From Flavihumibacter cheonanensis (GTDB lineage Bacteria > Bacteroidota > Bacteroidia > Chitinophagales > Chitinophagaceae), in assembly GCF_022352215.1 (NCBI RefSeq), contig NZ_JAKRWF010000001.1, positions 1,674,001-1,738,000 on the forward strand: a DNA stretch of 64,000 bases, written 5' to 3'. Below, in pieces: positions 1-64,000 of this stretch. Below the pieces are notes generated by a model. That model did no database searches. It worked only from the letters and a program-made list of their open reading frames with translations, and was not told the DNA's origin. The stretch's first letter is position 1; each line of letters begins with the position of its first letter. Made by a program: the position numbers and the translations under genes.

Positions 1-636
1 AAACTGAAGCGTGCCCTGATGGAATTAGGCCCTTCGGGTTTCCCCTTTGAGCAGTTCGTAGCAGAATTACTGACATACAAAGGGTATAAAACTGAAGTTG
101 GCGTAACCATACAGGGGCATTGTGTGAAGCACGAAATAGATGTTATAGCTGAAAAGGATGACCAGCACTTTATGATCGAGTGCAAGTTTCATAATCAACA
201 GGGTTATATATGCGATGTCAAGATTCCCCTGTACATACAATCCCGGTTCCTGGATGTGGAGCGCCAATGGAAACAGATCGACGGGCATGACAAGAAGATC
301 CATCAGGGCTGGGTGGTTACCAACACCCGTTTCTCAGACGATGCCGCACAGTATGGCAGGTGTGTGAACATGAACCTGGTCAGTTGGGATTATCCTAAAA
401 ATAACGGCATAAAAGACTGGATCAACCTGTCTGGACTCCATCCCGTAACAAGTCTTACCACGCTCACCGGAAAGGAAAAGCAAGCGCTGCTCAACAGGAA
501 GATTGTTTTATGTAAGGCCCTGCATCATGGTGAGGGTATTTTGGAAAGCATCGGCGTAAGACCACCCAGGTTGCAAAAGGTATTGGAAGAATGCGCTGCA
601 CTGTGTCAAGCGCTTGAAAAATCATATAGATACTAA
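1..636 (+). CDS. ATP-cone/Mrr-type restriction endonuclease-like protein, 5' end outside window
   Basis: The reading frame is open from base 1 (KLKRAL precedes the first ATG at 19), so the gene probably starts upstream and this is its C-terminal part. The phrase LKRALMELGPSGFPFEQF is typical of Bacteroidota proteins in which an ATP-cone is followed by a Mrr-like PD-(D/E)xK nuclease domain. The nuclease core is visible as EIDVIAEKDDQHFMIECKFH, giving the D and the ExK (ECK) pair. The cellular role is not known; in this context it may be a stress or DNA-processing enzyme. The stop codon lies 10 bases before the ATG of the next gene, so the two are probably co-transcribed. The family call is confident and the function is not. 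Confidence 0.8.
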   Translation, partial: KLKRALMELGPSGFPFEQFVAELLTYKGYKTEVGVTIQGHCVKHEIDVIAEKDDQHFMIECKFHNQQGYICDVKIPLYIQSRFLDVERQWKQIDGHDKKIHQGWVVTNTRFSDDAAQYGRCVNMNLVSWDYPKNNGIKDWINLSGLHPVTSLTTLTGKEKQALLNRKIVLCKALHHGEGILESIGVRPPRLQKVLEECAALCQALEKSYRY

Positions 637-646
637 TACAACAGAT

Positions 647-2023
647 ATGGAAAAATCAGGTTTAAAAATACAATTTTTAGGTGCTGCGCAAACAGTAACC
701 GGCTCCAGGCACCTTGTTTCCGCTTATGGCAAAAACATCCTGGTGGATTGCGGCATGTTCCAGGGACTAAAGGAACTCCGGCTGCTTAACTGGCAACCGC
801 TCTCTTTTCCTGCTAAAGACATTGATATCGTTTTACTGACGCATGGGCATTTAGATCATACCGGTTTCCTCCAGCGTCTCGTAAAGGAAGGCTTTTCAGG
901 TAAGATCATCGCTACGGCCCCTACACTCCAGATCGCGGAAATTATTTTAAAGGACAGCGCAAAAATCCAGGAAGAGGACGCCTTGCGGGCTAATAAGCAT
1001 AAATACACTAAGCATAGCCCCGCTGTTCCGCTTTACGGGCTGCAGGATGTGGACCATACACTGCCGCTTTTTCAGACCGCGCCATTGAACCAGTGGGTGC
1101 CGTTTGGCGAGCAGATTAGTTACAGGTTCAGGTATAATGGACATATCCTGGGAGCAACCTTTATCGAGCTGCGGATCGGGGAGAAAACGATTGTGTTTTC
1201 AGGCGATATCGGCCGCAAACAAGATCCGCTGCTTTTTCCACCGGAAAAACCTGAGAAGGCGGATATCCTGTTTATCGAATCGACCTATGGTGACCGGCTC
1301 CACCCGAAGGAACCGGCAATGGATATTTTAGAACGCATTATCATTCGGGCTGCATTAAAAAAAGGCACCATCGTCATACCAAGTTTTGCTGTTGAGCGCA
1401 CACAGTTGCTGATGTACCTGTTCTGGCAGTTAAAACAAAAAGGAAGATTGCCCGATATACCGATTTACATGGATAGCCCGATGGGCAAAAATGTACTGGA
1501 GGTATTTCACAAAAATGGCACCTGGCATAAGCTGTCTGTCGATGAATGTTCGCAAATGTGCGATACGATCCGGCGTATAACAACGCTGGAAGAAACAAAT
1601 GCACTGATAAACAGCAAGCAGCCGAAAATTGTGATCGCAGGAAGTGGTATGGCAACCGGCGGACGGGTATTGAGCTACTTTGCAAAGTACCTGGGCGATA
1701 CGAATGCCACAGTACTGCTGGTGGGCTACCAGGCAGAGGGAACACGGGGCCGCGCTTTACTGGAGGGTGCAAACGAAATTAAGTTGTATGGCAAATATTT
1801 CGCGGTCCGCGCAGCCATAGAAAACATCGAAGGCTTATCCGGCCATGCTGATCAGCAGGAACTCATTGAGTGGCTGCAAGAGCTGAAGCAACAGCCTCAA
1901 AAGATATTTATCGTACATGGAGAGCCGACATCTGCAAAGGCGCTGAGTGACAAAGTGAAAGAGGTTTACGGATGGGCGTGCGAAATACCCGCATTAAATG
2001 ACACCATAACAATCAATGAATAA
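647..2023 (+). CDS. MBL-fold beta-CASP RNA exonuclease/endonuclease family protein
   Basis: This is a metallo-beta-lactamase fold with a beta-CASP domain, the family of RNA-processing hydrolases that includes RNase J and CPSF73-like proteins. Zinc-binding motif HGHLDH starts at residue 66. Later motifs are GSGMATGG in the beta-CASP part, GLSGHADQQEL and the C-terminal VHGE. The length of 458 residues fits the family. An in-frame TTG at 614 would overlap the previous gene, but the ATG at 647 directly precedes the conserved LKIQFLGAAQTVTGS start, so I chose it. The stop is followed without a gap by the ATG of the phosphorylase gene, indicating an operon. It probably cleaves RNA in the cytoplasm; the true substrate is unknown. 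Confidence 0.9.
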   Translation: MEKSGLKIQFLGAAQTVTGSRHLVSAYGKNILVDCGMFQGLKELRLLNWQPLSFPAKDIDIVLLTHGHLDHTGFLQRLVKEGFSGKIIATAPTLQIAEIILKDSAKIQEEDALRANKHKYTKHSPAVPLYGLQDVDHTLPLFQTAPLNQWVPFGEQISYRFRYNGHILGATFIELRIGEKTIVFSGDIGRKQDPLLFPPEKPEKADILFIESTYGDRLHPKEPAMDILERIIIRAALKKGTIVIPSFAVERTQLLMYLFWQLKQKGRLPDIPIYMDSPMGKNVLEVFHKNGTWHKLSVDECSQMCDTIRRITTLEETNALINSKQPKIVIAGSGMATGGRVLSYFAKYLGDTNATVLLVGYQAEGTRGRALLEGANEIKLYGKYFAVRAAIENIEGLSGHADQQELIEWLQELKQQPQKIFIVHGEPTSAKALSDKVKEVYGWACEIPALNDTITINE

Positions 2024-3529
2024 ATGGAACATCATCATTCCTACAACACGTTAAGGGTTAAATCTATCGGTATTGATACGTACCGGGAGAACATTGTCTA
2101 CATGCGTGCTGATTGCCACATATGCCAATCAGAGGGCTTTACAGCACTCACCCGCATAGTGATACACCACCATGAAAAAACCATTGTAGCAACCCTCAAC
2201 GTGGTTCACTCAGATCTGCTTGCCGTGGATGAAGCGGCATTGTCAATGGAAGCCATGAAAAGGCTGGACGTTGTTGATGGGGACTGCCTCACGTTCTCCC
2301 ACCTGGAGAACATCAATTCCCTGAGCTATGTACGGGCGAAAATGTATCACGATCAACTGACGGAGCAACAGTTCAATGAGATCATGAAGGATATCGTTGC
2401 AGGGAAATATTCTAACATTGAACTGGCTGCATTTATTTCAGCCTGTTCTGACGATAACCTTTCAGTACCTGAGATCATCGGGCTTACAAAGGCCATGATC
2501 AATGCAGGACAAAGCATCTCCTGGGAAAAATCCGTGGTACTGGACAAGCACTGCGTGGGCGGACTGCCCGGTAACCGTACCACACCTATTGTTGTCAGCA
2601 TTGTTGCCGCAGCCGGGCTGACGATTCCAAAAACCTCATCAAGGGCCATTACTTCCCCCGCAGGAACTGCCGACACGATGGAAGTGATAGCACCGGTTGA
2701 TCTGGATATGGATGAGATCAAAAAAGTCGTTGAAAAAGAAAATGGCTGTATTGTGTGGGGCGGTGCTGTAAAACTAAGCCCCGCAGATGACATATTGATT
2801 TCAGTGGAGAAATCGCTGGACGTAGACAGCCAGGGGCAGATGATTGCCTCCGTACTGTCAAAAAAATCGGCAGCCGGTGCCACGCATGTAGTCATAGATC
2901 TCCCGGTAGGTAAAACAGCCAAAGTACGCACGCATGAAATCGCCCTCCAACTGCAACATGATTTTGAATCGGTGGCACAGGCCATTGGCCTGCAATTACA
3001 GGTCATTATCACCGATGGACAACAGCCGGTAGGAAGAGGTATTGGTCCTGCATTGGAGGCAATGGATGTGCTGGCTGTTTTGCGCAACGAGAAAACGGCT
3101 CCAACGGATTTGAAGGAAAGGGCTATTACGCTTGCAGGTGCGCTCCTGGAATTATCAGGCAAATATGCACCCGGAACCGGTAACAATATGGCCAGAAGCA
3201 TTCTTGAAACCGGAAGCGCCTGGGCAAAATTCCAGGCCATTTGTCAAAGTCAGGGCGGTTTCAGGGAACCTGCATTTGCACCCTACCATTTTGAAGTCTG
3301 CGCGGACAAGGAGGGCGTTGTTACCGCAATAGACAATCGTAAACTGGCGCGGGTAGCGAAGCTGGCAGGAGCGCCGCAGTCGGCCTCAGCCGGCATCCTG
3401 TTCAATGCGCCCCTCGGCAAAAAGGTGAGCGTGGGCGACACGCTGTTTACCCTGTACGCCCATACAAAAGGAGAACTGGAGTACGCCCTTACTTATTTGA
3501 AAACGGATAACATCATTACTATCGAATAA
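2024..3529 (+). CDS. AMP phosphorylase / thymidine phosphorylase family protein
   Basis: This 501-residue protein belongs to the nucleoside/nucleotide phosphorylase family. The motif DKHCVGGLPGNRTT from residue 174 and the SSRAITSPAGTADTMEV segment match the archaeal AMP phosphorylase branch more than E. coli DeoA, as does the N-terminal extension of about 90 residues. The known AMP phosphorylases convert NMP plus phosphate to base and ribose 1,5-bisphosphate. Its start abuts the stop of the beta-CASP gene, and a PRPP synthetase-like gene lies just downstream. This suggests nucleotide breakdown coupled to sugar-phosphate salvage, which is an inference. Substrate (AMP, thymidine or other) cannot be told from the sequence. 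Confidence 0.88.
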   Translation: MEHHHSYNTLRVKSIGIDTYRENIVYMRADCHICQSEGFTALTRIVIHHHEKTIVATLNVVHSDLLAVDEAALSMEAMKRLDVVDGDCLTFSHLENINSLSYVRAKMYHDQLTEQQFNEIMKDIVAGKYSNIELAAFISACSDDNLSVPEIIGLTKAMINAGQSISWEKSVVLDKHCVGGLPGNRTTPIVVSIVAAAGLTIPKTSSRAITSPAGTADTMEVIAPVDLDMDEIKKVVEKENGCIVWGGAVKLSPADDILISVEKSLDVDSQGQMIASVLSKKSAAGATHVVIDLPVGKTAKVRTHEIALQLQHDFESVAQAIGLQLQVIITDGQQPVGRGIGPALEAMDVLAVLRNEKTAPTDLKERAITLAGALLELSGKYAPGTGNNMARSILETGSAWAKFQAICQSQGGFREPAFAPYHFEVCADKEGVVTAIDNRKLARVAKLAGAPQSASAGILFNAPLGKKVSVGDTLFTLYAHTKGELEYALTYLKTDNIITIE

Positions 3530-3542
3530 AAAAATCAAAACA

Positions 3543-4298
3543 ATGGAAACAACATTTAAAGATAAAGTAGCCATAGTGACCGGGGGAAGCTTTGGCATTG
3601 GCAGGTCAGCCGCCATAGGTTTTGCCAAACGGGGAGCCAAAGTAGTTATTGCCGACTGGGTGGAAGATACTGAAACACTCCATCTTATTCAGGCTTTAGG
3701 AGGTGAAGCCCTGTTTGTAAAATGCGACGTATCCAGCACCGAAGAGGTCAGGGAAATGGTGGCTACAACAATTAAAGCCTTTGGCCGCCTGGATTACGCT
3801 TTCAACAATGCCGGTATTGAAGGGGTTACTGCCATCACCCATGAATGCACGGAAGAGAACTGGGAAAAAACCATCGGGATCAACCTGAAAGGTGTCTGGC
3901 TTTGCATGAAATATGAGATACAGGAAATGCTGAAGCAGGGAAAAGGCGCTATCGTGAACAATGCTTCCATCGCTGGGCTGGGCGGATTCCCCGGATCTCC
4001 CGCTTACGTGGCAAGTAAACACGGCGTACTCGGTCTGACCAGGACTGCTGCGCTGGAATATGCCAAATCAGGTATCCGGGTAAATGCAGTTTGTCCGGGA
4101 GTTATTCAAACCCCGATGATCGACCGTTTTACCGGAGCGGATCAGGAAACCGTGAAGCAGTTTGAAAGCATGGAACCGATAGGCAGAATGGGACAGCCGG
4201 AAGAAGTGGCCGAGGCCGCTATCTGGCTGTGTGCTGATGCCGCTTCCTTTGTGACCGGCAACGCTATGACCGTTGATGGCGGTTGGGGCGCTCAGTAA
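3543..4298 (+). CDS. SDR family oxidoreductase (classical, FabG-like)
   Basis: A complete classical short-chain dehydrogenase/reductase of 251 residues. The Rossmann cofactor motif TGGSFGIG is at residues 13-20, NNAG at 88-91, catalytic Ser142, Tyr155 and Lys159 (PAYVASK), and the C-terminal VDGGW typical of FabG and glucose-dehydrogenase-like members. It reduces or oxidises a carbonyl/alcohol with NAD(P)(H) in the cytoplasm; the substrate is unknown. It follows the phosphorylase gene by 13 bases, so it is likely in the same transcript. It should not be confused with the second, truncated SDR at 7653. Confidence 0.92.
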   Translation: METTFKDKVAIVTGGSFGIGRSAAIGFAKRGAKVVIADWVEDTETLHLIQALGGEALFVKCDVSSTEEVREMVATTIKAFGRLDYAFNNAGIEGVTAITHECTEENWEKTIGINLKGVWLCMKYEIQEMLKQGKGAIVNNASIAGLGGFPGSPAYVASKHGVLGLTRTAALEYAKSGIRVNAVCPGVIQTPMIDRFTGADQETVKQFESMEPIGRMGQPEEVAEAAIWLCADAASFVTGNAMTVDGGWGAQ

Positions 4299-4380
4299 CA
4301 CAGCGGTTAACCTGAACTGTTGACCAGCACAGCATACTGTTATAGAAAATGATCTTTATTTTTTTAAAACTATTGAGTCA

Positions 4381-5271
4381 ATGAAACCCATAGTATTTGC
4401 CCTACCGGGAAACGAAACGTTTGCACAGCAACTTGCTACAGCTTTAGAAGCTGATACCGGGGAAACCACCATACGCAATTTCCCTGACGGCGAAACATAC
4501 GTCCGCGTATTGACCGACGTAAGTGGCAGGGAGGTGATCTTGGTCTGTACGCTTGATCACCCTGATGGCAAATTGCTGCCATTATATTTTCTTTCTCATA
4601 CGCTAAAATCGCTGGGCGCAAAATGCACCTGTATTGTAGCCCCGTATCTTGCCTACATGCGGCAGGATAAGGTCTTCCATCCAGGGGAGGGAATAACCTC
4701 AGCATATTTTGCCAAACTGATTTCTGGTTTTGCAGAAAGACTTTTTACAATTGATCCGCATTTACACCGGAGATCTTCAATGGCCGAAATTTATTCGGTT
4801 CCCTGCATGGTACTGCACGCATCAACTCTTATTTCGGATTATATCCGCGATCATATCGGCAATCCCCTGTTGATAGGGCCTGATAGTGAAAGCGAGCAAT
4901 GGGTTTCGCAGGTCGCTAAAGATGCCAATGCTCCTTACATAGTGCTGGAAAAAGTAAGAAAGGGGGATACGGAAGTAAATGTAACCGTTCCGCAGGTTGA
5001 AAAATACAAGGATCACACCCCGGTATTGGTGGATGATATCATTTCCACTGCACGTACCATGATAGAAACGGTGAATCACCTGAAAAAAGCAGGAATGAAG
5101 CCGCCGGTCTGTATTGGTGTACATGCCGTTTTTGCCGGTAACGCTTACCAGGAACTCCAAAATGCCGGAGTAGACAGCATTATTACCTGTAATACTATTG
5201 CGCATGCCTCCAATGCACTGGATGTAACAGCACTAATGGCTGCTTCCGTAAACAAGATTTTCCTTTCGTAA
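4381..5271 (+). CDS. ribose-phosphate pyrophosphokinase (PRPP synthetase) family protein
   Basis: The family makes PRPP from ribose 5-phosphate and ATP. Visible signatures are FPDGETYVR (residues 34-42), PYLAYMRQDK (88-97), TIDPHLHR (123-130) and the PRPP loop VDDIISTART (217-226). In housekeeping Prs the loop usually reads DDxIDTGGT, so the TART version marks this as a divergent paralogue. At 296 residues it is slightly shorter than the usual 310-320. It follows the SDR by 82 bases and sits near an AMP phosphorylase-like gene, which suggests a role in nucleotide or sugar-phosphate salvage, not general PRPP supply. Whether it uses ribose 5-phosphate is not shown. Confidence 0.85.
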   Translation: MKPIVFALPGNETFAQQLATALEADTGETTIRNFPDGETYVRVLTDVSGREVILVCTLDHPDGKLLPLYFLSHTLKSLGAKCTCIVAPYLAYMRQDKVFHPGEGITSAYFAKLISGFAERLFTIDPHLHRRSSMAEIYSVPCMVLHASTLISDYIRDHIGNPLLIGPDSESEQWVSQVAKDANAPYIVLEKVRKGDTEVNVTVPQVEKYKDHTPVLVDDIISTARTMIETVNHLKKAGMKPPVCIGVHAVFAGNAYQELQNAGVDSIITCNTIAHASNALDVTALMAASVNKIFLS

Positions 5272-5276
5272 CTTTG
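5269..5276 (+). promoter_or_regulatory. TAnnTTTG-type -7 promoter element (TAACTTTG)
   Basis: TAACTTTG matches the Bacteroidota -7 consensus TAnnTTTG. It overlaps the stop codon of the pyrophosphokinase gene and lies 25-50 bases before the two possible ATG starts of the HMA-AraC gene. A clear -33 TTTG was not seen. Its position argues against the TTG at 5274 as a start, because that codon lies inside the element. Confidence 0.45.
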
Positions 5277-5300
5277 GCAAGGATAATCGTAACAAATTCA

Positions 5301-5888
5301 ATGTCTGTAAATGAACCCTTTAGTATGGTTACCTTATTTATCAAGAACATGGTTTGCGACCGCTGTGTACTGGTCGTAGCCGGTGAGTTAAAGAAAATTG
5401 GCATAAATGCCCAAAAAATCACGTTGGGAGAAGTGACCCTTGAAAAGGAACTTACGGCCGATCAAAAGGAGCAGCTTGATCAAGCTTTGCTTGACCTGGG
5501 GTTTGAACCTATAGACAGTAAGAAGGGACGCATCATTGAAAAAATAAAAACGGTGATCATAAACATGGTACATCATAGCGACCATGATGAAAAAACCAAT
5601 TTATCCGATTTATTAAGCAAAGCGTTGCATCATGATTACAATTACCTGTCCAATCTGTTTTCGGAAGTGGAAGGTATCACTATTGAAAAATACTTTATCG
5701 CTCAAAAAATTGAGAAGGTTAAAGAATTACTGGTGTACGACGAGCTTTCATTAAGTGAAATTGCTTTGCGTATGCATTACTCCAGTGTTGCCTATCTGAG
5801 TAACCAATTCAAAAAAGTTACCGGTCTTACGCCAAGCCATTTCAGACAAATCAGGGAAGAAAAGCGGAAACCGTTGGATAAAGTCTAA
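5301..5888 (+). CDS. AraC-family regulator with N-terminal HMA-like metal-binding domain
   Basis: The N-terminal part is a heavy-metal-associated-like domain with MVCDRC (Cys19 and Cys22 from the ATG at 5301). The C-terminal 90 residues are an AraC helix-turn-helix (EIALRMHYSSVAYLSNQFKKVTGLTPSHFRQIR). It is likely a metal-responsive transcription factor, with the Cys pair as a possible Cu or Ag sensor; that is inference from domain order and from the copper genes downstream. A promoter-like TAACTTTG at 5269 favours ATG 5301 or the later ATG 5325, where homologues seem to begin, over the TTG at 5274. The last 20 residues resemble the relic at 7392. Confidence 0.85.
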   Translation: MSVNEPFSMVTLFIKNMVCDRCVLVVAGELKKIGINAQKITLGEVTLEKELTADQKEQLDQALLDLGFEPIDSKKGRIIEKIKTVIINMVHHSDHDEKTNLSDLLSKALHHDYNYLSNLFSEVEGITIEKYFIAQKIEKVKELLVYDELSLSEIALRMHYSSVAYLSNQFKKVTGLTPSHFRQIREEKRKPLDKV

Positions 5889-6125
5889 TTTTATAGGCTA
5901 AACCAAATTGGTGTTACGAAGTAGCGGCCTTCCGCAAATGACAAAAGCAAAAGATGGACTGGTGTTTCTTCCCTTGTTTTTCTCCTATCTCCACCGCCAA
6001 TCAAAGGATTGTTTTGCAGGATCTGTTACCTGGCTATATCTAAAAAGCTGGATGTAAAAATGTGGAAGAAACACGCTATTTTAATGCCCTGTTCGGTACC
6101 GTAAAACTCATTAAAGCCATCAAAG

Positions 6126-7382
6126 ATGAATAGCCATCTTCATTCAATCATCCAACAGTATAAAGCTGACAGGGAATCAGTTTATAATACCTGGTTTACT
6201 AATAACGAAGAACGTTTGAAAGCATTCCGCTCCATCCGCAGAGGCGTACAGCAGATAGTGGATGATATTAAAAACAAGAAATTCGGAAATGATTTTAAAG
6301 GATCTTCTCTCGAATTTGTGCTCACCTGTATCACCGAACAAAAGCAGGTGTTTGAGGGAGCTGCGCACCCCTTCTATTGGAAACCCAAGCTGAGAATCCC
6401 CGACATTTACGAAAATGAAACAAATAAGCAGCACTTTGGCCAGTTCCTTGAAAATTGCCTGAATGCAAAAGCAGAGGCGCAAATCATTAAAGAAATTATC
6501 CGGCTGGACAGCTACAAGATAAAAGGACTGGGGCCTGCCGTGTCGAACATTCTTTATTTTCTGCATCCCACCATTGTACCACCCTTTAATACAGCTATCC
6601 TGAATGGATTCAATTATCTGTTCAAAGACAGGAAGAAATTAGGAAGTTGGAGCGAGTATCTGGCGCTGCGGGAAGTGTTGATCGATACCAATAAGCAATA
6701 CCGCTCGGAACTTTCGCTGGATTTGGGAGCGATTGCAGGATTGCTTTTTGAAATAGGCACCCAAAAAATCATATTGGGTACAGATGAATATTTATCAGAA
6801 CCAGAGAGAAAGAAATTGGAAAAGCTGATTGAAAAAAGGCGAGAAGAAGTAGAACATGAAAAAGAGGAAGAGGATCTGCATACAGAAATGCAGTATCACT
6901 TACTAAAAATTGGTCACGCTTTGGGGTATGATGTCATTGCGGCTTCCAATGACCGCTCCAAATCACATTGCGGCAACAATTTTTCGTTTATTTGTTTGCA
7001 CGCATTTCCGGAGATTGATTTAGACCGGGAAACATTGAATACCGTAAAACTGATTGATGTATTATGGTTTCAAAAAGCAACCAATAATGTCATTGCGGCC
7101 TTTGAGGTGGAAAAAAGTACCAGCATCTATTCGGGTATCTTACGGCTTACAGATTTGAGTTACACGATCGCCGATGATGACGAAGTCTTTTATCTGATCG
7201 TACCTGATAAAAGAGAAAAGGACGTGGTGGGGCAATTGTCACGGCCGGCCATAAAACAGAACAAGGTAATGATCAAGTATATTCTTTTTTCCGATTTGCG
7301 CCAACATTGCGACGCCCTCTGCAAATTTGGCGACAGCCACCTGATCATGGAAAAAATTGCAAGAAACGTGGCAACCAGGTAA
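6126..7382 (+). CDS. putative nuclease (restriction-endonuclease-like), function unknown
   Basis: A 418-residue protein in two parts. The N-terminal half contains a helix-hairpin-like phrase, [17 protein letters not shown], near residues 138-154. A charged linker rich in E and K (about 220-250) follows. The C-terminal half has KLIDVLWF...[20 protein letters not shown], where the Asp and the ExE/K spacing look like a PD-(D/E)xK nuclease core. I recognise the C-terminal pattern from uncharacterised restriction-like proteins but no named enzyme. No methyltransferase is adjacent. It is flanked by AraC sequence on both sides (intact gene before, relic after), so it may be an insertion. Confidence 0.6.
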
Positions 7383-7391
7383 GCCTGCTCT

Positions 7392-7460
7392 ACACCCAAT
7401 CATTGTAAACAAATCAGGGAAGATAAACGCAAACCACCGGATCGGGTATGGTACGCTTAA
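7392..7460 (+). pseudogene. relic of an AraC-family regulator C-terminus
   Basis: Twenty-two codons plus a stop read TPNHCKQIREDKRKPPDRVW and two more residues. This is clearly homologous to the C-terminal TPSHFRQIREEKRKPLDKV of the intact HMA-AraC gene ending at 5888. There is no open frame upstream, since the stop codon of the nuclease-like gene is 10 bases away. The rest of this regulator has been lost or was displaced when the nuclease-like gene arrived. It lies upstream of the SDR fusion gene, where an AraC partner would be expected. Confidence 0.7.
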
Positions 7461-7568
7461 AGTCAGTTCCTGAATAATCCCTGTACCCTTGTGTCACTGT
7501 GGTTTATTGGTAAAGCGCTTTAACCATCCTGCCGGGCCGGTTAAATCAAAAATTTACATGTCAAACGA

Positions 7569-7599
7569 TTTGGATACAACTAAAAGCAGTTTGGATACA
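7569..7599 (+). promoter_or_regulatory. direct-repeat operator, 2 x TTTGGATACA at 21-bp spacing
   Basis: TTTGGATACA occurs at 7569-7578 and again at 7590-7599, start to start 21 bases, about two helical turns. It lies 54 bases before the ATG of the SDR fusion gene. Tandem sites on one helix face are typical of AraC-family binding. The obvious partner regulator nearby (relic at 7392-7460) is dead, so the site may be orphaned or read by another AraC protein. Confidence 0.5.
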
Positions 7600-7652
7600 T
7601 GCAAGTCCTGATTTGATGGCAATTTTGCAGAGTAAAACTTAAACAGTACATT

Positions 7653-9857
7653 ATGCAAAAGACAATTTTCATCACAGGAGCATCCGCAGGATTAGGAAAA
7701 GCCAATGCCAGGTTGTTTCAGTCAAAAGGCTGGAAGGTTATCGCAACCATGCGCAACCCGGAAAAAGAAACTGAGCTGACGAAACTTGACAACGTATCCG
7801 TATTACCACTCGACATAACAGATGTGGCTCAGATCAGCTCAACAGTGGATAAGGCCCTTGCTTTGGGTGATGTGGACGTGGTTTTTAACAATGCAGGCTA
7901 TGCCCTCAGCGGTGCTTTGGAAGCACTCAGCGATGACAAGATCGTTCGGCAGATCGATACAAATCTTTTGGGAGCGATACGTGTAACGCAGGCATTTATA
8001 CCCTATTTCCGCCAGAGAAAGGCAGGGCTTTTCATTACGACCACATCCATCGGCGGCATTTATACATTTCCGCTAAGCTCCCTGTATCATGCCACGAAAT
8101 GGGCACTGGAGGGATGGAGTGAAAGTATGTCCTTTGAGCTGGCTGCTTTTAATATCGGTATCAAAACCATAGCGCCAGGTGGCATTATAACAGACTTTAT
8201 GGACAGATCGCTGGATGCGTTACGTGGCTTTTACGGCACCATAGGCGGAACAAAAAATGGCTTTAGCTGGAATGCCTTTGGTACTTATAAAGGTGCACAA
8301 GACTACAGGAACAAGTATGATGGCTATGTCTTCAATTCAAAATTCTATAACAAGAACTTTGGCGGCATGGCAGGATACAGTGGCAATTGGGGATACAGCC
8401 GTTTGACGGTAAGTAATTTCGACCAGCATATCGGCATGACGGAAGGCGACCGTGACAGCGCCACCGGCCAGTTTGTAAAAGTGCTGCCGGGTGGCAATGA
8501 AGGCATTGCAGACGATAATGACTTCAAAAGGATAAGTATGGAAATTCCCTACCAGCGTATCCGTCACTTCAAGATCGCTTCGACTAATAAATTCAGGATG
8601 GGCAGCCATAGTGTTGACCTGGTACTGGGTTATCAGCATAACCAACGGCAGGAGTTTGGAGATATAGATGCCCCGTCCACCCCCGGCCTATGGTTTAATT
8701 TGCAAACGGTCAATTATGCGTTAAGCTGGCATTTGCCTCAAACAAAGAATTTCAAGACAACAATCGGCGTAAACGGCATGTACCAGACCAACCAGAACAA
8801 GGCAGCCGAAGTATTAATACCCGATTATAACCTGTTTGACATTGGCGGATTTGTTTTCACCCAATACACCAAAAACAAATTAACTGTAAGCGGTGGCATT
8901 CGTTATGATACCAGACATGATGACGGTAAAAGCATGGAAGTGGGTGGTACGGAGAAGTTCTCATCCTTCACACGAAATTTTTCCAATATTTCGGGCAGTG
9001 CCGGTCTCAGCTATGAGGTATCTAAAAACCTCGCTTTAAAAGCCAACATCGCCCGTGGATTTCGCGCTCCCAATTTCGCGGAACTGGCAAGCAATGGGGC
9101 ACATGAAGGCACCAACCGGTATGAGATCGGCGACAATAGCCTCAAATCAGAAGTGAGCCTGCAAGGAGATGCAGGCATGGAGTTGACCACAGAACACGTA
9201 GCACTCGATGCCAGTGTTTTCTACAACCGCATCAACAATTTTATTTTTTACGAGCGTGTACCCAACAGCACCGGTGGCGACTCTACGATAACCGATCCTG
9301 AAAGCGGCGACGAGTTGAACCTGTATCGGTTCGCCCAGCAGACAGCAAGCCTGTACGGGGCGGAATTAAGCCTGGACATCCACCCGCATCCCCTGGATTG
9401 GCTGCATTTTAAAAATACCTTCTCTTATACACGGGGTAAATTTGCGCAGGCGCTGGACGGTTCGGATAATATCCCCTTCGTGCCTGCCGCACGCCTGATC
9501 ACATCGCTTGGGGGAGACTTTTTGCACAAGGGCAATGTGGTCCGTAATCTCCACGTAGGCATTGAAAGCGATTACAATTTTGCACAGAACAATGCCTTTA
9601 CCGGATACAACACAGAAACGGCCACACCCAGCTATTGGCTGGTTGGGGTCAATGTAACTGCTGATTTTGTGAGCAAAGGCAGAACCCTTTTTACCCTGAG
9701 TGTAACCGGGAACAATCTTGGCGACATCGCCTATCAGAACCATTTGAGCCGTTTCAAATATCTGGCGGTCAACAATGTTACCGGCAGGCAGGGTGTATTT
9801 GCTATGGGCAGGAATTTTGGTTTCAAAATAAACGTGCCACTGAACTTTAACTGGTAA
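7653..9857 (+). CDS. chimera: truncated SDR oxidoreductase fused to TonB-dependent receptor barrel
   Basis: Residues 1 to about 190 are a short-chain dehydrogenase: TGASAGLG at 9-16, NNAG at 79-82, Ser132, Tyr145, Lys149 and the usual IAPGGI turn. The SDR then stops early, without its last 50-90 residues. From about residue 192 onward the protein is a TonB-dependent receptor barrel (YDGYVFNSKFYNKNFGGM, ARGFRAPNFAELASNG, aromatic C-terminal FNW). The receptor has lost its signal peptide, TonB box and most or all of its plug. No frameshift is present. The junction is near base 8220. It most likely arose by a deletion joining two neighbouring genes. A cytoplasmic SDR cannot deliver a barrel to the outer membrane, so the receptor part is probably non-functional. 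Confidence 0.85.
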   Translation: MQKTIFITGASAGLGKANARLFQSKGWKVIATMRNPEKETELTKLDNVSVLPLDITDVAQISSTVDKALALGDVDVVFNNAGYALSGALEALSDDKIVRQIDTNLLGAIRVTQAFIPYFRQRKAGLFITTTSIGGIYTFPLSSLYHATKWALEGWSESMSFELAAFNIGIKTIAPGGIITDFMDRSLDALRGFYGTIGGTKNGFSWNAFGTYKGAQDYRNKYDGYVFNSKFYNKNFGGMAGYSGNWGYSRLTVSNFDQHIGMTEGDRDSATGQFVKVLPGGNEGIADDNDFKRISMEIPYQRIRHFKIASTNKFRMGSHSVDLVLGYQHNQRQEFGDIDAPSTPGLWFNLQTVNYALSWHLPQTKNFKTTIGVNGMYQTNQNKAAEVLIPDYNLFDIGGFVFTQYTKNKLTVSGGIRYDTRHDDGKSMEVGGTEKFSSFTRNFSNISGSAGLSYEVSKNLALKANIARGFRAPNFAELASNGAHEGTNRYEIGDNSLKSEVSLQGDAGMELTTEHVALDASVFYNRINNFIFYERVPNSTGGDSTITDPESGDELNLYRFAQQTASLYGAELSLDIHPHPLDWLHFKNTFSYTRGKFAQALDGSDNIPFVPAARLITSLGGDFLHKGNVVRNLHVGIESDYNFAQNNAFTGYNTETATPSYWLVGVNVTADFVSKGRTLFTLSVTGNNLGDIAYQNHLSRFKYLAVNNVTGRQGVFAMGRNFGFKINVPLNFNW

Positions 9858-9876
9858 CCAGTGAAGAAGGTAAAAC

Positions 9877-9912
9877 AAACAGGCTGTTTCCCGTGCGGAT
9901 CAGCCTGTTTTT
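9877..9912 (+). terminator. rho-independent terminator
   Basis: A 10-bp perfect stem, AAACAGGCTG (9877-9886) and CAGCCTGTTT (9901-9910), has a 14-base loop and runs into a T tract. It lies 20 bases after the fusion gene and ends that transcript before the copA promoter. Confidence 0.75.
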
Positions 9913-9983
9913 GCTTTGGCAACATGAAACGGAATAGCAGCGAACAGTATCCCTGGCACAGGTTAACCCTGTTCCCTGAAATT

Positions 9984-10040
9984 TTATAAATCAATTCCAA
10001 AATTTCGTAATAGTAGCCACTGGCATTATGGTCAAATTTG
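9984..10040 (+). promoter_or_regulatory. copA promoter/operator, paired with the copZ promoter
   Basis: In order: TTATAAAT at 9984, the near-palindrome ATTTCGTAAT at 10002 and AAATTTG at 10034 (probable -7 region). The same three blocks with the same spacings (18 and 32 bases) occur before the copZ-like gene at 13656-13712. This conserved layout marks a shared copper-responsive control region. The binding protein is not identified; the HMA-AraC at 5301 is a candidate. Confidence 0.65.
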
Positions 10041-10064
10041 CATTATTCAATAAAGCAGCAAAAT

Positions 10065-12485
10065 ATGGCGACAGATAATAATAAAGAAATCATCTATCTG
10101 CCTTTGGAAAACGTAGAGAGTGACCATTGCGCATCCATCGTTGACAAGGGGCTGGCACAAGTCAAGGGGATCACCACCCATAAAGTAGAGCTGAACAACC
10201 GCAGGGCCGCCATAACGGTAAATGACCATGAGGCAATACCCGAAGCGGTGAAGGCAGTAAAGGATCTCGGGTATAACATTACCACTGCTAAAGGCGCTTT
10301 TCCTGTCCTGGGCATGACCTGTGCATCCTGTGCCGGAAGCGCTGAAAGTATCGTAAAATACCAACCCGGCGTGGTCAGTGCATCTGTCAACTTTGCAACC
10401 GGGAATCTTACCGTAGAATATCTCCCGAATATGACCAGCGCTTCAAAGTTGCAAAAAGCGGTACAATCCGTAGGTTACGATTTATTGATTGAAGATGAAA
10501 CCAGGCAGCAGGAAACATTGGAAGCGATCCACGCCCAAAACTTCAGCAAGCTGAAGACTAAAACCGTATGGGCAATCATCCTGTCTTTACCCGTTGTAGT
10601 GATCGGGATGTTCTTCATGGATATACCTTATGCCAACCAGATCATGTGGGCATTCGCTACGCCTGTTGTGGCATGGCTGGGCAGGGATTTCTTTATCAAT
10701 GCCTGGAAGCAGGCCAGACACCGTTCCGCCAATATGGACACGCTCGTGGCGTTAAGTACGGGGATCGCCTATATCTTCAGCGTATTCAATATGCTGTTTG
10801 CTGACTTTTGGCATCAGAGAGGATTGCATGCGCACGTATATTTTGAAGCCGCGGCCGTAATCATAGCATTTATCCTGTTAGGGAAATTGCTGGAAGAAAA
10901 GGCCAAAGGAAATACATCATCGGCCATTAAAAAACTGATGGGTTTACAACCTAAAACCGTAATGGTAATCCAGGCCGACGGGTCAGAAAAGCAGACCGCC
11001 ATTGAAGAGGTAAACGCGGGTGATGTGATACGGGTAAAGCCCGGTGAAAAAATCGCTGTAGACGGTATGGTAACATCCGGCAGTTCGTATGTGGATGAAA
11101 GCATGTTAAGCGGCGAGCCGGTCCCGGTACTTAAAAATGAAAACGAAAAAGTGTTTGCAGGAACGATCAACCAAAAAGGCAGCTTCCAGTTTAAAGCAGT
11201 GAAAGTAGGTAAAGAGACGATGCTTGCCCACATCATCAAAATGGTGCAGGATGCACAGGGAAGCAAAGCGCCTGTTCAAAAATTGGTAGATAAAATTGCA
11301 GGTATTTTTGTTCCGGTTGTCATGGGTATTGCCATCCTGACCTTTTTGCTATGGCTGGTGCTGGGTGGCGATAACGGGATCGTACAGGGATTACTGGCAG
11401 CCGTCACCGTACTCGTCATTGCCTGCCCCTGTGCATTGGGACTGGCCACGCCTACGGCTATCATGGTAGGTGTTGGCAAAGGAGCAGAAAAGGGTATCCT
11501 CATTAAAGATGCGGAAAGCCTCGAACTGGCCAAGAAAATAAATGCCATCGTACTGGATAAAACGGGAACTATTACCGAAGGAAAACCACAGGTGACCGGC
11601 ATCCAATGGCTGAATAATGACGATGCTTCCCAAAATGTGCTGTTGAGCATTGAAAAGCAATCGGAGCATCCATTGGCAGAAGCAGTGGCAAAACACTTTG
11701 AAGGGGTACGGGCTACCTCTTTATCCCTGTTCGACAGTATTACGGGTAAAGGGGCAAAAGCCAATCACAACGGCGAAACCTATTTTGTAGGTAATAAAAA
11801 GCTGTTGGCAGAAAACAAGATTGTCATTGCTGGCGAATTACAAGACAAAGCCGAAGAATGGGGCAAACAGTCCAAAACCGTTATCTGGTTTGCAAACAGC
11901 AAACAAGCTCTTGCTGTCATTGCCATAGCCGATAAGATTAAAGACACATCAGTACAGGCCATCAAAGAAATGCAGGATATGGGCATTGACCTGTATATGC
12001 TGACCGGGGATAATGAAGCTACCGCAAAATCCATTGCAGAGCAGACAGGCATCAGGCATTACAAGGCCGAGGTATTGCCACAGCACAAAGCCGATTTTGT
12101 AAAAGAACTGCAACAGCAGGGTAAAACAGTGGCGATGGTAGGCGATGGCATTAATGACAGCACCGCTTTGGCAACAGCCGATGTAAGTATCGCAATGGGC
12201 AAAGGCAGCGATATAGCAATGGATGTTGCCAAGATGACCATCATCTCCTCAGACCTTACCAAGATACCACAGGCAATACGTTTGTCAAAACAGACAGTAG
12301 CCACTATCAAACAAAACCTGTTTTGGGCGTTTATTTACAATGTAATTGGCATTCCGATAGCCGCAGGTATCCTTTATCCTGTGAATGGCTTCCTGCTTAA
12401 CCCCATGATTGCAGGGGCGGCAATGGCACTCAGCAGCGTAAGTGTAGTCAGCAATAGCCTGCTACTGAAATGGAAAAATAGGTAA
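10065..12485 (+). CDS. copA: copper-translocating P1B-type ATPase (CPC type)
   Basis: An inner-membrane Cu(I)/Ag(I) efflux ATPase. Numbered from the ATG at 10065, there are two N-terminal HMA domains. The first (about 10-75) is degenerate with only Cys22. The second has GMTCASC with Cys86 and Cys89. The transmembrane metal site is Cys454-Pro-Cys456. The phosphorylation motif DKTGT begins at Asp498, SEHPLAEA is the HP nucleotide-site motif, and GDGIND is at 693. After GDGIND the usual AP is ST. The TTG at 10038 lies by the promoter and is rejected as start. Transcription probably starts from the promoter at 9984-10040. Confidence 0.95.
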   Translation: MATDNNKEIIYLPLENVESDHCASIVDKGLAQVKGITTHKVELNNRRAAITVNDHEAIPEAVKAVKDLGYNITTAKGAFPVLGMTCASCAGSAESIVKYQPGVVSASVNFATGNLTVEYLPNMTSASKLQKAVQSVGYDLLIEDETRQQETLEAIHAQNFSKLKTKTVWAIILSLPVVVIGMFFMDIPYANQIMWAFATPVVAWLGRDFFINAWKQARHRSANMDTLVALSTGIAYIFSVFNMLFADFWHQRGLHAHVYFEAAAVIIAFILLGKLLEEKAKGNTSSAIKKLMGLQPKTVMVIQADGSEKQTAIEEVNAGDVIRVKPGEKIAVDGMVTSGSSYVDESMLSGEPVPVLKNENEKVFAGTINQKGSFQFKAVKVGKETMLAHIIKMVQDAQGSKAPVQKLVDKIAGIFVPVVMGIAILTFLLWLVLGGDNGIVQGLLAAVTVLVIACPCALGLATPTAIMVGVGKGAEKGILIKDAESLELAKKINAIVLDKTGTITEGKPQVTGIQWLNNDDASQNVLLSIEKQSEHPLAEAVAKHFEGVRATSLSLFDSITGKGAKANHNGETYFVGNKKLLAENKIVIAGELQDKAEEWGKQSKTVIWFANSKQALAVIAIADKIKDTSVQAIKEMQDMGIDLYMLTGDNEATAKSIAEQTGIRHYKAEVLPQHKADFVKELQQQGKTVAMVGDGINDSTALATADVSIAMGKGSDIAMDVAKMTIISSDLTKIPQAIRLSKQTVATIKQNLFWAFIYNVIGIPIAAGILYPVNGFLLNPMIAGAAMALSSVSVVSNSLLLKWKNR

Positions 12486-12599
12486 GGATAAAACGCGTAT
12501 TATACCGTCCATAAAAACATACAATGTGCATATAAATCTACTGGCATTGGGGATATTTGGGTCCAACTTTTAAAAAGGCAGGGACTTGTTTGCCCATTA

Positions 12600-12684
12600 T
12601 CAACGCAGGAGACGTAATTAAACTAAAGAGAGCGTTAAGCTGGCTAATGGCACAGTTTTTACCCTCTTTACTAAAATCTATGAT
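12600..12684 (+). pseudogene. possible relic of a P-type ATPase actuator domain
   Basis: Read in one frame, this stretch gives LPIINAGDVIKLK, which resembles the actuator motif EVNAGDVIRVK of CopA. One frameshift later it gives KLANGTV, resembling KIAVDGMV. It ends exactly where the DUF305 gene begins. Together with the better-preserved fragment at 13300-13645 it suggests a second copper ATPase gene broken by decay and by the DUF305 gene. The match is short, so this is tentative. Confidence 0.35.
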
Positions 12685-13293
12685 ATGAAAAAAATTATGC
12701 CCATTGCCGCATTGATAATATTCATTCTTGCTGCCTGCAACAAAAATAGTGATGAACTGCGCCTGCAAAGCCATGACGAAAACCGCATGATGGATAGTTT
12801 ACACGCCATGATGAGCCGGATGGAAGCTATGCCTATGACCGACGATCCCGAGATCGACTTCGCAAAAATGATGATTATGCACCATGAAGGAGCAATAAAC
12901 ATGAGTACCGTTCAAAGCCAGGAAGGACAGAATGATTCTTTAAAACGGTTTTCCCAAAAGGTAATTAGTGCTCAAACCCTGGAAATACAGGAATTGAAAG
13001 ATTTCTTAACCACACAGTCAGTAAACAACGCTGTACCGGCCCATTCAGCCGAGCACATGGCCCATATGAAGAAAATGGATCAGATGGCAGACGTTCAGCT
13101 TATAACCGGTGATCTTGACAATGACTATGCTACGCTGTTGATTCTACATCACAACAGTGCCATTGAAGACGCAGAAGCCTACATTATGTTTGGCAATAAC
13201 GCGCAATTAAAATCAATGGCACAGATGATGATTGAGGACCAGACAAAAGAAATTCAAGAGTTAAGCAATTGGATAAAATCAAACAAACGTTGA
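12685..13293 (+). CDS. DUF305 lipoprotein, copper-island envelope protein
   Basis: A 202-residue protein with a lipoprotein signal (LIIFILAACNKNS, lipid on the Cys at about 18). It contains two DUF305 (ferritin-like helical) units. The first has FAKMMIMHHEGAINM and the second YATLLILHHNSAIEDAEAY; both keep the metal-suited HH and Met residues. DUF305 proteins are often found in copper and silver regions and are thought to bind metal outside the cytoplasm. It lies between fragments of a decayed copper ATPase gene, 199 bases after copA. A separate membrane DUF305 gene lies at 19893. Confidence 0.85.
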   Translation: MKKIMPIAALIIFILAACNKNSDELRLQSHDENRMMDSLHAMMSRMEAMPMTDDPEIDFAKMMIMHHEGAINMSTVQSQEGQNDSLKRFSQKVISAQTLEIQELKDFLTTQSVNNAVPAHSAEHMAHMKKMDQMADVQLITGDLDNDYATLLILHHNSAIEDAEAYIMFGNNAQLKSMAQMMIEDQTKEIQELSNWIKSNKR

Positions 13294-13299
13294 TAGCTA

Positions 13300-13645
13300 C
13301 ATTATTGATAAAAACACTGTCACTAAAAAGGAAACCTTTATCAAGGTGCATAATAACAACACCGGATTGAGACAGCATGTAAGTACTCAAAAGACAAAGG
13401 CATTAACATCGCCACGGATGTTAGCAGATACCTTCATTTCTTCTAAGCTTGCCAAGATCCCGTAAGCCATAAGGTTTTCAGGCAAACGGTAGTCTCTATT
13501 AAGCAAACCCTGCTTTAGGCATTTCTTTACCATGTAATCAGCTTTCCGGTAACGGAATATATCCGTTAACCACGTAAAAAAACCTCTAATGAATCCAGGC
13601 GTAGCAATAGAACGCTATAGCTTGCGGTTAAGAGGGGAAAAGTAA
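13300..13645 (+). pseudogene. decayed second copper P-type ATPase (C-terminal part)
   Basis: The region 13395-13645 translates, with several stops, as KGINIATDVS, FRQTVVSIKQTL, AFLYHVISFPV and SNRTL. These align in order with SDIAMDVA, LSKQTVATIKQNL, AFIYNVIGIPI and SNSLL at the C-terminus of copA (12190-12480). At about 13306 the phrase IIDKNTVTKK may be a damaged DKTGTITK motif. The gene has lost most of its middle and carries multiple stop codons, so it is dead. The bases directly after it hold the copZ promoter. Confidence 0.8.
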
Positions 13646-13655
13646 TCCGTAAATC

Positions 13656-13712
13656 TTATAAATTAAACCCGAAATTACGTAATACTGCCATGCAGCATTT
13701 TATAGAAATTTG
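13656..13712 (+). promoter_or_regulatory. copZ promoter/operator with ATTACGTAAT palindrome
   Basis: TTATAAAT at 13656, the perfect 10-bp palindrome ATTACGTAAT at 13674 and AAATTTG at 13706. Spacings are identical to the copA promoter. The ATG of the copper chaperone lies 32 bases downstream. Confidence 0.65.
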
Positions 13713-13743
13713 CAGTATCAGATAACTATAAAATTTTTAAGCA

Positions 13744-13965
13744 ATGGAAAATAAAGAATTTCAATTCAAGACAAACATCAATTGTGGCGGATGTATTGCA
13801 TCAGTAAAGCCTCACCTGGATAATGCAGAGGGCATCTGCCATTGGGAAGTGGACACAGCCAATAAGGACAAAGTACTTACTGTGAAGTCAGAGGGCATTA
13901 CAGAGCAGGAAGTGATATCGACGGTACAAAAGGCAGGCTTCAAAATAGAGCCGTTGAATGCCTAA
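13744..13965 (+). CDS. copZ: HMA-domain copper chaperone, CopZ-like
   Basis: A single heavy-metal-associated domain of 73 residues with NCGGC (Cys14 and Cys17) in the metal loop. The Gly-Gly between the cysteines differs from the commoner MxCxxC form. Members of this family carry Cu(I) in the cytoplasm to CopA-type ATPases or to metal-sensing regulators. Its promoter matches that of copA in sequence and spacing, which supports joint regulation. The gene symbol is by domain and context. Confidence 0.85.
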   Translation: MENKEFQFKTNINCGGCIASVKPHLDNAEGICHWEVDTANKDKVLTVKSEGITEQEVISTVQKAGFKIEPLNA

Positions 13966-13974
13966 GCATAAAAA

Positions 13975-14042
13975 GGGGAAAATGCCCATTCTACCACTGA
14001 TTGTCAAAATATTAGGTTTTCAGGTAAGGGCATTTTTTCCGT
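13975..14042 (+). terminator. possible stem-loop terminator after copZ
   Basis: GGAAAATGCCC near 13978 can pair with GGGCATTTTTTCC near 14027, with a long loop of about 38 bases and T residues in the second arm. The long loop makes this only a fair candidate. Confidence 0.35.
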
Positions 14043-14131
14043 ATTAAAGAAAGACAATCAGCAGGGTAAGTAATTTTTTTGGTTTGTATAACAAAAAGAT
14101 GTAAAACGGTAAAAAAAACGAATCTTCTTTG

Positions 14132-14139
14132 TAACTTTG
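14132..14139 (+). promoter_or_regulatory. TAnnTTTG-type promoter element (TAACTTTG)
   Basis: TAACTTTG matches the Bacteroidota -7 consensus. It lies 6 bases before the probable TTG start at 14145, so the transcript would have almost no leader. No good -33 element was seen. Confidence 0.45.
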
Positions 14140-14144
14140 TGGCG

Positions 14145-14534
14145 TTGAAAAATTTGAGGATACATATAGGCATTTTAACACTGTTGTGTTTGGGTTTCTT
14201 TCTGATGCCCAATATAAGTTATGCCTGTCCCAAAAATGCAACAACGGCTGAGAAGGCTGCCTGTTCCAAGAAAAAGTCCGCCAAAGCAGAACACCAGGCA
14301 GGTTGTAAAGATAAATCCTGTAACAAATGCAAGCATGGCAAAGGCTGCGGGGGCAATTGTAAACATAACTCTTGCAGGTGCGGCGCTTCCGTAACCTCTT
14401 TAACCATACCAACTCCCATCGACTTAAAAGCAAAATATCCTTTTGCAGCAGTTAAAAAGCAAAAATTCGGTTTCAAAGAAGCCTATTATTCTTCGGGCTA
14501 TTACTCCATTTGGCTACCGCCTAAAATAAGCTAA
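14145..14534 (+). CDS. Cys-rich exported protein, probable metal binder
   Basis: About 129 residues. A signal peptide (LKNLRIHIGILTLLCLGFFLMPNISYA) is followed by a Lys/Cys/His-rich stretch with repeated Cys pairs: CKDKSCNKCKHGKGCGGNCKHNSCRCG. The C-terminus, SSGYYSIWLPPKIS, is a conserved ending I recognise from small Bacteroidota proteins in copper regions. The TTG at 14145 is chosen as start because the signal peptide begins there; earlier TTG/GTG codons would place non-signal residues in front. It probably binds Cu or Ag in the periplasm; no named function is known. Confidence 0.65.
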   Translation: MKNLRIHIGILTLLCLGFFLMPNISYACPKNATTAEKAACSKKKSAKAEHQAGCKDKSCNKCKHGKGCGGNCKHNSCRCGASVTSLTIPTPIDLKAKYPFAAVKKQKFGFKEAYYSSGYYSIWLPPKIS

Positions 14535-14591
14535 ACCTATGGCCTGATAGCCATAGGTGTGCCCTTTCAAAAGCAACTTTCTGCTTTTGAA
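14535..14591 (+). terminator. two adjacent perfect hairpins
   Basis: ACCTATGGC / GCCATAGGT (14535-14558, loop of 6) is followed 7 bases later by TTCAAAAGCA / TGCTTTTGAA (14566-14591, loop of 6). Neither is followed by a clean T tract. They separate the Cys-rich gene from the DUF3347 gene and may terminate or protect the transcript. Confidence 0.45.
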
Positions 14592-14671
14592 CTTCCCCTA
14601 TTTTTATCATTTATTCAAAACTTTAACCAGGAAAGGGGTGCTAATACCTCGTTTCTAAAAAAGTAATTATT

Positions 14672-15577
14672 ATGAAATCATTATCGAAAATGGTGATGGT
14701 AATCGCTGTATTACTATCATCAATTAACGGTTTTGCACAGATCAAGAATGCGAAAACGGAAACCGTAAAGATCTACGGTAATTGTGAAATGTGTAAAACC
14801 ACCATCGAAAAAGCAGGTAATGTAAAGAAGGTAGCCAGCGTGGATTGGAATAAAGATACCAAAGTGGCTACACTCACTTACGACAGCGACAGAACAAACC
14901 AGGATGAAATACTGAAGCGTATTGCTTTAGCCGGGTATGACAATGAGAAGTTCCGCGCACCCGATGACGTATATGCAAAACTGGCTGGCTGCTGCCAGTA
15001 CGATAGACCCTTGAAGACGGTTGCCAAAAATAAAGAGGCGGGTAAGGATATGGCGGGTATGGATATGACCGGCATGAAAACAGAGCACGGCAATCATGAT
15101 CACAGTAAAATGGATGCCTCAGCTAAAATGACGGACCCCCAGGATCAGTCACCACTAAAACCGATATTTGACAGCTACTTTTCAGTGAAAGATGCCCTGG
15201 TAAAGACCGACGCTGCCACCGCGTCCGCCAAAGCCACAGAATTGGCAGCAGCCATCAAAGCGGTAGATATGAATAAGCTGTCGGCACAGGAACATACTGC
15301 CTGGATGAAAGTAATGAAAGACTTAGCGGCCAATGCAGCGAGTATTTCAGCATCAAAAGATGTAGCCAAACAAAGAAATGGCTTGGCAGCACTTTCAGGT
15401 AATATCTACGAACTGGCGAAAGTTTCCAAGCAGGACGTTCCCGTTTACTACCAGCATTGCCCTATGTATAATGGAGGCAAGGGAGCCAATTGGCTGAGTA
15501 AGGAGAATGGAATAAAAAATCCATTCTATGGCTCACAAATGCTTAGCTGCGGCAGCACGGTAGAAACCATCAAATAA
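14672..15577 (+). CDS. HMA + DUF3347 periplasmic metal-binding protein
   Basis: 301 residues: signal peptide 1-22, an HMA domain with NCEMC (Cys38, Cys41), a Met/His-rich linker around 120-150 (MAGMDMTGM, HGNHDHSKM) and a C-terminal DUF3347 domain. The DUF3347 end carries VYYQHCPMYNGGKGANWLS and NPFYGSQMLSCGS, a pattern shared with efflux-linked copper proteins of the CusB C-terminal type. It likely captures Cu/Ag in the periplasm and hands it on. A shorter paralogue without HMA lies at 19225. No separate promoter is obvious. Confidence 0.85.
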   Translation: MKSLSKMVMVIAVLLSSINGFAQIKNAKTETVKIYGNCEMCKTTIEKAGNVKKVASVDWNKDTKVATLTYDSDRTNQDEILKRIALAGYDNEKFRAPDDVYAKLAGCCQYDRPLKTVAKNKEAGKDMAGMDMTGMKTEHGNHDHSKMDASAKMTDPQDQSPLKPIFDSYFSVKDALVKTDAATASAKATELAAAIKAVDMNKLSAQEHTAWMKVMKDLAANAASISASKDVAKQRNGLAALSGNIYELAKVSKQDVPVYYQHCPMYNGGKGANWLSKENGIKNPFYGSQMLSCGSTVETIK

Positions 15578-15591
15578 CAGATCTGAACGCT

Positions 15592-15903
15592 ATGGTACAG
15601 TACGATGACATGGTGCAGGCGCTCAAAGAACTGAGACAACGTGGGTACAGTATGGACTTTAGTCTTTTACCGGACTGCCTGTACTGTGCATCAAGGAGCC
15701 TGAAGCTAAAACCGGAGGATTTTACGGTAACGGAAACACATAGGTTTGAAAGCCTCGACAGCAGTCCTGATAACAATGCAGTTGTGTACGCGATATCGTC
15801 CAATGACGGTAAGAACAAAGGGGTACTTGTTGATGCCTATGGTACTTATGCCGGTGTGATGACCCATGAGATGGCAAAAAAATTAAATGCACATAAATTT
15901 TAA
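15592..15903 (+). CDS. small conserved protein, often labelled phosphoribosylpyrophosphate synthetase
   Basis: 103 residues with no signal peptide or membrane segment. I recognise the pattern (LRQRGYSMDFSLLPDCLYCA, ALSSNDG-type ISSNDGKNKGVLVDAYG) from small Bacteroidota proteins that databases often call PRPP synthetase. The protein is far too short for that enzyme and lacks its motifs, so I think the label is misleading. The CLYC pair might bind metal. It sits 14 bases after the DUF3347 gene and 11 before copB, so it is inside the copper operon. Confidence 0.6.
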   Translation: MVQYDDMVQALKELRQRGYSMDFSLLPDCLYCASRSLKLKPEDFTVTETHRFESLDSSPDNNAVVYAISSNDGKNKGVLVDAYGTYAGVMTHEMAKKLNAHKF

Positions 15904-15914
15904 CCCCCCTTGTT

Positions 15915-18047
15915 ATGAATAAATACACTTGTCCGATGCATCCGCAGGTGCTAAAAGACGAACCGGGCAAATGCCCGCTCTGCGGTATGACATTGGTGCC
16001 AGTTGGCAGTACAACAGCTTCTCATAAGCATACATCAGGACATGGGCATGCTGAGCATTCTTCTCATGATCATGAAAAAGAGGGCTTTAATAAGCATGCA
16101 GGGCACCATACCGGGGATTTCCTGAAGCGCTTTTGGGTAAGCCTGGTCATTACAGTTCCTATCCTGCTGTTATCACATATGATACAGCAATGGTTGGGTT
16201 TCAGCCTTGCTTTCACCGGCGATAAATATGTATTGCTGGCACTCGGAACCACAATTTATCTCTATGGAGGCTTACCCTTCCTGAAGGGAATGATGGGCGA
16301 GATGAAAGCAAAAGCCATAGGGATGATGACACTTGTTGCCATCGCCATATCCGTAGCCTACATCTATTCGGTGGCCGTTGTGTTTGGCCTGCAGGGCATG
16401 GATTTCTTTTGGGAACTGGCAACCCTTATCGACATCATGCTTTTGGGGCATTGGCTGGAAATGCGTTCCCAGATGGCTGCTTCCCGGGCATTACAATCAC
16501 TGGTGGCCTTACTGCCAAACGATGTCACCGTTGAACGAAACGGAGAAGCCGTAAAAATAAAGCTCGAAGAGCTGCAAAGCAATGAAACGGTCATCATAAA
16601 ACCGGGGGAAAAAATTCCGGCCGACGGCTTGGTACTGGAGGGCGTTTCTTACATCAACGAAAGTATGCTTACCGGGGAAAGTGTTCCCGTAAAAAAGGAA
16701 ACGAACAGTAAGGTGATCGCAGGATCTATCAATGGCGACGGTGCGTTGAAGGTAAAGGTAACAGCAGTAGGAAAAGACAGCTACCTGAACCGGGTGATTA
16801 ACCTGGTACAGGAGGCACAGGCCACTAAGTCCAATACGCAGAACCTTGCTGACAAGGTAGCCAAATGGCTCACCTTTATTGCCATTGCCGTTGGCATAGG
16901 CACATTCGTTTATTGGTTTGCCAGCAGTGGTGATACTGCCTTTGCCCTTGAAAGGATGGTTACGGTCATGGTAACCGCCTGCCCGCACGCATTGGGTGTG
17001 GCTATCCCGTTGGTAGTCGCCATTTCCACCACACTTTCGGCGACTAATGGTCTGCTCATTCGCAACCGGACGGCATTTGAAACAACCCGGAAGCTATCTA
17101 CCATCATTTTTGATAAAACCGGAACGCTCACCAAAGGTTCCCATGCAGTGGAAAAGGTGATCCCGTTAACGGACGAGTATAAGGCAGATGAAGTGATCCA
17201 GTATGCTGCCGCAGTACAGCAAAATTCGGAGCACCATATCGCAAAAGGCATCATGGCTATATTAAAAGAAAAGGGCCTTGCCTTATGGAAGTCTGAAAAC
17301 TTCAGCTATATGCAGGGCATCGGTGTTAAAGGTGTTGTCAAAGGGAAAAATGTAGTAGCTGCGGGGCCAAATTATTTCAAAGAAAACCGCCTTTCCTTAC
17401 CGGAAATTCCAGCAGAAATCAACCAGGAAGCCGAAACGGTCAACTTCGTTCTCATCGAAAATCAGGTAATCGGCATCATCACTTTGGCAGACAGCATCCG
17501 GGAGGGTTCCGGACAGGCAATTGATGAACTCAAAAAAATGGGTATTAAGTCCTTTTTGCTCACCGGGGACAATGACAGGATTGCTGCTGCGGTGGCCGGA
17601 AAATTAGGAATGGACGGTTATCTGGCAAATGTGCTGCCCCATAACAAGCAGGAAAAGGTAAAAGAGTTCCAGGATAAAGGTGAAGTGGTTGCCATGACAG
17701 GTGATGGTGTCAATGATGCGCCTGCACTGGCGCAGGCAGACGTGGGTATTGCCGTCGGTTCCGGTACGGATGTGGCTGCCGAAACAGCGGACATCATATT
17801 GGTGGACAGTGATCCCAGGGATGTAGTTAAGCTGATTGACTTCGGTAAACTCACCTACAAAAAAATGGTGCAGAACCTGATATGGGCGGTGGGTTACAAC
17901 GTTGTGGCAATTCCACTTGCAGCAGGTGTCCTCTATCCAAAATTTATTTTAAGTCCCGCTATGGGTGCTGTGCTGATGAGCGTAAGCACCATTGTAGTGG
18001 CCATTAACGCAAGTTTCTTAAAAATCAAAAATTTAAATCTAAAATGA
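15915..18047 (+). CDS. copB: copper/silver P1B-type ATPase (CPH type, CopB-like)
   Basis: An inner-membrane metal efflux ATPase of 710 residues. The N-terminus has a heavy-metal-binding YTCPMHPQVLKDEPGKCPLCGM motif region followed by a His-rich stretch (HKHTSGHGHAEHSSHDH). The transmembrane metal motif is Cys356-Pro-His358, the hallmark of the CopB branch; CopA has CPC. DKTGT begins at Asp400 and GDGVNDAPAL follows near 598. CopB-type pumps export Cu(I)/Cu(II) or Ag(I). The stop codon overlaps the ATG of the next gene (ATGA), so translation is coupled. Confidence 0.93.
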   Translation: MNKYTCPMHPQVLKDEPGKCPLCGMTLVPVGSTTASHKHTSGHGHAEHSSHDHEKEGFNKHAGHHTGDFLKRFWVSLVITVPILLLSHMIQQWLGFSLAFTGDKYVLLALGTTIYLYGGLPFLKGMMGEMKAKAIGMMTLVAIAISVAYIYSVAVVFGLQGMDFFWELATLIDIMLLGHWLEMRSQMAASRALQSLVALLPNDVTVERNGEAVKIKLEELQSNETVIIKPGEKIPADGLVLEGVSYINESMLTGESVPVKKETNSKVIAGSINGDGALKVKVTAVGKDSYLNRVINLVQEAQATKSNTQNLADKVAKWLTFIAIAVGIGTFVYWFASSGDTAFALERMVTVMVTACPHALGVAIPLVVAISTTLSATNGLLIRNRTAFETTRKLSTIIFDKTGTLTKGSHAVEKVIPLTDEYKADEVIQYAAAVQQNSEHHIAKGIMAILKEKGLALWKSENFSYMQGIGVKGVVKGKNVVAAGPNYFKENRLSLPEIPAEINQEAETVNFVLIENQVIGIITLADSIREGSGQAIDELKKMGIKSFLLTGDNDRIAAAVAGKLGMDGYLANVLPHNKQEKVKEFQDKGEVVAMTGDGVNDAPALAQADVGIAVGSGTDVAAETADIILVDSDPRDVVKLIDFGKLTYKKMVQNLIWAVGYNVVAIPLAAGVLYPKFILSPAMGAVLMSVSTIVVAINASFLKIKNLNLK

Positions 18048-19102
18048 AAAACATAGCATTTTTAGTAGCAATCGCTGCCGTTTCCTTTACCACTTTGTCC
18101 TCTTGTAACAAAGATGACAAGGGAGATATGCCAATGGACAAAAATATTGATTACCCCGCAGCATACGTGGTCAATGGTGAAAGCGCCACCGTTTCAATTA
18201 TCAAGCTAAGCGATAATACCGTGAGCGAAACCTTTGACATCATGAACTCCGGTGGTAATATGATTATGTGGCCGCATCACATTTATAACCATCAAGATCA
18301 TTTAACCATCGGCGTACCAGGTATGGATTTGAGTGCCGGCCATACTGGCGGCATGGCAGGTATGAAAGGGCGTATCCTGATTCTGGATGCAAAGAAAGGA
18401 ACCATTTTAAAGGATATTGAAACACCGGCAATGAACCACAATGCCGTTTATTCACCGGACGGTACAGAAATATGGACAACGCAAATGGCGATGGATGGAA
18501 AGGTGTTGGTTTACGATGCCACCACCTATGCTGTCAAAAATACAATCTCTGTAGGTGAAGATCCGGCGGAAGTAACCTTTAGCATGGATGGCACAAAAGC
18601 CTACGTGTGCAACGGTGGCAGTGGTACAGTTTCAGTGATCAGTCCTTCTGCAAAAACGGTGGTAGCTACCCTGACCGTAGGCGATGATCCTGTCGGAGCC
18701 TGGCCTGCAGGTAACGGCAAAATGTATGTGGACAATGAGGCTTCACAGACCATTTCAGTGATTGATGTAGCGACCAATACGGTAAGCGAAACTGTTAGTT
18801 TAGGTTTTATGCCCGGATTTGCCGCTCATAACGCGTCAAAAAATGAACTATGGGTAACTGACCCTATGAATGGGAAAGTTCATTACTGGACTTGGGACAA
18901 TGCCATGAGTATGTGGATGCACGCGGGTGTATTTAATACCGGTGCAGGGGCGCACGCCATTGTATTCACACAGGACGGGAATACCGCTTATGTCACCAAC
19001 CAGGAAAGTAATACGGTTTCAGTAATCAACGTATCATCACATGCCGTAACAAAGACGCTTAACGTTGGTAAAAAGCCCAATGGCCTCGTGATAAAAATTT
19101 AA
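18044..19102 (+). CDS. YncE/YVTN-type beta-propeller lipoprotein
   Basis: 352 residues with a lipoprotein signal (VSFTTLSSCNKDD). The rest is made of YVTN beta-propeller repeats (GTVSVISPSAKTVVATLTVGDDP, NTVSVINVSSHAVTKTLNVGKKP). Such proteins bind partners or metal outside the cytoplasm. A Met/His-rich segment (MIMWPHHIYNHQDH and GHTGGMAGM) near residues 65-105 could bind copper. Overlap of four bases with copB indicates co-translation and a shared job. An exact biochemical role is unknown. Confidence 0.8.
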   Translation: MKNIAFLVAIAAVSFTTLSSCNKDDKGDMPMDKNIDYPAAYVVNGESATVSIIKLSDNTVSETFDIMNSGGNMIMWPHHIYNHQDHLTIGVPGMDLSAGHTGGMAGMKGRILILDAKKGTILKDIETPAMNHNAVYSPDGTEIWTTQMAMDGKVLVYDATTYAVKNTISVGEDPAEVTFSMDGTKAYVCNGGSGTVSVISPSAKTVVATLTVGDDPVGAWPAGNGKMYVDNEASQTISVIDVATNTVSETVSLGFMPGFAAHNASKNELWVTDPMNGKVHYWTWDNAMSMWMHAGVFNTGAGAHAIVFTQDGNTAYVTNQESNTVSVINVSSHAVTKTLNVGKKPNGLVIKI

Positions 19103-19224
19103 AAGAAAGGTGGCATAGATGCTATCATCTATACCGCTAACAATAACTCTTACCGGTTGCCGGTACTGCATGGTACGGTGGTAACCCTAACTTAAAATAC
19201 TTATTCAATTTAAAAATTAATAAA

Positions 19225-19881
19225 ATGAAAAATTTCGCATTATCAATCTTCGCAGTTATTATAGCATTTGTAGCAGTATCCTGTACTGAGTCTTCAAACA
19301 AAAACCAGTCTGGAACGGATACCACCGCCGTTTCTGGCGGGCAGGCGACTTCCCAATCAAATGATACCTTAACCGCCCCTGCCGCTATCGATACATCAAA
19401 CGGTAAACAGCCAGGCGAATCAGTAAATGCCGCAGCCAAAGGATTTTCCATTGCGCCCATCATTACCGGCTACCTGTCATTAAAGAATGCTCTCGTTTCA
19501 GACGATGACAAAGCTGCTGCCGGAGCAGGTAAAAAACTCTTAGCTGCTTTGAACCAGGTAGACATGAAAGCCATTCCTGCCGATAAGCATAAACAATACA
19601 TGGACATAGCGGATGATGCAAAAGAACATGCGGAGCATATCGGGGAAAATGTTGGTAACATCCACCACCAACGCGAACATTTATCCTCGCTTAGCGAAGA
19701 CTTGAAAGACCTGATTGATTTGTTTGGTACATCACAAACATTGTATCAGGATCATTGCCCGATGTTCAACGACAATAAGGGAGCGGTTTGGTTCAGTGAA
19801 AACAAGGAAATCAAAAACCCTTATTATGGCTCGAAAATGCTGACCTGCGGTAAGGTGCAGCAAACAATTAACAGCAAATAA
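19225..19881 (+). CDS. DUF3347 lipoprotein
   Basis: 218 residues. The lipoprotein signal ends at AVSCTES (Cys20). A low-complexity Ser/Thr/Gln linker precedes a DUF3347 domain from about residue 75. It keeps the same QDHCPMFNDNKGAVWFS and NPYYGSKMLTCG motifs as the longer paralogue at 14672 but has no HMA domain. It is preceded by a 122-base gap, so it may have its own promoter. It probably holds Cu/Ag at the outer face of a membrane. Confidence 0.85.
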   Translation: MKNFALSIFAVIIAFVAVSCTESSNKNQSGTDTTAVSGGQATSQSNDTLTAPAAIDTSNGKQPGESVNAAAKGFSIAPIITGYLSLKNALVSDDDKAAAGAGKKLLAALNQVDMKAIPADKHKQYMDIADDAKEHAEHIGENVGNIHHQREHLSSLSEDLKDLIDLFGTSQTLYQDHCPMFNDNKGAVWFSENKEIKNPYYGSKMLTCGKVQQTINSK

Positions 19882-19892
19882 AAATCAGTTAT

Positions 19893-20417
19893 ATGGAAAA
19901 TATGGAAAACAGTCACAATGCACACCATGCTTCAGCGCATGGTGTGCACAATTCAAAACATGCTTCTGGCATGTACAAACACTTTGCGGTGATGGCTGTC
20001 GCAATGTTCGGAGTTATGTATTTTATCATGTACGCCATGATAGACGGGTGGCAGAACCTTCTACTCAATATCAACAATTTGTATATGACCTTGCTGATGA
20101 CCTCGGCAATGTTGCTTATAGAATTATTGATCATGAAAATGATGTACCCCAACAGAAAGATGAACTGGTTGATAGCAATAATTTCAGTCGCCGTTGGCAT
20201 TTTTTCATGGTTTGGTATCAGGGAACAACTCAATGTCGGGGACAAGCAGTTTGCTAAGGGTATGATACCCCATCACGCAGCAGCCATATTGATGTCTGAA
20301 AAGGCACACCTGACCGACCCGGAACTGATACAGTTGCAAAAAAACATACTTAAAACTCAGGCAGAAGAAATTGAACTGATGAAGCGCAAACTAAAAGAGT
20401 TTGAGAATGATAAATAG
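19893..20417 (+). CDS. membrane-anchored DUF305 protein
   Basis: 174 residues. A His-rich N-terminus (NSHNAHHASAHGVHNSKHASG) is followed by three predicted membrane helices (about 30-50, 58-80 and 90-107). A single C-terminal DUF305 unit carries FAKGMIPHHAAAILMSEKA. The His-rich tail and the HH motif suggest metal binding near the membrane. It lies 11 bases after the DUF3347 gene, in the same transcript. This arrangement of membrane helices plus DUF305 is common in Bacteroidota copper regions. Confidence 0.85.
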   Translation: MENMENSHNAHHASAHGVHNSKHASGMYKHFAVMAVAMFGVMYFIMYAMIDGWQNLLLNINNLYMTLLMTSAMLLIELLIMKMMYPNRKMNWLIAIISVAVGIFSWFGIREQLNVGDKQFAKGMIPHHAAAILMSEKAHLTDPELIQLQKNILKTQAEEIELMKRKLKEFENDK

Positions 20418-20449
20418 GATGATGATAAAATTCAAAAAATAATTTCAAC

Positions 20450-20869
20450 ATGAGCAAAGTATTAATCGGCTTGCTTTCCCTGTTAACCCTGCTATGCACC
20501 GCTTGCGGGCAGGCAGGGTCTGATAAGGCGGAAGCAACACACCATCACCCGGAGGCAGTTGCAACAGGCCACGAACATAATATCCAAAAAGGCGAATTGG
20601 TCCCCTCAGATGAAGTCTGCATGGTCAACGATGCCTATATGGGCAAAAAGCAGTTTGACGTAAAATTTCAAGGTAAAACATACTACGGATGCTGTGAAAT
20701 GTGCAAAGAGCGCATTCCAAAAGATGCCAGCGTTCGGGTGGCAACGGACCCGTATTCCCACAAGCAAGTGGATAAAGCTGTAGCGGTGATTGCCGTTACG
20801 GGGAACAACGGCGAAGTATCCTACTTTGAGAGTAAGGATAATTACGACAATTATTCTAAAAAACAGTAG
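20450..20869 (+). CDS. TRASH/YHS-like metal-binding lipoprotein
   Basis: 139 residues with a lipoprotein signal (LLTLLCTACGQAG). A His cluster (HHHPEA, GHEHN) precedes EVCMVNDAYMGKKQFDVKFQGKTYYGCCEMCKER. The spacing C-x(20-25)-CCEMC resembles the TRASH domain, a Cys motif used in Cu-sensing and Cu-trafficking proteins. Probable periplasmic or outer-membrane Cu binder. It lies 32 bases downstream of the DUF305 gene. Confidence 0.7.
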   Translation: MSKVLIGLLSLLTLLCTACGQAGSDKAEATHHHPEAVATGHEHNIQKGELVPSDEVCMVNDAYMGKKQFDVKFQGKTYYGCCEMCKERIPKDASVRVATDPYSHKQVDKAVAVIAVTGNNGEVSYFESKDNYDNYSKKQ

Positions 20870-20896
20870 TCACATTTTAAATGAAGCCACAATATT

Positions 20897-21352
20897 ATGT
20901 CCTTAAAAAAGAAAATCATATTGGGGTTGGCTGTTATCTTAATCGGCATACAGTTTTTTCAGCCGTTAAGAAACCAGTCGGATGAAGTAACCTCCTCTCA
21001 TATTGAAAGGGTTTACAACGTACCCCAAAACGTAAAGGCCATCCTTACCCAATCCTGCTATGACTGTCATAGCAACAATACCCGCTATCCGTGGTATAGC
21101 CGTATCCAGCCCGGGGCATGGTATATGGCACGGCATATCAAAAAAGGCAAAGAGGAACTCAACTTTAGCACCTTTGGCGAGTATTCAGCCCGCAAGCAGC
21201 GAAATAAGTTCAGGGCAATGGCGGGTCAGGTCAAGGACGGGGAAATGCCGTTGTCGTCATATACGTTGATTCATCGCAACGCAGTATTATCACAGCAGGA
21301 TAAGCAGGTTTTGGTTAATTGGTTTGGCACAATGGAAGACAGCATTAAATAA
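20897..21352 (+). CDS. haem-binding-domain protein (CxxCH)
   Basis: 151 residues with an N-terminal membrane anchor (IILGLAVILIGIQFF). A single c-type haem motif, CYDCH, lies at about residue 55, followed by SNNTRYPWYSRIQPGAW, the usual signature of the small haem-binding domain family of Bacteroidota. Met residues around GEMPLSSYTLIH may provide the second axial ligand. In this context it may pass electrons to the downstream multicopper oxidase; that is an inference from gene order (12 bases apart). Confidence 0.85.
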   Translation: MSLKKKIILGLAVILIGIQFFQPLRNQSDEVTSSHIERVYNVPQNVKAILTQSCYDCHSNNTRYPWYSRIQPGAWYMARHIKKGKEELNFSTFGEYSARKQRNKFRAMAGQVKDGEMPLSSYTLIHRNAVLSQQDKQVLVNWFGTMEDSIK

Positions 21353-21364
21353 AATTTTCAAATA

Positions 21365-23638
21365 ATGAATAGATATAAAGACATACCCATAAAAATACTG
21401 CAAACAGTACTGATACTGCTTTGCACGCAAACCCTGTTTGCACAGAAGGTAGTGCATTACGAGCTGTATGTAAAAGATACCCTGGTAAACTATGCAGGAA
21501 AGCAAAAGAGAGCGATTGCGGTAAACGGGCAAATACCCATGCCCACGCTTACATTTACCGAGGGAGACACTGCAGAAATTGTAGTACACAACCTGTTAAA
21601 GGAAAGTACATCATTACACTGGCATGGCGTATTCCTGCCCAATAAAGAAGATGGTGTACCCTATCTTACGCAACAGCCGATTAAGCCCGGTACTACCTAT
21701 ACCTACCGTTTCCCAATTATCCAGCACGGTACACACTGGTATCATTCGCACTCAGGATTGCAGGAACAAATCGGAATGTACGGCAGTTTTATAATGAACA
21801 AGCGTGCAGACGATAAGACCTTTAGAAAAGGAATCGACGATTTGCCCACCTTACCCATTGTCCTGAGCGAATGGACAAATTATAACCCTAACAACATTAA
21901 CCGGATGTTGCACAACGCCAATGATTGGGCTGCCATTAAAAAGAATGCAACGCAGTCATACGTTGAAGCTATCAGAGAAGGAAAATTAGGCGTGAAAGTA
22001 AAGAATGAGTGGAAACGGATGCTGGCAATGGACGTAAGTGATGTGTATTATGATAAGATCCTTATGAATGGCAACAATTCGCCGGAGTTAAAGTCGGTGG
22101 ATGGAAAAACATTGAAGGCTGGGGATAAAGTCCGTCTTCGTATCTCCAATGGCGGTGCATCTTCTTATTTCTGGCTGCGTTACGCCGGTGGTAAAATTAC
22201 CGTAGTGGCAAACGATGGTAACGACGTGGAGCCAGTTGAGGTGGACAGGTTAATTATTGCCGTATCCGAAACATACGATATAGTGGTCACTATTCCTGAT
22301 GATGGTTTGGCGTACGAATTTTTAGCGACAACCGAAGACAGGACACAATCGGCAAGCTATTTTATCGGTAATGGGGTAAAGCAGCTTATTTCACCGCTGC
22401 CGAGACTGAAATACTTTGAAGGGATGAAGATGATGAACGATATGATGAAGATGAACGGCGACCTGGACGATATGGGTATGAAGATGAGCCTGAACCAAAT
22501 GGATATGAATGTGGTCATGTACCCCGAAATTACAGGAGAAGCAGGAAAAAAGGCTGACCATAGTAAGCATGGCGGAATGAATATGGATAATGACCCCAAC
22601 CGTTATAATGCGAATGCTTTGGGAGATATTGTTACTTTAAATTATTCCATGCTCAAATCTCCCTACAACACATCACTACCTAAAGATGCACCTGTAAAAA
22701 ACATAAAATTCACCCTTACCGGGAATATGAACCGCTATGTTTGGAGCATGGACAACAGGGTACTTTCTGAAACGGATAAAATTCCTGTCAAGAAAGGTGA
22801 AATACTGCGCATTACGATTTACAACAACTCCATGATGCGCCATCCCATGCACCTGCACGGATTTGATTTCAGGGTGCTAAACGGTAAAGGAGAGCATTCA
22901 CCGCTTAAAAATATCATTGATATTATGCCGATGGAAACAGACACCCTTGAGTTCGCAGCAAATACGGAGGGCGACTGGTTTTTTCACTGTCATATTTTGT
23001 ATCACATGATGTCGGGCATGAACAGGGTGTTTGCTGTAGGCGATTACCAAAATCCCAACTTACCCGATAAGGCTAAAGCCTATAGAACCTTACAGCGGGA
23101 AAGCAACATGCCACATTTCATGGCGCAAAATGACTTTGCCACCAATGGAAATGACGGAACGGCAATGCTGCAAAACACGAGGTGGAACCTGAGTTCGGAA
23201 TGGCGTTTAGGTTACAATGATATGCACGGCTACGAGGTAGAAACACATTTAGGCAGGTATTTGGGCAGAATGCAATGGTTTATGCCATTCATAGGTTTTG
23301 ACTGGCGTTACCGCAGACTCGGTATTGATGAGCACGAAAAGAATTTGTTTGGGCAAAGAAATGAGAAAGACACCCGCAGACAGTTTAGCTTAGGATTTAT
23401 CTATACGCTGCCGATGCTGGTTAACTTCCAGGCAGAGGTATATCACGATGGAATCGTCCGGTTGCAAATGATGAGAGAGGATATTCCTATATCCAAAAGA
23501 TTACGGGGTGGCTTTATGGTGAATACGGACTTTGAATACATGGGGGAACTTAGTTACATCATCAACAAAAACATCGGCATCCGCACTCACTACGATAGTG
23601 ATATGGGATGGGGTGTCGGATTATCATTGACCTATTAA
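21365..23638 (+). CDS. multicopper oxidase (PcoA/CopA-like) fused to a PcoB-like outer-membrane barrel
   Basis: 757 residues. Signal peptide 1-27. The cupredoxin copper sites are HWHG and HWYHSHSG (about 82-128), HPMHLHG near 495 and HCHILYHMMSGM near 538, so all T1, T2 and T3 ligands are present. A Met-rich loop (MKMMNDMMKMNGDLDDMGMKM) lies in the middle, as in CueO/PcoA. From about 590 the sequence turns into alternating beta-barrel strands (EWRLGYNDMHGYEVETHLGRYLGRMQWFMPFIGFDWRY) ending in GVGLSLTY, resembling the copper resistance protein PcoB. The fusion puts Cu(I) oxidation and an outer-membrane partner in one chain. It likely oxidises Cu(I) to less toxic Cu(II). Confidence 0.88.
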   Translation: MNRYKDIPIKILQTVLILLCTQTLFAQKVVHYELYVKDTLVNYAGKQKRAIAVNGQIPMPTLTFTEGDTAEIVVHNLLKESTSLHWHGVFLPNKEDGVPYLTQQPIKPGTTYTYRFPIIQHGTHWYHSHSGLQEQIGMYGSFIMNKRADDKTFRKGIDDLPTLPIVLSEWTNYNPNNINRMLHNANDWAAIKKNATQSYVEAIREGKLGVKVKNEWKRMLAMDVSDVYYDKILMNGNNSPELKSVDGKTLKAGDKVRLRISNGGASSYFWLRYAGGKITVVANDGNDVEPVEVDRLIIAVSETYDIVVTIPDDGLAYEFLATTEDRTQSASYFIGNGVKQLISPLPRLKYFEGMKMMNDMMKMNGDLDDMGMKMSLNQMDMNVVMYPEITGEAGKKADHSKHGGMNMDNDPNRYNANALGDIVTLNYSMLKSPYNTSLPKDAPVKNIKFTLTGNMNRYVWSMDNRVLSETDKIPVKKGEILRITIYNNSMMRHPMHLHGFDFRVLNGKGEHSPLKNIIDIMPMETDTLEFAANTEGDWFFHCHILYHMMSGMNRVFAVGDYQNPNLPDKAKAYRTLQRESNMPHFMAQNDFATNGNDGTAMLQNTRWNLSSEWRLGYNDMHGYEVETHLGRYLGRMQWFMPFIGFDWRYRRLGIDEHEKNLFGQRNEKDTRRQFSLGFIYTLPMLVNFQAEVYHDGIVRLQMMREDIPISKRLRGGFMVNTDFEYMGELSYIINKNIGIRTHYDSDMGWGVGLSLTY

Positions 23639-23752
23639 GATGGATAAACATAACGACGATATTTACTGGTCTGATGCGTAATCTTCTCACCGAAGAGATT
23701 AGATCCTTGTAATATAATATAAAACTGTATAACCAATATTTATGAAAAAAGC

Positions 23753-23802
23753 AAATTACACCCACAAGAATTTAGTTATTGAAATTCTTGTGGGTGTAAT
23801 TT
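23753..23802 (+). terminator. 21-bp perfect inverted repeat, 8-base loop
   Basis: Two perfectly complementary 21-base arms at 23753-23773 and 23782-23802 are separated by an 8-base loop. The stem is AT/GC mixed with a central ACCCACAAG. It lies 115 bases after the multicopper oxidase gene and could end the copper operon on both strands, but the long perfect match could also be the end of a mobile element. There is only a short T run after it. Confidence 0.5.
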
Positions 23803-23879
23803 GACACCAACGCAAGTGTTAACTACATTATTAAACAGGATAAACATAGAGAGAAACGAATACGTGCACTGATGTGTAA

Positions 23880-23975
23880 AATCCGGTCAAACTGACCCCC
23901 GGTTTTCGCTGGAATCTGACCCCTTTTGTTCAGTGCAAACTGACCCCCTGTTTTCAGTGCAAACTGCCCCCCTGA
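23880..23975 (+). repeat. IS21-type terminal repeat cluster (four imperfect copies)
   Basis: Four variants of CAAACTGACCCCC/TGTTTTCAGTG follow each other from about 23880 (GGTCAAACTGACCCCC, AATCTGACCCC, CAAACTGACCCCC, CAAACTGCCCCCC). Repeated copies of a short motif near the left end are typical of IS21-family elements, where they bind the transposase. They sit just before the truncated istA gene. No right end was found. Confidence 0.7.
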
Positions 23976-24038
23976 TATTGATGGCTTAAGGTTGGTTATG
24001 ATTAGCCTAGTTTTCGGTGATTACTAACCGAAAAATGA

Positions 24039-24596
24039 ATGGCTAATAAACCAATCAGTATGAGTAAAATCAAGCAAATTATCCGATGTTATTGTCAGGG
24101 CATTGGAAGTAAAAAGACCCATCAGATTACCGGAGTATCCCGGAATGTAATCAAGCTGTACGTTCGTAAGTTCCAGACGTTGCGTCTTACGTTGGAAGAA
24201 ATTGAAGGCTATGATGACCTTGCCCTTCAGCAGCTGTTTTTCCCTCCTAAAGAAGCTACTGTTCCGGATGAAGACCGGCTAACTCGTCTTCAGGCTCTTT
24301 TGCCCGCTATTAGCAAATCGCTCCGCCGCAAGGGGATGACACTGGAATTGCAGTGGCAGTGGTACAGACAGAACGATCCTAACCCTTATGGACGTACGCA
24401 GTTTTACAATTATTTAGCTGAATACCAGCGCCGTAATGGCTTCACCATGCACCCAACAGCCACTTTACCTTTTGTTTGCGCATCTGCCACAAGCGCAGGT
24501 GCCCTACAATTGCGCGATTGTAGACACCCGATACCCTTAGCAACAATGCATTTTACTGGCTCCAAGGTTGTGCAGATATTTAATATCCATACGTAA
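24039..24596 (+). pseudogene. istA: IS21-family transposase IstA, 3' truncated
   Basis: The first 138 residues match the N-terminus of IS21-type IstA (MANKPISMSKIKQIIRCYCQG, KTHQITGVSRNVIKLYVRKF, then YNYLAEYQRRNGFTMH). After TMH at about 24452 the sequence leaves the family. IstA proteins normally run on for about 350 more residues and include a DDE catalytic domain, which is absent, as is istB. The open frame continues for 48 unrelated codons to a stop at 24596. The break marks the junction with the conjugative element on the other side. The gene is dead. Confidence 0.8.
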
Positions 24597-24634
24597 TTGC
24601 TGCATGTATGGAGGATTCAAGAAAATTAGCCAAT

Positions 24635-25432
24635 TTATACCCCTAATCCCTTTCCCTTCCTAGTTGATTTAGGTTTGACTTCTTCTTTAGATGACTGTTT
24701 TTGATTACTTTCCTCCTTTTTTTTAATTTCATTCCTTGTAGTTATTTCCTGGGAAGACGATTGATTAAAACTTGGTGTTTTTATTCTTGTTTGTCGCTCA
24801 TCATACCAATTGAGTTGTTTGTATTGCGGTGCCGCCTCAATAAAGAAACGCTTGAACGATCCATCTACTTCCATTGTTACCGCCTGCCGATTTCCTCGCT
24901 GCAAACTTTCCATTAGCGCCTCTTTGGATTCCGGCCGTTCCAATTCTTTAAGTTGTACTTGCGATAGGACGTTCCCTAAATCGTACCCATAGGAAGGATA
25001 AAAGGAGCGCAGTTTGTAATTGCCTTGTTTGTCCAATTCCTTAAAATCCAGTTGTACCCAGCCTTCCGCTTTTTCGCCTGCTTTATTCGTAAGCGTTTTC
25101 TGGACGGCACGACCACTAAGCAAATTGTATCCCTCCTTGAAGGTGATATTGTCTTCTTTGTTCGCCATATAAAATGTCTGCTTAATGGGATCGGGATGTT
25201 GTTCGGACTTTAAAAGCACATTGTACCGATTGAAAAAGTACATATCGGTTTCCGGGGATTTTCGAAAATGCAAGGTTGCCGCTACACTGTCCTTTCCGAA
25301 CTCCGCCTGGTGATACAACACAAATTCCGGAACTTGTTTACTGATATTTTCTTTCAGCTTTTCTTGCAACGATTCACCAAAACCGGTATACTTTAACTGA
25401 TTGGCGAGATACTCTAAATTTTTCTCGTTCAT
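24635..25432 (-). CDS. DUF3945-like conjugative-element accessory protein
   Basis: 265 residues, no signal peptide. The middle part contains RGNRQAVTMEVDGSFKRFFIEAAPQYKQLNWYDER, which resembles the repeat of DUF3945-type proteins common on Bacteroidota conjugative elements. The C-terminal 50 residues are Lys/Glu/Ser-rich and probably disordered. It lies 38 bases downstream of traN and closes the transfer operon. A role in handling transferred DNA is guessed only from context. Confidence 0.55.
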   Translation of the reverse strand: MNEKNLEYLANQLKYTGFGESLQEKLKENISKQVPEFVLYHQAEFGKDSVAATLHFRKSPETDMYFFNRYNVLLKSEQHPDPIKQTFYMANKEDNITFKEGYNLLSGRAVQKTLTNKAGEKAEGWVQLDFKELDKQGNYKLRSFYPSYGYDLGNVLSQVQLKELERPESKEALMESLQRGNRQAVTMEVDGSFKRFFIEAAPQYKQLNWYDERQTRIKTPSFNQSSSQEITTRNEIKKKEESNQKQSSKEEVKPKSTRKGKGLGV

Positions 25433-25470
25433 GACACAGATTTTTTTGAATGATCAAATTGATTTTTCTT

Positions 25471-26277
25471 CTACTTGCTAATTTTCCGTTGGTGACGGGG
25501 TTTGATGCTCACCTGTAAGTACCGCTCTCCTTTCTTATCCATCCATACTATTTTCGCGTATTGGTTTTTGGTAAGCCAGAAGGTGGGCACTGTTACCAGG
25601 ACATGTTGTTTTCCCTCCTGTTGAATAGCAGTAGTTTCTGGATGAACGGCATGTACAGGAACAGCTACCGATTGGGTGGCACTTCTTTTGGATTTATTGT
25701 CGGTTACTATCCAGTATTGAACCCGTCCCAATTCAAAAGGTACAGCCGCCCGATTGCTAAGCTCCCAATCCATTGCATAGCTCCCCTCCTGGTACGCCCA
25801 ATCCCTAAGTGTCGCGCGAAGTCCTTGTTTTGCTTTTTTTAGGACTGCTCGTTGTCGTTGTTTGGGGCGTTCATCTTTCTGGGAAACCTCCTCAACCTGT
25901 TCGGGCTGCTTTCCCTTTACTGACATCCCTTCTATTAACATCGCATGAGAAGTATCTACCTTCAATACCCAGGTCGCAGGTGCTTCACTATAGGCAACCT
26001 TCAACACATACAATCGATCCTTACTAGTGAAAATGGTAATGTTGGTTGGCTGCAGATGTTCCGAAACTGCCTTGATCCAAATACAGTTGGGCTTATCGGC
26101 TACCCGTTTGCATACCACCTCACGACTGCCGATATCCAGTTCTTTAATAGCTGCCGGAAATACCACCGTAGTCGTTGCCCTATGGCTAATCTGAAGCAGG
26201 GGAGTTGTAGTTTCCTGTGCTGACACACAATACCCAATGAGAAAACTAACAATCAGCAATACACTTATTCGAATCAT
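25471..26277 (-). CDS. traN: conjugative transposon protein TraN (DUF4138, VirB9-like position)
   Basis: 268 residues with a signal peptide (MIRISVLLIVSFLIGYCVSAQ). The phrase TTVVFPAAIKELDIGSREVV is the conserved start of TraN/DUF4138, followed by ITIFTSKDRLYVLKVAYSEAP. TraN is thought to be part of the outer-membrane side of the conjugation channel. Here the C-terminal part has a Lys/Arg/Gln-rich insertion before the last beta region. It starts 18 bases after traM, as expected for a tra operon. Confidence 0.85.
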   Translation of the reverse strand: MIRISVLLIVSFLIGYCVSAQETTTPLLQISHRATTTVVFPAAIKELDIGSREVVCKRVADKPNCIWIKAVSEHLQPTNITIFTSKDRLYVLKVAYSEAPATWVLKVDTSHAMLIEGMSVKGKQPEQVEEVSQKDERPKQRQRAVLKKAKQGLRATLRDWAYQEGSYAMDWELSNRAAVPFELGRVQYWIVTDNKSKRSATQSVAVPVHAVHPETTAIQQEGKQHVLVTVPTFWLTKNQYAKIVWMDKKGERYLQVSIKPRHQRKISK

Positions 26278-26295
26278 GGTTATATATTGAAAGGA

Positions 26296-27540
26296 TTATT
26301 TAATTTGAAGCCAAACCCGATAGCCGGATGGCAGGTTTACCTTCACTTGCCGGGTACGCTTTGCCAACATGGTTTTTGCAGCCTGGATACCTGCCGTTGC
26401 CGCCTGCATGGATAGGGAAGGATTAATACCTCCTAGCAAATCAATTCCTTGCACGGCCTGTCCCGCACTTTGCCGTAACGATTCCCTTGTAAGCGAAGCA
26501 GGAACTGCAATCCCGGCTAATCCATCCATATCCACCACCTGCCAGGAGATAGATTGCCAATGCCCGGAACCAAGCATCGTTTTACCAACAATTTGCAAGC
26601 GATCTCCCTGTAAACTGGTTGTACCATAGAAACTGGTAAAAGCTGGTATATGCGTAGTACCTTGCCGAATAGTATCCAATAACAACAAATGAACAGCTGC
26701 CCCAGGCACCAATACCTGCTCTCCGTATACCATCGCTTGAGGACTTTGGTTGTTGGAGGATATCAGGATTTCAGTAGCTGAAAAGAAATAGGATGACGGA
26801 CTCGCTTGTTCCTCCACTTGAGCAGCGTTAGCAGGGAGCACCTCAGTTACACCGAGCGGTTTTTCAGTTCGTTCACTAGTTTCCTTTGCCATTGGACGGC
26901 TCTCATCCTCGTCCCAATTCCCTTGCTGAATTCTCAAAATCTTATCCAGCATACTATCCAACCGGTCCATCTCAGTATCCGGTGAAGCGCCTGCTTCTTG
27001 AATAGCTTGCATCATCCCATTCAACTCCGTCATTTCTTGCGAATGGGGCAGCACAGTAGGAGTAAGTACCTCCTTGGATTCGAAGTTTTCGGTTGGAGCT
27101 GCCAAACTTTGTTCCAGCTCTGCTATTTTTTTTAATAGTCTTTCTGATTGTTGATCCGTTGACGCTTTTTTCGAAAGCTGACGAGCAGCACTTCGTTTGC
27201 TGTTGGAAAATGCTTGCTCATTTTTAGCTGAAGGGTCCGCTTCAAGGGTTTCTTGATCAGCAGCCGATTCACGATCCCAATACCGCTCTTTCCGCTTGGC
27301 TGCGGCTTCCTTCTTATCCAACGCATCCTCCTGTGCGTAATATGCCCACTTATCCAACTCTTTATTCTCTGTAAAGAAAGGATCCGGCAGTTGAAAATTG
27401 AGGCCTTTGACAGTAGGGCCGGAATTGGTTACAGTTCCTTGTCCTCCACCTGCCGCCCAAAAGGCGAGACATAAAAAGGGAGTGATTATTAACGGCAAAA
27501 AAAACAATGCTTTTTGTGTGCGCCTGGCACGTATGGTCAT
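26296..27540 (-). CDS. traM: conjugative transposon protein TraM (VirB10-like)
   Basis: 414 residues from the ATG at 27540, whose ATGA overlaps the traL stop codon; an ATG nine bases earlier is possible. One N-terminal membrane helix (ALFFLPLIITPFLCLAFWAAGG) is followed by the TraM phrase GLNFQLPDPFFTENKELDKWAYYAQEDALDKK. A long Glu/Lys/Ser-rich coiled-coil-like middle and a C-terminal VirB10-like domain follow (VLVPGAAVHLLLLDTI and HIPAFTSFYGTTSLQGDRLQI). It probably spans the envelope as the energy-sensing arm of the transfer channel. Confidence 0.87.
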   Translation of the reverse strand: MTIRARRTQKALFFLPLIITPFLCLAFWAAGGGQGTVTNSGPTVKGLNFQLPDPFFTENKELDKWAYYAQEDALDKKEAAAKRKERYWDRESAADQETLEADPSAKNEQAFSNSKRSAARQLSKKASTDQQSERLLKKIAELEQSLAAPTENFESKEVLTPTVLPHSQEMTELNGMMQAIQEAGASPDTEMDRLDSMLDKILRIQQGNWDEDESRPMAKETSERTEKPLGVTEVLPANAAQVEEQASPSSYFFSATEILISSNNQSPQAMVYGEQVLVPGAAVHLLLLDTIRQGTTHIPAFTSFYGTTSLQGDRLQIVGKTMLGSGHWQSISWQVVDMDGLAGIAVPASLTRESLRQSAGQAVQGIDLLGGINPSLSMQAATAGIQAAKTMLAKRTRQVKVNLPSGYRVWLQIK

Positions 27541-27995
27541 GGTTTGCATATACTATCTTGCTTTACTGATTGATAATAGGATTTCGTTCTATTCAATGAA
27601 TGGACGGGAAAGGAGGATGGTGATATGACAACACCGTCAAATGCAGCTGAAAAACGGGAATAGAGAGGCGGAAACAAGATCCATTGATGTTGCTTAATTG
27701 CTATGGGCACACTTCCTGTACGAGTGATCATGGGTATCCAGTGCGCTAACCCATGAGATGCCTCCTCCTTTAGAAAAGGTTTGACCAATACAACGCTTAT
27801 ACAACAACTAAACCCTACCACGTAGAAGAGCCATACCCTTCGCTGGTCGGCCAGGGATAATCGATGCATCCGTTGTTGGAGTTTATAGGAAACCCACCAT
27901 TGCCATTGAAGGAACTGAAAAACCCAACGTTCTAGCTGCTCTTCCCACCAAGGCTGTTTAGTGTTTCCTACATGTTTTAACCAGTTTTTTTTCAT
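27537..27995 (-). CDS. traL: TraL-position conjugation protein
   Basis: 152 residues from the ATG at 27995, which follows the traK stop by 10 bases; a start further upstream would run into traK. It has a Trp-rich N-terminal region (WWEEQLERWVFQFLQWQWWVSYKL) and one membrane helix (VWLFYVVGFSCCISVVLV). It lies between traK and traM, the usual traL place, and is somewhat longer than the usual ~100 residues. The name rests on position and the membrane helix, not on a clear motif. Confidence 0.55.
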   Translation of the reverse strand: MKKNWLKHVGNTKQPWWEEQLERWVFQFLQWQWWVSYKLQQRMHRLSLADQRRVWLFYVVGFSCCISVVLVKPFLKEEASHGLAHWIPMITRTGSVPIAIKQHQWILFPPLYSRFSAAFDGVVISPSSFPVHSLNRTKSYYQSVKQDSICKP

Positions 27996-28005
27996 ACAAA
28001 AAAGT

Positions 28006-28623
28006 TTAACGAGCGCTGCGACGGATATCCGGATTCTCCAGAATTCGCCAGCGTTCAATTAAAAAACCATGTGGATTGTGATCCGATCTTCGAACCAATC
28101 GTAAGTAACCGTCCGTTATCAATTTTCGGTAGAGGACACTGCTGGTTCGGATGATTTGTTGCGAAGCATAACACCGGAAATAATAAGGGGGGATCTCGGT
28201 TTGAACCAAGACACTATCAATAGCAATGTGCTGACTGATATTGCCTGCTATCAGTTGCCGATAAAAACCCTGTTCTTTTAAGTTATCGTATTGTTGTTTG
28301 GCTGATTCATCGGCCAGGTACAAGGCTTTGGCAATCGTTTGTTGGATCACCTTTTCATCCGGATCCAAGCGAAAAAAAGCTTCATGAAAACTACGTACAT
28401 GATCCCGCGCTTCTACCGGCAGATTGGATTGTCTTGTCTCTGCCACAGCCTCCAATGCTTTTTCATTGCTGAGGATATAAATCTTATCCTGTAATTGACG
28501 ACTGGTTTGTTGAGCCGACCAGACCACCCAGGCAGACAATCCCATACAGGATGCTATAATCAGCAATGTAAAACCACGTACATACCGAAATGCCGTATCC
28601 AATTGTTGCAATTGCTTAAACAT
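28006..28623 (-). CDS. traK: conjugative transposon protein TraK (VirB8-like)
   Basis: 205 residues. Starting at the ATG at 28623 gives MFKQLQQLDTAFRYVRGF, the typical TraK beginning; an ATG 21 bases earlier would lie in the AGGAGG ribosome-binding stretch. One N-terminal membrane helix (TLLIIASCMGLSAWVVW) and a VirB8-like periplasmic domain follow (VRSFHEAFFRLDPDEKVIQQTI, SNPHGFLIERWRI-type end). TraK links the inner-membrane and periplasmic parts of the transfer machine. Confidence 0.87.
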   Translation of the reverse strand: MFKQLQQLDTAFRYVRGFTLLIIASCMGLSAWVVWSAQQTSRQLQDKIYILSNEKALEAVAETRQSNLPVEARDHVRSFHEAFFRLDPDEKVIQQTIAKALYLADESAKQQYDNLKEQGFYRQLIAGNISQHIAIDSVLVQTEIPPYYFRCYASQQIIRTSSVLYRKLITDGYLRLVRRSDHNPHGFLIERWRILENPDIRRSAR

Positions 28624-28667
28624 TTTACCCTCCTCCTCTTTCACACGATTTAACTCAAACTTGCTTG

Positions 28668-29849
28668 TTACTTGCCTGCCACCTTGTCTGCAAAATAGCC
28701 ACCAGATTGACCTGCACCAGCCATACTTCCAGATGTGGCATTTTTTACCTCGCCATAGACATCCCGCACCATCGAAGTACCTGTACCAAGCGTGGATTGT
28801 ACCATTCCCCGACTAGAGGCACTAAACAAACTGGAAACTTTGTACAAAATGGCATTGCCTCCACCTGCATGCACAATGTAGTTGGCTACACTCGGTACCG
28901 AAAAATAGCCAACGATGCCAATTACCAAAAAAATCAAATAGGCACTATCGGTGGCACTGAAAAACGTATCTCCCGCCGCTCCGATTTGCTCAATATCCAG
29001 CGCAATCATTTGCTCCTGAATCTTACCCAGGATCCCGCCAAAAATATTGGCAACCGGTAACCACAGAAATATATTGATGTACCGGGCAATCCAAACCGTA
29101 AGCGTATGTTGCAACCCATCAAAAACCGCCAGCCCAAATACCAACGGACCCAGAATCGCCAGAACAATAAGAAAAAACGTCCGTAGGGTATTGATGCAGA
29201 GTGCTGCTGCTTCATAGATCAATGCCAGCACCTCACTCATCCATTCCTTGATGGAGTTCCGAAAATTATAGGATGCTTTTGCCATGGCAAATTTGATGTC
29301 ATTGCCGACCGATTCAAACATACCCTCTCCTGTTCCCGTTGGATCTTCCGGATGGGTATAGCGGTACCACCGGTCCCGATCACCCGCACCACTAGCACCC
29401 ACATACATTTGCCAGACATCGGAATTGCGAATGGCAGCTTCTTTTTTGGCCAACAATACTTCAATTGCCTGATTACTGTTATCTACCAAAGCGCTGGTAC
29501 CACTCACGGTGGGCTGCAGTACCCCGTTGATCAGCCCCACCACATGTGGAAACAACAAAATCGCCATGCCCAACACAAAAGGCCGAAACAAGGGATAAAA
29601 ATCAATCGGCTCTGCATTTGCCAAATGCCGCCAAACCCGTGCTGCGATGTAATACAAGGCCGCAAACCCTGCAATCCCCTGCCCCACTCCTATTAACTGA
29701 CTACAGAGTGGCAACATCTCACGGTAGAGTTGATCCAGCACGCCGTGTAAGCCCCGAATTTCTCCTGCCACCCCCTGCGCCTGACTGGTAAATTGTACAC
29801 CCACACCCAGGAACATCCCAACCAAGCTGATTACATGCGCTGCTTTCAT
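28668..29849 (-). CDS. traJ: conjugative transposon protein TraJ (VirB6-like)
   Basis: 393 residues from ATG 29849; an earlier ATG at 29885 would overlap the previous gene. A polytopic inner-membrane protein with a signal-like start (VISLVGMFLGVGVQFTSQAQG). It has several helices (GIAGFAALYYIAARVW, FVLGMAILLFPHVVGLINGV, LIFLVIGIVGYFSVPSVANYIVHAGG). The VANYIVHAGGGNA segment is characteristic of TraJ. It is the inner-membrane channel core. The C-terminal 50 residues are Gly/Ser-rich. Confidence 0.88.
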   Translation of the reverse strand: MKAAHVISLVGMFLGVGVQFTSQAQGVAGEIRGLHGVLDQLYREMLPLCSQLIGVGQGIAGFAALYYIAARVWRHLANAEPIDFYPLFRPFVLGMAILLFPHVVGLINGVLQPTVSGTSALVDNSNQAIEVLLAKKEAAIRNSDVWQMYVGASGAGDRDRWYRYTHPEDPTGTGEGMFESVGNDIKFAMAKASYNFRNSIKEWMSEVLALIYEAAALCINTLRTFFLIVLAILGPLVFGLAVFDGLQHTLTVWIARYINIFLWLPVANIFGGILGKIQEQMIALDIEQIGAAGDTFFSATDSAYLIFLVIGIVGYFSVPSVANYIVHAGGGNAILYKVSSLFSASSRGMVQSTLGTGTSMVRDVYGEVKNATSGSMAGAGQSGGYFADKVAGK

Positions 29850-29860
29850 AGCTTCAATTT

Positions 29861-30499
29861 TTATTCCGGTCGTATACCATGCCACTGTTGAACCCGCCGG
29901 TTCGACTCCTGCAACCTTTCCCGTTGTTTTGCCACTACTTGTGCTTCTTTGGTAAAGGCTTGTAGAAACTGCAATTGATCCTGTACGGTAACATAAATCC
30001 GATCAATGGCTTCCAATCGTTCCGCATCCGTCATGCGCAGCTGCCGAGCTGTTACCACCATTAGTAACGCATCCAAATTATCCCAACTTGATTTCCCCAG
30101 ACGCTCCATCACCTTACTGAAATAGTCCAATTCTTCCAGACTGAATCGATCACTGCCACGGGCCTCATCCACTAACTGCTTGGCTGATTGGAGTAGCCGT
30201 TTCTGACTAGCAATGATAGCTCCTATTTTGTGGTAGTTTCGAACGGTCGGACTCACCTGTAGCAATCCATCCAGGAACAAATCATGCAATTGAAAATTCC
30301 CCTCTGCTATCCCCTTGACCCGGTTGTAGCCCTTCATCAGAATCTGATACCCATCGTACATGTTCTGTAGGATTTTTCGGAGCTGATTGAGCTTCTGAAT
30401 GTTCAAGGCTAGTTGCATAGCTTCTTGCACTTGTGCCTGAGTAGGCAGTGGCATCAGCCACATACTTGCACTGAAGAAGAAAAAAAGTAGTCGCTTCAT
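29861..30499 (-). CDS. TerB/TraI-like conjugation protein (copy 3)
   Basis: 212 residues with a signal peptide (LLFFFFSASMWLMPLPTQAQ). It carries LNQLRKILQNMYDGYQILMKGYNRVKGIAEGNFQLHDLFLDGLLQVSPTVRNYHKI, the pattern of Bacteroidota proteins that databases call TerB family tellurite resistance protein. That label is misleading: they are tra-operon members found between TraI and TraJ. Two relatives precede it in the operon (30501, 31121). It is exported and helical. Confidence 0.75.
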   Translation of the reverse strand: MKRLLFFFFSASMWLMPLPTQAQVQEAMQLALNIQKLNQLRKILQNMYDGYQILMKGYNRVKGIAEGNFQLHDLFLDGLLQVSPTVRNYHKIGAIIASQKRLLQSAKQLVDEARGSDRFSLEELDYFSKVMERLGKSSWDNLDALLMVVTARQLRMTDAERLEAIDRIYVTVQDQLQFLQAFTKEAQVVAKQRERLQESNRRVQQWHGIRPE

Positions 30500-30500
30500 A

Positions 30501-31109
30501 TTACTGGATTGAATGGATTGCCCTGGTGGATTGAATGGATTGCTGTGCTCGTTGACGCTGCATTTGCAGCAGTTGCCAATCGGTTTGATAGGTGTCCAGA
30601 AACTGACTTAGTTCCATCAGTTGCTGGTACAACAAGTGAATGGCAGTGAGACGGTCTTCATCGGTTGCTTTCAATTGCGCCGCTTCAATCCAGTGCCCTA
30701 ACGCACGTACACCCAACTCTACTTCTTGCAGTACCACACCGATCGTTTGCTGGACCGCTTCCCGATCCGCCAACATGGTCGAAGCTTGGGCCTGGCGACT
30801 GAGTGCAAAGCAGCGTCGAATCAACTGTTGCTGCAGTTGAATACAAGCCAGAGTTAGTTGCCCCTTTCGAATAGCCGGATTAACCGCTCCCCAGGAACCC
30901 AGATAATCCGTGTGCAACGAAAACTCTCCGTTTTTCACATCGCCAATGAACCGAAGTCCCCCCTGCACCACCCGGTATCCTTTTTTCACGTAGCTCAGGT
31001 AAACCTGTAGCAGCGCAATCCGTTTGATCAACGGTTGCAGTTTTGCTTGGGCATGCACCACCTGACCCAGTAAGCAGAAGCTTAGCAGGAGAATCCATAC
31101 TCGTACCAT
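30501..31109 (-). CDS. TerB-like exported conjugation protein (copy 2)
   Basis: 202 residues with a signal peptide (VWILLLSFCLLGQVVHAQ). The helical pattern (VYLSYVKKGYRVVQGGLRFIGDVKNGEFSLHTDYLGSWGAVNPAIRKG) aligns with copy 3 downstream (29861), which shares the GNFxLHxxxL and VxPxxRK features. It probably arose by gene duplication. The C-terminus has a short direct repeat, QSIQ...HSIQ. Only one base separates it from copy 3, so the two are translated together. Confidence 0.65.
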   Translation of the reverse strand: MVRVWILLLSFCLLGQVVHAQAKLQPLIKRIALLQVYLSYVKKGYRVVQGGLRFIGDVKNGEFSLHTDYLGSWGAVNPAIRKGQLTLACIQLQQQLIRRCFALSRQAQASTMLADREAVQQTIGVVLQEVELGVRALGHWIEAAQLKATDEDRLTAIHLLYQQLMELSQFLDTYQTDWQLLQMQRQRAQQSIQSTRAIHSIQ

Positions 31110-31120
31110 AGTAGTCCGAT

Positions 31121-31807
31121 TTAATTACTTGAAATACCGTATAACATTCGTACGCGTTGCAGGGTAACCTTGTCTTTGGAACGTTGCACCGATAAGAGCA
31201 CATTTTCCTGATTGAAACGACGCAGGTCACTTAGTAATACTGTCATATCTGCAGCCGCTTGATCAATAATCTTCCAACGCTCTCCGTCACTCATTTGAAC
31301 TGTAAAGGATTGTACCACTTGCAAAAGCTGATCGACAGTTTCCAAACTTTTGGCAAGCATACCACTATACACCAATCCCATGTATTCGATTTCCTGGGGT
31401 GTAAAATGCTCATCCTGCCGGAACAATTGATACGCTCGCTGGTAACTTTTCACTAAGGCCCGTTGGGTTTCGATTAATTCCTTTACCTTTTTGTAAGTCG
31501 CTAGTGCATTTTTTACCTTCCAGAGCTCTTCGTAATACGAGGCATACAACTTCCGTTGCTTCTCGCCCCAATCACCAATTTCTTCCAGCTTTAATTTGGA
31601 CAATGTATTCTCGAGTGCTTTCTGTGCATTCTGCAAACCAATCGTTTTATTTTGAAGGCGCTGTACTTGGGCATCAATCGCCAGTATGACCTTAATCACC
31701 ACCTGCCGGACTACTTCCCACCAAGCAGCCTGGGCAGATTGGCTGGGTACGATCGTACTTAAACTGGTTAAGAGAACAACCACCAACAGCCTACCCTTCT
31801 TTTTCAT
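31121..31807 (-). CDS. traI: conjugal transfer protein TraI (DUF4141)
   Basis: 228 residues from ATG 31807 (an ATG 6 bases earlier is less likely). Signal peptide (LLVVVLLTSLSTIVPSQSAQA), then IKVILAIDAQVQRLQNKTIGLQNAQKALENTLSKLKLEEIGDWGEKQRKLYASYYEELWKVK, the recognisable TraI/DUF4141 coiled coil. Its second half (HFTPQEIEYMGLVYSGMLAKSLETVDQLL, MSDGERWKIIDQAA) is like the TerB-type copies downstream. It acts in the periplasm; the exact role in transfer is unknown. Confidence 0.82.
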   Translation of the reverse strand: MKKKGRLLVVVLLTSLSTIVPSQSAQAAWWEVVRQVVIKVILAIDAQVQRLQNKTIGLQNAQKALENTLSKLKLEEIGDWGEKQRKLYASYYEELWKVKNALATYKKVKELIETQRALVKSYQRAYQLFRQDEHFTPQEIEYMGLVYSGMLAKSLETVDQLLQVVQSFTVQMSDGERWKIIDQAAADMTVLLSDLRRFNQENVLLSVQRSKDKVTLQRVRMLYGISSN

Positions 31808-31825
31808 ACACACCCGTTTTAGTGT

Positions 31826-34297
31826 TTACTTTATTTTTTCCCGCCACTCACTCGCCAGGATCTTGATCCCCTCTTGTATGCCACCGTATTTTGCCGCATA
31901 GGCCTGCACCTGCATTTTTTCTGTTTCTTCCGTCGTATACACCAGGTATTCCTCCAATGAAACTTCCGTTCGATACACTTTGGATAAAACGCCTCCCAAA
32001 CTGATGAATACTTCTTTGTACTTTTTACTCGGATCATTGGCTTTGTTTACACTTAGCACCTGCGCCTTTTCTTTTTCGGTTAGTCCTAATAGTTCCTGGA
32101 TTTGATCAAATTTGTTTTGGTACTTACTCTGGTCCAGCAAGATCTTGCAATCACTGTTGTTGATGATGGCTTGCTTCACCACTGGAGAAGAAATAATATC
32201 CTCTACTTCCTGAGTAACCACAATCGCTTCACCAAAAAACTTGCGCACCGTTTTAAACAGGTACTTGATGTATTCGGCCATCCCTTCCTTTGCGATCGCT
32301 TTCCAGGCTTCTTCAATTAAAATCATCTTCCGAATACCTTTAAGTTTGCGCATTTTTGCAATGAACACCTCCATAATGATCAACGTAACGACCGGAAACA
32401 AAATCGGATGGTCTTTGATATTATCCAGTTCAAATACAATAAAGGGTTGCTGCAATAAATCCAGTTGCTCGGTGGCATTCAACAAATAATCAAATTCTCC
32501 CCCCTTGTAATAGGGCCGCAATACATACAAAAAATTAGAAACATCAAAATCCTTTTCCTTCACAGCCTGCTCTTTTAACAAGGGAACAAACTGTGCCTGC
32601 AGGAACTCATAGAAACTATTGAAGCAGGGAAATACTTCCTTGTTGTTACCCACATACTCAAAGTACAGTTGCAAGGCATTCGACAAGGCCACGTACTCAC
32701 TTCTGCCAAAGGTCTCGTTGTCTTTTTTCCATAGTGCCAGTAGCAGGGTTTTGATACTTTCCTTTTTCTCGGTGTCCAGTTCATCTCCCTGCCCAATGTA
32801 AAACGGATTAAACCGGATGGGTGCTTTTTCCGAGTATGTGAAATAATACCCTTTCACCAGATCGCACAAACCCTTATAGCTATGACCCACATCTACCAGC
32901 ACGACATGTGTACCCTGTTCATAATAGGAGCGCACCATGTGATTGGTGAAAAAGGATTTACCACTTCCGCTAGGCCCCAGAATGAATTTGTTTCGATTGG
33001 TAATTAATCCCCGCTTCATCGGCTCATCTGAAATATCCACTTGTATGGGTCTTCCAGTTAAGCGATCGCCCAACCTAATGCCTATGGAGCTAAGCGAGCT
33101 TTGATAAGCAGTTTCCAGGTTTAAAAAACAAGTAGCCTGTTCCACGAACGTATCAAAGGTCTCATTCATGGGAAAATCAGCGGCATTCCCCGGTAGGCCC
33201 GCCCAGTGGATTTGCGGCGCTCCGTCCAGCTCTTGCTTCGGTGTCGCATCCATCTGGGCAAGGGCACTTGATACCAGGTTTTTCAATTGCTTCAACTCCT
33301 CTTTCTCCTCTGTCCAAACCAGCAAATTGAAATGTGCTTTCACAGGTTGTCGTTGCTGACTAATGGCTTCATTTAAAAATTCATTAGTGGCTTCCCGGGC
33401 TAGTGCATTCTCTCTAGAATAAGCTGCCAGCGATTGCAAGCGCAACCGCTTACTTTCCAACTGCTGCATCATTTTCTGCGGATCCTCCAAAAACAAAAAC
33501 TGGTTGTAGATATGATTGCAGGGCAAGAGTTGGCCCAATACAGAAGCAAAACCCACACTGAACTTGGTCCGGTCCGTGGAATACCGATCGTAATTGATGC
33601 GACTACCACATACCCCCGGCAGATCCACCACATCTCCCAAGGTATAGAGCTGGCAATACTTGGATCCGATTTGCAGTTGTTCCCGGAATTGGATATCGGC
33701 CATGATGGGATGCGAAGCAGCCTCCTCTTGCAAAAAACAGTACTGCTCCAACAAACCAGCACGTTGGTGGGTACTGATCAATTCTTTTTCCAACACCCGA
33801 CGCAGACGCACATACCCACTGTCTTCCATTACCCGTTGAAATTGACCACAACCATCTAGAAAATCTTGTAGTTTGGTAGGATGCAGCAATTCCGGTGGAA
33901 CCAGGTGCGGTCGGCACAACAACGAGAACAAGGAAGTAGACGATCGTCGTTCATTCAACCGCCGGGTCAATATGATATAACAACGATGATCCAAATAAGG
34001 TCGTTCATAAAAGAATCGATCACTGCTCTGTCCAAAAAAACTGCGGTCCTCTTTTCCAAAAGCGGGTTGAAAACGAGCTGCTACAAACCAATCCTGTTTG
34101 TGAAACACCGTTTGCTTCGGAAGCAGCTTGATGGCCTTGATCCAGGTTTGATGAAATGATTCATACTCCTCATTGGAAAGTGTGAAAACCTCCGGCAGGG
34201 TTGTTTCATAGACTACACTCACGGCCCCTTGTCGGGATAAGATGCAATCCTTTTCCACTCCCAAAATGGGAAAATAGGTGGCTAATGTTGCTTCCAT
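31826..34297 (-). CDS. traG: TraG family conjugation ATPase (VirB4-like)
   Basis: 823 residues. The Walker A motif GPSGSGKS lies near residue 437 and the Walker B-like ILIEEAWKAI in the C-terminal half (near 670). The N-terminal half carries CagE/TrbE/VirB-like sequence (YERPYLDHRCYIILTRRLNERR). It is the hexameric ATPase that powers pilus assembly and DNA transfer at the inner membrane. Its start overlaps the traF stop by 16 bases, which is usual in tra operons. Confidence 0.93.
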   Translation of the reverse strand: MEATLATYFPILGVEKDCILSRQGAVSVVYETTLPEVFTLSNEEYESFHQTWIKAIKLLPKQTVFHKQDWFVAARFQPAFGKEDRSFFGQSSDRFFYERPYLDHRCYIILTRRLNERRSSTSLFSLLCRPHLVPPELLHPTKLQDFLDGCGQFQRVMEDSGYVRLRRVLEKELISTHQRAGLLEQYCFLQEEAASHPIMADIQFREQLQIGSKYCQLYTLGDVVDLPGVCGSRINYDRYSTDRTKFSVGFASVLGQLLPCNHIYNQFLFLEDPQKMMQQLESKRLRLQSLAAYSRENALAREATNEFLNEAISQQRQPVKAHFNLLVWTEEKEELKQLKNLVSSALAQMDATPKQELDGAPQIHWAGLPGNAADFPMNETFDTFVEQATCFLNLETAYQSSLSSIGIRLGDRLTGRPIQVDISDEPMKRGLITNRNKFILGPSGSGKSFFTNHMVRSYYEQGTHVVLVDVGHSYKGLCDLVKGYYFTYSEKAPIRFNPFYIGQGDELDTEKKESIKTLLLALWKKDNETFGRSEYVALSNALQLYFEYVGNNKEVFPCFNSFYEFLQAQFVPLLKEQAVKEKDFDVSNFLYVLRPYYKGGEFDYLLNATEQLDLLQQPFIVFELDNIKDHPILFPVVTLIIMEVFIAKMRKLKGIRKMILIEEAWKAIAKEGMAEYIKYLFKTVRKFFGEAIVVTQEVEDIISSPVVKQAIINNSDCKILLDQSKYQNKFDQIQELLGLTEKEKAQVLSVNKANDPSKKYKEVFISLGGVLSKVYRTEVSLEEYLVYTTEETEKMQVQAYAAKYGGIQEGIKILASEWREKIK

Positions 34298-34623
34298 GGA
34301 AGGTAGTTTTCAGGACTAATAAACAATAGTCGCGTGCGAACACGAACAACAGCAGGCACCTTTTTACTGGCCAGTTTTTTCATCAACCCATGCTCCCCAT
34401 AATCGTTACTCCACCTACGAATCTTATTAACAAGCACTACTCCCAGTGCACCGACAATACCAATACATAGAAAGGGCGAGAGTCCGGTGATGTATAAAAT
34501 CGCAAAGAGAATTAATAATAGCAGCAATCCACCACCCAGGTACCAAATGTATTGGGCCTTGAATCCCTTAAATTCAATCGGCTTGTTGATGCCCTTGTTG
34601 ATGGTATAGACACTGCTTGCCAT
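34282..34623 (-). CDS. traF: conjugative transposon protein TraF (DUF4133, VirB3-like)
   Basis: 113 residues from ATG 34623. The start MASSVYTINKGINKPIEFKGFKAQYIWYLGG is the DUF4133 signature. Two membrane helices follow (LLLLLILFAILYITG, LCIGIVGALGVVLVNKIRRW). A VirB3-type membrane protein that works with the TraG ATPase. Confidence 0.87.
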   Translation of the reverse strand: MASSVYTINKGINKPIEFKGFKAQYIWYLGGGLLLLLILFAILYITGLSPFLCIGIVGALGVVLVNKIRRWSNDYGEHGLMKKLASKKVPAVVRVRTRLLFISPENYLPWKQH

Positions 34624-34633
34624 GTGGTACTTC

Positions 34634-34957
34634 TTAAATGCCAAAGAAGGATTTAATCACCGTAGCAACGACTACCAAAAAAACACAGGACCCAAACCAG
34701 GCGGCTGCCACTTTTCCGGTGTCGGGATCTCCGGCATTCCATTTCTGGTACACTTTAACGGCACCAATCAATCCCAGGATAGCACCGACCGCGTACATCA
34801 GGTTGGTGCCGGCATCGAAGTAGCCCCGTACTTTCGTATTAGCCTCCTCGATACCAGCAATACCATCCTGTGCCTGCCCGGCAACACTAACCATACACCC
34901 TAACAACCAACTACTCAGTCGTACAGCGAATCGCCGCTTTTTATTTCTTTGTTGCAT
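34634..34957 (-). CDS. traE: conjugative transposon pilin-like protein TraE (DUF4134, VirB2-like)
   Basis: 107 residues. A long signal peptide (AVRLSSWLLGCMVSVAGQAQ) is followed by two membrane helices (LMYAVGAILGLIGAVKVYQKW and VAAAWFGSCVFLVVVATVIKSFFG) typical of TraE/VirB2-like pilins. The segment KVRGYFDAGTNLMYAVGAI is the DUF4134 signature. It lies 10 bases before traF and begins the tra operon. Confidence 0.85.
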   Translation of the reverse strand: MQQRNKKRRFAVRLSSWLLGCMVSVAGQAQDGIAGIEEANTKVRGYFDAGTNLMYAVGAILGLIGAVKVYQKWNAGDPDTGKVAAAWFGSCVFLVVVATVIKSFFGI

Positions 34958-35034
34958 ACATCATGAATTTCACCATTAAAAATGCCTGGGAACCCTCAAC
35001 CTACGGAGCCAAGGGCCCCAGGACTTTCTACCCC

Positions 35035-35451
35035 TCACCCTATCCAACACAACTCCAGTTCATTCTCTTCCAATGGCCGGTCGAATCGTTGCTCGAATCC
35101 ATACATAAGCAGGTTGTTAATGGCTACCTGAAATGGCGTGCCTTTTAACCAGCCATAATCCCGTAATAGTTGTTGTATGGATACAAGTATTTCAGCTTCT
35201 GTTTGATTTGTTTCAGGCCCATCTAATAATCCGCGGATCCGATTGGCACATTGATTGGCAGCCGCAAACTGATCCTCCAGTTCAATACGCGTGGAATCTT
35301 GTTCTGGAGTGGAACGAGCCCGTTTGGCTTTCCACCAATTCAGTAATGAGGTCCGGTAATATTTCCAGCAGAGGACTGCATAATAACCAGCCAAACAGCC
35401 GAGTAAAAAATATAGAAATTGTCCCCAGGAAATAGCACCTAACATGACCAT
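35035..35451 (-). CDS. small membrane protein upstream of traE
   Basis: 138 residues from ATG 35451; a longer frame to 35577 would have an unusual N-terminus and would overlap the divergent gene. One N-terminal membrane helix (ISWGQFLYFLLGCLAGYYAVLCW) is followed by a soluble part, LLRDYGWLKGTPFQVAINNLLMYGFEQ. Its place just before traE is typical of small tra-operon proteins. I recognise no named family. Confidence 0.5.
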   Translation of the reverse strand: MVMLGAISWGQFLYFLLGCLAGYYAVLCWKYYRTSLLNWWKAKRARSTPEQDSTRIELEDQFAAANQCANRIRGLLDGPETNQTEAEILVSIQQLLRDYGWLKGTPFQVAINNLLMYGFEQRFDRPLEENELELCWIG

Positions 35452-35556
35452 CGCGTTACCACACAAATATGGGGAGGATGAAAAGCGATTTTTCAATAGT
35501 TCCTCCCAACTTGGGAGAAATAAAATAAAATAGTAACTTAATGAAAACCTTCTCTT

Positions 35557-35955
35557 ATGGACAATACACCACTCCAAATGCCAGTTCGCATCGCAGGCTT
35601 AATTATTGGCTATCTCAATAATGCTCTAACTGAAATCGAAGCCGATGAATTAGATAATTGGATTTTAGAAAAGGATGAGAATATGGAACTTTTTGAAGTA
35701 CTCACAGAATATGAGCGCAATATTGATTTTACGCCTGAGTCCTATTTAGATAAATACGATGAATTAATGGAATTATGGGTTGTAAGTGGCTGGTTGGTAA
35801 AACGAGAACTAAATGCCATATCAAAATATGAATTAGAACAACTCGTCAATTGGTTGCTTGTAAATCCTGAGCACATACACGTACTTCAACAACTAAAGCC
35901 CAATGCCAATAAACTCAGGCTTACCTATTATGCCTTACAGGCGCATAAAAATTAG
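35557..35955 (+). CDS. FecR-N-like small protein, function unknown
   Basis: 132 residues. Residues 10-45 (RIAGLIIGYLNNALTEIEADELDNWILEKDENMELFEVL) resemble the N-terminal helical domain of FecR anti-sigma factors, which binds sigma factors. The second half (LWVVSGWLVKRELNAISKYELEQLVNWLLVNPEHIHVLQQL) repeats the same helical pattern weakly. No membrane helix or FecR periplasmic domain is present, so it could be a soluble sigma-binding protein. It is transcribed away from the tra operon. Confidence 0.5.
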   Translation: MDNTPLQMPVRIAGLIIGYLNNALTEIEADELDNWILEKDENMELFEVLTEYERNIDFTPESYLDKYDELMELWVVSGWLVKRELNAISKYELEQLVNWLLVNPEHIHVLQQLKPNANKLRLTYYALQAHKN

Positions 35956-35973
35956 CAGCGAGGCCTGTCCACC

Positions 35974-36003
35974 GAATATCCAGTTCATCCATTTTGCAGA
36001 CTA
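35974..36003 (-). repeat. third copy of the rteC 3' end (about 28 bp)
   Basis: ATCCAGTTCATCCATTTTG at about 35978 matches the extreme 3' end of rteC (39195-39225, reverse strand, encoding AKMDELDL). It is the shortest of three such copies. Confidence 0.5.
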
Positions 36004-36252
36004 AATATGGCGGTGTATTTTAACTTATTTTTGTTTGCAAATCCGGCCACGTATTATATGAAAGGTTTGGATGATTCCAGTTCATGTTTATATCATCGAC
36101 AGGTTTATTACATATGTACATATTTTTAAATAATGTTTACATGTATTAGACATTTTTGCCGATCACGTAGCTATCGTGTACATATTTATACTTTTTTTCG
36201 ATATGTTTTCTATATATGTCGATAACATAATTATAAGCTATTTTTATTTACC
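36004..36252. other. AT-rich gap with no gene
   Basis: Between the two rteC fragments the sequence is strongly AT-rich with several ACATAT/TACATA elements. No ORF, RNA gene or clear promoter was seen. A similar AT-rich gap without genes runs on from 36371 to 36626. Confidence 0.5.
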
Positions 36253-36370
36253 AAAAATCCAGCTCATCCATTTTGGCGACTACTTTTTCCTTTAGGAGAT
36301 CCAACAATTGGGTCCTATTTTTCTTTCTTAATCGGATTCTATTAAAGACATGGTAGAAATCACCAGATCA
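36253..36370 (-). pseudogene. fragment of rteC (C-terminal 36 codons)
   Basis: This stretch lines up base for base, with few differences, with the last 110 bases of the intact rteC gene at 39188. Read on the minus strand it encodes VFNRIRLRKKNRTQLLDLL and then KEKVVAKMDELDFW, against the intact EIRLRKKNRTQLLDLLKQKV. There is no upstream part. The fragment lies at the other end of the T9SS/barrel cargo, so the cargo is bracketed by two rteC 3' ends. Confidence 0.8.
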
Positions 36371-36626
36371 ATCATGAAATCGAAATGAGCTATTTTACTA
36401 ACCCTTTAGATCATAATCGTATTAGATAGTGATTTATAAAATACGTTTCTTTTCGAACCTTCAGCGGGGGTAATTTTTCCCTCTTCCAAATTTTGTAAAT
36501 ATGAACAACCGTTTGTCACTTAGTAATTCATCTTTATTCTAAAACCTTAGTTTTTATAATAATAATTCACCATTTTGATATATTTCATTTATTGCTAAAT
36601 AAACTTCACAATTTTGAATGTCATAC

Positions 36627-36667
36627 TATACTATAAAAGTCACCATTAAGGTGACTTTTATAGTATA
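36627..36667 (-). terminator. 18-bp perfect stem-loop terminator
   Basis: Arms of 18 bases at 36627-36644 and 36650-36667 pair perfectly around the loop ATTAA. It lies just past the stop codon of the T9SS gene. The core is CTATAAAAGTCACC. The second arm (read on the minus strand) is followed by A/T sequence, so it probably stops the minus-strand transcript. Confidence 0.65.
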
Positions 36668-36671
36668 TATA

Positions 36672-38369
36672 TTATCTTAATGAGATAGGCTTGACCTCCC
36701 AACTTACACCATTAAAAATTCGTACATAATATGAACCTGGTCTGAAGTCTCTTAATGAGATTGTGAATGTTTGTGATTTTTCAGGAACTGAATACTTTTT
36801 TATAATATTTCCACTTTGATCAACCAATTCAACTTGTTGGATAAATTCATCCTGATTTTTTCTTTCAATTTTAAAATCACTAAAGGAAGGGTTTGGATAG
36901 ATTGCAAAATTTGATTTTAATTGCCCACAAAGAGTGCTAACCTCTAAAAAAACAGCTGAACTATAACCGCAAGCATTTATTGTTCTTACACGAATATAAC
37001 CAGAGCTAAAACTGGATGAAATAGTAATCGGAATATCAAATCCAGTAGCCCCTAAAATAAACGGATTATTTCCTCCACTTGCACTTGAGGTAATACCACT
37101 CCAAAGAAACCATTCATATTGATCGCTTGTTCCTCCAGTCATTACCGCTTCAGCACGGTACCCACCAGGATTTAAACACATAGGATCATCTGCTCCATTA
37201 CCATACACATTGATAAATTCTGGTACATTTGGAACACCAACCGTAATTGTTCTATATTTCGTAACAGATGTACCACAAGCTGTGAAGGATGCAGATATTG
37301 TTACTGTACCACTCCCTACTTTAGTAAGGGTAGCAATATTATTAGAAGATGAGATCTGTACAACTCCTGTAGGCTGGGATGACCACTCAACTGTTGTGTT
37401 GCAAGGCAATCCAACTACTTGTACTTGTTTAGATCCAGAACAAAATGACCCAGGATCTGATATACTCATTGATGGAAGGCTGACAGTAGTTACTAACTGA
37501 TTAGTAGAATAAACTGTTGAACCAACAGTCACATCAACAATTATTGGATTTAATTTTGCGCCACACTTTTGAGTAAGTTCAATATTGGGTGAAGTGCCTG
37601 TTGAAATTATTTGAGGAGCGTCAACACCGCCATACAGCCAACCATTATTCGGACCTAGTTTCCACGTATAATTTGTAACACCTGAAGTCCCGTACACATT
37701 CGAGATACTTATGTTTTGTATGGCCGATTGTCCACATCCAACCATAATGGTTGCAGGTATTGTAAAAGATACAGGAGGAAACTCCTCAATAACGATTTTG
37801 GTAATCTTTACTTCTGAAACTTCAGAGGTAGATCCAGCAGATGCTGTAACAATAAAATAGTTGTCATTTAAAGATGAGATAAAATTATTAACTACTAAAT
37901 AAGATTTAGAAGCTGTAGAATTGATTACAGCACTACCTATCTCGGAAGGGAAATTCCATTTTGGACCTGGAACAGAACCACAAGATGCAGGAGATGTTTC
38001 ACTTGGATCAGGCAATTCTAAAGCAGTATGCATCTTTAAGTCAGGAGTAGAATTATTGTCAATTGAGGACTTGGTACAAGTGACTGTAATTTTGTATCTG
38101 TAATTCTGTTTTATATCAAATTCAATTGCAAAAGCTGTTCCATATGTACTAGAATTATCAGATCCTCCTTTAGTTTTTAATATTAATCCAGAAGAATAGG
38201 TAACGCCACCAGATACTGGGTAATGCTTAAAGCCGTTAACTACTTTTAAAGGAGGAGAATTGAATATATTACAAATACTGGAGGAGTATCCCAAATTTGA
38301 ATATTCCAATGTTTGGGCATGCATAAGTTGACTGGCTCCTAAAAGAAGCAATAAAAGATATCTTTTCAT
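36672..38369 (-). CDS. secreted protein with type 9 sorting domain
   Basis: 565 residues with a signal peptide (YLLLLLLGASQLMHAQ). The middle contains Ig/PKD-like beta repeats rich in Ser, Thr and Asn. The last 80 residues (NFAIYPNPSFSDFKIERKNQ ... GSYYVRIFNG) are a T9SS type A sorting domain, so the protein goes to the cell surface through the type 9 secretion system and is processed there. Function unknown. It is AT-rich relative to the tra genes and lies in the cassette bracketed by rteC fragments. Confidence 0.85.
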   Translation of the reverse strand: MKRYLLLLLLGASQLMHAQTLEYSNLGYSSSICNIFNSPPLKVVNGFKHYPVSGGVTYSSGLILKTKGGSDNSSTYGTAFAIEFDIKQNYRYKITVTCTKSSIDNNSTPDLKMHTALELPDPSETSPASCGSVPGPKWNFPSEIGSAVINSTASKSYLVVNNFISSLNDNYFIVTASAGSTSEVSEVKITKIVIEEFPPVSFTIPATIMVGCGQSAIQNISISNVYGTSGVTNYTWKLGPNNGWLYGGVDAPQIISTGTSPNIELTQKCGAKLNPIIVDVTVGSTVYSTNQLVTTVSLPSMSISDPGSFCSGSKQVQVVGLPCNTTVEWSSQPTGVVQISSSNNIATLTKVGSGTVTISASFTACGTSVTKYRTITVGVPNVPEFINVYGNGADDPMCLNPGGYRAEAVMTGGTSDQYEWFLWSGITSSASGGNNPFILGATGFDIPITISSSFSSGYIRVRTINACGYSSAVFLEVSTLCGQLKSNFAIYPNPSFSDFKIERKNQDEFIQQVELVDQSGNIIKKYSVPEKSQTFTISLRDFRPGSYYVRIFNGVSWEVKPISLR

Positions 38370-38394
38370 ATTGAAAGGTTTAGGTTTATACTTA

Positions 38395-38940
38395 TCATTC
38401 CCGTTCTAGGTGAATTTGAAATCCAATTGAAGCTCGTATACCATTATTGCTACTGGTTGACGCTTGGTATCCTGTATATCCTATTAGCAATTCCATTGCC
38501 ACACTGGAATTTAAGAATACGGACGGCCCAGCGGAAAAACTGTAAGAAGTATATCTGTTTTTTAAAGAATTTTGGTTATTTGATGTCACATTAAATCCAA
38601 TACGAGCATCAGAAACAACATTTATTCTATTATCAGTATTTAAAAAATAATAACGGATAAATGGTCCAACCCCAAAAGTTGTAACCCGTGTTTTTGAACT
38701 TAATGTAGAAATGCTGTGGATTAGATCGAATGCAATACCACCTGCTAACTTATCAACAAAAAAATAACCTACGTTTGGCTTACCTTGAAATACTGTTGAA
38801 CTAATCTCACTTTGATCCGTTTTTGTCTTTGAATGATCGAATGATAACTGACCACCCATCAACCAATTGTTTTTAGTTATTTGGCTAAAGCAACTACTTG
38901 CACAAAGAAAGGCTAATACGGTAAAATAAATAAATCTCAT
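38395..38940 (-). CDS. small outer-membrane beta-barrel protein
   Basis: 181 residues with a signal peptide (FIYFTVLAFLCASSCFSQ). Alternating strands (NWLMGGQLSFDHSKTKTD, KPNVGYFFVDKLAGGIAFDL, FGVGPFIRYYFLN) and the C-terminal RASIGFQIHL are typical of OmpA/OmpX-like 8-strand barrels. It lies 25 bases upstream of the T9SS gene in the same direction. Function unknown. Confidence 0.75.
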   Translation of the reverse strand: MRFIYFTVLAFLCASSCFSQITKNNWLMGGQLSFDHSKTKTDQSEISSTVFQGKPNVGYFFVDKLAGGIAFDLIHSISTLSSKTRVTTFGVGPFIRYYFLNTDNRINVVSDARIGFNVTSNNQNSLKNRYTSYSFSAGPSVFLNSSVAMELLIGYTGYQASTSSNNGIRASIGFQIHLERE

Positions 38941-39187
38941 AGAATTTTTTGGTTAGTTTTTAAAGAGTAATTACATAGTAAATATTAATTACTTCAATTG
39001 ACTAGTATTGAATGTAAGAAGTAAATTTTTTGAATTAATACCTCAAAGTGGTAATCTACTTGTTACACCTATTTAAATCAACATAATAGATAGTAATAAT
39101 AAAAGAAGTACTGTGAATAAAAAAACACTTTGTATTTTAATATAAATAGTAATACTTATTTTAGAAATAAATTTCATCGAAATTCAT

Positions 39188-40066
39188 CTAATTCAAATCT
39201 AGCTCATCCATTTTGGCAACTACTTTTTGCTTCAGTAGATCCAGCAATTGGGTCCGATTCTTTTTTCTTAATCGGATTTCATTAAAGACATGGTAGAAAT
39301 TTCCCAAGTCAACCTGAAAATAATGGCTGAAAAAATTGACCAGTTGTTTCAATTCCACCTGACCATTATTATATACACCCGAACTTTGTAATGCATAAAT
39401 CAACTCTACCAGTGCCGCCTTAGATGCTGTCCACCGAAGGGGGAGGTATTTTTGTTCCGGACCTGTTGGAGCAGGTTGTTCAGTTGACGTTACCAATACC
39501 TGTTGCCAATAAGCTACCAGCCTTTCATTGGCCCAATACCTGGCAACTAACACATCATAACCGGTAGACCAGGTTCGATCCCGATCCAGTAGCAAGGGGT
39601 CCAACAACTCCTCATCGCCGCTACTTTGCCGGGTAAAATACTGTCGATCAAGATCCGTACGTTCCAGGCGCAGGTACTGAAAAAAAGCAGTGTGTACTTG
39701 TTGAAAATGTGCCAGGGAGTCCAACTGTTGTTGTACATATTTCTTAACGGCTTTTTCCGTCCCCATTGGAAAATGTAGCCAGCCCTCAAATACACTCATC
39801 CAATACAAATACTCCTGTTGAAAGACCGGCTTGATTTTTTTGAAAAAGATAATTTCTGCTTCAACAGCTACTATGGGATGTTGTTCCAAATAGGTTTTTA
39901 ACCAGTTTAATGCCACTCTACTTGCTTTCCAGGCAGCACTCGCAACCGCTAATGCATTATTACCCGGCTGTACGCTGAGCGTTTCAAGCTCCTGCAGTAA
40001 TTGAGCATACCGTTCCTGAATGTCTACCGGTGCTCCCTCCAAAACTCTCCATTGTCTGGCGTTCAT
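39188..40066 (-). CDS. rteC: RteC-like regulator of conjugative transfer
   Basis: 292 residues. The C-terminal phrase VFNEIRLRKKNRTQLLDLLKQKVVAKMDELDLN and the YFTRQSSGDEELLDPLLLDRDRTWSTGYD region fit RteC family proteins. In CTnDOT, RteC activates excision genes. This supports the idea that the region belongs to an integrative element. Fragments of its 3' end are duplicated at 36253 and 35974. It lies 26 bases downstream of the acetyltransferase-like gene. Confidence 0.8.
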   Translation of the reverse strand: MNARQWRVLEGAPVDIQERYAQLLQELETLSVQPGNNALAVASAAWKASRVALNWLKTYLEQHPIVAVEAEIIFFKKIKPVFQQEYLYWMSVFEGWLHFPMGTEKAVKKYVQQQLDSLAHFQQVHTAFFQYLRLERTDLDRQYFTRQSSGDEELLDPLLLDRDRTWSTGYDVLVARYWANERLVAYWQQVLVTSTEQPAPTGPEQKYLPLRWTASKAALVELIYALQSSGVYNNGQVELKQLVNFFSHYFQVDLGNFYHVFNEIRLRKKNRTQLLDLLKQKVVAKMDELDLN

Positions 40067-40092
40067 ACATAGGAAGATTTAAGGTACTAAAA

Positions 40093-40671
40093 TCAGGACG
40101 ACCAACGATACAATACCACCCAACCAAGCGGATTGGTATAGGTAGCAATCAGTTCAAAGCCGATGGATTCCATGAATCGCTGCATGCGTTCGTGGGTACC
40201 TGGTAACTCCACCAATAACTGCAACGCACAACGACTACCGGACCGAACAAATTCCATTACCATTCTAAGAGCAGCTAACCAACTATCGGTATGGCAAGTC
40301 TCCCTGGGTACCAAATAATACAATACCCAACCCTCCACCAATAGCGGGCAATGGATCAATAAATTGGTTCTACTCACCGGTACCAGTTCCCAATAACTGA
40401 GCACTTTCCCTTGCCTTTCTACCACCACCGACTGTTCACCTTGCGTCTTTAAACGCCGTTGAATACGATGGATCAAACGTTCCGTTTGTATCTCCCAAAT
40501 CTGATTGGTCAAATGGGTTGGATCATTCAAAACAGCATATACCTGCTGCAGGTCGCGAACAATCCAGCAGGCCCGAAATTGCCATGATAATCCATTATCA
40601 TCTATCCATTCCAACCAGGTTGGGGGTTGTTCAAACGGATATAGGGACGCTATCATCGGTTCTCCCATCAT
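40093..40671 (-). CDS. GNAT-like acetyltransferase, tentative
   Basis: 192 residues. The arrangement of strands and the phrase RCALQLLVELPGTHERMQRFMESIGFELIATYTNP look like the C-terminal half of a GNAT fold (V...AIRFYEKLGFE type). A clear acetyl-CoA loop (Q/RxxGxG/A) is not visible, which weakens the call. It precedes rteC by 26 bases in the same direction and may be co-transcribed. I do not recognise a named family. Confidence 0.4.
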   Translation of the reverse strand: MMGEPMIASLYPFEQPPTWLEWIDDNGLSWQFRACWIVRDLQQVYAVLNDPTHLTNQIWEIQTERLIHRIQRRLKTQGEQSVVVERQGKVLSYWELVPVSRTNLLIHCPLLVEGWVLYYLVPRETCHTDSWLAALRMVMEFVRSGSRCALQLLVELPGTHERMQRFMESIGFELIATYTNPLGWVVLYRWSS

Positions 40672-40828
40672 ATTCCGTCTACCGCCCAGGTAAATCCATT
40701 CTTTATATATTCGAATATCCTTGATTCCATAAACTATAAATTGTACTTTCTATACGCTAAACTTTTATACTTTGAAAAAAAGCACCGTTTTATCACGGGT
40801 TTCAACTACTGGAAATGCTCAACCCTGT

Positions 40829-41650
40829 ATGCTTGGAACAGCAACCTGTCAGTTGCATTTCTATGAAGCAACAAAAGCGTCTCGCGTCGTCCCCCATGAT
40901 CTGCTACCAAACACGCTCCAATGGATTTTCTGTCTCCAGGCCACAGTTTACTGGAATGGACAACCGCTTCCTGCTGCCAATCATGGTCTCTTTGAATCCG
41001 GAGCGCAGCCTACCGGCTCCGTCCTAACCCTTCTTCCTCAAGCAAGTGCACTCCTTTTACAGATCCCCCTCGACGTATGGCAGCCCACACCCAACTTCCC
41101 ACTTGCCACTGCCTCCGAAATAACACCCCCAATCAGTTACCCCTTGTTATTATTGCTCAGTGAAACTTCCAATCTTACACATGCGTCGACTCGATTACCC
41201 TATTTCATCCGCACGCTGATAACTGCAACCACTTGTTCTGCTCCACCAGCAACAACACGGCTGCCTTTTCAAGAAACGCAGAAAATCATTCAGGTGGAGC
41301 AGCAACTCTTATCCTTTGGTGCTGCCATTCGATCCATTCAGCAACTGTGTTCCGCTCTTCACATCAAATCCTATAAATTCAACCTCCTCATCAAATCCAT
41401 TTTTAATTGCACTCCACAGCAATGGTTGTTGCGCCTTAAAATGACCTATGCTGTTCAATTGCTGCATCAAAACCAATTCACCATTGAATATATTGCCAAG
41501 CAATTGCAGTACCAGTCGGATGAAAATTTTATTACAGCCTTTAAAGCGCATTTCGGAATCACTCCGCATGTATTCCGAAAACAAGTCAAGCAGTTGCACG
41601 TATTCCCCTTTTCCGAAAGACACGCGGCTCCACACCTACCCGTTGCTTAA
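40829..41650 (+). CDS. AraC-family transcriptional regulator
   Basis: About 273 residues; an alternative TTG at 40772 lies by a promoter-like stretch. The N-terminal half is unlike known ligand domains. The last 100 residues form an AraC helix-turn-helix (IRSIQQLCSALHIKSYKFNLLIKSIF, FTIEYIAKQLQYQSDENFITAFKAHFGITPHVFRKQ). The 3' end overlaps the 3' end of the opposite-strand AraC gene by 65 bases. It lies near rteC, which suggests element regulation. Confidence 0.75.
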   Translation: MLGTATCQLHFYEATKASRVVPHDLLPNTLQWIFCLQATVYWNGQPLPAANHGLFESGAQPTGSVLTLLPQASALLLQIPLDVWQPTPNFPLATASEITPPISYPLLLLLSETSNLTHASTRLPYFIRTLITATTCSAPPATTRLPFQETQKIIQVEQQLLSFGAAIRSIQQLCSALHIKSYKFNLLIKSIFNCTPQQWLLRLKMTYAVQLLHQNQFTIEYIAKQLQYQSDENFITAFKAHFGITPHVFRKQVKQLHVFPFSERHAAPHLPVA

Positions 41651-42491
41651 ACACACGGGAAAAATAACTTGGTGAGGAAAATCCTACTTGAATACCTACT
41701 GCCAGAATGGATTCATTGCTATGAAGCAACAATTCTTTTGCCTTTTCAATACGCATCAGTTGGACAAAGGAATGTAAGGACTGGCCATATAATTGTTTGC
41801 AGAGCGTTTGCAACCGTAACACATTCATGCCCGTGAAATGCAACAGGATCGACAACGTGATCGGCTTATCCAGTTCCTGTAGAATATAGGGCACCAAAGC
41901 CAATACCCGTTCCTCTTCATCCGCTAAGTCGGTTACCGATCCAGTTGCCTGGGTTAATACCAATTGCTCCAATAACTGAAACGCCTGTTGTTCCAATGCG
42001 AGTTGATCTTCCACTAGAAAGTGGGGACCAGCACGAATGGATAGTTGCTGAAAAAAGCGCTCCTGTTGAAGAGTCAATAGAAAAGAATGTTCCTTAAAGA
42101 CGGAATCCGAAAAGGGATCAACAAAATAAGGCCACCAATTACTAGCAACTTTTTTTGTCAACCAGTCCTTGATTTCACGCAGTGATAATTGGAATACCCA
42201 GCCACTGGCCGGTTGTTGGCTACCAATCTGCCAACGTTCCTTCCCCTCACGTAAACAACTGATGAGCGCCATGTGCGCAGGAAGCAATTGGTGAGAGGTC
42301 GAAGTTCGTAAACGCAGGGCACCTTGTAAACAAATCGTCCAATAAAGGAGTGGCTCCTTGGCAAGGATAGCCCAACCGGGACTGGTTGCAGGTTCGTTCA
42401 TAAATCGGTACACCTGAAATCCAGGAAACCGATCCAGCTGCCAATGCATAGCTTTTGCACCCGGTCTATGGATAAAGGGATTTATACTCAT
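41586..42491 (-). CDS. AraC-family transcriptional regulator
   Basis: 301 residues from ATG 42491 (a longer frame to 42572 has no sensible N-terminus). The C-terminal AraC motif is FTGMNVLRLQTLCKQLYGQSLHSFVQLMRIEKAKELLLHSNESILAVGIQVGFSSPSYFSRVFKQRVGVEPRVFRK. The N-terminus may be a cupin-like sensor. It is convergent with the previous AraC gene, with a 65-base overlap, and divergent from the next one at 42671. Confidence 0.8.
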   Translation of the reverse strand: MSINPFIHRPGAKAMHWQLDRFPGFQVYRFMNEPATSPGWAILAKEPLLYWTICLQGALRLRTSTSHQLLPAHMALISCLREGKERWQIGSQQPASGWVFQLSLREIKDWLTKKVASNWWPYFVDPFSDSVFKEHSFLLTLQQERFFQQLSIRAGPHFLVEDQLALEQQAFQLLEQLVLTQATGSVTDLADEEERVLALVPYILQELDKPITLSILLHFTGMNVLRLQTLCKQLYGQSLHSFVQLMRIEKAKELLLHSNESILAVGIQVGFSSPSYFSRVFKQRVGVEPRVFRKRGIRATA

Positions 42492-42670
42492 GGAAAGGTT
42501 TATTTGATGCACGGTTGCCAGAATCTCTGATAACCTAACTAGTAAGATACCATTTAATAAAGGGAAATACAAATAGCCAGGAATAGGAAATTGACAGGAA
42601 TCAAAGTTTTTAATCTGGAGTTTTACAATATGCTTTCAACTACTACTTTAATTTCCAAAAAAACTAACAG

Positions 42671-43630
42671 GTGCCTAGCTCCTACATCTCTGACCGATGG
42701 GGCCCTTGTGTCCTTGAACCCCAAGTGGCAATGGAACGAACCGGCCTGTTTGCGGTAACTACTCCGGACTGGAAGTTATTGGGGCAACTTTTAGAAGATA
42801 CCGATGGTTCCATTGAATGGGGTTGGGTAACCACCGAAAATGCGGATCAACTCATGATCATGGCAGATGACTATCCCTTTCTTTGTTTTTCTTTGATTCA
42901 GAACAGTGCTGATATTCACATTACCGGCAATGGAGAAATCACCCTGCATGAAACCGGCTTTCAATTGTTGTACAGTCCGTATATGTCCTTTACCATTCGC
43001 TTGCGAAAGGGACAAACCTACGGGTGGATGATTCTACGATTTTCAGAGGACAGCTTCAAAGAAATTATTCAAATCACCCGGATCCAGCAACAAGTCAGCA
43101 ATTTTTTACATCCTCGATTTTTGTTACCACAGCCCAAAATATGGCCTGCTTCCAAATGGCATCAACTGGCCGTACAGGTTCCTCAACAGATTCCCCACCC
43201 TTTCTTACAACACCTTCCATCTGCCATTGCACTTCGGACTTTAATCGACATACTTTCTTCCTTACATCAGTTTGCGGAGCAAGCCCGTTTTATTTCCCTG
43301 GACATCGCCGCTACTGTGTATCAACAAAAGGCAGCTTTACTGAGCATATCCCACCAACATTTATTGATCGATGAATTACTTTCCGAAGCAGGCATTACCA
43401 ATAAACCCTATTTCAGAAAATGCATTAAAGGCCTTTACGGTTGTTCTATAATTGACCTAATCAATCAATACCGTTTGCAAACAGCCGCTAGCTTACTGCT
43501 TAAGAAAGAAGTTTCCATAAAAGAAATTGCAGTTCGCGTGGGATATGCCAATGTATACCATTTCACAACCCTGTTCACCAAATTATTTGGGCTTCCTCCC
43601 AAAAAGTATCAACAACAATTTGGCTTATGA
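42671..43630 (+). CDS. AraC-family transcriptional regulator
   Basis: 319 residues with a GTG start at 42671 (an ATG at 42731 is possible). The C-terminal helix-turn-helix is visible: HLLIDELLSEAGITNKPYFRKCIKGLYGCSIIDLINQYRLQTAASLLLKKEVSIKEIAVRVGYANVYHFTTLFTKLFGLPPKKYQ. It is divergent from the AraC gene at 41586; the two share a 180-base gap that may hold both promoters. Confidence 0.8.
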   Translation: MPSSYISDRWGPCVLEPQVAMERTGLFAVTTPDWKLLGQLLEDTDGSIEWGWVTTENADQLMIMADDYPFLCFSLIQNSADIHITGNGEITLHETGFQLLYSPYMSFTIRLRKGQTYGWMILRFSEDSFKEIIQITRIQQQVSNFLHPRFLLPQPKIWPASKWHQLAVQVPQQIPHPFLQHLPSAIALRTLIDILSSLHQFAEQARFISLDIAATVYQQKAALLSISHQHLLIDELLSEAGITNKPYFRKCIKGLYGCSIIDLINQYRLQTAASLLLKKEVSIKEIAVRVGYANVYHFTTLFTKLFGLPPKKYQQQFGL

Positions 43631-43675
43631 AATCTATAAATTTTTCTACAAATGCTATAAAAGAAAGAAGCGTTG

Positions 43676-43798
43676 ATGTTTTCTGATCCCAATCAATCAG
43701 TTGAACTTTATACAATAACCTTATCAAATGAGACAGTTAAAAAATTAAAGATCGTATTGCAATACCAGGGGAATGCTGAAAACCTGCTAAAAGAGTAA
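43676..43798 (+). CDS. possible 40-residue small protein
   Basis: ATG at 43676 to TAA at 43798 encodes MFSDPNQSVELYTITLSNET and 20 further residues (ending NAENLLKE). It lies 45 bases after an AraC gene and 27 before the small exported protein. Codon use is ordinary. It could be real or chance; it has no signal peptide. Confidence 0.25.
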   Translation: MFSDPNQSVELYTITLSNETVKKLKIVLQYQGNAENLLKE

Positions 43799-43825
43799 GC
43801 ACCTTAACTATAAAAAAAGAAACGT

Positions 43826-44125
43826 ATGAAAAAGTATGTAATTGGATTTTCCGCTTTGTTCTTTGCACTAATTGTTACGTTGGCTGTTACAGCGAAAGAA
43901 GAACCAAAAGCAACTCCGGAATTAATGGCTGTTTGGTTTGATTTTAACGGCAGCCCTGGACAGGAAAACATCGCAAGCCAGTATTCAGTCGATGGAGACA
44001 ATTCTCCGGAATGCCCAACTGATGAGACGTATCTGTGTGAAATTTTGGCCGTTCCTCAAACAGGTTCACCCAATTTACCAGATCTCTCCACCATTCAGCA
44101 ATCACGTTTTAAATCAGCACCCTGA
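43826..44125 (+). CDS. small exported protein (DUF6520-like)
   Basis: 99 residues. Signal peptide (YVIGFSALFFALIVTLAVTA) then a short mature part with WFDFNGSPGQENIASQYSVDGDNSPECPTDETYLCEI. Two Cys near the C-terminus could form a disulphide. The pattern resembles small Bacteroidota exported proteins called DUF6520. Function unknown. Confidence 0.55.
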   Translation: MKKYVIGFSALFFALIVTLAVTAKEEPKATPELMAVWFDFNGSPGQENIASQYSVDGDNSPECPTDETYLCEILAVPQTGSPNLPDLSTIQQSRFKSAP

Positions 44126-44128
44126 TAC

Positions 44129-44162
44129 AAAAAAGCAGCCGCCTGAAGGCGGCTGCTTTTTT
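44129..44162. terminator. strong bidirectional rho-independent terminator
   Basis: A perfect 15-bp stem (GCAGCCGCC core) with TGAA loop, flanked by A and T tracts, lies between the convergent genes 43826 (+) and 44175 (-). It can stop transcripts from both sides. Confidence 0.9.
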
Positions 44163-44174
44163 AAAAACTAAACA

Positions 44175-45509
44175 CTACAGAGAAAAATCCTGAATAACAA
44201 GCACATTAACGAAACGTTCTTCAATCGAGAGCTCTAATCCTATAGAAGGCAAACAATATTGCAAAATTTCTATGGATGCATCAGGTGTACATGAAAGTTG
44301 AAAACTAACTCGTTCATCAACGCCTGTTTCATCTACAATAGGATACTTACCATATAATTGCCCTCTTCTCAAATCCTGAACTAAAGAAGCCTGTAAGGTA
44401 GTATTCCGAACTATATAGGAGTTATCAGTTACAATTACTTTCGGTGGCAAGCATGCATAAAAATTATCCATTACCTTACCGGGCTTTGTTCGTAGAACCA
44501 ATGCCTTCATCTTTCTCTTTTCAATGGTTGCTTTGTAAGGGAATTCCTGTTCCAAATCGGATCGCAATCGTTGTAGTATTTTTTTTGTGCTCAATCCTCT
44601 TTGGACAGCTTCGTAAGAAACAAGAAACCGCTTCTTCCAGGCATCCCTCAAATTTCCATCCTTTGGTAAAAAAAACCGACTGCTATCCCTCGTAGTTAGC
44701 TGTATCTGCGCAATGGGTAATAATTGTAGGAACCGAAGATCAAACCCAAATAACTCGTTTGAGTAGGCAATCGCATAAATTTTATAGAGCGGTTGGTTAA
44801 AAAATTGAAGCAGTAACTTACTGGAATCATCCGAAAGTGGTTTCAAAAAAAATCCATTTTTACTTGTTTGTTCATCCATCCCTTTAAAAAACAAGGAATA
44901 GGATTGTACATACGGATACAAGGCGGCTTGAACGGGAAAGCCAACTGGACTGCCAATACCCAGCGTATCATTATTCCGAGTTTCGGATAAATGAAGTGAT
45001 TCCCCGCGAAGAAAACTGAGCATGTGCTCAAAAGTGGCATTATACCCACCTGTAATATGACGCACTACAGAATTTTTATCCAGCCATACATGAAATGGTT
45101 CTGAAACATGAGGAAACAGTTGATTGAATGTTGAATCCTGATATATTATTCTTAGGTGTCGTGGCCAAAAACCAAAACGTTGTAAGGTCTTTTGTACCTC
45201 TTCTTTGGTATTTCGGGTAACTGAAATAATTTGTATGCTGTCACCAAATACCTGTTGCAAGCTGTCTAATCCTGGTAACGCTTTAATACAGGATGCACAC
45301 CAAACACTCCAAAAATCCAAAATAGTGGGTCGCCCTTCAAATGAAAACACTTCAGTAGTACTGTGGGATTCCATTGTTCGAAATCCAATAATCTTGATTT
45401 TGGGTAACACATCACCAATTTGTAAGGAATCCGTTTGTGCAAACAAATTACTCATAAGAAGCATTCCTATAATATATAGCATGCCCCTTCTGCTTATTAA
45501 CTGTATCAT
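44175..45509 (-). CDS. TlpA/redoxin-like protein in a SusCD operon
   Basis: 444 residues with a signal peptide (MLYIIGMLLMSNLFAQ). Residues 28-170 form a thioredoxin-like (TlpA/AhpC-TSA) domain with active site WCASC. The remaining 270 residues are of no recognised family. The SusD stop and this start share one base (TAATG), so translation is coupled. Proteins of this kind often accompany Chitinophagaceae SusC/SusD pairs, but the role is not known; it may work on disulphides in the periplasm. Confidence 0.8.
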   Translation of the reverse strand: MIQLISRRGMLYIIGMLLMSNLFAQTDSLQIGDVLPKIKIIGFRTMESHSTTEVFSFEGRPTILDFWSVWCASCIKALPGLDSLQQVFGDSIQIISVTRNTKEEVQKTLQRFGFWPRHLRIIYQDSTFNQLFPHVSEPFHVWLDKNSVVRHITGGYNATFEHMLSFLRGESLHLSETRNNDTLGIGSPVGFPVQAALYPYVQSYSLFFKGMDEQTSKNGFFLKPLSDDSSKLLLQFFNQPLYKIYAIAYSNELFGFDLRFLQLLPIAQIQLTTRDSSRFFLPKDGNLRDAWKKRFLVSYEAVQRGLSTKKILQRLRSDLEQEFPYKATIEKRKMKALVLRTKPGKVMDNFYACLPPKVIVTDNSYIVRNTTLQASLVQDLRRGQLYGKYPIVDETGVDERVSFQLSCTPDASIEILQYCLPSIGLELSIEERFVNVLVIQDFSL

Positions 45510-46906
45510 TAATAACCTTCGTTTTGAGTTAGGTTGGGATTAAGTTTCAATTCAGCGATGGGTATCGGCCAAAGCTGGTCAGTTGATTGCCAGGTAGCAG
45601 GTTTTAAGTTCGACATAACACCATCTACCCGTCCAGTCCGTTTCAAGTCAAACCAGCGATTGCCCCACTCACCAAACAATTCCCAACGTCGTTCATTAAA
45701 TACAGCCTCCAATAATTCTTCTGCTTCACCAGATTCAATAGCTGCTAATCCGGCTCGCACCCGAACAGCATTTAAATCTGCTAAGCCACCGGATAGATCA
45801 CCTAGGTGAATGGCTGCTTCAGCCCTTAACAACAACATGTCAGCATATCGTAATGGAGTATTGCATTCAAGTTCCGGATAGGTTCCGGTTCCCCCTCTGA
45901 CCTTAAATTTATACGGATAATACAAGGTAGCCCCTGCAAACTGCCGCTGTTTGATCCAGTGCTGCTTGCGTAAATCTCCTTCTTCGAAACTTGCCACCAA
46001 CCAGTTTGTTAGTAAATAAGTTGGAGTTGTTTGCTCATTTAGTGGAAGTATAATATTTCCTTCATACGTGTTTAATTGTTGCTGAACGGTGTACAATTGC
46101 CAGATAGCTTCTGGACTGTTTTTTAGAAAAACATCATCTAATTTGGGCATCAATTGGTAGCCCCCACTTGCTTCCAATTCAGTAACAAGCCGTTGAACAG
46201 TTTCCCAATCCTTTTCCAAGGCAGCCAATTTTACCAACAAGGCAATAGCGACACCTTTATTGACCCGCCCTTTTCCTCCAGAAACTTCCACCCCATCCAA
46301 CAACGCAATTGCTTCTTCTAGATCTTTTTTTATTTGTTCCAGTACAAGTCCATACGGGACGCGTCCTTCTGTTGCATTTTTAGCATATGAACTTGTAAGG
46401 CTAAGTGGAATAGCTCCGAAAAAACTACTGAGTAAATAATACTGAAATGCTCGGAGCACTTTCACTTCCCCAAGTAGTTTTCTTTTTGTTACCGAGGATA
46501 CATGTTCACTCTTTTCCAATTGTTCCATGCACATATTCGCAGCATGAATAAATCGATACGCTGGTTGCCAAAACAACACTTGTAAACTTCCATGATTTAA
46601 TTCAGAGAGCTCGTTGGTTGAAAATTCATCCATCAAACCCGGTGTGAAATAATAATACTCGTCCGCAGCCAATGCGCCATACAAGGAAACATACCCCGCC
46701 GTCAATTGATTCGGGCGGGTAACCATTTCACTGTAAATACCAGCAACAGCTGTTTCCGCAGATTGGTTATTGGAAAACAATCCTTGAGCAGTTTGTTGTT
46801 CAGGCGCAGGGGGAACTTCTAAAAAACGACGGCAACTGCAAAAATTGCATGCTACTAGGATCAAAAAAGACCAATAGAAGCTATTTGTATAGGTTTTAAC
46901 TTGCAT
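45509..46906 (-). CDS. SusD/RagB nutrient-binding outer-membrane lipoprotein
   Basis: 465 residues, lipoprotein signal ending near CNFCSCRRFLEVPP. The helical SusD fold is clear (FLEVPPAPEQQTAQGLFSNNQSAETAVAGIYSEM at the start, RYADMLLLRAEAAIHLGDLSGGLADLNAVRVRAGL, and the C-terminal WELFGEWGNRWFDLKRTGRVDGVM). It caps the SusC channel and binds the ligand at the surface. Ligand unknown. It starts 12 bases after SusC. Confidence 0.93.
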   Translation of the reverse strand: MQVKTYTNSFYWSFLILVACNFCSCRRFLEVPPAPEQQTAQGLFSNNQSAETAVAGIYSEMVTRPNQLTAGYVSLYGALAADEYYYFTPGLMDEFSTNELSELNHGSLQVLFWQPAYRFIHAANMCMEQLEKSEHVSSVTKRKLLGEVKVLRAFQYYLLSSFFGAIPLSLTSSYAKNATEGRVPYGLVLEQIKKDLEEAIALLDGVEVSGGKGRVNKGVAIALLVKLAALEKDWETVQRLVTELEASGGYQLMPKLDDVFLKNSPEAIWQLYTVQQQLNTYEGNIILPLNEQTTPTYLLTNWLVASFEEGDLRKQHWIKQRQFAGATLYYPYKFKVRGGTGTYPELECNTPLRYADMLLLRAEAAIHLGDLSGGLADLNAVRVRAGLAAIESGEAEELLEAVFNERRWELFGEWGNRWFDLKRTGRVDGVMSNLKPATWQSTDQLWPIPIAELKLNPNLTQNEGY

Positions 46907-46918
46907 TGATTTACGGAT

Positions 46919-49900
46919 TTAAAACGATGATTGAATACCTATGCTGATTACACGTAATGGAGGCAAAGTATTCCTGGATTGTGTTTCTGGATCACCACCC
47001 GCATAGGAAGTTATCGTTAGTACGTTTTGGGCCTGAATAAATAGTTTAAACATACTCATTCGAAGCTGCTGTACAATTCCTTTTGGCAATTGATAGGAAA
47101 GCTGAACATTTTTTAATCGAATAAATGAAGCATCTACAAAGGCTGCTGACGAGGTTGAGGCCGCAAATGCAGCAGTGTAGGCTGGACCAAATGACTGTTG
47201 CGAGAATCCTTGATAGGAAGCATTATCACCCGCCTTCTGCCAGCGATTCAACATTTCTTTTGGTACATTAGAACGTGTACCAGCAGGAGATCCGGTACTA
47301 AAAAATACATCGCGCCCTTGCTGTTGAACAAACTGTAAAAAAAGATCAAATTGCCAGCCGCCTTTGACTACACTATTCGACCAGCCTCCATATAATGTTG
47401 GATTAGTAGTCCCAAGCACTCGAAAATCTGTCACCCGATTGGGCGAACTGGTGGATGCCCCACTTGCTGAAGTGAAGGAATACAAGCCGGTTTGTGGATT
47501 CAATCCTTCAAAAGGGTAGCCCCAAAATAAATTCAGCGGTTGGCCAATCTGATAGGTTTGTGCATAACTACTAGTCTCCAATCCGGGAAATTCAACAAGT
47601 TCATTTAGAGGGATTGTAAGGTTGAACTGGGATGTCCATTTCCACTTATTTGTAGATTTATTATTGTACGTAAAATCAAACTCCCATCCCTTATTCACCA
47701 CTACACCTGGGAAATTCATCAACACATTAGTAAATCCAGTTTGCGAAGGCAAATTATAAAAGACGATCTGGTTGCTGCTTTTGCTATGAAACCAAGTAGT
47801 GTTAAACTGCAGCCGATCCTGCCAAAAGCGTAGTTCAAGCCCAACATCCAATTTGCGGATCTGCTCCCACCGATAATCAGGGTTAAACAATCGAGTGGGA
47901 CGAAAACCAGCTACCCCACCATAAGGAAAGGTAGTTGGCACCCAGGTGTCCAGGTATTGGTAATTACCAATTTGGTCATTACCGGTAGTTCCCCAGCTGG
48001 ATCGAATCTTTCCGAAGGATAAGAACGGCACTACCTTTTCCATGCCTTTAAGCTGGTGAAACAACCAGCCCCCTCCTATGGCACCAAAATTAGCCATTCG
48101 ATTCGCAGGACCGAATCGGGATGAACCATCCCTCCTACCTGACAGCGTCAATAAAAGAGACTTCCGATAATCATAATTGATCCGGGCAAAATGTCCACCA
48201 TACCGGTAAGTGCTACCTCCAACCTGTGTTACAATATTGGTGGCTCCGGCAGTACCTTCTAATACATTATCATTCGGATAACCAGAAGCATCAATGGTCT
48301 GTAATTGATTTCTACTGTCTTGATAACTGCCGCCGACTAGGATTCCAATGCGATGATTACCCCAAGTTGTTCGATATTCCGCCTGAGGTTCAATAATCCA
48401 GGTTTGCGTTCGGTTATTGGCAAAGTTAGAGCGGGCGTTTGCAAATTGCGGGTTCTGCGCTGCTTTCGGATAACGACTATTTTCCGATAATTGAAGCGTA
48501 TTAAATCCGGAAGAGAGTTTCAACTCAAAGCCTTTGAATACTCTATAAGACAATACACTGTTGGTAGTGAATCTATCCATCCGTCCCCTGAACTGCTCCT
48601 TTAAAAAACGGAACGGATTTGGAAATCCAATGCCCCCTTTTTCCCATACAAGGTTACCGTTCTCATCGAATAAATCAGGTAAATTAGGAGGCAAACTCAA
48701 GGAATTCGTCAGATCGGTGTTGACCAATCGGCTATCCTCCGCACTGTAGGAAGAGGTAAGTGAAAAATGCAGACGGTTGTCTTTACTTTGATGATCTACC
48801 TGAAACCGACCCGAATAGCGGGAAGTACCTAACTCCGTTGGAAAAACGGTCGTTTCTTTATAGTAATTCGTACTAAAGGAAAATCGTGTCCATTGACTGC
48901 CACCTGACAACCCCAACTGGCCTTGCCAGGTAGATGCTGTATTGCCAACTAAAACTTTGCTCCAGTCGGTATACGCGGTAGAATCCCAAAGCAGTAAATC
49001 AGGCGCATTAGCCAGCGTGGGAACCACATTGTCATTTGCGAATGCTTCCTTTCGCATAGAAAGGTATTGCTGCATTGATAAAAAAGTAGGTACCCGTGTT
49101 ACACGTCCCCAATTGGTATTTATTTGAACGTCCACTTGTGTAGTTCCTGAAGTCCCCTTTTTGGTAGTTATTAAAATAACGCCATTGGCTCCCCGAGAAC
49201 CATAAATTGCCGTGGCATCTGCGTCTTTTAGAATCTCAATGCTTTCAATATCTAACGGATTGAGGGTATTCAAGGGATGGTTGGCGTTGATAAAATTGCG
49301 TTGATTCAATTGATTAATAGGAAAGGGAACTCCATCAATGACAACTAACGGTTCATTCCCCTGCTGGATAGAATTGCGTCCTCTTATGAGTATATTAAAT
49401 GCTGACCCCGGTAGGCCATTTCGCTGGGTAATAAAAAGACCAGGTGCTCTGCCCTGCAACGCTGCTAGCGGATTAGAAACGGGCTGTTTTTCAATAACCT
49501 GACCACTCACCTTACTGATCGATCCAGTGGAAAATCGACGCGTTGTTTTTCCATATCCAATAACAATGGATTCATCTAAGTCACTTTGCGCAATGGATAA
49601 CGTAATAAGCAATGGGTCATAGGATCGAACCAACACTTCTGCTGCTGTATAACCAATCGAAGAAATCTGTAGCCGTACCGGTATGGATATATCTTCTAAA
49701 CTAAAATCTCCGGAGCTACTACTCGCCATCAGGCGCGGTCCTCCTTTTATACCAATGGTGGCACCAGCAATTGGACGACCAGTAGCATCCACAATACGAC
49801 CCCTAATAAGAGTAGGAAGCGTATCGACGACTGGAATGACACCTTCTCGTTTCCGCACGTAAATCACCTCTTCCTGTAATAAATAGATAAGTGGCTGGTT

Positions 49901-50212
49901 CGCAAAACATAAGTCTAATACTTCACGAACGGGTTGGTTGCGAACAGCTAGATCTACCGGTTTTGCTTGCTTTACATCCTCGCTTTTGTAATAGAAAAAA
50001 AGGCCTGTTTGTTGGTGAATGGCTTCAAATATTTCTTCCAGGGAAGCCTGTTTTTTTGAATAGGTAACTGTCTGCCCGAAGCTATGAGCAGACACATGCA
50101 GACAAGCTGCCACCAATAGTAGGATGGTTAGTTTGATCATAAGAAAGGTTTGATGCAGTTCGGCTGTCCGCCTACCAACGGACATAGATTTCCCAATAGC
50201 AGTTAATTGCAT
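46919..50212 (-). CDS. SusC/RagA TonB-linked outer-membrane channel with STN domain
   Basis: 1097 residues. A signal peptide is followed by an STN domain (about 45-110, VTYSKKQASLEEIFEAIHQQTGL), the mark of receptors controlled through a FecIR signalling pair. Then come a carboxypeptidase-regulatory-like domain (RGRIVDATGRPIAGATIGIKG), a plug (GLFITQRNGLPGSAFNILIRGRNSI, DADATAIYGSRGANGVILITTKKG) and a 22-strand barrel. It imports a glycan, peptide or metal complex. The STN domain fits regulation by the sigma/FecR pair upstream. An internal ATG at 50140 is another possible start. Confidence 0.95.
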   Translation of the reverse strand: MQLTAIGKSMSVGRRTAELHQTFLMIKLTILLLVAACLHVSAHSFGQTVTYSKKQASLEEIFEAIHQQTGLFFYYKSEDVKQAKPVDLAVRNQPVREVLDLCFANQPLIYLLQEEVIYVRKREGVIPVVDTLPTLIRGRIVDATGRPIAGATIGIKGGPRLMASSSSGDFSLEDISIPVRLQISSIGYTAAEVLVRSYDPLLITLSIAQSDLDESIVIGYGKTTRRFSTGSISKVSGQVIEKQPVSNPLAALQGRAPGLFITQRNGLPGSAFNILIRGRNSIQQGNEPLVVIDGVPFPINQLNQRNFINANHPLNTLNPLDIESIEILKDADATAIYGSRGANGVILITTKKGTSGTTQVDVQINTNWGRVTRVPTFLSMQQYLSMRKEAFANDNVVPTLANAPDLLLWDSTAYTDWSKVLVGNTASTWQGQLGLSGGSQWTRFSFSTNYYKETTVFPTELGTSRYSGRFQVDHQSKDNRLHFSLTSSYSAEDSRLVNTDLTNSLSLPPNLPDLFDENGNLVWEKGGIGFPNPFRFLKEQFRGRMDRFTTNSVLSYRVFKGFELKLSSGFNTLQLSENSRYPKAAQNPQFANARSNFANNRTQTWIIEPQAEYRTTWGNHRIGILVGGSYQDSRNQLQTIDASGYPNDNVLEGTAGATNIVTQVGGSTYRYGGHFARINYDYRKSLLLTLSGRRDGSSRFGPANRMANFGAIGGGWLFHQLKGMEKVVPFLSFGKIRSSWGTTGNDQIGNYQYLDTWVPTTFPYGGVAGFRPTRLFNPDYRWEQIRKLDVGLELRFWQDRLQFNTTWFHSKSSNQIVFYNLPSQTGFTNVLMNFPGVVVNKGWEFDFTYNNKSTNKWKWTSQFNLTIPLNELVEFPGLETSSYAQTYQIGQPLNLFWGYPFEGLNPQTGLYSFTSASGASTSSPNRVTDFRVLGTTNPTLYGGWSNSVVKGGWQFDLFLQFVQQQGRDVFFSTGSPAGTRSNVPKEMLNRWQKAGDNASYQGFSQQSFGPAYTAAFAASTSSAAFVDASFIRLKNVQLSYQLPKGIVQQLRMSMFKLFIQAQNVLTITSYAGGDPETQSRNTLPPLRVISIGIQSSF

Positions 50213-50389
50213 ACATTTGATTAAGGGTTAACAATAGCTTTCCGTCAAAGTGAGTGGATGTTAATCCGGTAGCCGGATCCTGTTGCAACCAGGAGCCGGC
50301 TTTTTTCAAGAGTCCGCCATTTCGGACACTTGAATAGAACATTTGTTTTACAAGTGATTACTGTATGTTGATGAGCCTATGTTGGTTTT

Positions 50390-51565
50390 TCATTCTGTTA
50401 TCGTTAGCACCCTTCCCTTCAACCGAAAATGCACCCCGCCACCTTTTTCCAAAATGCTTAATAACTCTTCGAGTGGAAGGTTGGTAGGCAGTACACCGGT
50501 AAAACGGGTCGATACATTGCCTTCAAATTGTACGGAAATCGCATACCAGCGTACCAGTGTTTTAAAGATGGTTTCAAAACTTGCTTCCCGGAACCAAATC
50601 TTTTGTTCCTTCCAGGCCAGTACCTGTTGCAGCTTTTCCTTACTGGGCTGAATTCGCTGGTTCTCCCCTATCGCAAGCACCTGACCAGGTTGCATGACAT
50701 GATTTTCTTCCTTAGCCTGAAGCATAATCTTGCCTTCCTCCAGACCAGTTAGCATTACAGGATCAGCAGCATAAGCACTGACCACAAAACGGGTTCCCGT
50801 TACGGTAACAGCACCTCGCTCCGTACGAACAATAAACGGATGTTGTGCATCCGCCTTCACCTCGAAATACCCCTCTCCACTTAATTCCACTTCGCGTTTG
50901 TCCCCGGAAAAAAACACTGGGTAACGCAATTGTGATACCGCATTTAACCATACCTGACTACCATCACTCAATACTACCTTGTACTGTTTTCCAATCGGTA
51001 TGCGCAGGATATTGTACTGATTACTTTCGCTTTTGGCCGTAGTTATATAAGTCAACTGATCTGCCTGCTGGCGCGCTACTACCTGGCCCTCTTCTGTAAG
51101 GGTAGATTGCCTTCCAGCAACCAGTACGACCCGTACCCCATTACTTGATTCCACCGTTACCAAGGAGTCCGGGTGGCCCGGAGTGATTGGTAGTACTGGA
51201 TTTGCTTCTGCCATACGTGGTGGTTCATCCGTGGTACGATTGGTCCACCAATACCAACCGCTCAGTACCACCAATAAGCCACCTACCAATGCTGCCACAC
51301 GTAGCCAGGAACGCAGTCGTACTACCGGTTGCTCCTGCTTTCGCAGTCGCTCTCGAAGCAATAAAAGGGCTGGATCTGTATTGATATCAGCATACTTTTC
51401 CATTTCTTTTTCCCATGCCGCGGAATTACTTAAGTCATCAAACAACTGCTGGTTCCCGGGAGATTTGGCTAGCCATGCTTGCAAGCGATCCAGTTCACCC
51501 GCCGTCAGTTCCGCACGTTGGTAATATTTATACAATAAAGGCAATATCGTAGCATCCATAGTCAT
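50390..51565 (-). CDS. FecR-family anti-sigma factor
   Basis: 391 residues. The N-terminal helical sigma-binding domain (YYQRAELTAGELDRLQAWLAKSPGNQQLFDDLSN) lies before one membrane helix (VAALVGGLLVVLSGWYWW, about 88-106). The periplasmic FecR domain (SEGYFEVKADAQHPFIVRTERGAVTVTGTRFVVSAYA) and a C-terminal secretin-like fold (FEGNVSTRFTGVLPTNLPLEELLSILEKGG) follow. It inhibits the upstream sigma factor until SusC signals ligand binding. Confidence 0.92.
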   Translation of the reverse strand: MTMDATILPLLYKYYQRAELTAGELDRLQAWLAKSPGNQQLFDDLSNSAAWEKEMEKYADINTDPALLLLRERLRKQEQPVVRLRSWLRVAALVGGLLVVLSGWYWWTNRTTDEPPRMAEANPVLPITPGHPDSLVTVESSNGVRVVLVAGRQSTLTEEGQVVARQQADQLTYITTAKSESNQYNILRIPIGKQYKVVLSDGSQVWLNAVSQLRYPVFFSGDKREVELSGEGYFEVKADAQHPFIVRTERGAVTVTGTRFVVSAYAADPVMLTGLEEGKIMLQAKEENHVMQPGQVLAIGENQRIQPSKEKLQQVLAWKEQKIWFREASFETIFKTLVRWYAISVQFEGNVSTRFTGVLPTNLPLEELLSILEKGGGVHFRLKGRVLTITE

Positions 51566-51830
51566 GGGCGATAGTTGGATCGGTTTTATACTCTTTTAAT
51601 TGAATTAAGTACCTGCTTGGTGAATTGGGAGGAAAAAATTTATTCGACGTTCAGTTGATTCATCTTTAGAAATATAACAAAAAAAAGCAATTCTGCAAAG
51701 GTGATACGAGCCATAAATTTTAGTGGCAACATCCTTGCGTCGCAATCCGTTTATTCGGTTGCACTACTATGGAACGAGGGAGTAATAAAAATGATGGAGA
51801 AGAGTAAAAATTTTACTGCATGCATGCTAT

Positions 51831-52439
51831 TTAGTAGGGTATTATCCAGCCGACCAACAAACAAATTAGATACGACCATTTCGTGAAGCCCTTTTTAGCC
51901 AGTGCTGCTCGCATGCGTTTTAAAGCTGCTTTTTTATGGGTCTGTACCGTATTCACAGAAACGGCTAATTCCTGAGCAATGGCGGGTGCCAGCATCCCTT
52001 CCAGGTACGCCAGCGTAAATACCTTTTTCATTTGTTCAGGCATTTGCTGGGTTTCCAAATAGATCGCCTGCAGTAACCGCGAACGCATTTCTTCACAAAT
52101 CGGATCCACTGCCTGATTTTCTAAATAGCCGAATTCAACAAGTACTTCTTTTCGCTTTTTTTCTTCATTGAGGTATTGAAAACATAGGTTACGAGCTATA
52201 GTATACAGGTAGCCAATCAACCCTTGCATGGTTTCCAGTTGGGTGCGTTTGTTCCATAGACGCAAAAAAGATTCTGCTACGATTTCATCGGCGATGGCTT
52301 CGTCCTGTACTATTTTAAAAGCAAAAAGAAGAATGGCGCGGGAATGAAGTTCATACACGACTTCCAATGCCGCCTCCTTTCCGTTCCGGAAATCCGAGAC
52401 GAGGGCTTCGGGAGAGTGGTATGGTAGCTCATTTCGCAT
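51831..52439 (-). CDS. ECF-type RNA polymerase sigma-70 factor
   Basis: 202 residues from ATG 52439. Region 2 (ALEVVYELHSRAILLFAFKIVQDEAIADEIVAESFLRLWNKR) and region 4 (QMKKVFTLAYLEGMLAPAIAQELAVSVNTVQTHKKAALKRMR) are clear. A longer frame to 52610 adds an Arg-rich stretch unlike sigma factors. The C-terminus has a short hydrophobic tail (WSYLICLLVGWIIPY) that looks like a membrane anchor and is unusual. It pairs with the FecR gene downstream. Confidence 0.88.
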   Translation of the reverse strand: MRNELPYHSPEALVSDFRNGKEAALEVVYELHSRAILLFAFKIVQDEAIADEIVAESFLRLWNKRTQLETMQGLIGYLYTIARNLCFQYLNEEKKRKEVLVEFGYLENQAVDPICEEMRSRLLQAIYLETQQMPEQMKKVFTLAYLEGMLAPAIAQELAVSVNTVQTHKKAALKRMRAALAKKGFTKWSYLICLLVGWIIPY

Positions 52440-52744
52440 TAGAATTAATGAAATGCGAGATTCCCTAAGAAGCAAAAAGGGTTGGAACCTACCATGCTTT
52501 GCCCGCAGAGGTCGTAGGAGACCTACTATCTTTCGATAGCCAAGGACGCAAAAACAATAAGTAGGCCCAACCCTATATTGCCTATAGAGTTTGGGCGCCA
52601 TACTTATCATCTCGCTCCTTGAAATTTCCTACGTTTCTGCGGACGAGAGACTCGCAAGCGAATCCACTTATGAGCTAGATTCGCAAATTAAGTTGAATGC
52701 CTTAATTCAACAAAAAGGCACTTGTAAATATAATAATTTTTCAG
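52440..52744. other. gap before the XRE-like gene
   Basis: About 300 bases without a gene. It holds a short hairpin with arms GTTGAAT (52692) and ATTCAAC (52705). Farther upstream nothing clear was found. The region must hold the sigma promoter on the minus strand. Confidence 0.4.
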
Positions 52745-52768
52745 ATAGGTACGGTACTCCGTACCTAT
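52745..52768 (+). promoter_or_regulatory. palindromic operator, arms of 10 bp
   Basis: ATAGGTACGG (52745-52754) and its perfect complement CCGTACCTAT (52759-52768) are separated by 4 bases. It lies 29 bases upstream of the XRE-like gene and is a likely binding site of a dimeric regulator, probably the gene product itself. Confidence 0.65.
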
Positions 52769-52797
52769 AAAATTTCTTTTAAGGTGTTCCTTTCGAG

Positions 52798-53127
52798 ATG
52801 GTAAAATCAAAGGAAGATCTTGAAATCCAAATGAAATATGCTATAGCATTCAGAAAACTAATGAATGAGCATAGAAAGAAGTGGATAGAAGGAGATCAGA
52901 GTACATCCGTCATAAACAGTTATAACAAACTGTATCTCGAAGCTGAACTCAGAAAAGCAACTTTAATTGATATTTTTTGGGGCAAATCAAATCCCTCAGC
53001 CATTACGATATCCAAAATAATTTCCGCTTTGGGTAAGACACATAAAGAATTTGGGGAACTTCTGGATGGAATCACCGAAGACGATTTAGTTAAATTCAAA
53101 AAACTACTAGCTAAAAAGCAGAAATAG
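52798..53127 (+). CDS. XRE-like helix-turn-helix protein
   Basis: 109 residues. The central region (YNKLYLEAELRKATLIDIFWGKSNPSAITISKIISALGKTHKEFGELLDG) has the five-helix pattern of a Cro/CI-type DNA-binding domain. No other domain is present. A strong palindrome immediately upstream suggests that it controls itself. It stands alone between gene groups. Its targets may be the lipoprotein genes downstream, but these are on the other strand. Confidence 0.65.
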   Translation: MVKSKEDLEIQMKYAIAFRKLMNEHRKKWIEGDQSTSVINSYNKLYLEAELRKATLIDIFWGKSNPSAITISKIISALGKTHKEFGELLDGITEDDLVKFKKLLAKKQK

Positions 53128-53295
53128 GATCATTTACATCCGTAAGTCCTTAATCAATTACCATATAATTCCAATTCCTGTTTTTTTTGTGAATATTCAT
53201 TGCATTGGCTCTGTAAAGGGATAATTGTTTTATGGTCTTGCAAATCACCTAATACCCTTCGTAAAGATTAAATGGATTGCCTATAAAAAACAATC

Positions 53296-53913
53296 CTATT
53301 TTACAACGAAATAAAAATCACCACCTGGAATATCTTCATCAGCATGCCCAACAAGGTATCGATTGTGAGAAGTTTCTTTAAGGATGATATTAAAATTTGC
53401 TTTTATGCAAGGTTCGTTTTTTCTATAAGTATTACTAGAATTACTAAATACGAACCTATATAAACCTTTTTCTTTTGGAATTAGAATAAGCTTAAACAAA
53501 TACCGGCTATTTTTCTCAGGAAAAAGAAATTCTTTAAACAACAATTCATTAACACTTGATGTCGCTTTCCCTTCAATCAATTTAAAATTAAATGATTGAA
53601 CAGCATCAAACCAAAACTGAGCTAATGAATCAAACCGCTGAAAACCTATCGCACTTCCTAAATTTCCAGCATTATTAAAATTTATGTTTTGGCTTGTGTT
53701 TAAATCTACGAAGTTGATAGATTCATTTATCTCTAACACTAATGAGTCGCCAGTTGAAAGATAATCATTATCTGGGGTAACTTTTGCGGGCAAATCAAAT
53801 CGATACTTTACCTGAGTACAATCTAATCCGGATTTATTACATGTAGCATTTATAGTTGCAATTCCTATAAAAATTACGATAGTACAATAAATGAATCGAT
53901 AATTAGTAGCCAT
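53296..53913 (-). CDS. exported protein, paralogue of 54162
   Basis: 205 residues with a signal-like start (FIYCTIVIFIGIATINATCNKSGLDC). Conserved beta-rich mature part: YRFDLPAKVTPDNDYLSTGDSLVLEINESINFVD and LFKLILIPKEKGLYRFVFSNSSNTYRKNEPC, with the C-terminal GGDFYFVVK. It is the same length as its neighbour and about half identical. I do not recognise the family. Its start overlaps a dead copy of the large gene's end by 11 bases, exactly as the intact pair does. Confidence 0.7.
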   Translation of the reverse strand: MATNYRFIYCTIVIFIGIATINATCNKSGLDCTQVKYRFDLPAKVTPDNDYLSTGDSLVLEINESINFVDLNTSQNINFNNAGNLGSAIGFQRFDSLAQFWFDAVQSFNFKLIEGKATSSVNELLFKEFLFPEKNSRYLFKLILIPKEKGLYRFVFSNSSNTYRKNEPCIKANFNIILKETSHNRYLVGHADEDIPGGDFYFVVK

Positions 53914-54130
53914 AAAAGGTAAAGATAGTATTCACACCGGTAGATTGATTTTTACCATTTTCCTTTAGAAGTCGGAGTTTGAAACTTTGCATACCACTAA
54001 AATCAGAATCCAATTCATTGAAAAGTTGCTAAAAAGTATACCCGGAAACAATATCATTGGTATAACTCACCGGGATGCGATAAGTAAAGGCTTATGGTGA
54101 ACCGGAATCATAAAGTCAAAAATAACTTCC
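53903..54130 (-). pseudogene. relic of the 3' end of the large lipoprotein gene (second copy)
   Basis: On the minus strand this reads VSYTNDIVSGYTF, a stop, then QLFNELDSDFSGMQSFKLRL and LKENGKNQSTGVNTIFTFYGY, stop. This matches the intact gene's DNVAGYTFQQLFNSLDSDVSSIQ and VNTIFTFYGY. The reading frame has at least two stop codons and the 5' part is missing. The 11-base overlap with the start of the next small gene is kept, which shows that the whole pair was once duplicated. Confidence 0.8.
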
Positions 54131-54161
54131 GAATCTAACGAAGTATCTGAAATTGGATCAA

Positions 54162-54779
54162 CTACTTAACCACAAAATAGAAATATCCACCGGGTTGATC
54201 CTCGCCAGTAGATGAAATTAAATGTTTATTGTGATTTGTTTCTTTCAGATATATGTTAAAATTTGCCTTTTCACAAGGATCACTTTTTCTAAATGTATTA
54301 ATTGAATTACTCATAATCAATTTATAAAGACCTGTCCTTTGGGGCTTAATAATTAGATGAAACTGGTAACGTTTATTGTTCTCATAAAATAAGTAATCTC
54401 TATTTAATTCTACAATTATAGGGTCGGAACTCTTCCCTTTGATCAAAGAAAAGTGAAAATTATTAGCTGCCTGTTCCCACATGCTATTAGTTGAATCATA
54501 TCGTTGAAATGATATAGTACTACCCAAATTACCTGCATTATCAAACTTAACGGATTGTCCGGTAACCACATCTCTGAATATAATTGACTCATCAATTAAT
54601 ATGGTCAAGGAATCAGAAATTGGTAGCATTTCATGATCAGGATAGATTTTAGCCGGTAAATCAAAATAATTGGTGACTATTGAACAATCAAAACCTGATT
54701 TATTACAAGTTGCATTGATGGTAATGAAGCCAGCAAATAATACGACCAATATATATGAGATTCTGAATTTAGTACCCAT
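54162..54779 (-). CDS. exported protein, paralogue of 53296
   Basis: 205 residues from ATG 54779, which overlaps the end of the large gene by 11 bases. Signal-like start (YILVVLFAGFITINATCNKSGFDC). The mature part (YFDLPAKIYPDHEMLPISDSLTILIDESIIFRD, HLIIKPQRTGLYKLIMSNSINTFRKSDPC, GGYFYFVVK) matches its neighbour closely. Probably surface-exposed. Family unknown. Translation is likely coupled to the large gene. Confidence 0.75.
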   Translation of the reverse strand: MGTKFRISYILVVLFAGFITINATCNKSGFDCSIVTNYFDLPAKIYPDHEMLPISDSLTILIDESIIFRDVVTGQSVKFDNAGNLGSTISFQRYDSTNSMWEQAANNFHFSLIKGKSSDPIIVELNRDYLFYENNKRYQFHLIIKPQRTGLYKLIMSNSINTFRKSDPCEKANFNIYLKETNHNKHLISSTGEDQPGGYFYFVVK

Positions 54780-56769
54780 AAAATGTAAATATTGTATTAA
54801 CCCCAGTAGCCTGATTATTTCCATTCTCATTTAACAAACGAATTTTATAGTTCTGAATGCTACTAACGTCGGAGTCCAATGAATTGAATAGTTGTTGAAA
54901 GGTATAACCAGCAACATTATCAAATAATGGAACATAATCCCCCTGATCATCATTTCTATTATCCATTAAATCATAGTACAACCCTTGTGGGATCCAATTA
55001 AATGGATCTCTTAATATTGTGGGATTAAAATTTTCCAGCAAATTCAAATTACTACTTAATCCAGAAATAGGCGAATCATTTGAATAAGGTTCACCTTGCT
55101 CAAAAAATGAACCACTCAATGCCCCGTACTTTAGGTTTGTAAGGTAATGACCAGTATGATATGCCCAGCTTTCACCCAGAGCTATAATCGGAGCATCAGG
55201 AGTATTCTTCGGCCCATATGGCGCATCACTCTGATTAAAATTTGCAATAATTTGATTTATTTCAGCTTGCACAAAATTGTTATACCAGGCAGTTCCCGCT
55301 TTTTTATAATGTGCCGCATGTGTTAATTCATGATAACATAGTTCAGTTAATTTATCATTAGTTTTTGTGACAGTTTCACTTGCACTATACGTAATAAATA
55401 GGTCTATTCTTCCTGCAAGCGCACCTGCTATCGCACCTAAGTAAGCACTGGTATACTCCATTCCAATAGATGGAGTAACAAATTGCCGGAAGAAATAATT
55501 AGAAACACTTGTTATGTATCTTTTTTCAAACATAGGTGCTGAACCGTTTCCACTTCCTGGCAAGGTCAAAATTTTTAATTTATCAGGAACAGTCCCAATT
55601 CCCAAAGCTGTAGCATGTGTATAATTGTATTCCTGAACTGTGTTATGGATGGTAGCAGATGCCCAATTCATTGCTCCTCTTGATCTTACGTCATTGTTAT
55701 CAGCAATATTGTAGGTCACATTATTTACTTTTCCCCTAAATCTACCCATATTAATTCTATTCGGAAACAACATTCTCCATAAACGTGCCCCCCTGAGTCC
55801 GTAAACACTCGCATTTGCATTCTTGAACTTCATTATCATAGTAAACTTATTACGAAAGCTCTTAGTAAAATAATAGTTGCCAATATTATCTGTATAGGTC
55901 CGTTCAATTTTGAGAAATCTTCGCGCAACCAGGCGCACTTTTTTAATGCCCACATCAGCTTGAAGTACATCATCATTTACAGTAATTTTTCCCGCTGGAA
56001 TTCTTATGACTGGAACTGGTGGCAAAGGAGTTAAACAGGGGCTAAAACCACAAACTACTCTACAATCGCATTCCAATGCACTAGGTCTTGAACTACAATC
56101 ACAGCTAGAAGAAGACATAGATTCCATTATTGCAGAACTGCTTCCACTTGAACAACCTGCAGTATCAACATAATTGCCGGTAATTCTAAATGCCTCATTT
56201 TCGATACGATAATCATTGGGAACATGCAACGTTTGTAAAACTTCAGTAGTTATTCCGGACGGAGCCACAAAATTCATGTCTACTACCGCATAAAGCCAGG
56301 GTATTTGTTCGATTGGGGTAACCCCATCATCATAGTAATCACCTTCTTGTATTAATTCATAATCAAGAGGATAGTCGAACAAATCAATATCCATATCCTC
56401 TAACTGAGCCAATTGGTTATTATTGGTGGGCTTGAAGCGGATATATTTTTGATTTTCTACTACGCCGATACTGCTACCTGTTAAATTAACGTACGCCTGT
56501 TTCATTTTAACCAAGGAATAAGGGGCCCCTAGTAATTTTGAACCAAGAATTGTTGGCTTCAACACACTATCTGATTGAAGTCCATTTTCAGCATCCTCCC
56601 AACAGTAGTCGCCTGTGGAGCCTGAAGAACTCGTACTATTGATTGAACCTAGTACTTCGTTTGAACTTGAGATGAATTGTTCTGATGCATTAAATTCTTT
56701 CTTACAGGAAAATAACGATATAACGGCAGCAATAAGGACTAATGCCTTTTGCAATGAAGGTGTGTGCAT
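54769..56769 (-). CDS. large lipoprotein with HExxH metalloprotease-like motif
   Basis: 666 residues with a lipoprotein signal (LIAAVISLFSCKKEF). Residues 255-330 hold a beta-sandwich-like segment (VRLVARRFLKIERTYTDNIGNYYFTKSF) like carboxypeptidase-regulatory domains. Farther on, CYHELTHAAHYKKAGTAW holds HELTH, a HExxH zinc motif followed by conserved His, suggesting a surface zinc metalloprotease. A Cys-rich region (SSSCDCSSRPSALECDCRVVCGFSPC) lies near residue 215. The product is probably surface-attached. Family not recognised. Confidence 0.75.
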   Translation of the reverse strand: MHTPSLQKALVLIAAVISLFSCKKEFNASEQFISSSNEVLGSINSTSSSGSTGDYCWEDAENGLQSDSVLKPTILGSKLLGAPYSLVKMKQAYVNLTGSSIGVVENQKYIRFKPTNNNQLAQLEDMDIDLFDYPLDYELIQEGDYYDDGVTPIEQIPWLYAVVDMNFVAPSGITTEVLQTLHVPNDYRIENEAFRITGNYVDTAGCSSGSSSAIMESMSSSSCDCSSRPSALECDCRVVCGFSPCLTPLPPVPVIRIPAGKITVNDDVLQADVGIKKVRLVARRFLKIERTYTDNIGNYYFTKSFRNKFTMIMKFKNANASVYGLRGARLWRMLFPNRINMGRFRGKVNNVTYNIADNNDVRSRGAMNWASATIHNTVQEYNYTHATALGIGTVPDKLKILTLPGSGNGSAPMFEKRYITSVSNYFFRQFVTPSIGMEYTSAYLGAIAGALAGRIDLFITYSASETVTKTNDKLTELCYHELTHAAHYKKAGTAWYNNFVQAEINQIIANFNQSDAPYGPKNTPDAPIIALGESWAYHTGHYLTNLKYGALSGSFFEQGEPYSNDSPISGLSSNLNLLENFNPTILRDPFNWIPQGLYYDLMDNRNDDQGDYVPLFDNVAGYTFQQLFNSLDSDVSSIQNYKIRLLNENGNNQATGVNTIFTFYGY

Positions 56770-57128
56770 ATCCTAGGATAAGGTAATTTCTAAATAAGGT
56801 TATGACTAAATATAGACATAACTATTTAAATATGCAAGCAATAAATCAAAAAAAAGTTAACGATTAAGCATCCATCCACGAAAACAAGTAAGCCAATTTT
56901 CAATGATGGATCTATAAAAAATGCAGACTTCAAGTGGAAATTTGTATGAATTTTTTCAATTAATCCTGTCTCGAAGTTAATAGATTGTCTGCCGGGCGAA
57001 AAGGAAATTCCGGCATAAACACTTACCTACTCACAAACCCCGCTTTTATTCCGTTGCTTCCTTTTCTTGGTTGCCAATCCATTGGTTGGGTTCCATCATT
57101 AATTTTTTTAATTCTTAAAAGTTAGGTT
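56770..57128. other. gap without a gene
   Basis: About 360 bases between the divergent large lipoprotein gene and the RadC-like gene. It must hold both promoters. No repeat, RNA gene or long ORF was seen. Confidence 0.5.
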
Positions 57129-57599
57129 ATGGAATCAACAGCTAAAATCCCGAATTGGAACCAGGTGAGTGAAGTAGAATTGTGCTACAAAAACAAAGTA
57201 AAAGTAGCTGACCGTCCTCGCATCGATGGAAGTCGATCTGCAGCAGAATTACTGCGGAACGGCTGGAACGAAAATACCTTAGACCTGCAGGAACGATTTA
57301 AAGTGCTTTTTCTAAATCGTTCCAACCATGTTATTGCAGGCATGGAATTATCAATCGGCGGAATCGTTGGAACCGTTGCCGATCCTCGATTGATTTTTGT
57401 AACCGCCTTAAAAGCAAATGCCTGTGCCCTCATCCTTTGCCACAATCATCCCAGCGGAAATTTACTGCCTAGTAAAGCTGATGAAGAGCTGACTCGAAAA
57501 ATCAAGCAAGGAGGTTTACTTCTCGATATCCGGCTGCTGGATCATGTCATTTTGACTTCAGAAGGATATTACTCCTTCGCTGACGAAGGGCTCTTGTAG
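57129..57599 (+). CDS. RadC-like JAB-domain protein
   Basis: 156 residues. The JAB/MPN-type motif is ILCHNHPSGNLLPSKADEELTRKIKQ (His-x-His and the Ser/Asp that bind zinc). Only the C-terminal RadC part is present; the N-terminal helix-hairpin-helix of full RadC is absent. Such short RadC proteins are common on plasmids and conjugative elements, where their job is unknown (anti-restriction or DNA processing has been suggested). It lies upstream of the mobilisation genes. Confidence 0.85.
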   Translation: MESTAKIPNWNQVSEVELCYKNKVKVADRPRIDGSRSAAELLRNGWNENTLDLQERFKVLFLNRSNHVIAGMELSIGGIVGTVADPRLIFVTALKANACALILCHNHPSGNLLPSKADEELTRKIKQGGLLLDIRLLDHVILTSEGYYSFADEGLL

Positions 57600-57917
57600 C
57601 CCTTTCTTTCATCTCGTCCAACCCTTTGAAAACAATTCTCCTAATAGACTTCAAAATTCCGTTCGTGCGATTTTAAGGAAGGATTATATGGGGGGTTGAT
57701 CCAAAACGATACTTTCCATTGTATGTTTGTTTAACAGCTTTCTTCTCCTACCACTACCCCATTCCTCTTTTCCAATACACTTCCAGGCCTTGAGATTTCC
57801 GGCATACCGAAATCGGCAAGATGTCCGGTTGTTAAACAACCGATCTTTTCGCCCTCCCTCGGAACTCGGGGGCGACAATATTATAGGAGAAATTTTTAAA
57901 CGAAACGTGCGAGTGAT
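57600..57917 (+). other. candidate oriT region
   Basis: A gene-free 318-base stretch just before mobC and the relaxase. It contains the hairpin CGGTTGT-TAA-ACAACCG (57826-57842). It also has an imperfect hairpin from ATTTCCGG to CCGAAAT near 57795-57812 and a run CCCTCCCTCGGAACTCGGGG. Transfer origins of MOB-type elements usually lie directly before their mob genes and have such inverted repeats. The nick site cannot be fixed from sequence alone. Confidence 0.5.
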
Positions 57918-58313
57918 ATGTGTAGTAGAAAAACCAAATTGAATCGAACCCGCCTGGTGGGGTTGCGATTAACCGATGCCGAATACGACCGGATTGCAAA
58001 ACAATGGCAACAATCCACCTGCCGAAAATTGAGCGAATATATCCGTGATCGGCTCTTCAATCGACCCATCATTACCCAATACAGAAACCAGTCCATGGAT
58101 GACGCGATGGCAGAACTCATGCAGCTCCGTGCAGAAATCAACCACATTGGACACAACTTCAACCAGGCCGTGAAAAAGCTGCACCTCCTGCAAAAGATCC
58201 CGGAATTCAAATCCTGGTTAGTAGCCAACGAGCCGGTCATTGCTTCCCTCCACCAACAAATTCAAAAGATAGATTCCTCCGTTCAACAAATGGGTAAGCA
58301 ATGGTTGCAGTAA
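57918..58313 (+). CDS. mobC: mobilisation protein MobC (relaxosome accessory)
   Basis: 131 residues. An N-terminal ribbon-helix-helix-like part (TRLVGLRLTDAEYDRIAKQWQ) precedes the MobC signature (LMQLRAEINHIGHNFNQAVKKLHLL). It binds the transfer origin and helps the relaxase. Its 3' end overlaps the relaxase start by 13 bases. Confidence 0.82.
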   Translation: MCSRKTKLNRTRLVGLRLTDAEYDRIAKQWQQSTCRKLSEYIRDRLFNRPIITQYRNQSMDDAMAELMQLRAEINHIGHNFNQAVKKLHLLQKIPEFKSWLVANEPVIASLHQQIQKIDSSVQQMGKQWLQ

Positions 58314-59587
58314 TTAAAACCGGATCATCTATCCACCGGATCCTGAACTACAATGAAAACAAGGTGAAGGAAAAAGTTGCCACCTGCATAGCTGCCCGAA
58401 ACTTTCCATTGGAGCCGGAACAGTTAACCCTGAACCAGAAATTAAATCGGTTCCTGCATCAACTCCAACTCAACAAAAACGTCACCCGAAACAGTGTACA
58501 CATTTCACTAAACTTTCATCCTTCAGAATCCAACCTTTCTACTGAAAAGCTCCAGGCAATTGCCACCACTTATATGGAGGGGATCGGCTTTGGCAAGCAA
58601 CCCTACTTGGTTTACCAGCACCAGGACGCAGGTCATCCACATATTCATATAGTAAGTATAAAAGTGCAACCAGATGGAAGCCGAATCGACATGAACAACA
58701 TTGGTCGCAACCAATCCGAAAAAATCCGCCAGGAAATTGAGAAATCCTTCAAGCTGGTTTCCGCGAAACAGTCACACGAAAAACCGGTTCACCAACTTCG
58801 CCCGATTCCTGCCACTAAAGTCTCGTATGGTAAGGCTGCCACCAAAGCGGCTATTCAATCTGTATTGGATAACGTTTTACAACAATACCGATATACCAGC
58901 CTCCCGGAATTAAACGCCGTCCTGAACCTCTATAATGTATCCGCTTCTAGAGGAACTCCCAATTCCCGAACCTTCCAGACAAAAGGCCTTTTCTATCAGG
59001 TACTGGATGAGCAAAAGCAACCCATTGGCGTCCCCATTAAAGCCAGCCTCTTTTACAACAAGCCCACCTTAAAGTTCCTAGAAAACCAGTTCCAAAAAAA
59101 TGAATCCCTCCGAAAAGCCCACGCTGCATATCTTAAAGCCACCATTGACGAAGTTTTATCCAAATCAATGGACTCTTTTACGAGTCTGACGGAAGCATTG
59201 GCACGGAAACAGGTGGATGTCGTACTTCGACAAAACAAAACCGGGCAGACGTATGGAATCACCTTTGTCGATCACCGCAACAAATGCGTATTTAATGGGA
59301 GTGATCTTGGGAAAAAATATACTTATCGGGGACTTATCAACCGGCTCACTACCAACTTCCTTAGAAAAGCCAAACGTCCCGAAAAGAGCACAGTTTCCAT
59401 AAGACAATATCAAGCTGAACGTTGGACGGTATCCCTCCCAGCTGAAAACAAACCCTCCCAATTAGACACTAATCTATCTTCCGTGCTCAATACCATTATT
59501 CAACCAACACAATCCGCTGATTACTTACCGAACAGTCTCCGATACCCCTCCCGCCGTCGAAAAAAACGTGTTACCCGAAAATTATAA
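58301..59587 (+). CDS. relaxase / mobilisation nuclease
   Basis: 428 residues. The three-histidine metal motif HQDAGHPHIHIVS (H107 to H116) and the preceding NVTRNSVHISLNFHPSE segment mark a MOB-type relaxase. The likely catalytic Tyr lies in the N-terminus near NYNENK (residue 18). The C-terminal half (about 190-428) is basic and ends in RRRKKRVTRKL. It nicks oriT and leads the strand into the recipient. Overlaps mobC by 13 bases. Confidence 0.88.
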   Translation: MVAVIKTGSSIHRILNYNENKVKEKVATCIAARNFPLEPEQLTLNQKLNRFLHQLQLNKNVTRNSVHISLNFHPSESNLSTEKLQAIATTYMEGIGFGKQPYLVYQHQDAGHPHIHIVSIKVQPDGSRIDMNNIGRNQSEKIRQEIEKSFKLVSAKQSHEKPVHQLRPIPATKVSYGKAATKAAIQSVLDNVLQQYRYTSLPELNAVLNLYNVSASRGTPNSRTFQTKGLFYQVLDEQKQPIGVPIKASLFYNKPTLKFLENQFQKNESLRKAHAAYLKATIDEVLSKSMDSFTSLTEALARKQVDVVLRQNKTGQTYGITFVDHRNKCVFNGSDLGKKYTYRGLINRLTTNFLRKAKRPEKSTVSIRQYQAERWTVSLPAENKPSQLDTNLSSVLNTIIQPTQSADYLPNSLRYPSRRRKKRVTRKL

Positions 59588-59604
59588 TCATAAAATCAAA
59601 TAAC

Positions 59605-61590
59605 ATGAGTACCGGCGAAAACGAACAAGCCCTCCGGAAAATCCTGGACATGTCAAGACTGATCAGTTTAGTGTTGTTGTTCTTACACCTGTATTATTAC
59701 CAATACACGGCCTTTCAAACCTGGGGCTTGGTCAGTCCCTTTTCGGACCGGTTGTTAGAGAATATCCACAATACCGGACTATTCCGGTATTTCTTCATAT
59801 CCAAAGCCCTGGCCCTGGTTTTTCTGGCGATATCATTATTAGGTGGCAGAGGCAGAAAAGACGAGAAAATGAATTACAAAATCGCTATAGCCTACTCATT
59901 GACCGGACTTCTTATTTACATAGGAAGTAGTCTAGTCTTATGGGCACCAATGCCCGTTACCTCGTTGGCAGTGATCTATGCGTGTGGTTTATCCTTGGGC
60001 TATCTCTTGATCCTAACCGGGGGTACCCTGCTTTCCAAAATCATCCACAAACGCCTCAATAACGACGACATCTTTAACCGCGAAAACGAAACCTTCCCTC
60101 AGGAAGAACGACTGCTGAAAAATGAATTTTCTATCAATCTTCCGGCACGTTACAGACTGAAAAATAAGTTGAGAAATAGTTGGATAAATATCATCAATCC
60201 CTTTAGGGCAATTATGGTGTTGGGCACTCCAGGTGCAGGCAAATCCTACTTTGTAATTCGACATGTCATTACTCAGCACATATGTAAAGGTTTTACGATG
60301 TTCGTTTATGATTTTAAATTTGATGACCTAACGAAGATTGCTTATAATTCCTGGTTGAAACACAAACACCTGTATCCTAAACCGCCCAGGTTTTTTGTTA
60401 TCAATTTTGATGACTTAACAAGGAGCCACCGCTGCAATCCATTGGAGCCGTCTGCCATGACCGATATAACAGACGCTGCGGAATCGGCCCGTACGATTTT
60501 AATGGGATTGAACAGGGAATGGATCAAGCGGCAGGGTGACTTTTTCGTGGAATCATCAATTAATTTCCTGACTGCTGTCATATGGTATCTGAAAAAGTAC
60601 AAGGACGGCGAATTTTGCACGCTGCCTCACGTCATTGAACTGATGCAGGTGGACTATGACAGTCTGTTTACATTGCTTCGTTCAGAAAAAGAAATCGAAG
60701 TGCTAATTAACCCTTTCGTCAATGCTTACCTCAATGATGTCATGGAGCAACTCGAAGGCCAGATAGCTTCTGCTAAAGTGGCGATGGCAAGGCTTTCTTC
60801 CCCACAACTATACTACGTGTTATCCGGCAATGATTTCAACCTCGATGTAAACAATCCCGACAACCCCAAGATTGTTTGCATGGGCAATAACCCGCAGAAG
60901 ATTCAGATTTATGGAGCGGTACTTTCCCTATATGTAACCCGCTTGGTAAAGCAGGTCAACAAGAAAGGAAAGCTGAAATGTAGCCTAGTGTTTGATGAGT
61001 TCCCAACGATCTATCTTACTAACATGGATAACCTGATCGCCACAGCCAGGAGTAATAAAGTTGCGACCTGCTTAGGCATCCAGGATTTTAGCCAATTACG
61101 GAAGGATTACGGGCGGGAACAGGCAGATGTAATAATGAATATTACAGGTAATATCATTGCAGGACAAGTAACAGGTGATACCGCTAAACAACTCTCGGAA
61201 CGTTTCGGGAAAATAATGCAGGACAGGGAAAATTATTCAATAAACAGGGTGGATATGTCTATCAGCCGTTCTAAACAATTGGAAGCCGCTATCCCCCCTT
61301 CAAAAATATCGACACTGAGTGCTGGCGAATTTGTGGGCATGGTAGCGGACGACCCGGATAATAAAATAGACCTAAAAGCCTTTCATTGCGAAATCATCAA
61401 TGATCAAAATAAACTAAAAAAAGAGGAAGAAGCCTACAAGGAGCTAGAAGTGTTTAACAAGATAGATAACATCTTAGTACAGCGTAATTATTTTCTAATA
61501 AAGCAGGATATAAAGGAAATTATTCAGGCGGAAATGGACCGCATAAACAAAACCCCAGGATTAGGCCATTTGTTGGTAAACAAGACGTAG
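59605..61590 (+). CDS. VirD4-type coupling protein
   Basis: 661 residues. Four N-terminal membrane helices (about 16-36, 55-75, 88-108 and 115-145) are followed by an ATPase domain. Walker A is GTPGAGKSY near residue 207 and Walker B LVFDEFPTIYL near 463. It links the relaxosome to the conjugation channel. It follows the relaxase by 17 bases. In Bacteroidota systems this gene is often called mobC or traG, so symbols are confusing; I leave it blank. Confidence 0.92.
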   Translation: MSTGENEQALRKILDMSRLISLVLLFLHLYYYQYTAFQTWGLVSPFSDRLLENIHNTGLFRYFFISKALALVFLAISLLGGRGRKDEKMNYKIAIAYSLTGLLIYIGSSLVLWAPMPVTSLAVIYACGLSLGYLLILTGGTLLSKIIHKRLNNDDIFNRENETFPQEERLLKNEFSINLPARYRLKNKLRNSWINIINPFRAIMVLGTPGAGKSYFVIRHVITQHICKGFTMFVYDFKFDDLTKIAYNSWLKHKHLYPKPPRFFVINFDDLTRSHRCNPLEPSAMTDITDAAESARTILMGLNREWIKRQGDFFVESSINFLTAVIWYLKKYKDGEFCTLPHVIELMQVDYDSLFTLLRSEKEIEVLINPFVNAYLNDVMEQLEGQIASAKVAMARLSSPQLYYVLSGNDFNLDVNNPDNPKIVCMGNNPQKIQIYGAVLSLYVTRLVKQVNKKGKLKCSLVFDEFPTIYLTNMDNLIATARSNKVATCLGIQDFSQLRKDYGREQADVIMNITGNIIAGQVTGDTAKQLSERFGKIMQDRENYSINRVDMSISRSKQLEAAIPPSKISTLSAGEFVGMVADDPDNKIDLKAFHCEIINDQNKLKKEEEAYKELEVFNKIDNILVQRNYFLIKQDIKEIIQAEMDRINKTPGLGHLLVNKT

Positions 61591-62221
61591 GTCCTTCTTG
61601 GCAAAAAAAAGAAGTAAACCCATCAAATAACAAATTGAAATATGAATAAGATACCAATTCAACAAGGTACTCTGGAAGTATATCTAATTCTGGACTTGTG
61701 AATTTCATTTTTTGGAGTTATTAGAACGAACCCATAATAATTCGTGTTAAAAAATGGTATTAAAATGTTTCCTCTCCGCCTTCCGTTGTTAAGGTAAGCA
61801 TACCATCAATTTTCATCCTCCTTACTTGATAATATTTCTTTACGAAATCCCACGTATAATCAAGCTGTTCTGGCCAGATAATCGTCCCAAACATCGAGGA
61901 GAATCTTTGACAATGAAAATAAATATGTACTTTAAATGTGGTAGAATTGCCTGAAAACTAATGTATTTTCAAAAGTAATAAAAGCGCATAGGTTAACTCA
62001 GGAAACTAGAAATTTTCATGGCTGGATGATTGATTACATCTAAAATTGACCACCAATGATATGGTAGATCCCATTATCAAATCAAACTTAAGAACTTAAT
62101 ATTACAACTTGCGATACTAAATCTATACCATAGATTTAGTATAACTTACCTAAACTTAAAATTGTCATATTCTTCATTTCATAAAATCTAATTTTTGTAA
62201 ACACAATCAAATCCAGACAAA
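61591..62221. other. AT-rich gap with only a small gene fragment
   Basis: About 630 bases, AT-rich, with no long ORF. It holds a 44-codon minus-strand frame (61760-61894) and nothing else that I can support. It marks the edge of the mobilisation genes. Confidence 0.4.
61760..61894 (-). CDS. possible 44-residue protein or gene fragment
   Basis: ATG at 61894 encodes MFGTIIWPEQLDYTWDFVKK and ends in GMLTLTTEGGEETF. The GTIIWP phrase resembles the C-terminal end of DUF2442-type proteins (GTIVWPNGAD). The frame is open for 18 more codons upstream of the ATG, so it may be a truncated gene. Low certainty. Confidence 0.3.
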   Translation of the reverse strand: MFGTIIWPEQLDYTWDFVKKYYQVRRMKIDGMLTLTTEGGEETF

Positions 62222-62770
62222 ATGAATGACACATTTAAATATCGATTGACAAAGAAACAAAAGATGGAAATTGCACAAAACCTAATAGATGTTCTTCAAA
62301 AAGATATAACAATAACAAAGCAAGCAATTATTTTTATTGGAAACTGGATTCTCACTGCCGGTAACGAAAAACGGAAAGCATTCTATGATGTTTGGGACAT
62401 CGTTTTAAAGAACTATCTACCTACGACAAGGCCTATTCTTTTTAGGGCATGTCAAAGAATCAGTAAAGTTGAAAAGATAACCAGTTTTACCGGACGATTA
62501 GAATGTGCAAGAAGGTTTAGTATTAATGGTGGCACTTTAATCATTTGTGATACAAAAGAAACACTTCAACTTGATGAGATATTTTGCAAGCCTGGCGAGT
62601 ATAAACATTCCTTCTATCCTCTGACAACTGTACTACAAAAAGCGAAAAAAGGCGGTGGCTGGGGTTTCTCAAAAACACTATTGGAAGATTATATTGGGGA
62701 AGATGAATACATCATGAGAAATAATTTAGGACACATGTCCTACTTAAAATGGATTAAAAAAAATAATTAA
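62222..62770 (+). CDS. ADP-ribosyltransferase-like protein, tentative
   Basis: 182 residues, no signal peptide. In order it shows ILFRAC (candidate catalytic Arg), ITSFTGRLECARRFS (an STS-like block followed by the ARRF helix) and GEDEYIMR (candidate ExE). This R / S-x-[ST] / ExE order is the pattern of arginine-type mono-ADP-ribosyltransferases, as in many toxins and phage enzymes. I do not recognise a named family. The gene is AT-rich, stands alone and has no evident antitoxin. Intracellular location is likely. Confidence 0.4.
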   Translation: MNDTFKYRLTKKQKMEIAQNLIDVLQKDITITKQAIIFIGNWILTAGNEKRKAFYDVWDIVLKNYLPTTRPILFRACQRISKVEKITSFTGRLECARRFSINGGTLIICDTKETLQLDEIFCKPGEYKHSFYPLTTVLQKAKKGGGWGFSKTLLEDYIGEDEYIMRNNLGHMSYLKWIKKNN

Positions 62771-63154
62771 TATTACAAACATCTACAAGTGTTTCATTTA
62801 CAGTACCTCAATTTTAACTACTGCAGTCAGCCTCATATTTATTTTTTATTATGTTTTTCGCTAATTCTGGTAGCCGTTTCGGACTTTGCACAGGAAAAAA
62901 GTACTGATTCAAATCGAATTGCGGTTCCGTTATTTGTATGGATCAAGTTTTATCGATGCGTACGGATAAAACATCAGAGCTGTAGCAAGAATTTATTGAG
63001 TGCTCCAAATTAAGCCTATTTATTCCTGTCATAAATTTACCAAACTACAGATTTTTATTACTTTTTTGATATCCTTCATTTTGTATATAGGATCGTAAGC
63101 AGATTGAATATTTGTTAAGAACCAACTAGCATAATTAAAATTTCTCATTATAAA
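62771..63154. other. AT-rich gap
   Basis: About 385 bases with no gene I can support. A signal-peptide-like stretch (YFLLCFSLILVAVSDFAQ) begins near 62840 but has no good start and soon stops; it may be a relic. Confidence 0.4.
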
Positions 63155-63174
63155 ATTGTTATATTTATAACAAT
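63155..63174 (+). promoter_or_regulatory. palindrome, arms ATTGTTATA, before the last gene
   Basis: ATTGTTATA (63155-63163) and its perfect complement TATAACAAT (63166-63174) are separated by TT. The ATG of the next gene lies 8 bases on. It is probably an operator or part of the promoter. Confidence 0.5.
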
Positions 63175-63182
63175 ACTAACCT

Positions 63183-64000
63183 ATGCTGGAAAATTTATCA
63201 GATGAAGATAAGCAAACAATTGCTTTTCAGATTGTTGTTGCACTTCGAGACACATTAAGCATTGCAAAAAAATCAACTGTAAAGCCGACATATGAAGCCG
63301 CTATAAATATAATCAACGATTTAAACCCTGAGCTTTACCAAGAAGTTTCGAATGCTTTGCCGTTTAAGAATCTTAGTGAAGAAGCACGCTTCTATCAAAA
63401 TAAAGCGGAATTGCAGAGCATTACTTCCGATACACCAATTACAGCTATTCAATTAATTGATCTGGAATTGACAGAATTGAATCAGTTACTGATTGATGCA
63501 TCTGATATTGATGCGGATAAAAAAAAGTTTGTGAAACAAAAAATATTATCCTTAACTGGCCTTAAGGAAACCCTCAGACCTAGAAGAATTTCTGAGAATA
63601 GATATTTACAAAGAGACTTCTCAACAGTTGATAGAAGGGATTTTGGTGCCTCTTTAGTTATCCAAAATGATTTTGTTGCCGATTTTAGACTTAAGTCCAA
63701 TAGCTTTTTGCGAATTAGATTACTTCATCCAGACAGAATAGAACATTCAACAGGCGCTGATCTTATTTATGAACAACACGATGTGGAACAAGGGAAGATC
63801 CGCGTAATGTTCTTGCAATATAAAATTTGGGAAGATGGTGTGCTATATTATTCTCAGGCTCATAATCTTGAACAGCAACTAAGAAGGATGCACAGTCTTC
63901 TATGCGAAGATCGATATTGTAAGCAACCAGAAAGCTTGAATGGGGAATTCGAGTATAGATTTCCATATTGTTCAGCATTTTTACGACCGACGGACAAGGT
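63183..64000 (+). CDS. possible PD-(D/E)xK-type protein, 3' end outside window
   Basis: The reading frame is open from ATG 63183 to the end of the window (272 codons so far), so the gene continues beyond it. The N-terminal half is helical (LSDEDKQTIAFQIVVALRDTLSI, then ITAIQLIDLELTELNQLLIDA). From about residue 195 the sequence STGADLIYEQHDVEQGKIRVMFLQYKIW has the GxD ... QxK spacing of the PD-(D/E)xK nuclease core. NLEQQLRRMHSLLCEDRYCKQ, with two Cys, follows. A palindrome lies immediately upstream. The family is not recognised; nuclease activity is inference. Confidence 0.55.
   Translation, partial: MLENLSDEDKQTIAFQIVVALRDTLSIAKKSTVKPTYEAAINIINDLNPELYQEVSNALPFKNLSEEARFYQNKAELQSITSDTPITAIQLIDLELTELNQLLIDASDIDADKKKFVKQKILSLTGLKETLRPRRISENRYLQRDFSTVDRRDFGASLVIQNDFVADFRLKSNSFLRIRLLHPDRIEHSTGADLIYEQHDVEQGKIRVMFLQYKIWEDGVLYYSQAHNLEQQLRRMHSLLCEDRYCKQPESLNGEFEYRFPYCSAFLRPTDK

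Follow-up and report, generated by a model that had tools for sequence, protein, structure and literature searches.

An open frame composed of parts of two proteins

Our analyses of a 64,000-nucleotide stretch of the genome of Flavihumibacter cheonanensis (referred to below as the window) have identified a single open frame of 734 codons on the plus strand, beginning with an ATG at 7653 and ending at 9857, in which an SDR (residues 1-188) is followed by the barrel of a TonB-dependent receptor. In a Pfam scan of this frame (E up to 0.001), the domain adh_short (PF00106) is found at residues 3-185 (E 5.9e-40, 137 bits against a cut-off of 26.6) and the domain TonB_dep_Rec_b-barrel (PF00593) at residues 184-689 (E 1.4e-38, 134 bits against a cut-off of 27), with the first 11 of the 436 profile positions of the latter unmatched. 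Chance is excluded as a source of two long and significant domains within a single frame. The coordinates of this frame's parts and of the neighboring features are summarized in Table 1.

Table 1. Fusion frame, junction and other features of the surrounding island (window coordinates)
Feature	Position	Strand	Basis
Retained sequence upstream of the SDR gene	7522..7652	+	98.1% identity of 7522-8218 to Niabella MAG
SDR part of the fusion	7653..8218	+	PF00106; comparison with whole gene L048:6001-6804
Junction ATGC, common to both parents	8215..8218	.	Three-way comparison
TonB-dependent receptor part (barrel; no signal peptide, N-terminal domain or plug)	8215..9857	+	PF00593; N. defluvii L046
Copper-translocating P-type ATPase, directly 3' of the fusion	10038..12485	+	TIGR01511, 619 bits, cut-off 397
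Conjugative-transfer genes (DUF4138, TraM, CtnDOT_TraJ, TraG P-loop)	25471..34297	-	Pfam, four selected frames
Relaxase and coupling protein of the island	58301..61590	+	Pfam PF03432, PF14293, PF02534

The fusion resembles the classical SDR oxidoreductases in retaining, within residues 1-188, the Rossmann cofactor-binding motif and the residues N104, S132, Y145, and K149, which are invariant in all 20 of the SDR homologues picked for comparison and which we take to be the SDR catalytic tetrad. It differs from them in the absence of the last 79 of the 267 residues of the whole protein (residues 189-267 of the parent). This C-terminal part, which in SDRs comprises the substrate loop and the last strand, contains 11 invariant columns out of 74 in the same 20 proteins. 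Most of the barrel characteristic of TonB-dependent receptors is likewise retained, whereas the signal peptide, the carboxypeptidase-regulatory domain and the plug that accompany it in such receptors are absent. Neither the Plug domain (PF07715) nor the carboxypeptidase-regulatory domain was matched in the fusion at E up to 0.001, and its N-terminus, judged by eye, is that of the SDR, with the SDR domain starting at residue 3, and carries no signal peptide. The absent receptor part consists of the plug together with 46 of the 149 columns that are invariant in 20 picked receptors. PF07715 is present in the related receptors L031, L014, and L046, and in L046 and the whole homologue L031 the plug and the N-terminal domain lie upstream of the barrel. 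The first-pass annotation had described an uninterrupted frame of this length that begins as an SDR with all of its catalytic residues, switches near residue 190 and continues as a barrel without plug or signal peptide, and our analyses bear out this description.

Copper was considered as the substrate of the receptor but is not established, because the whole homologue L031 falls below the NCBIfam cut-offs (its best matches are TonB-hemin, with 167 of the required 317 bits, and TonB-copper, with 47 of 472). At an E threshold of 0.1, ZnuD is the only solved structure matched by the barrel part (E 4.5e-8), and none of the seven other listed open reading frames of at least 150 aa around the receptor in L031 appears copper-like by eye.

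Since the sequence upstream of the SDR gene has been kept, the fusion is probably transcribed from the SDR promoter. A sigma-70 scan gave no site in 7522-7652, although such a scan may not fit the promoters of the host phylum, which to our knowledge it does not cover. Over the region 7380-10100, neither promoter-like sites (6, against 4.9 +/- 2.2 in shuffled sequences) nor terminator-like sites (1, against 3.2 +/- 1.5) are in clear excess. The transfer genes are of the CTnDOT type: the homologues of TraG, TraJ, and TraM, the relaxase and the coupling protein, as seen in a scan of selected genes, liken the island to the CTnDOT-type conjugative transposons of Bacteroidota.

Some other features were observed upstream of the fusion. 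Positions 7401-7435 (35 bases) are 83% identical to 5838-5872, the 3' end of an AraC-type gene (5274-5888), and may be what is left of another copy of such a gene; about 100 adjoining bases (7421-7521) are missing in the Niabella metagenome-assembled genome (MAG) described below. A 418-aa protein (6126-7382) is without a match in either Pfam (E up to 0.001) or NCBIfam (threshold E 1e-5); its residues 251-378 weakly match a type II restriction enzyme in PADLOC (E 4.2e-5). Further upstream (614-5271) lies a cluster with a beta-CASP metallo-hydrolase, an SDR and two frames that by eye resemble thymidine/AMP phosphorylase and ribose-phosphate pyrophosphokinase.

The junction and its parental genes

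A three-way comparison places the junction at four bases that both parents share, with the window following one parent on each side and the reading frame on each side being that of the respective parent. The join postulated by the first-pass annotation is thus real, although its exact site lies slightly before the base 8220 proposed there. The SDR parent is a whole gene of 267 aa (L048:6001-6804) on contig JAPUDO010000033.1 of the Niabella MAG; it matches the window up to 8218, and 7522-8218 aligns with this contig as a single piece. The receptor parent, which has both plug and N-terminal domain, lies on the chromosome of Niabella defluvii (CP079215.1, L046) and matches the window from 8215. 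Here the P-type ATPase follows the receptor as it follows the fusion, and the similarity is unbroken, window positions 8215-23874 being aligned in a single piece; within the window region 1600-10100, high identity to N. defluvii is seen only from 8215 on. The frame of the N. defluvii receptor (L046:5240-7642) is broken in the assembly by small indels, which could be sequencing errors or real decay.

The SDR part is separated from the Niabella MAG by 7 substitutions in 562 bases, of which 5 are silent; between the barrel part and N. defluvii there are 3 in 1643 bases, of which 2 are silent, together with two indel columns of a single base each. These small numbers agree with the earlier suggestion that the event is recent; they include changes on the parental branches and hence do not amount to a test of selection. 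Close whole copies of the parents were not found in the F. cheonanensis genome, where the identity of the best remaining match is 39% for the SDR part and 28% for the barrel part. A search for the parental genes as separate loci in relatives, as the first-pass annotation had advised, has been successful in that both exist as separate genes in Niabella, but no genome was found that has both of them whole. Exact breakpoints and both parents as separate genes, the receptor frame of N. defluvii being indel-interrupted, are thus in hand, as is expected for a chimeric pseudogene.

Information regarding the intervening genes comes from the same two genomes. In the Niabella MAG, the SDR gene is followed on its 3' side by an AraC-type regulator, a 169-aa frame with no Pfam match and a cluster of efflux genes (viz. 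an ACR-family RND pump in two frames, an outer-membrane efflux protein, and two CusB-like proteins), after which a FeoA-domain frame lies on the opposite strand. Positions 11881-19855 of the MAG are 97.4% identical to the region upstream of the receptor in N. defluvii (positions 9433-17385 of the reversed stretch), and this match links the two parental pieces. Beyond it, N. defluvii has a di-haem oxidoreductase, a Rieske protein, a DUF3347 protein and the N-terminal domain and plug of the receptor, with the join at position 23510. The ancestral gene order would accordingly be a composite of two Niabella genomes; a single genome with both whole genes in this order was not found. On these coordinates the loss would come to about 15.5 kb (9.3 kb in MAG coordinates and 6.1 kb in those of N. 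defluvii). Other efflux clusters remain in F. cheonanensis at 66-72% DNA identity. Most of the receptor is absent from the MAG owing to another deletion, of about 7.3 kb, which indicates that at least two losses of this receptor have occurred in related islands. The remnant in the MAG (L050:5635-6507, near position 19855 of JAPUDO010000033.1) comprises only the last 168 residues.

We consider the frame to be, with a probability of roughly 0.85, a chimeric pseudogene that arose when a deletion in a mobile heavy-metal island, with one breakpoint in the SDR gene and the other in the TonB-receptor gene, joined the two through the 4-base microhomology. This deletion would have removed the C-terminus of the SDR, the AraC-type regulator, a Cus-type heavy-metal efflux cluster, two redox proteins and other genes, as well as the signal peptide, N-terminal domain and plug of the receptor, and the product would be in frame by a one-in-three chance. 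That a deletion had joined two genes was also one of the two origins considered in the first-pass annotation, and it gains support from the identification of the parents and of a second species with the same junction. With a random join, at least 4 shared bases are seen in 1.6% of trials when these are simulated and in 1.9% when they are sampled from the parental regions; the shared bases are thus a weakly significant signal of microhomology, and illegitimate recombination based on it is likely, if unproven. Chimeric (fusion) pseudogenes are known to arise by deletion through short homologies, and as a type of event such a chimera is ordinary. As in other cases, two genes of the same strand have been joined in their coding parts at short shared bases with the 5' upstream region kept; the present one differs from the usual examples in that its frame is open and that two species carry it on a shared conjugative island.

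The probability given is rough and overlaps with that of another origin, which also yields a chimeric pseudogene, viz. that the join was made by recombination between an island of the MAG type and one of the N. defluvii type. Such an origin would account for the identities on the two sides of the join (97.4-98.1% to the MAG on the left, 98.5-99.3% to N. defluvii on the right) and for the failure to find a genome with the full ancestral order. However, the SDR side, the efflux cluster and the tail of this receptor lie together on a single contig of the MAG, which implies that both partners once resided in one island, and we regard this alternative as unlikely.

Distribution of the fusion and its probable fate

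One further species, Flavihumibacter sp. UBA7668 (G009/L030), has the same junction, within 27.6 kb of near-identical DNA. Between window positions -5902 and 21702 the identity of the two is 99.99-100% at all positions for which UBA7668 has letters, the left end of the similarity lying beyond the end of the UBA7668 contig. The four alignment gaps up to 21773 correspond to runs of N in UBA7668, one of which (9821-9935) hides the last 11 codons of its copy of the fusion. The following 39.5 kb (21773 to 61284) are 97.9% identical, and from 73950 rightward the matching stretches are 73-93% identical. In the rpoB region, the two genomes are 84.8% identical over 5.5 kb and 76% over a further 1 kb. 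The island is thus far more alike than the genomes that carry it, which argues for its recent transfer; it may have moved between the two species or have reached both from one source.

Elsewhere the fusion appears to be rare. It is found in 2 of 15 Flavihumibacter genomes (two of the 15 being only 55% and 75% complete), whereas seven others contain the receptor part at 48-63% identity, six as open frames of 807-817 codons and one cut by a contig end. A query of 300 bases across the junction matched 82 of 394 genomes of the Chitinophagaceae, which we take to be the family of the island's carriers; among the matches listed, only F. cheonanensis spans the join, the others ending or beginning at it or lying inside one half. 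UBA7668 is not among these matches and was probably not drawn into the sample. Four of 395 genomes of the class (a sample overlapping that of the family) matched the same query, and again F. cheonanensis alone spans the join. In a scan of genome contigs, among the 80 loci retained out of 193 relatives, the fusion was present only in UBA7668; a further candidate (L049, matching residues 89-726 at 36%) is an 801-aa frame that we take for an ordinary receptor. A megablast search with window positions 5200-12500 gave no match to a plasmid.

SDRs act in the cytoplasm, and a barrel needs export. Lacking export signal, plug and the last 79 SDR residues, the fusion is judged to be a recent chimeric pseudogene that has spread by hitch-hiking on the island; its product would remain in the cytoplasm and is probably non-functional, being neither a whole enzyme nor a whole receptor. 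Automatic annotation may label such a frame as SDR or receptor, when it is probably neither. That it is instead a functional protein that has acquired a new role, for example as an enzyme fragment or a repurposed barrel, could be argued from the open frame and the kept upstream region of the SDR. Against this stand the missing export signal and plug, the loss of 11 invariant residues with the SDR C-terminus, and the occurrence of the fusion in no further genome of our samples; nor is selection visible from two copies that, as far as UBA7668 is readable, are identical DNA. We consider such a role very improbable. A chimera widespread and conserved among relatives, which the first-pass annotation had named as a sign of function, is not what is seen here, the fusion being confined to 2 of the 15 genus genomes and to identical DNA in a shared island. 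It is scarcely more credible that the fusion is expressed and owes its retention to a benefit that the island or the host draws from its product or from the removal of the efflux cluster; were this so, the cross-compartment chimera would represent the birth of a new gene caught in a mobile element. The least probable of all is the earlier alternative that two contigs were falsely joined, for although the F. cheonanensis assembly is in draft form, with 241 contigs, an assembler should not be led astray by four shared bases, and the junction recurs in a species 85% alike in the rpoB region, in an island whose 2% difference over the next 39.5 kb marks the two as different molecules.

The preferred reading, a chimeric pseudogene made by deletion, thus provides a clean and recent example of a chimeric gene, probably formed by illegitimate recombination, for which both parents and a second carrier species are known. 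In the part of the literature covered by our search, no description of such an SDR-receptor fusion came to light. Within the shared island, two stretches of 106 bases (36255-36360 and 39195-39300) also match a second place in the UBA7668 island at 89.6% identity, and they probably represent a repeat internal to the island.
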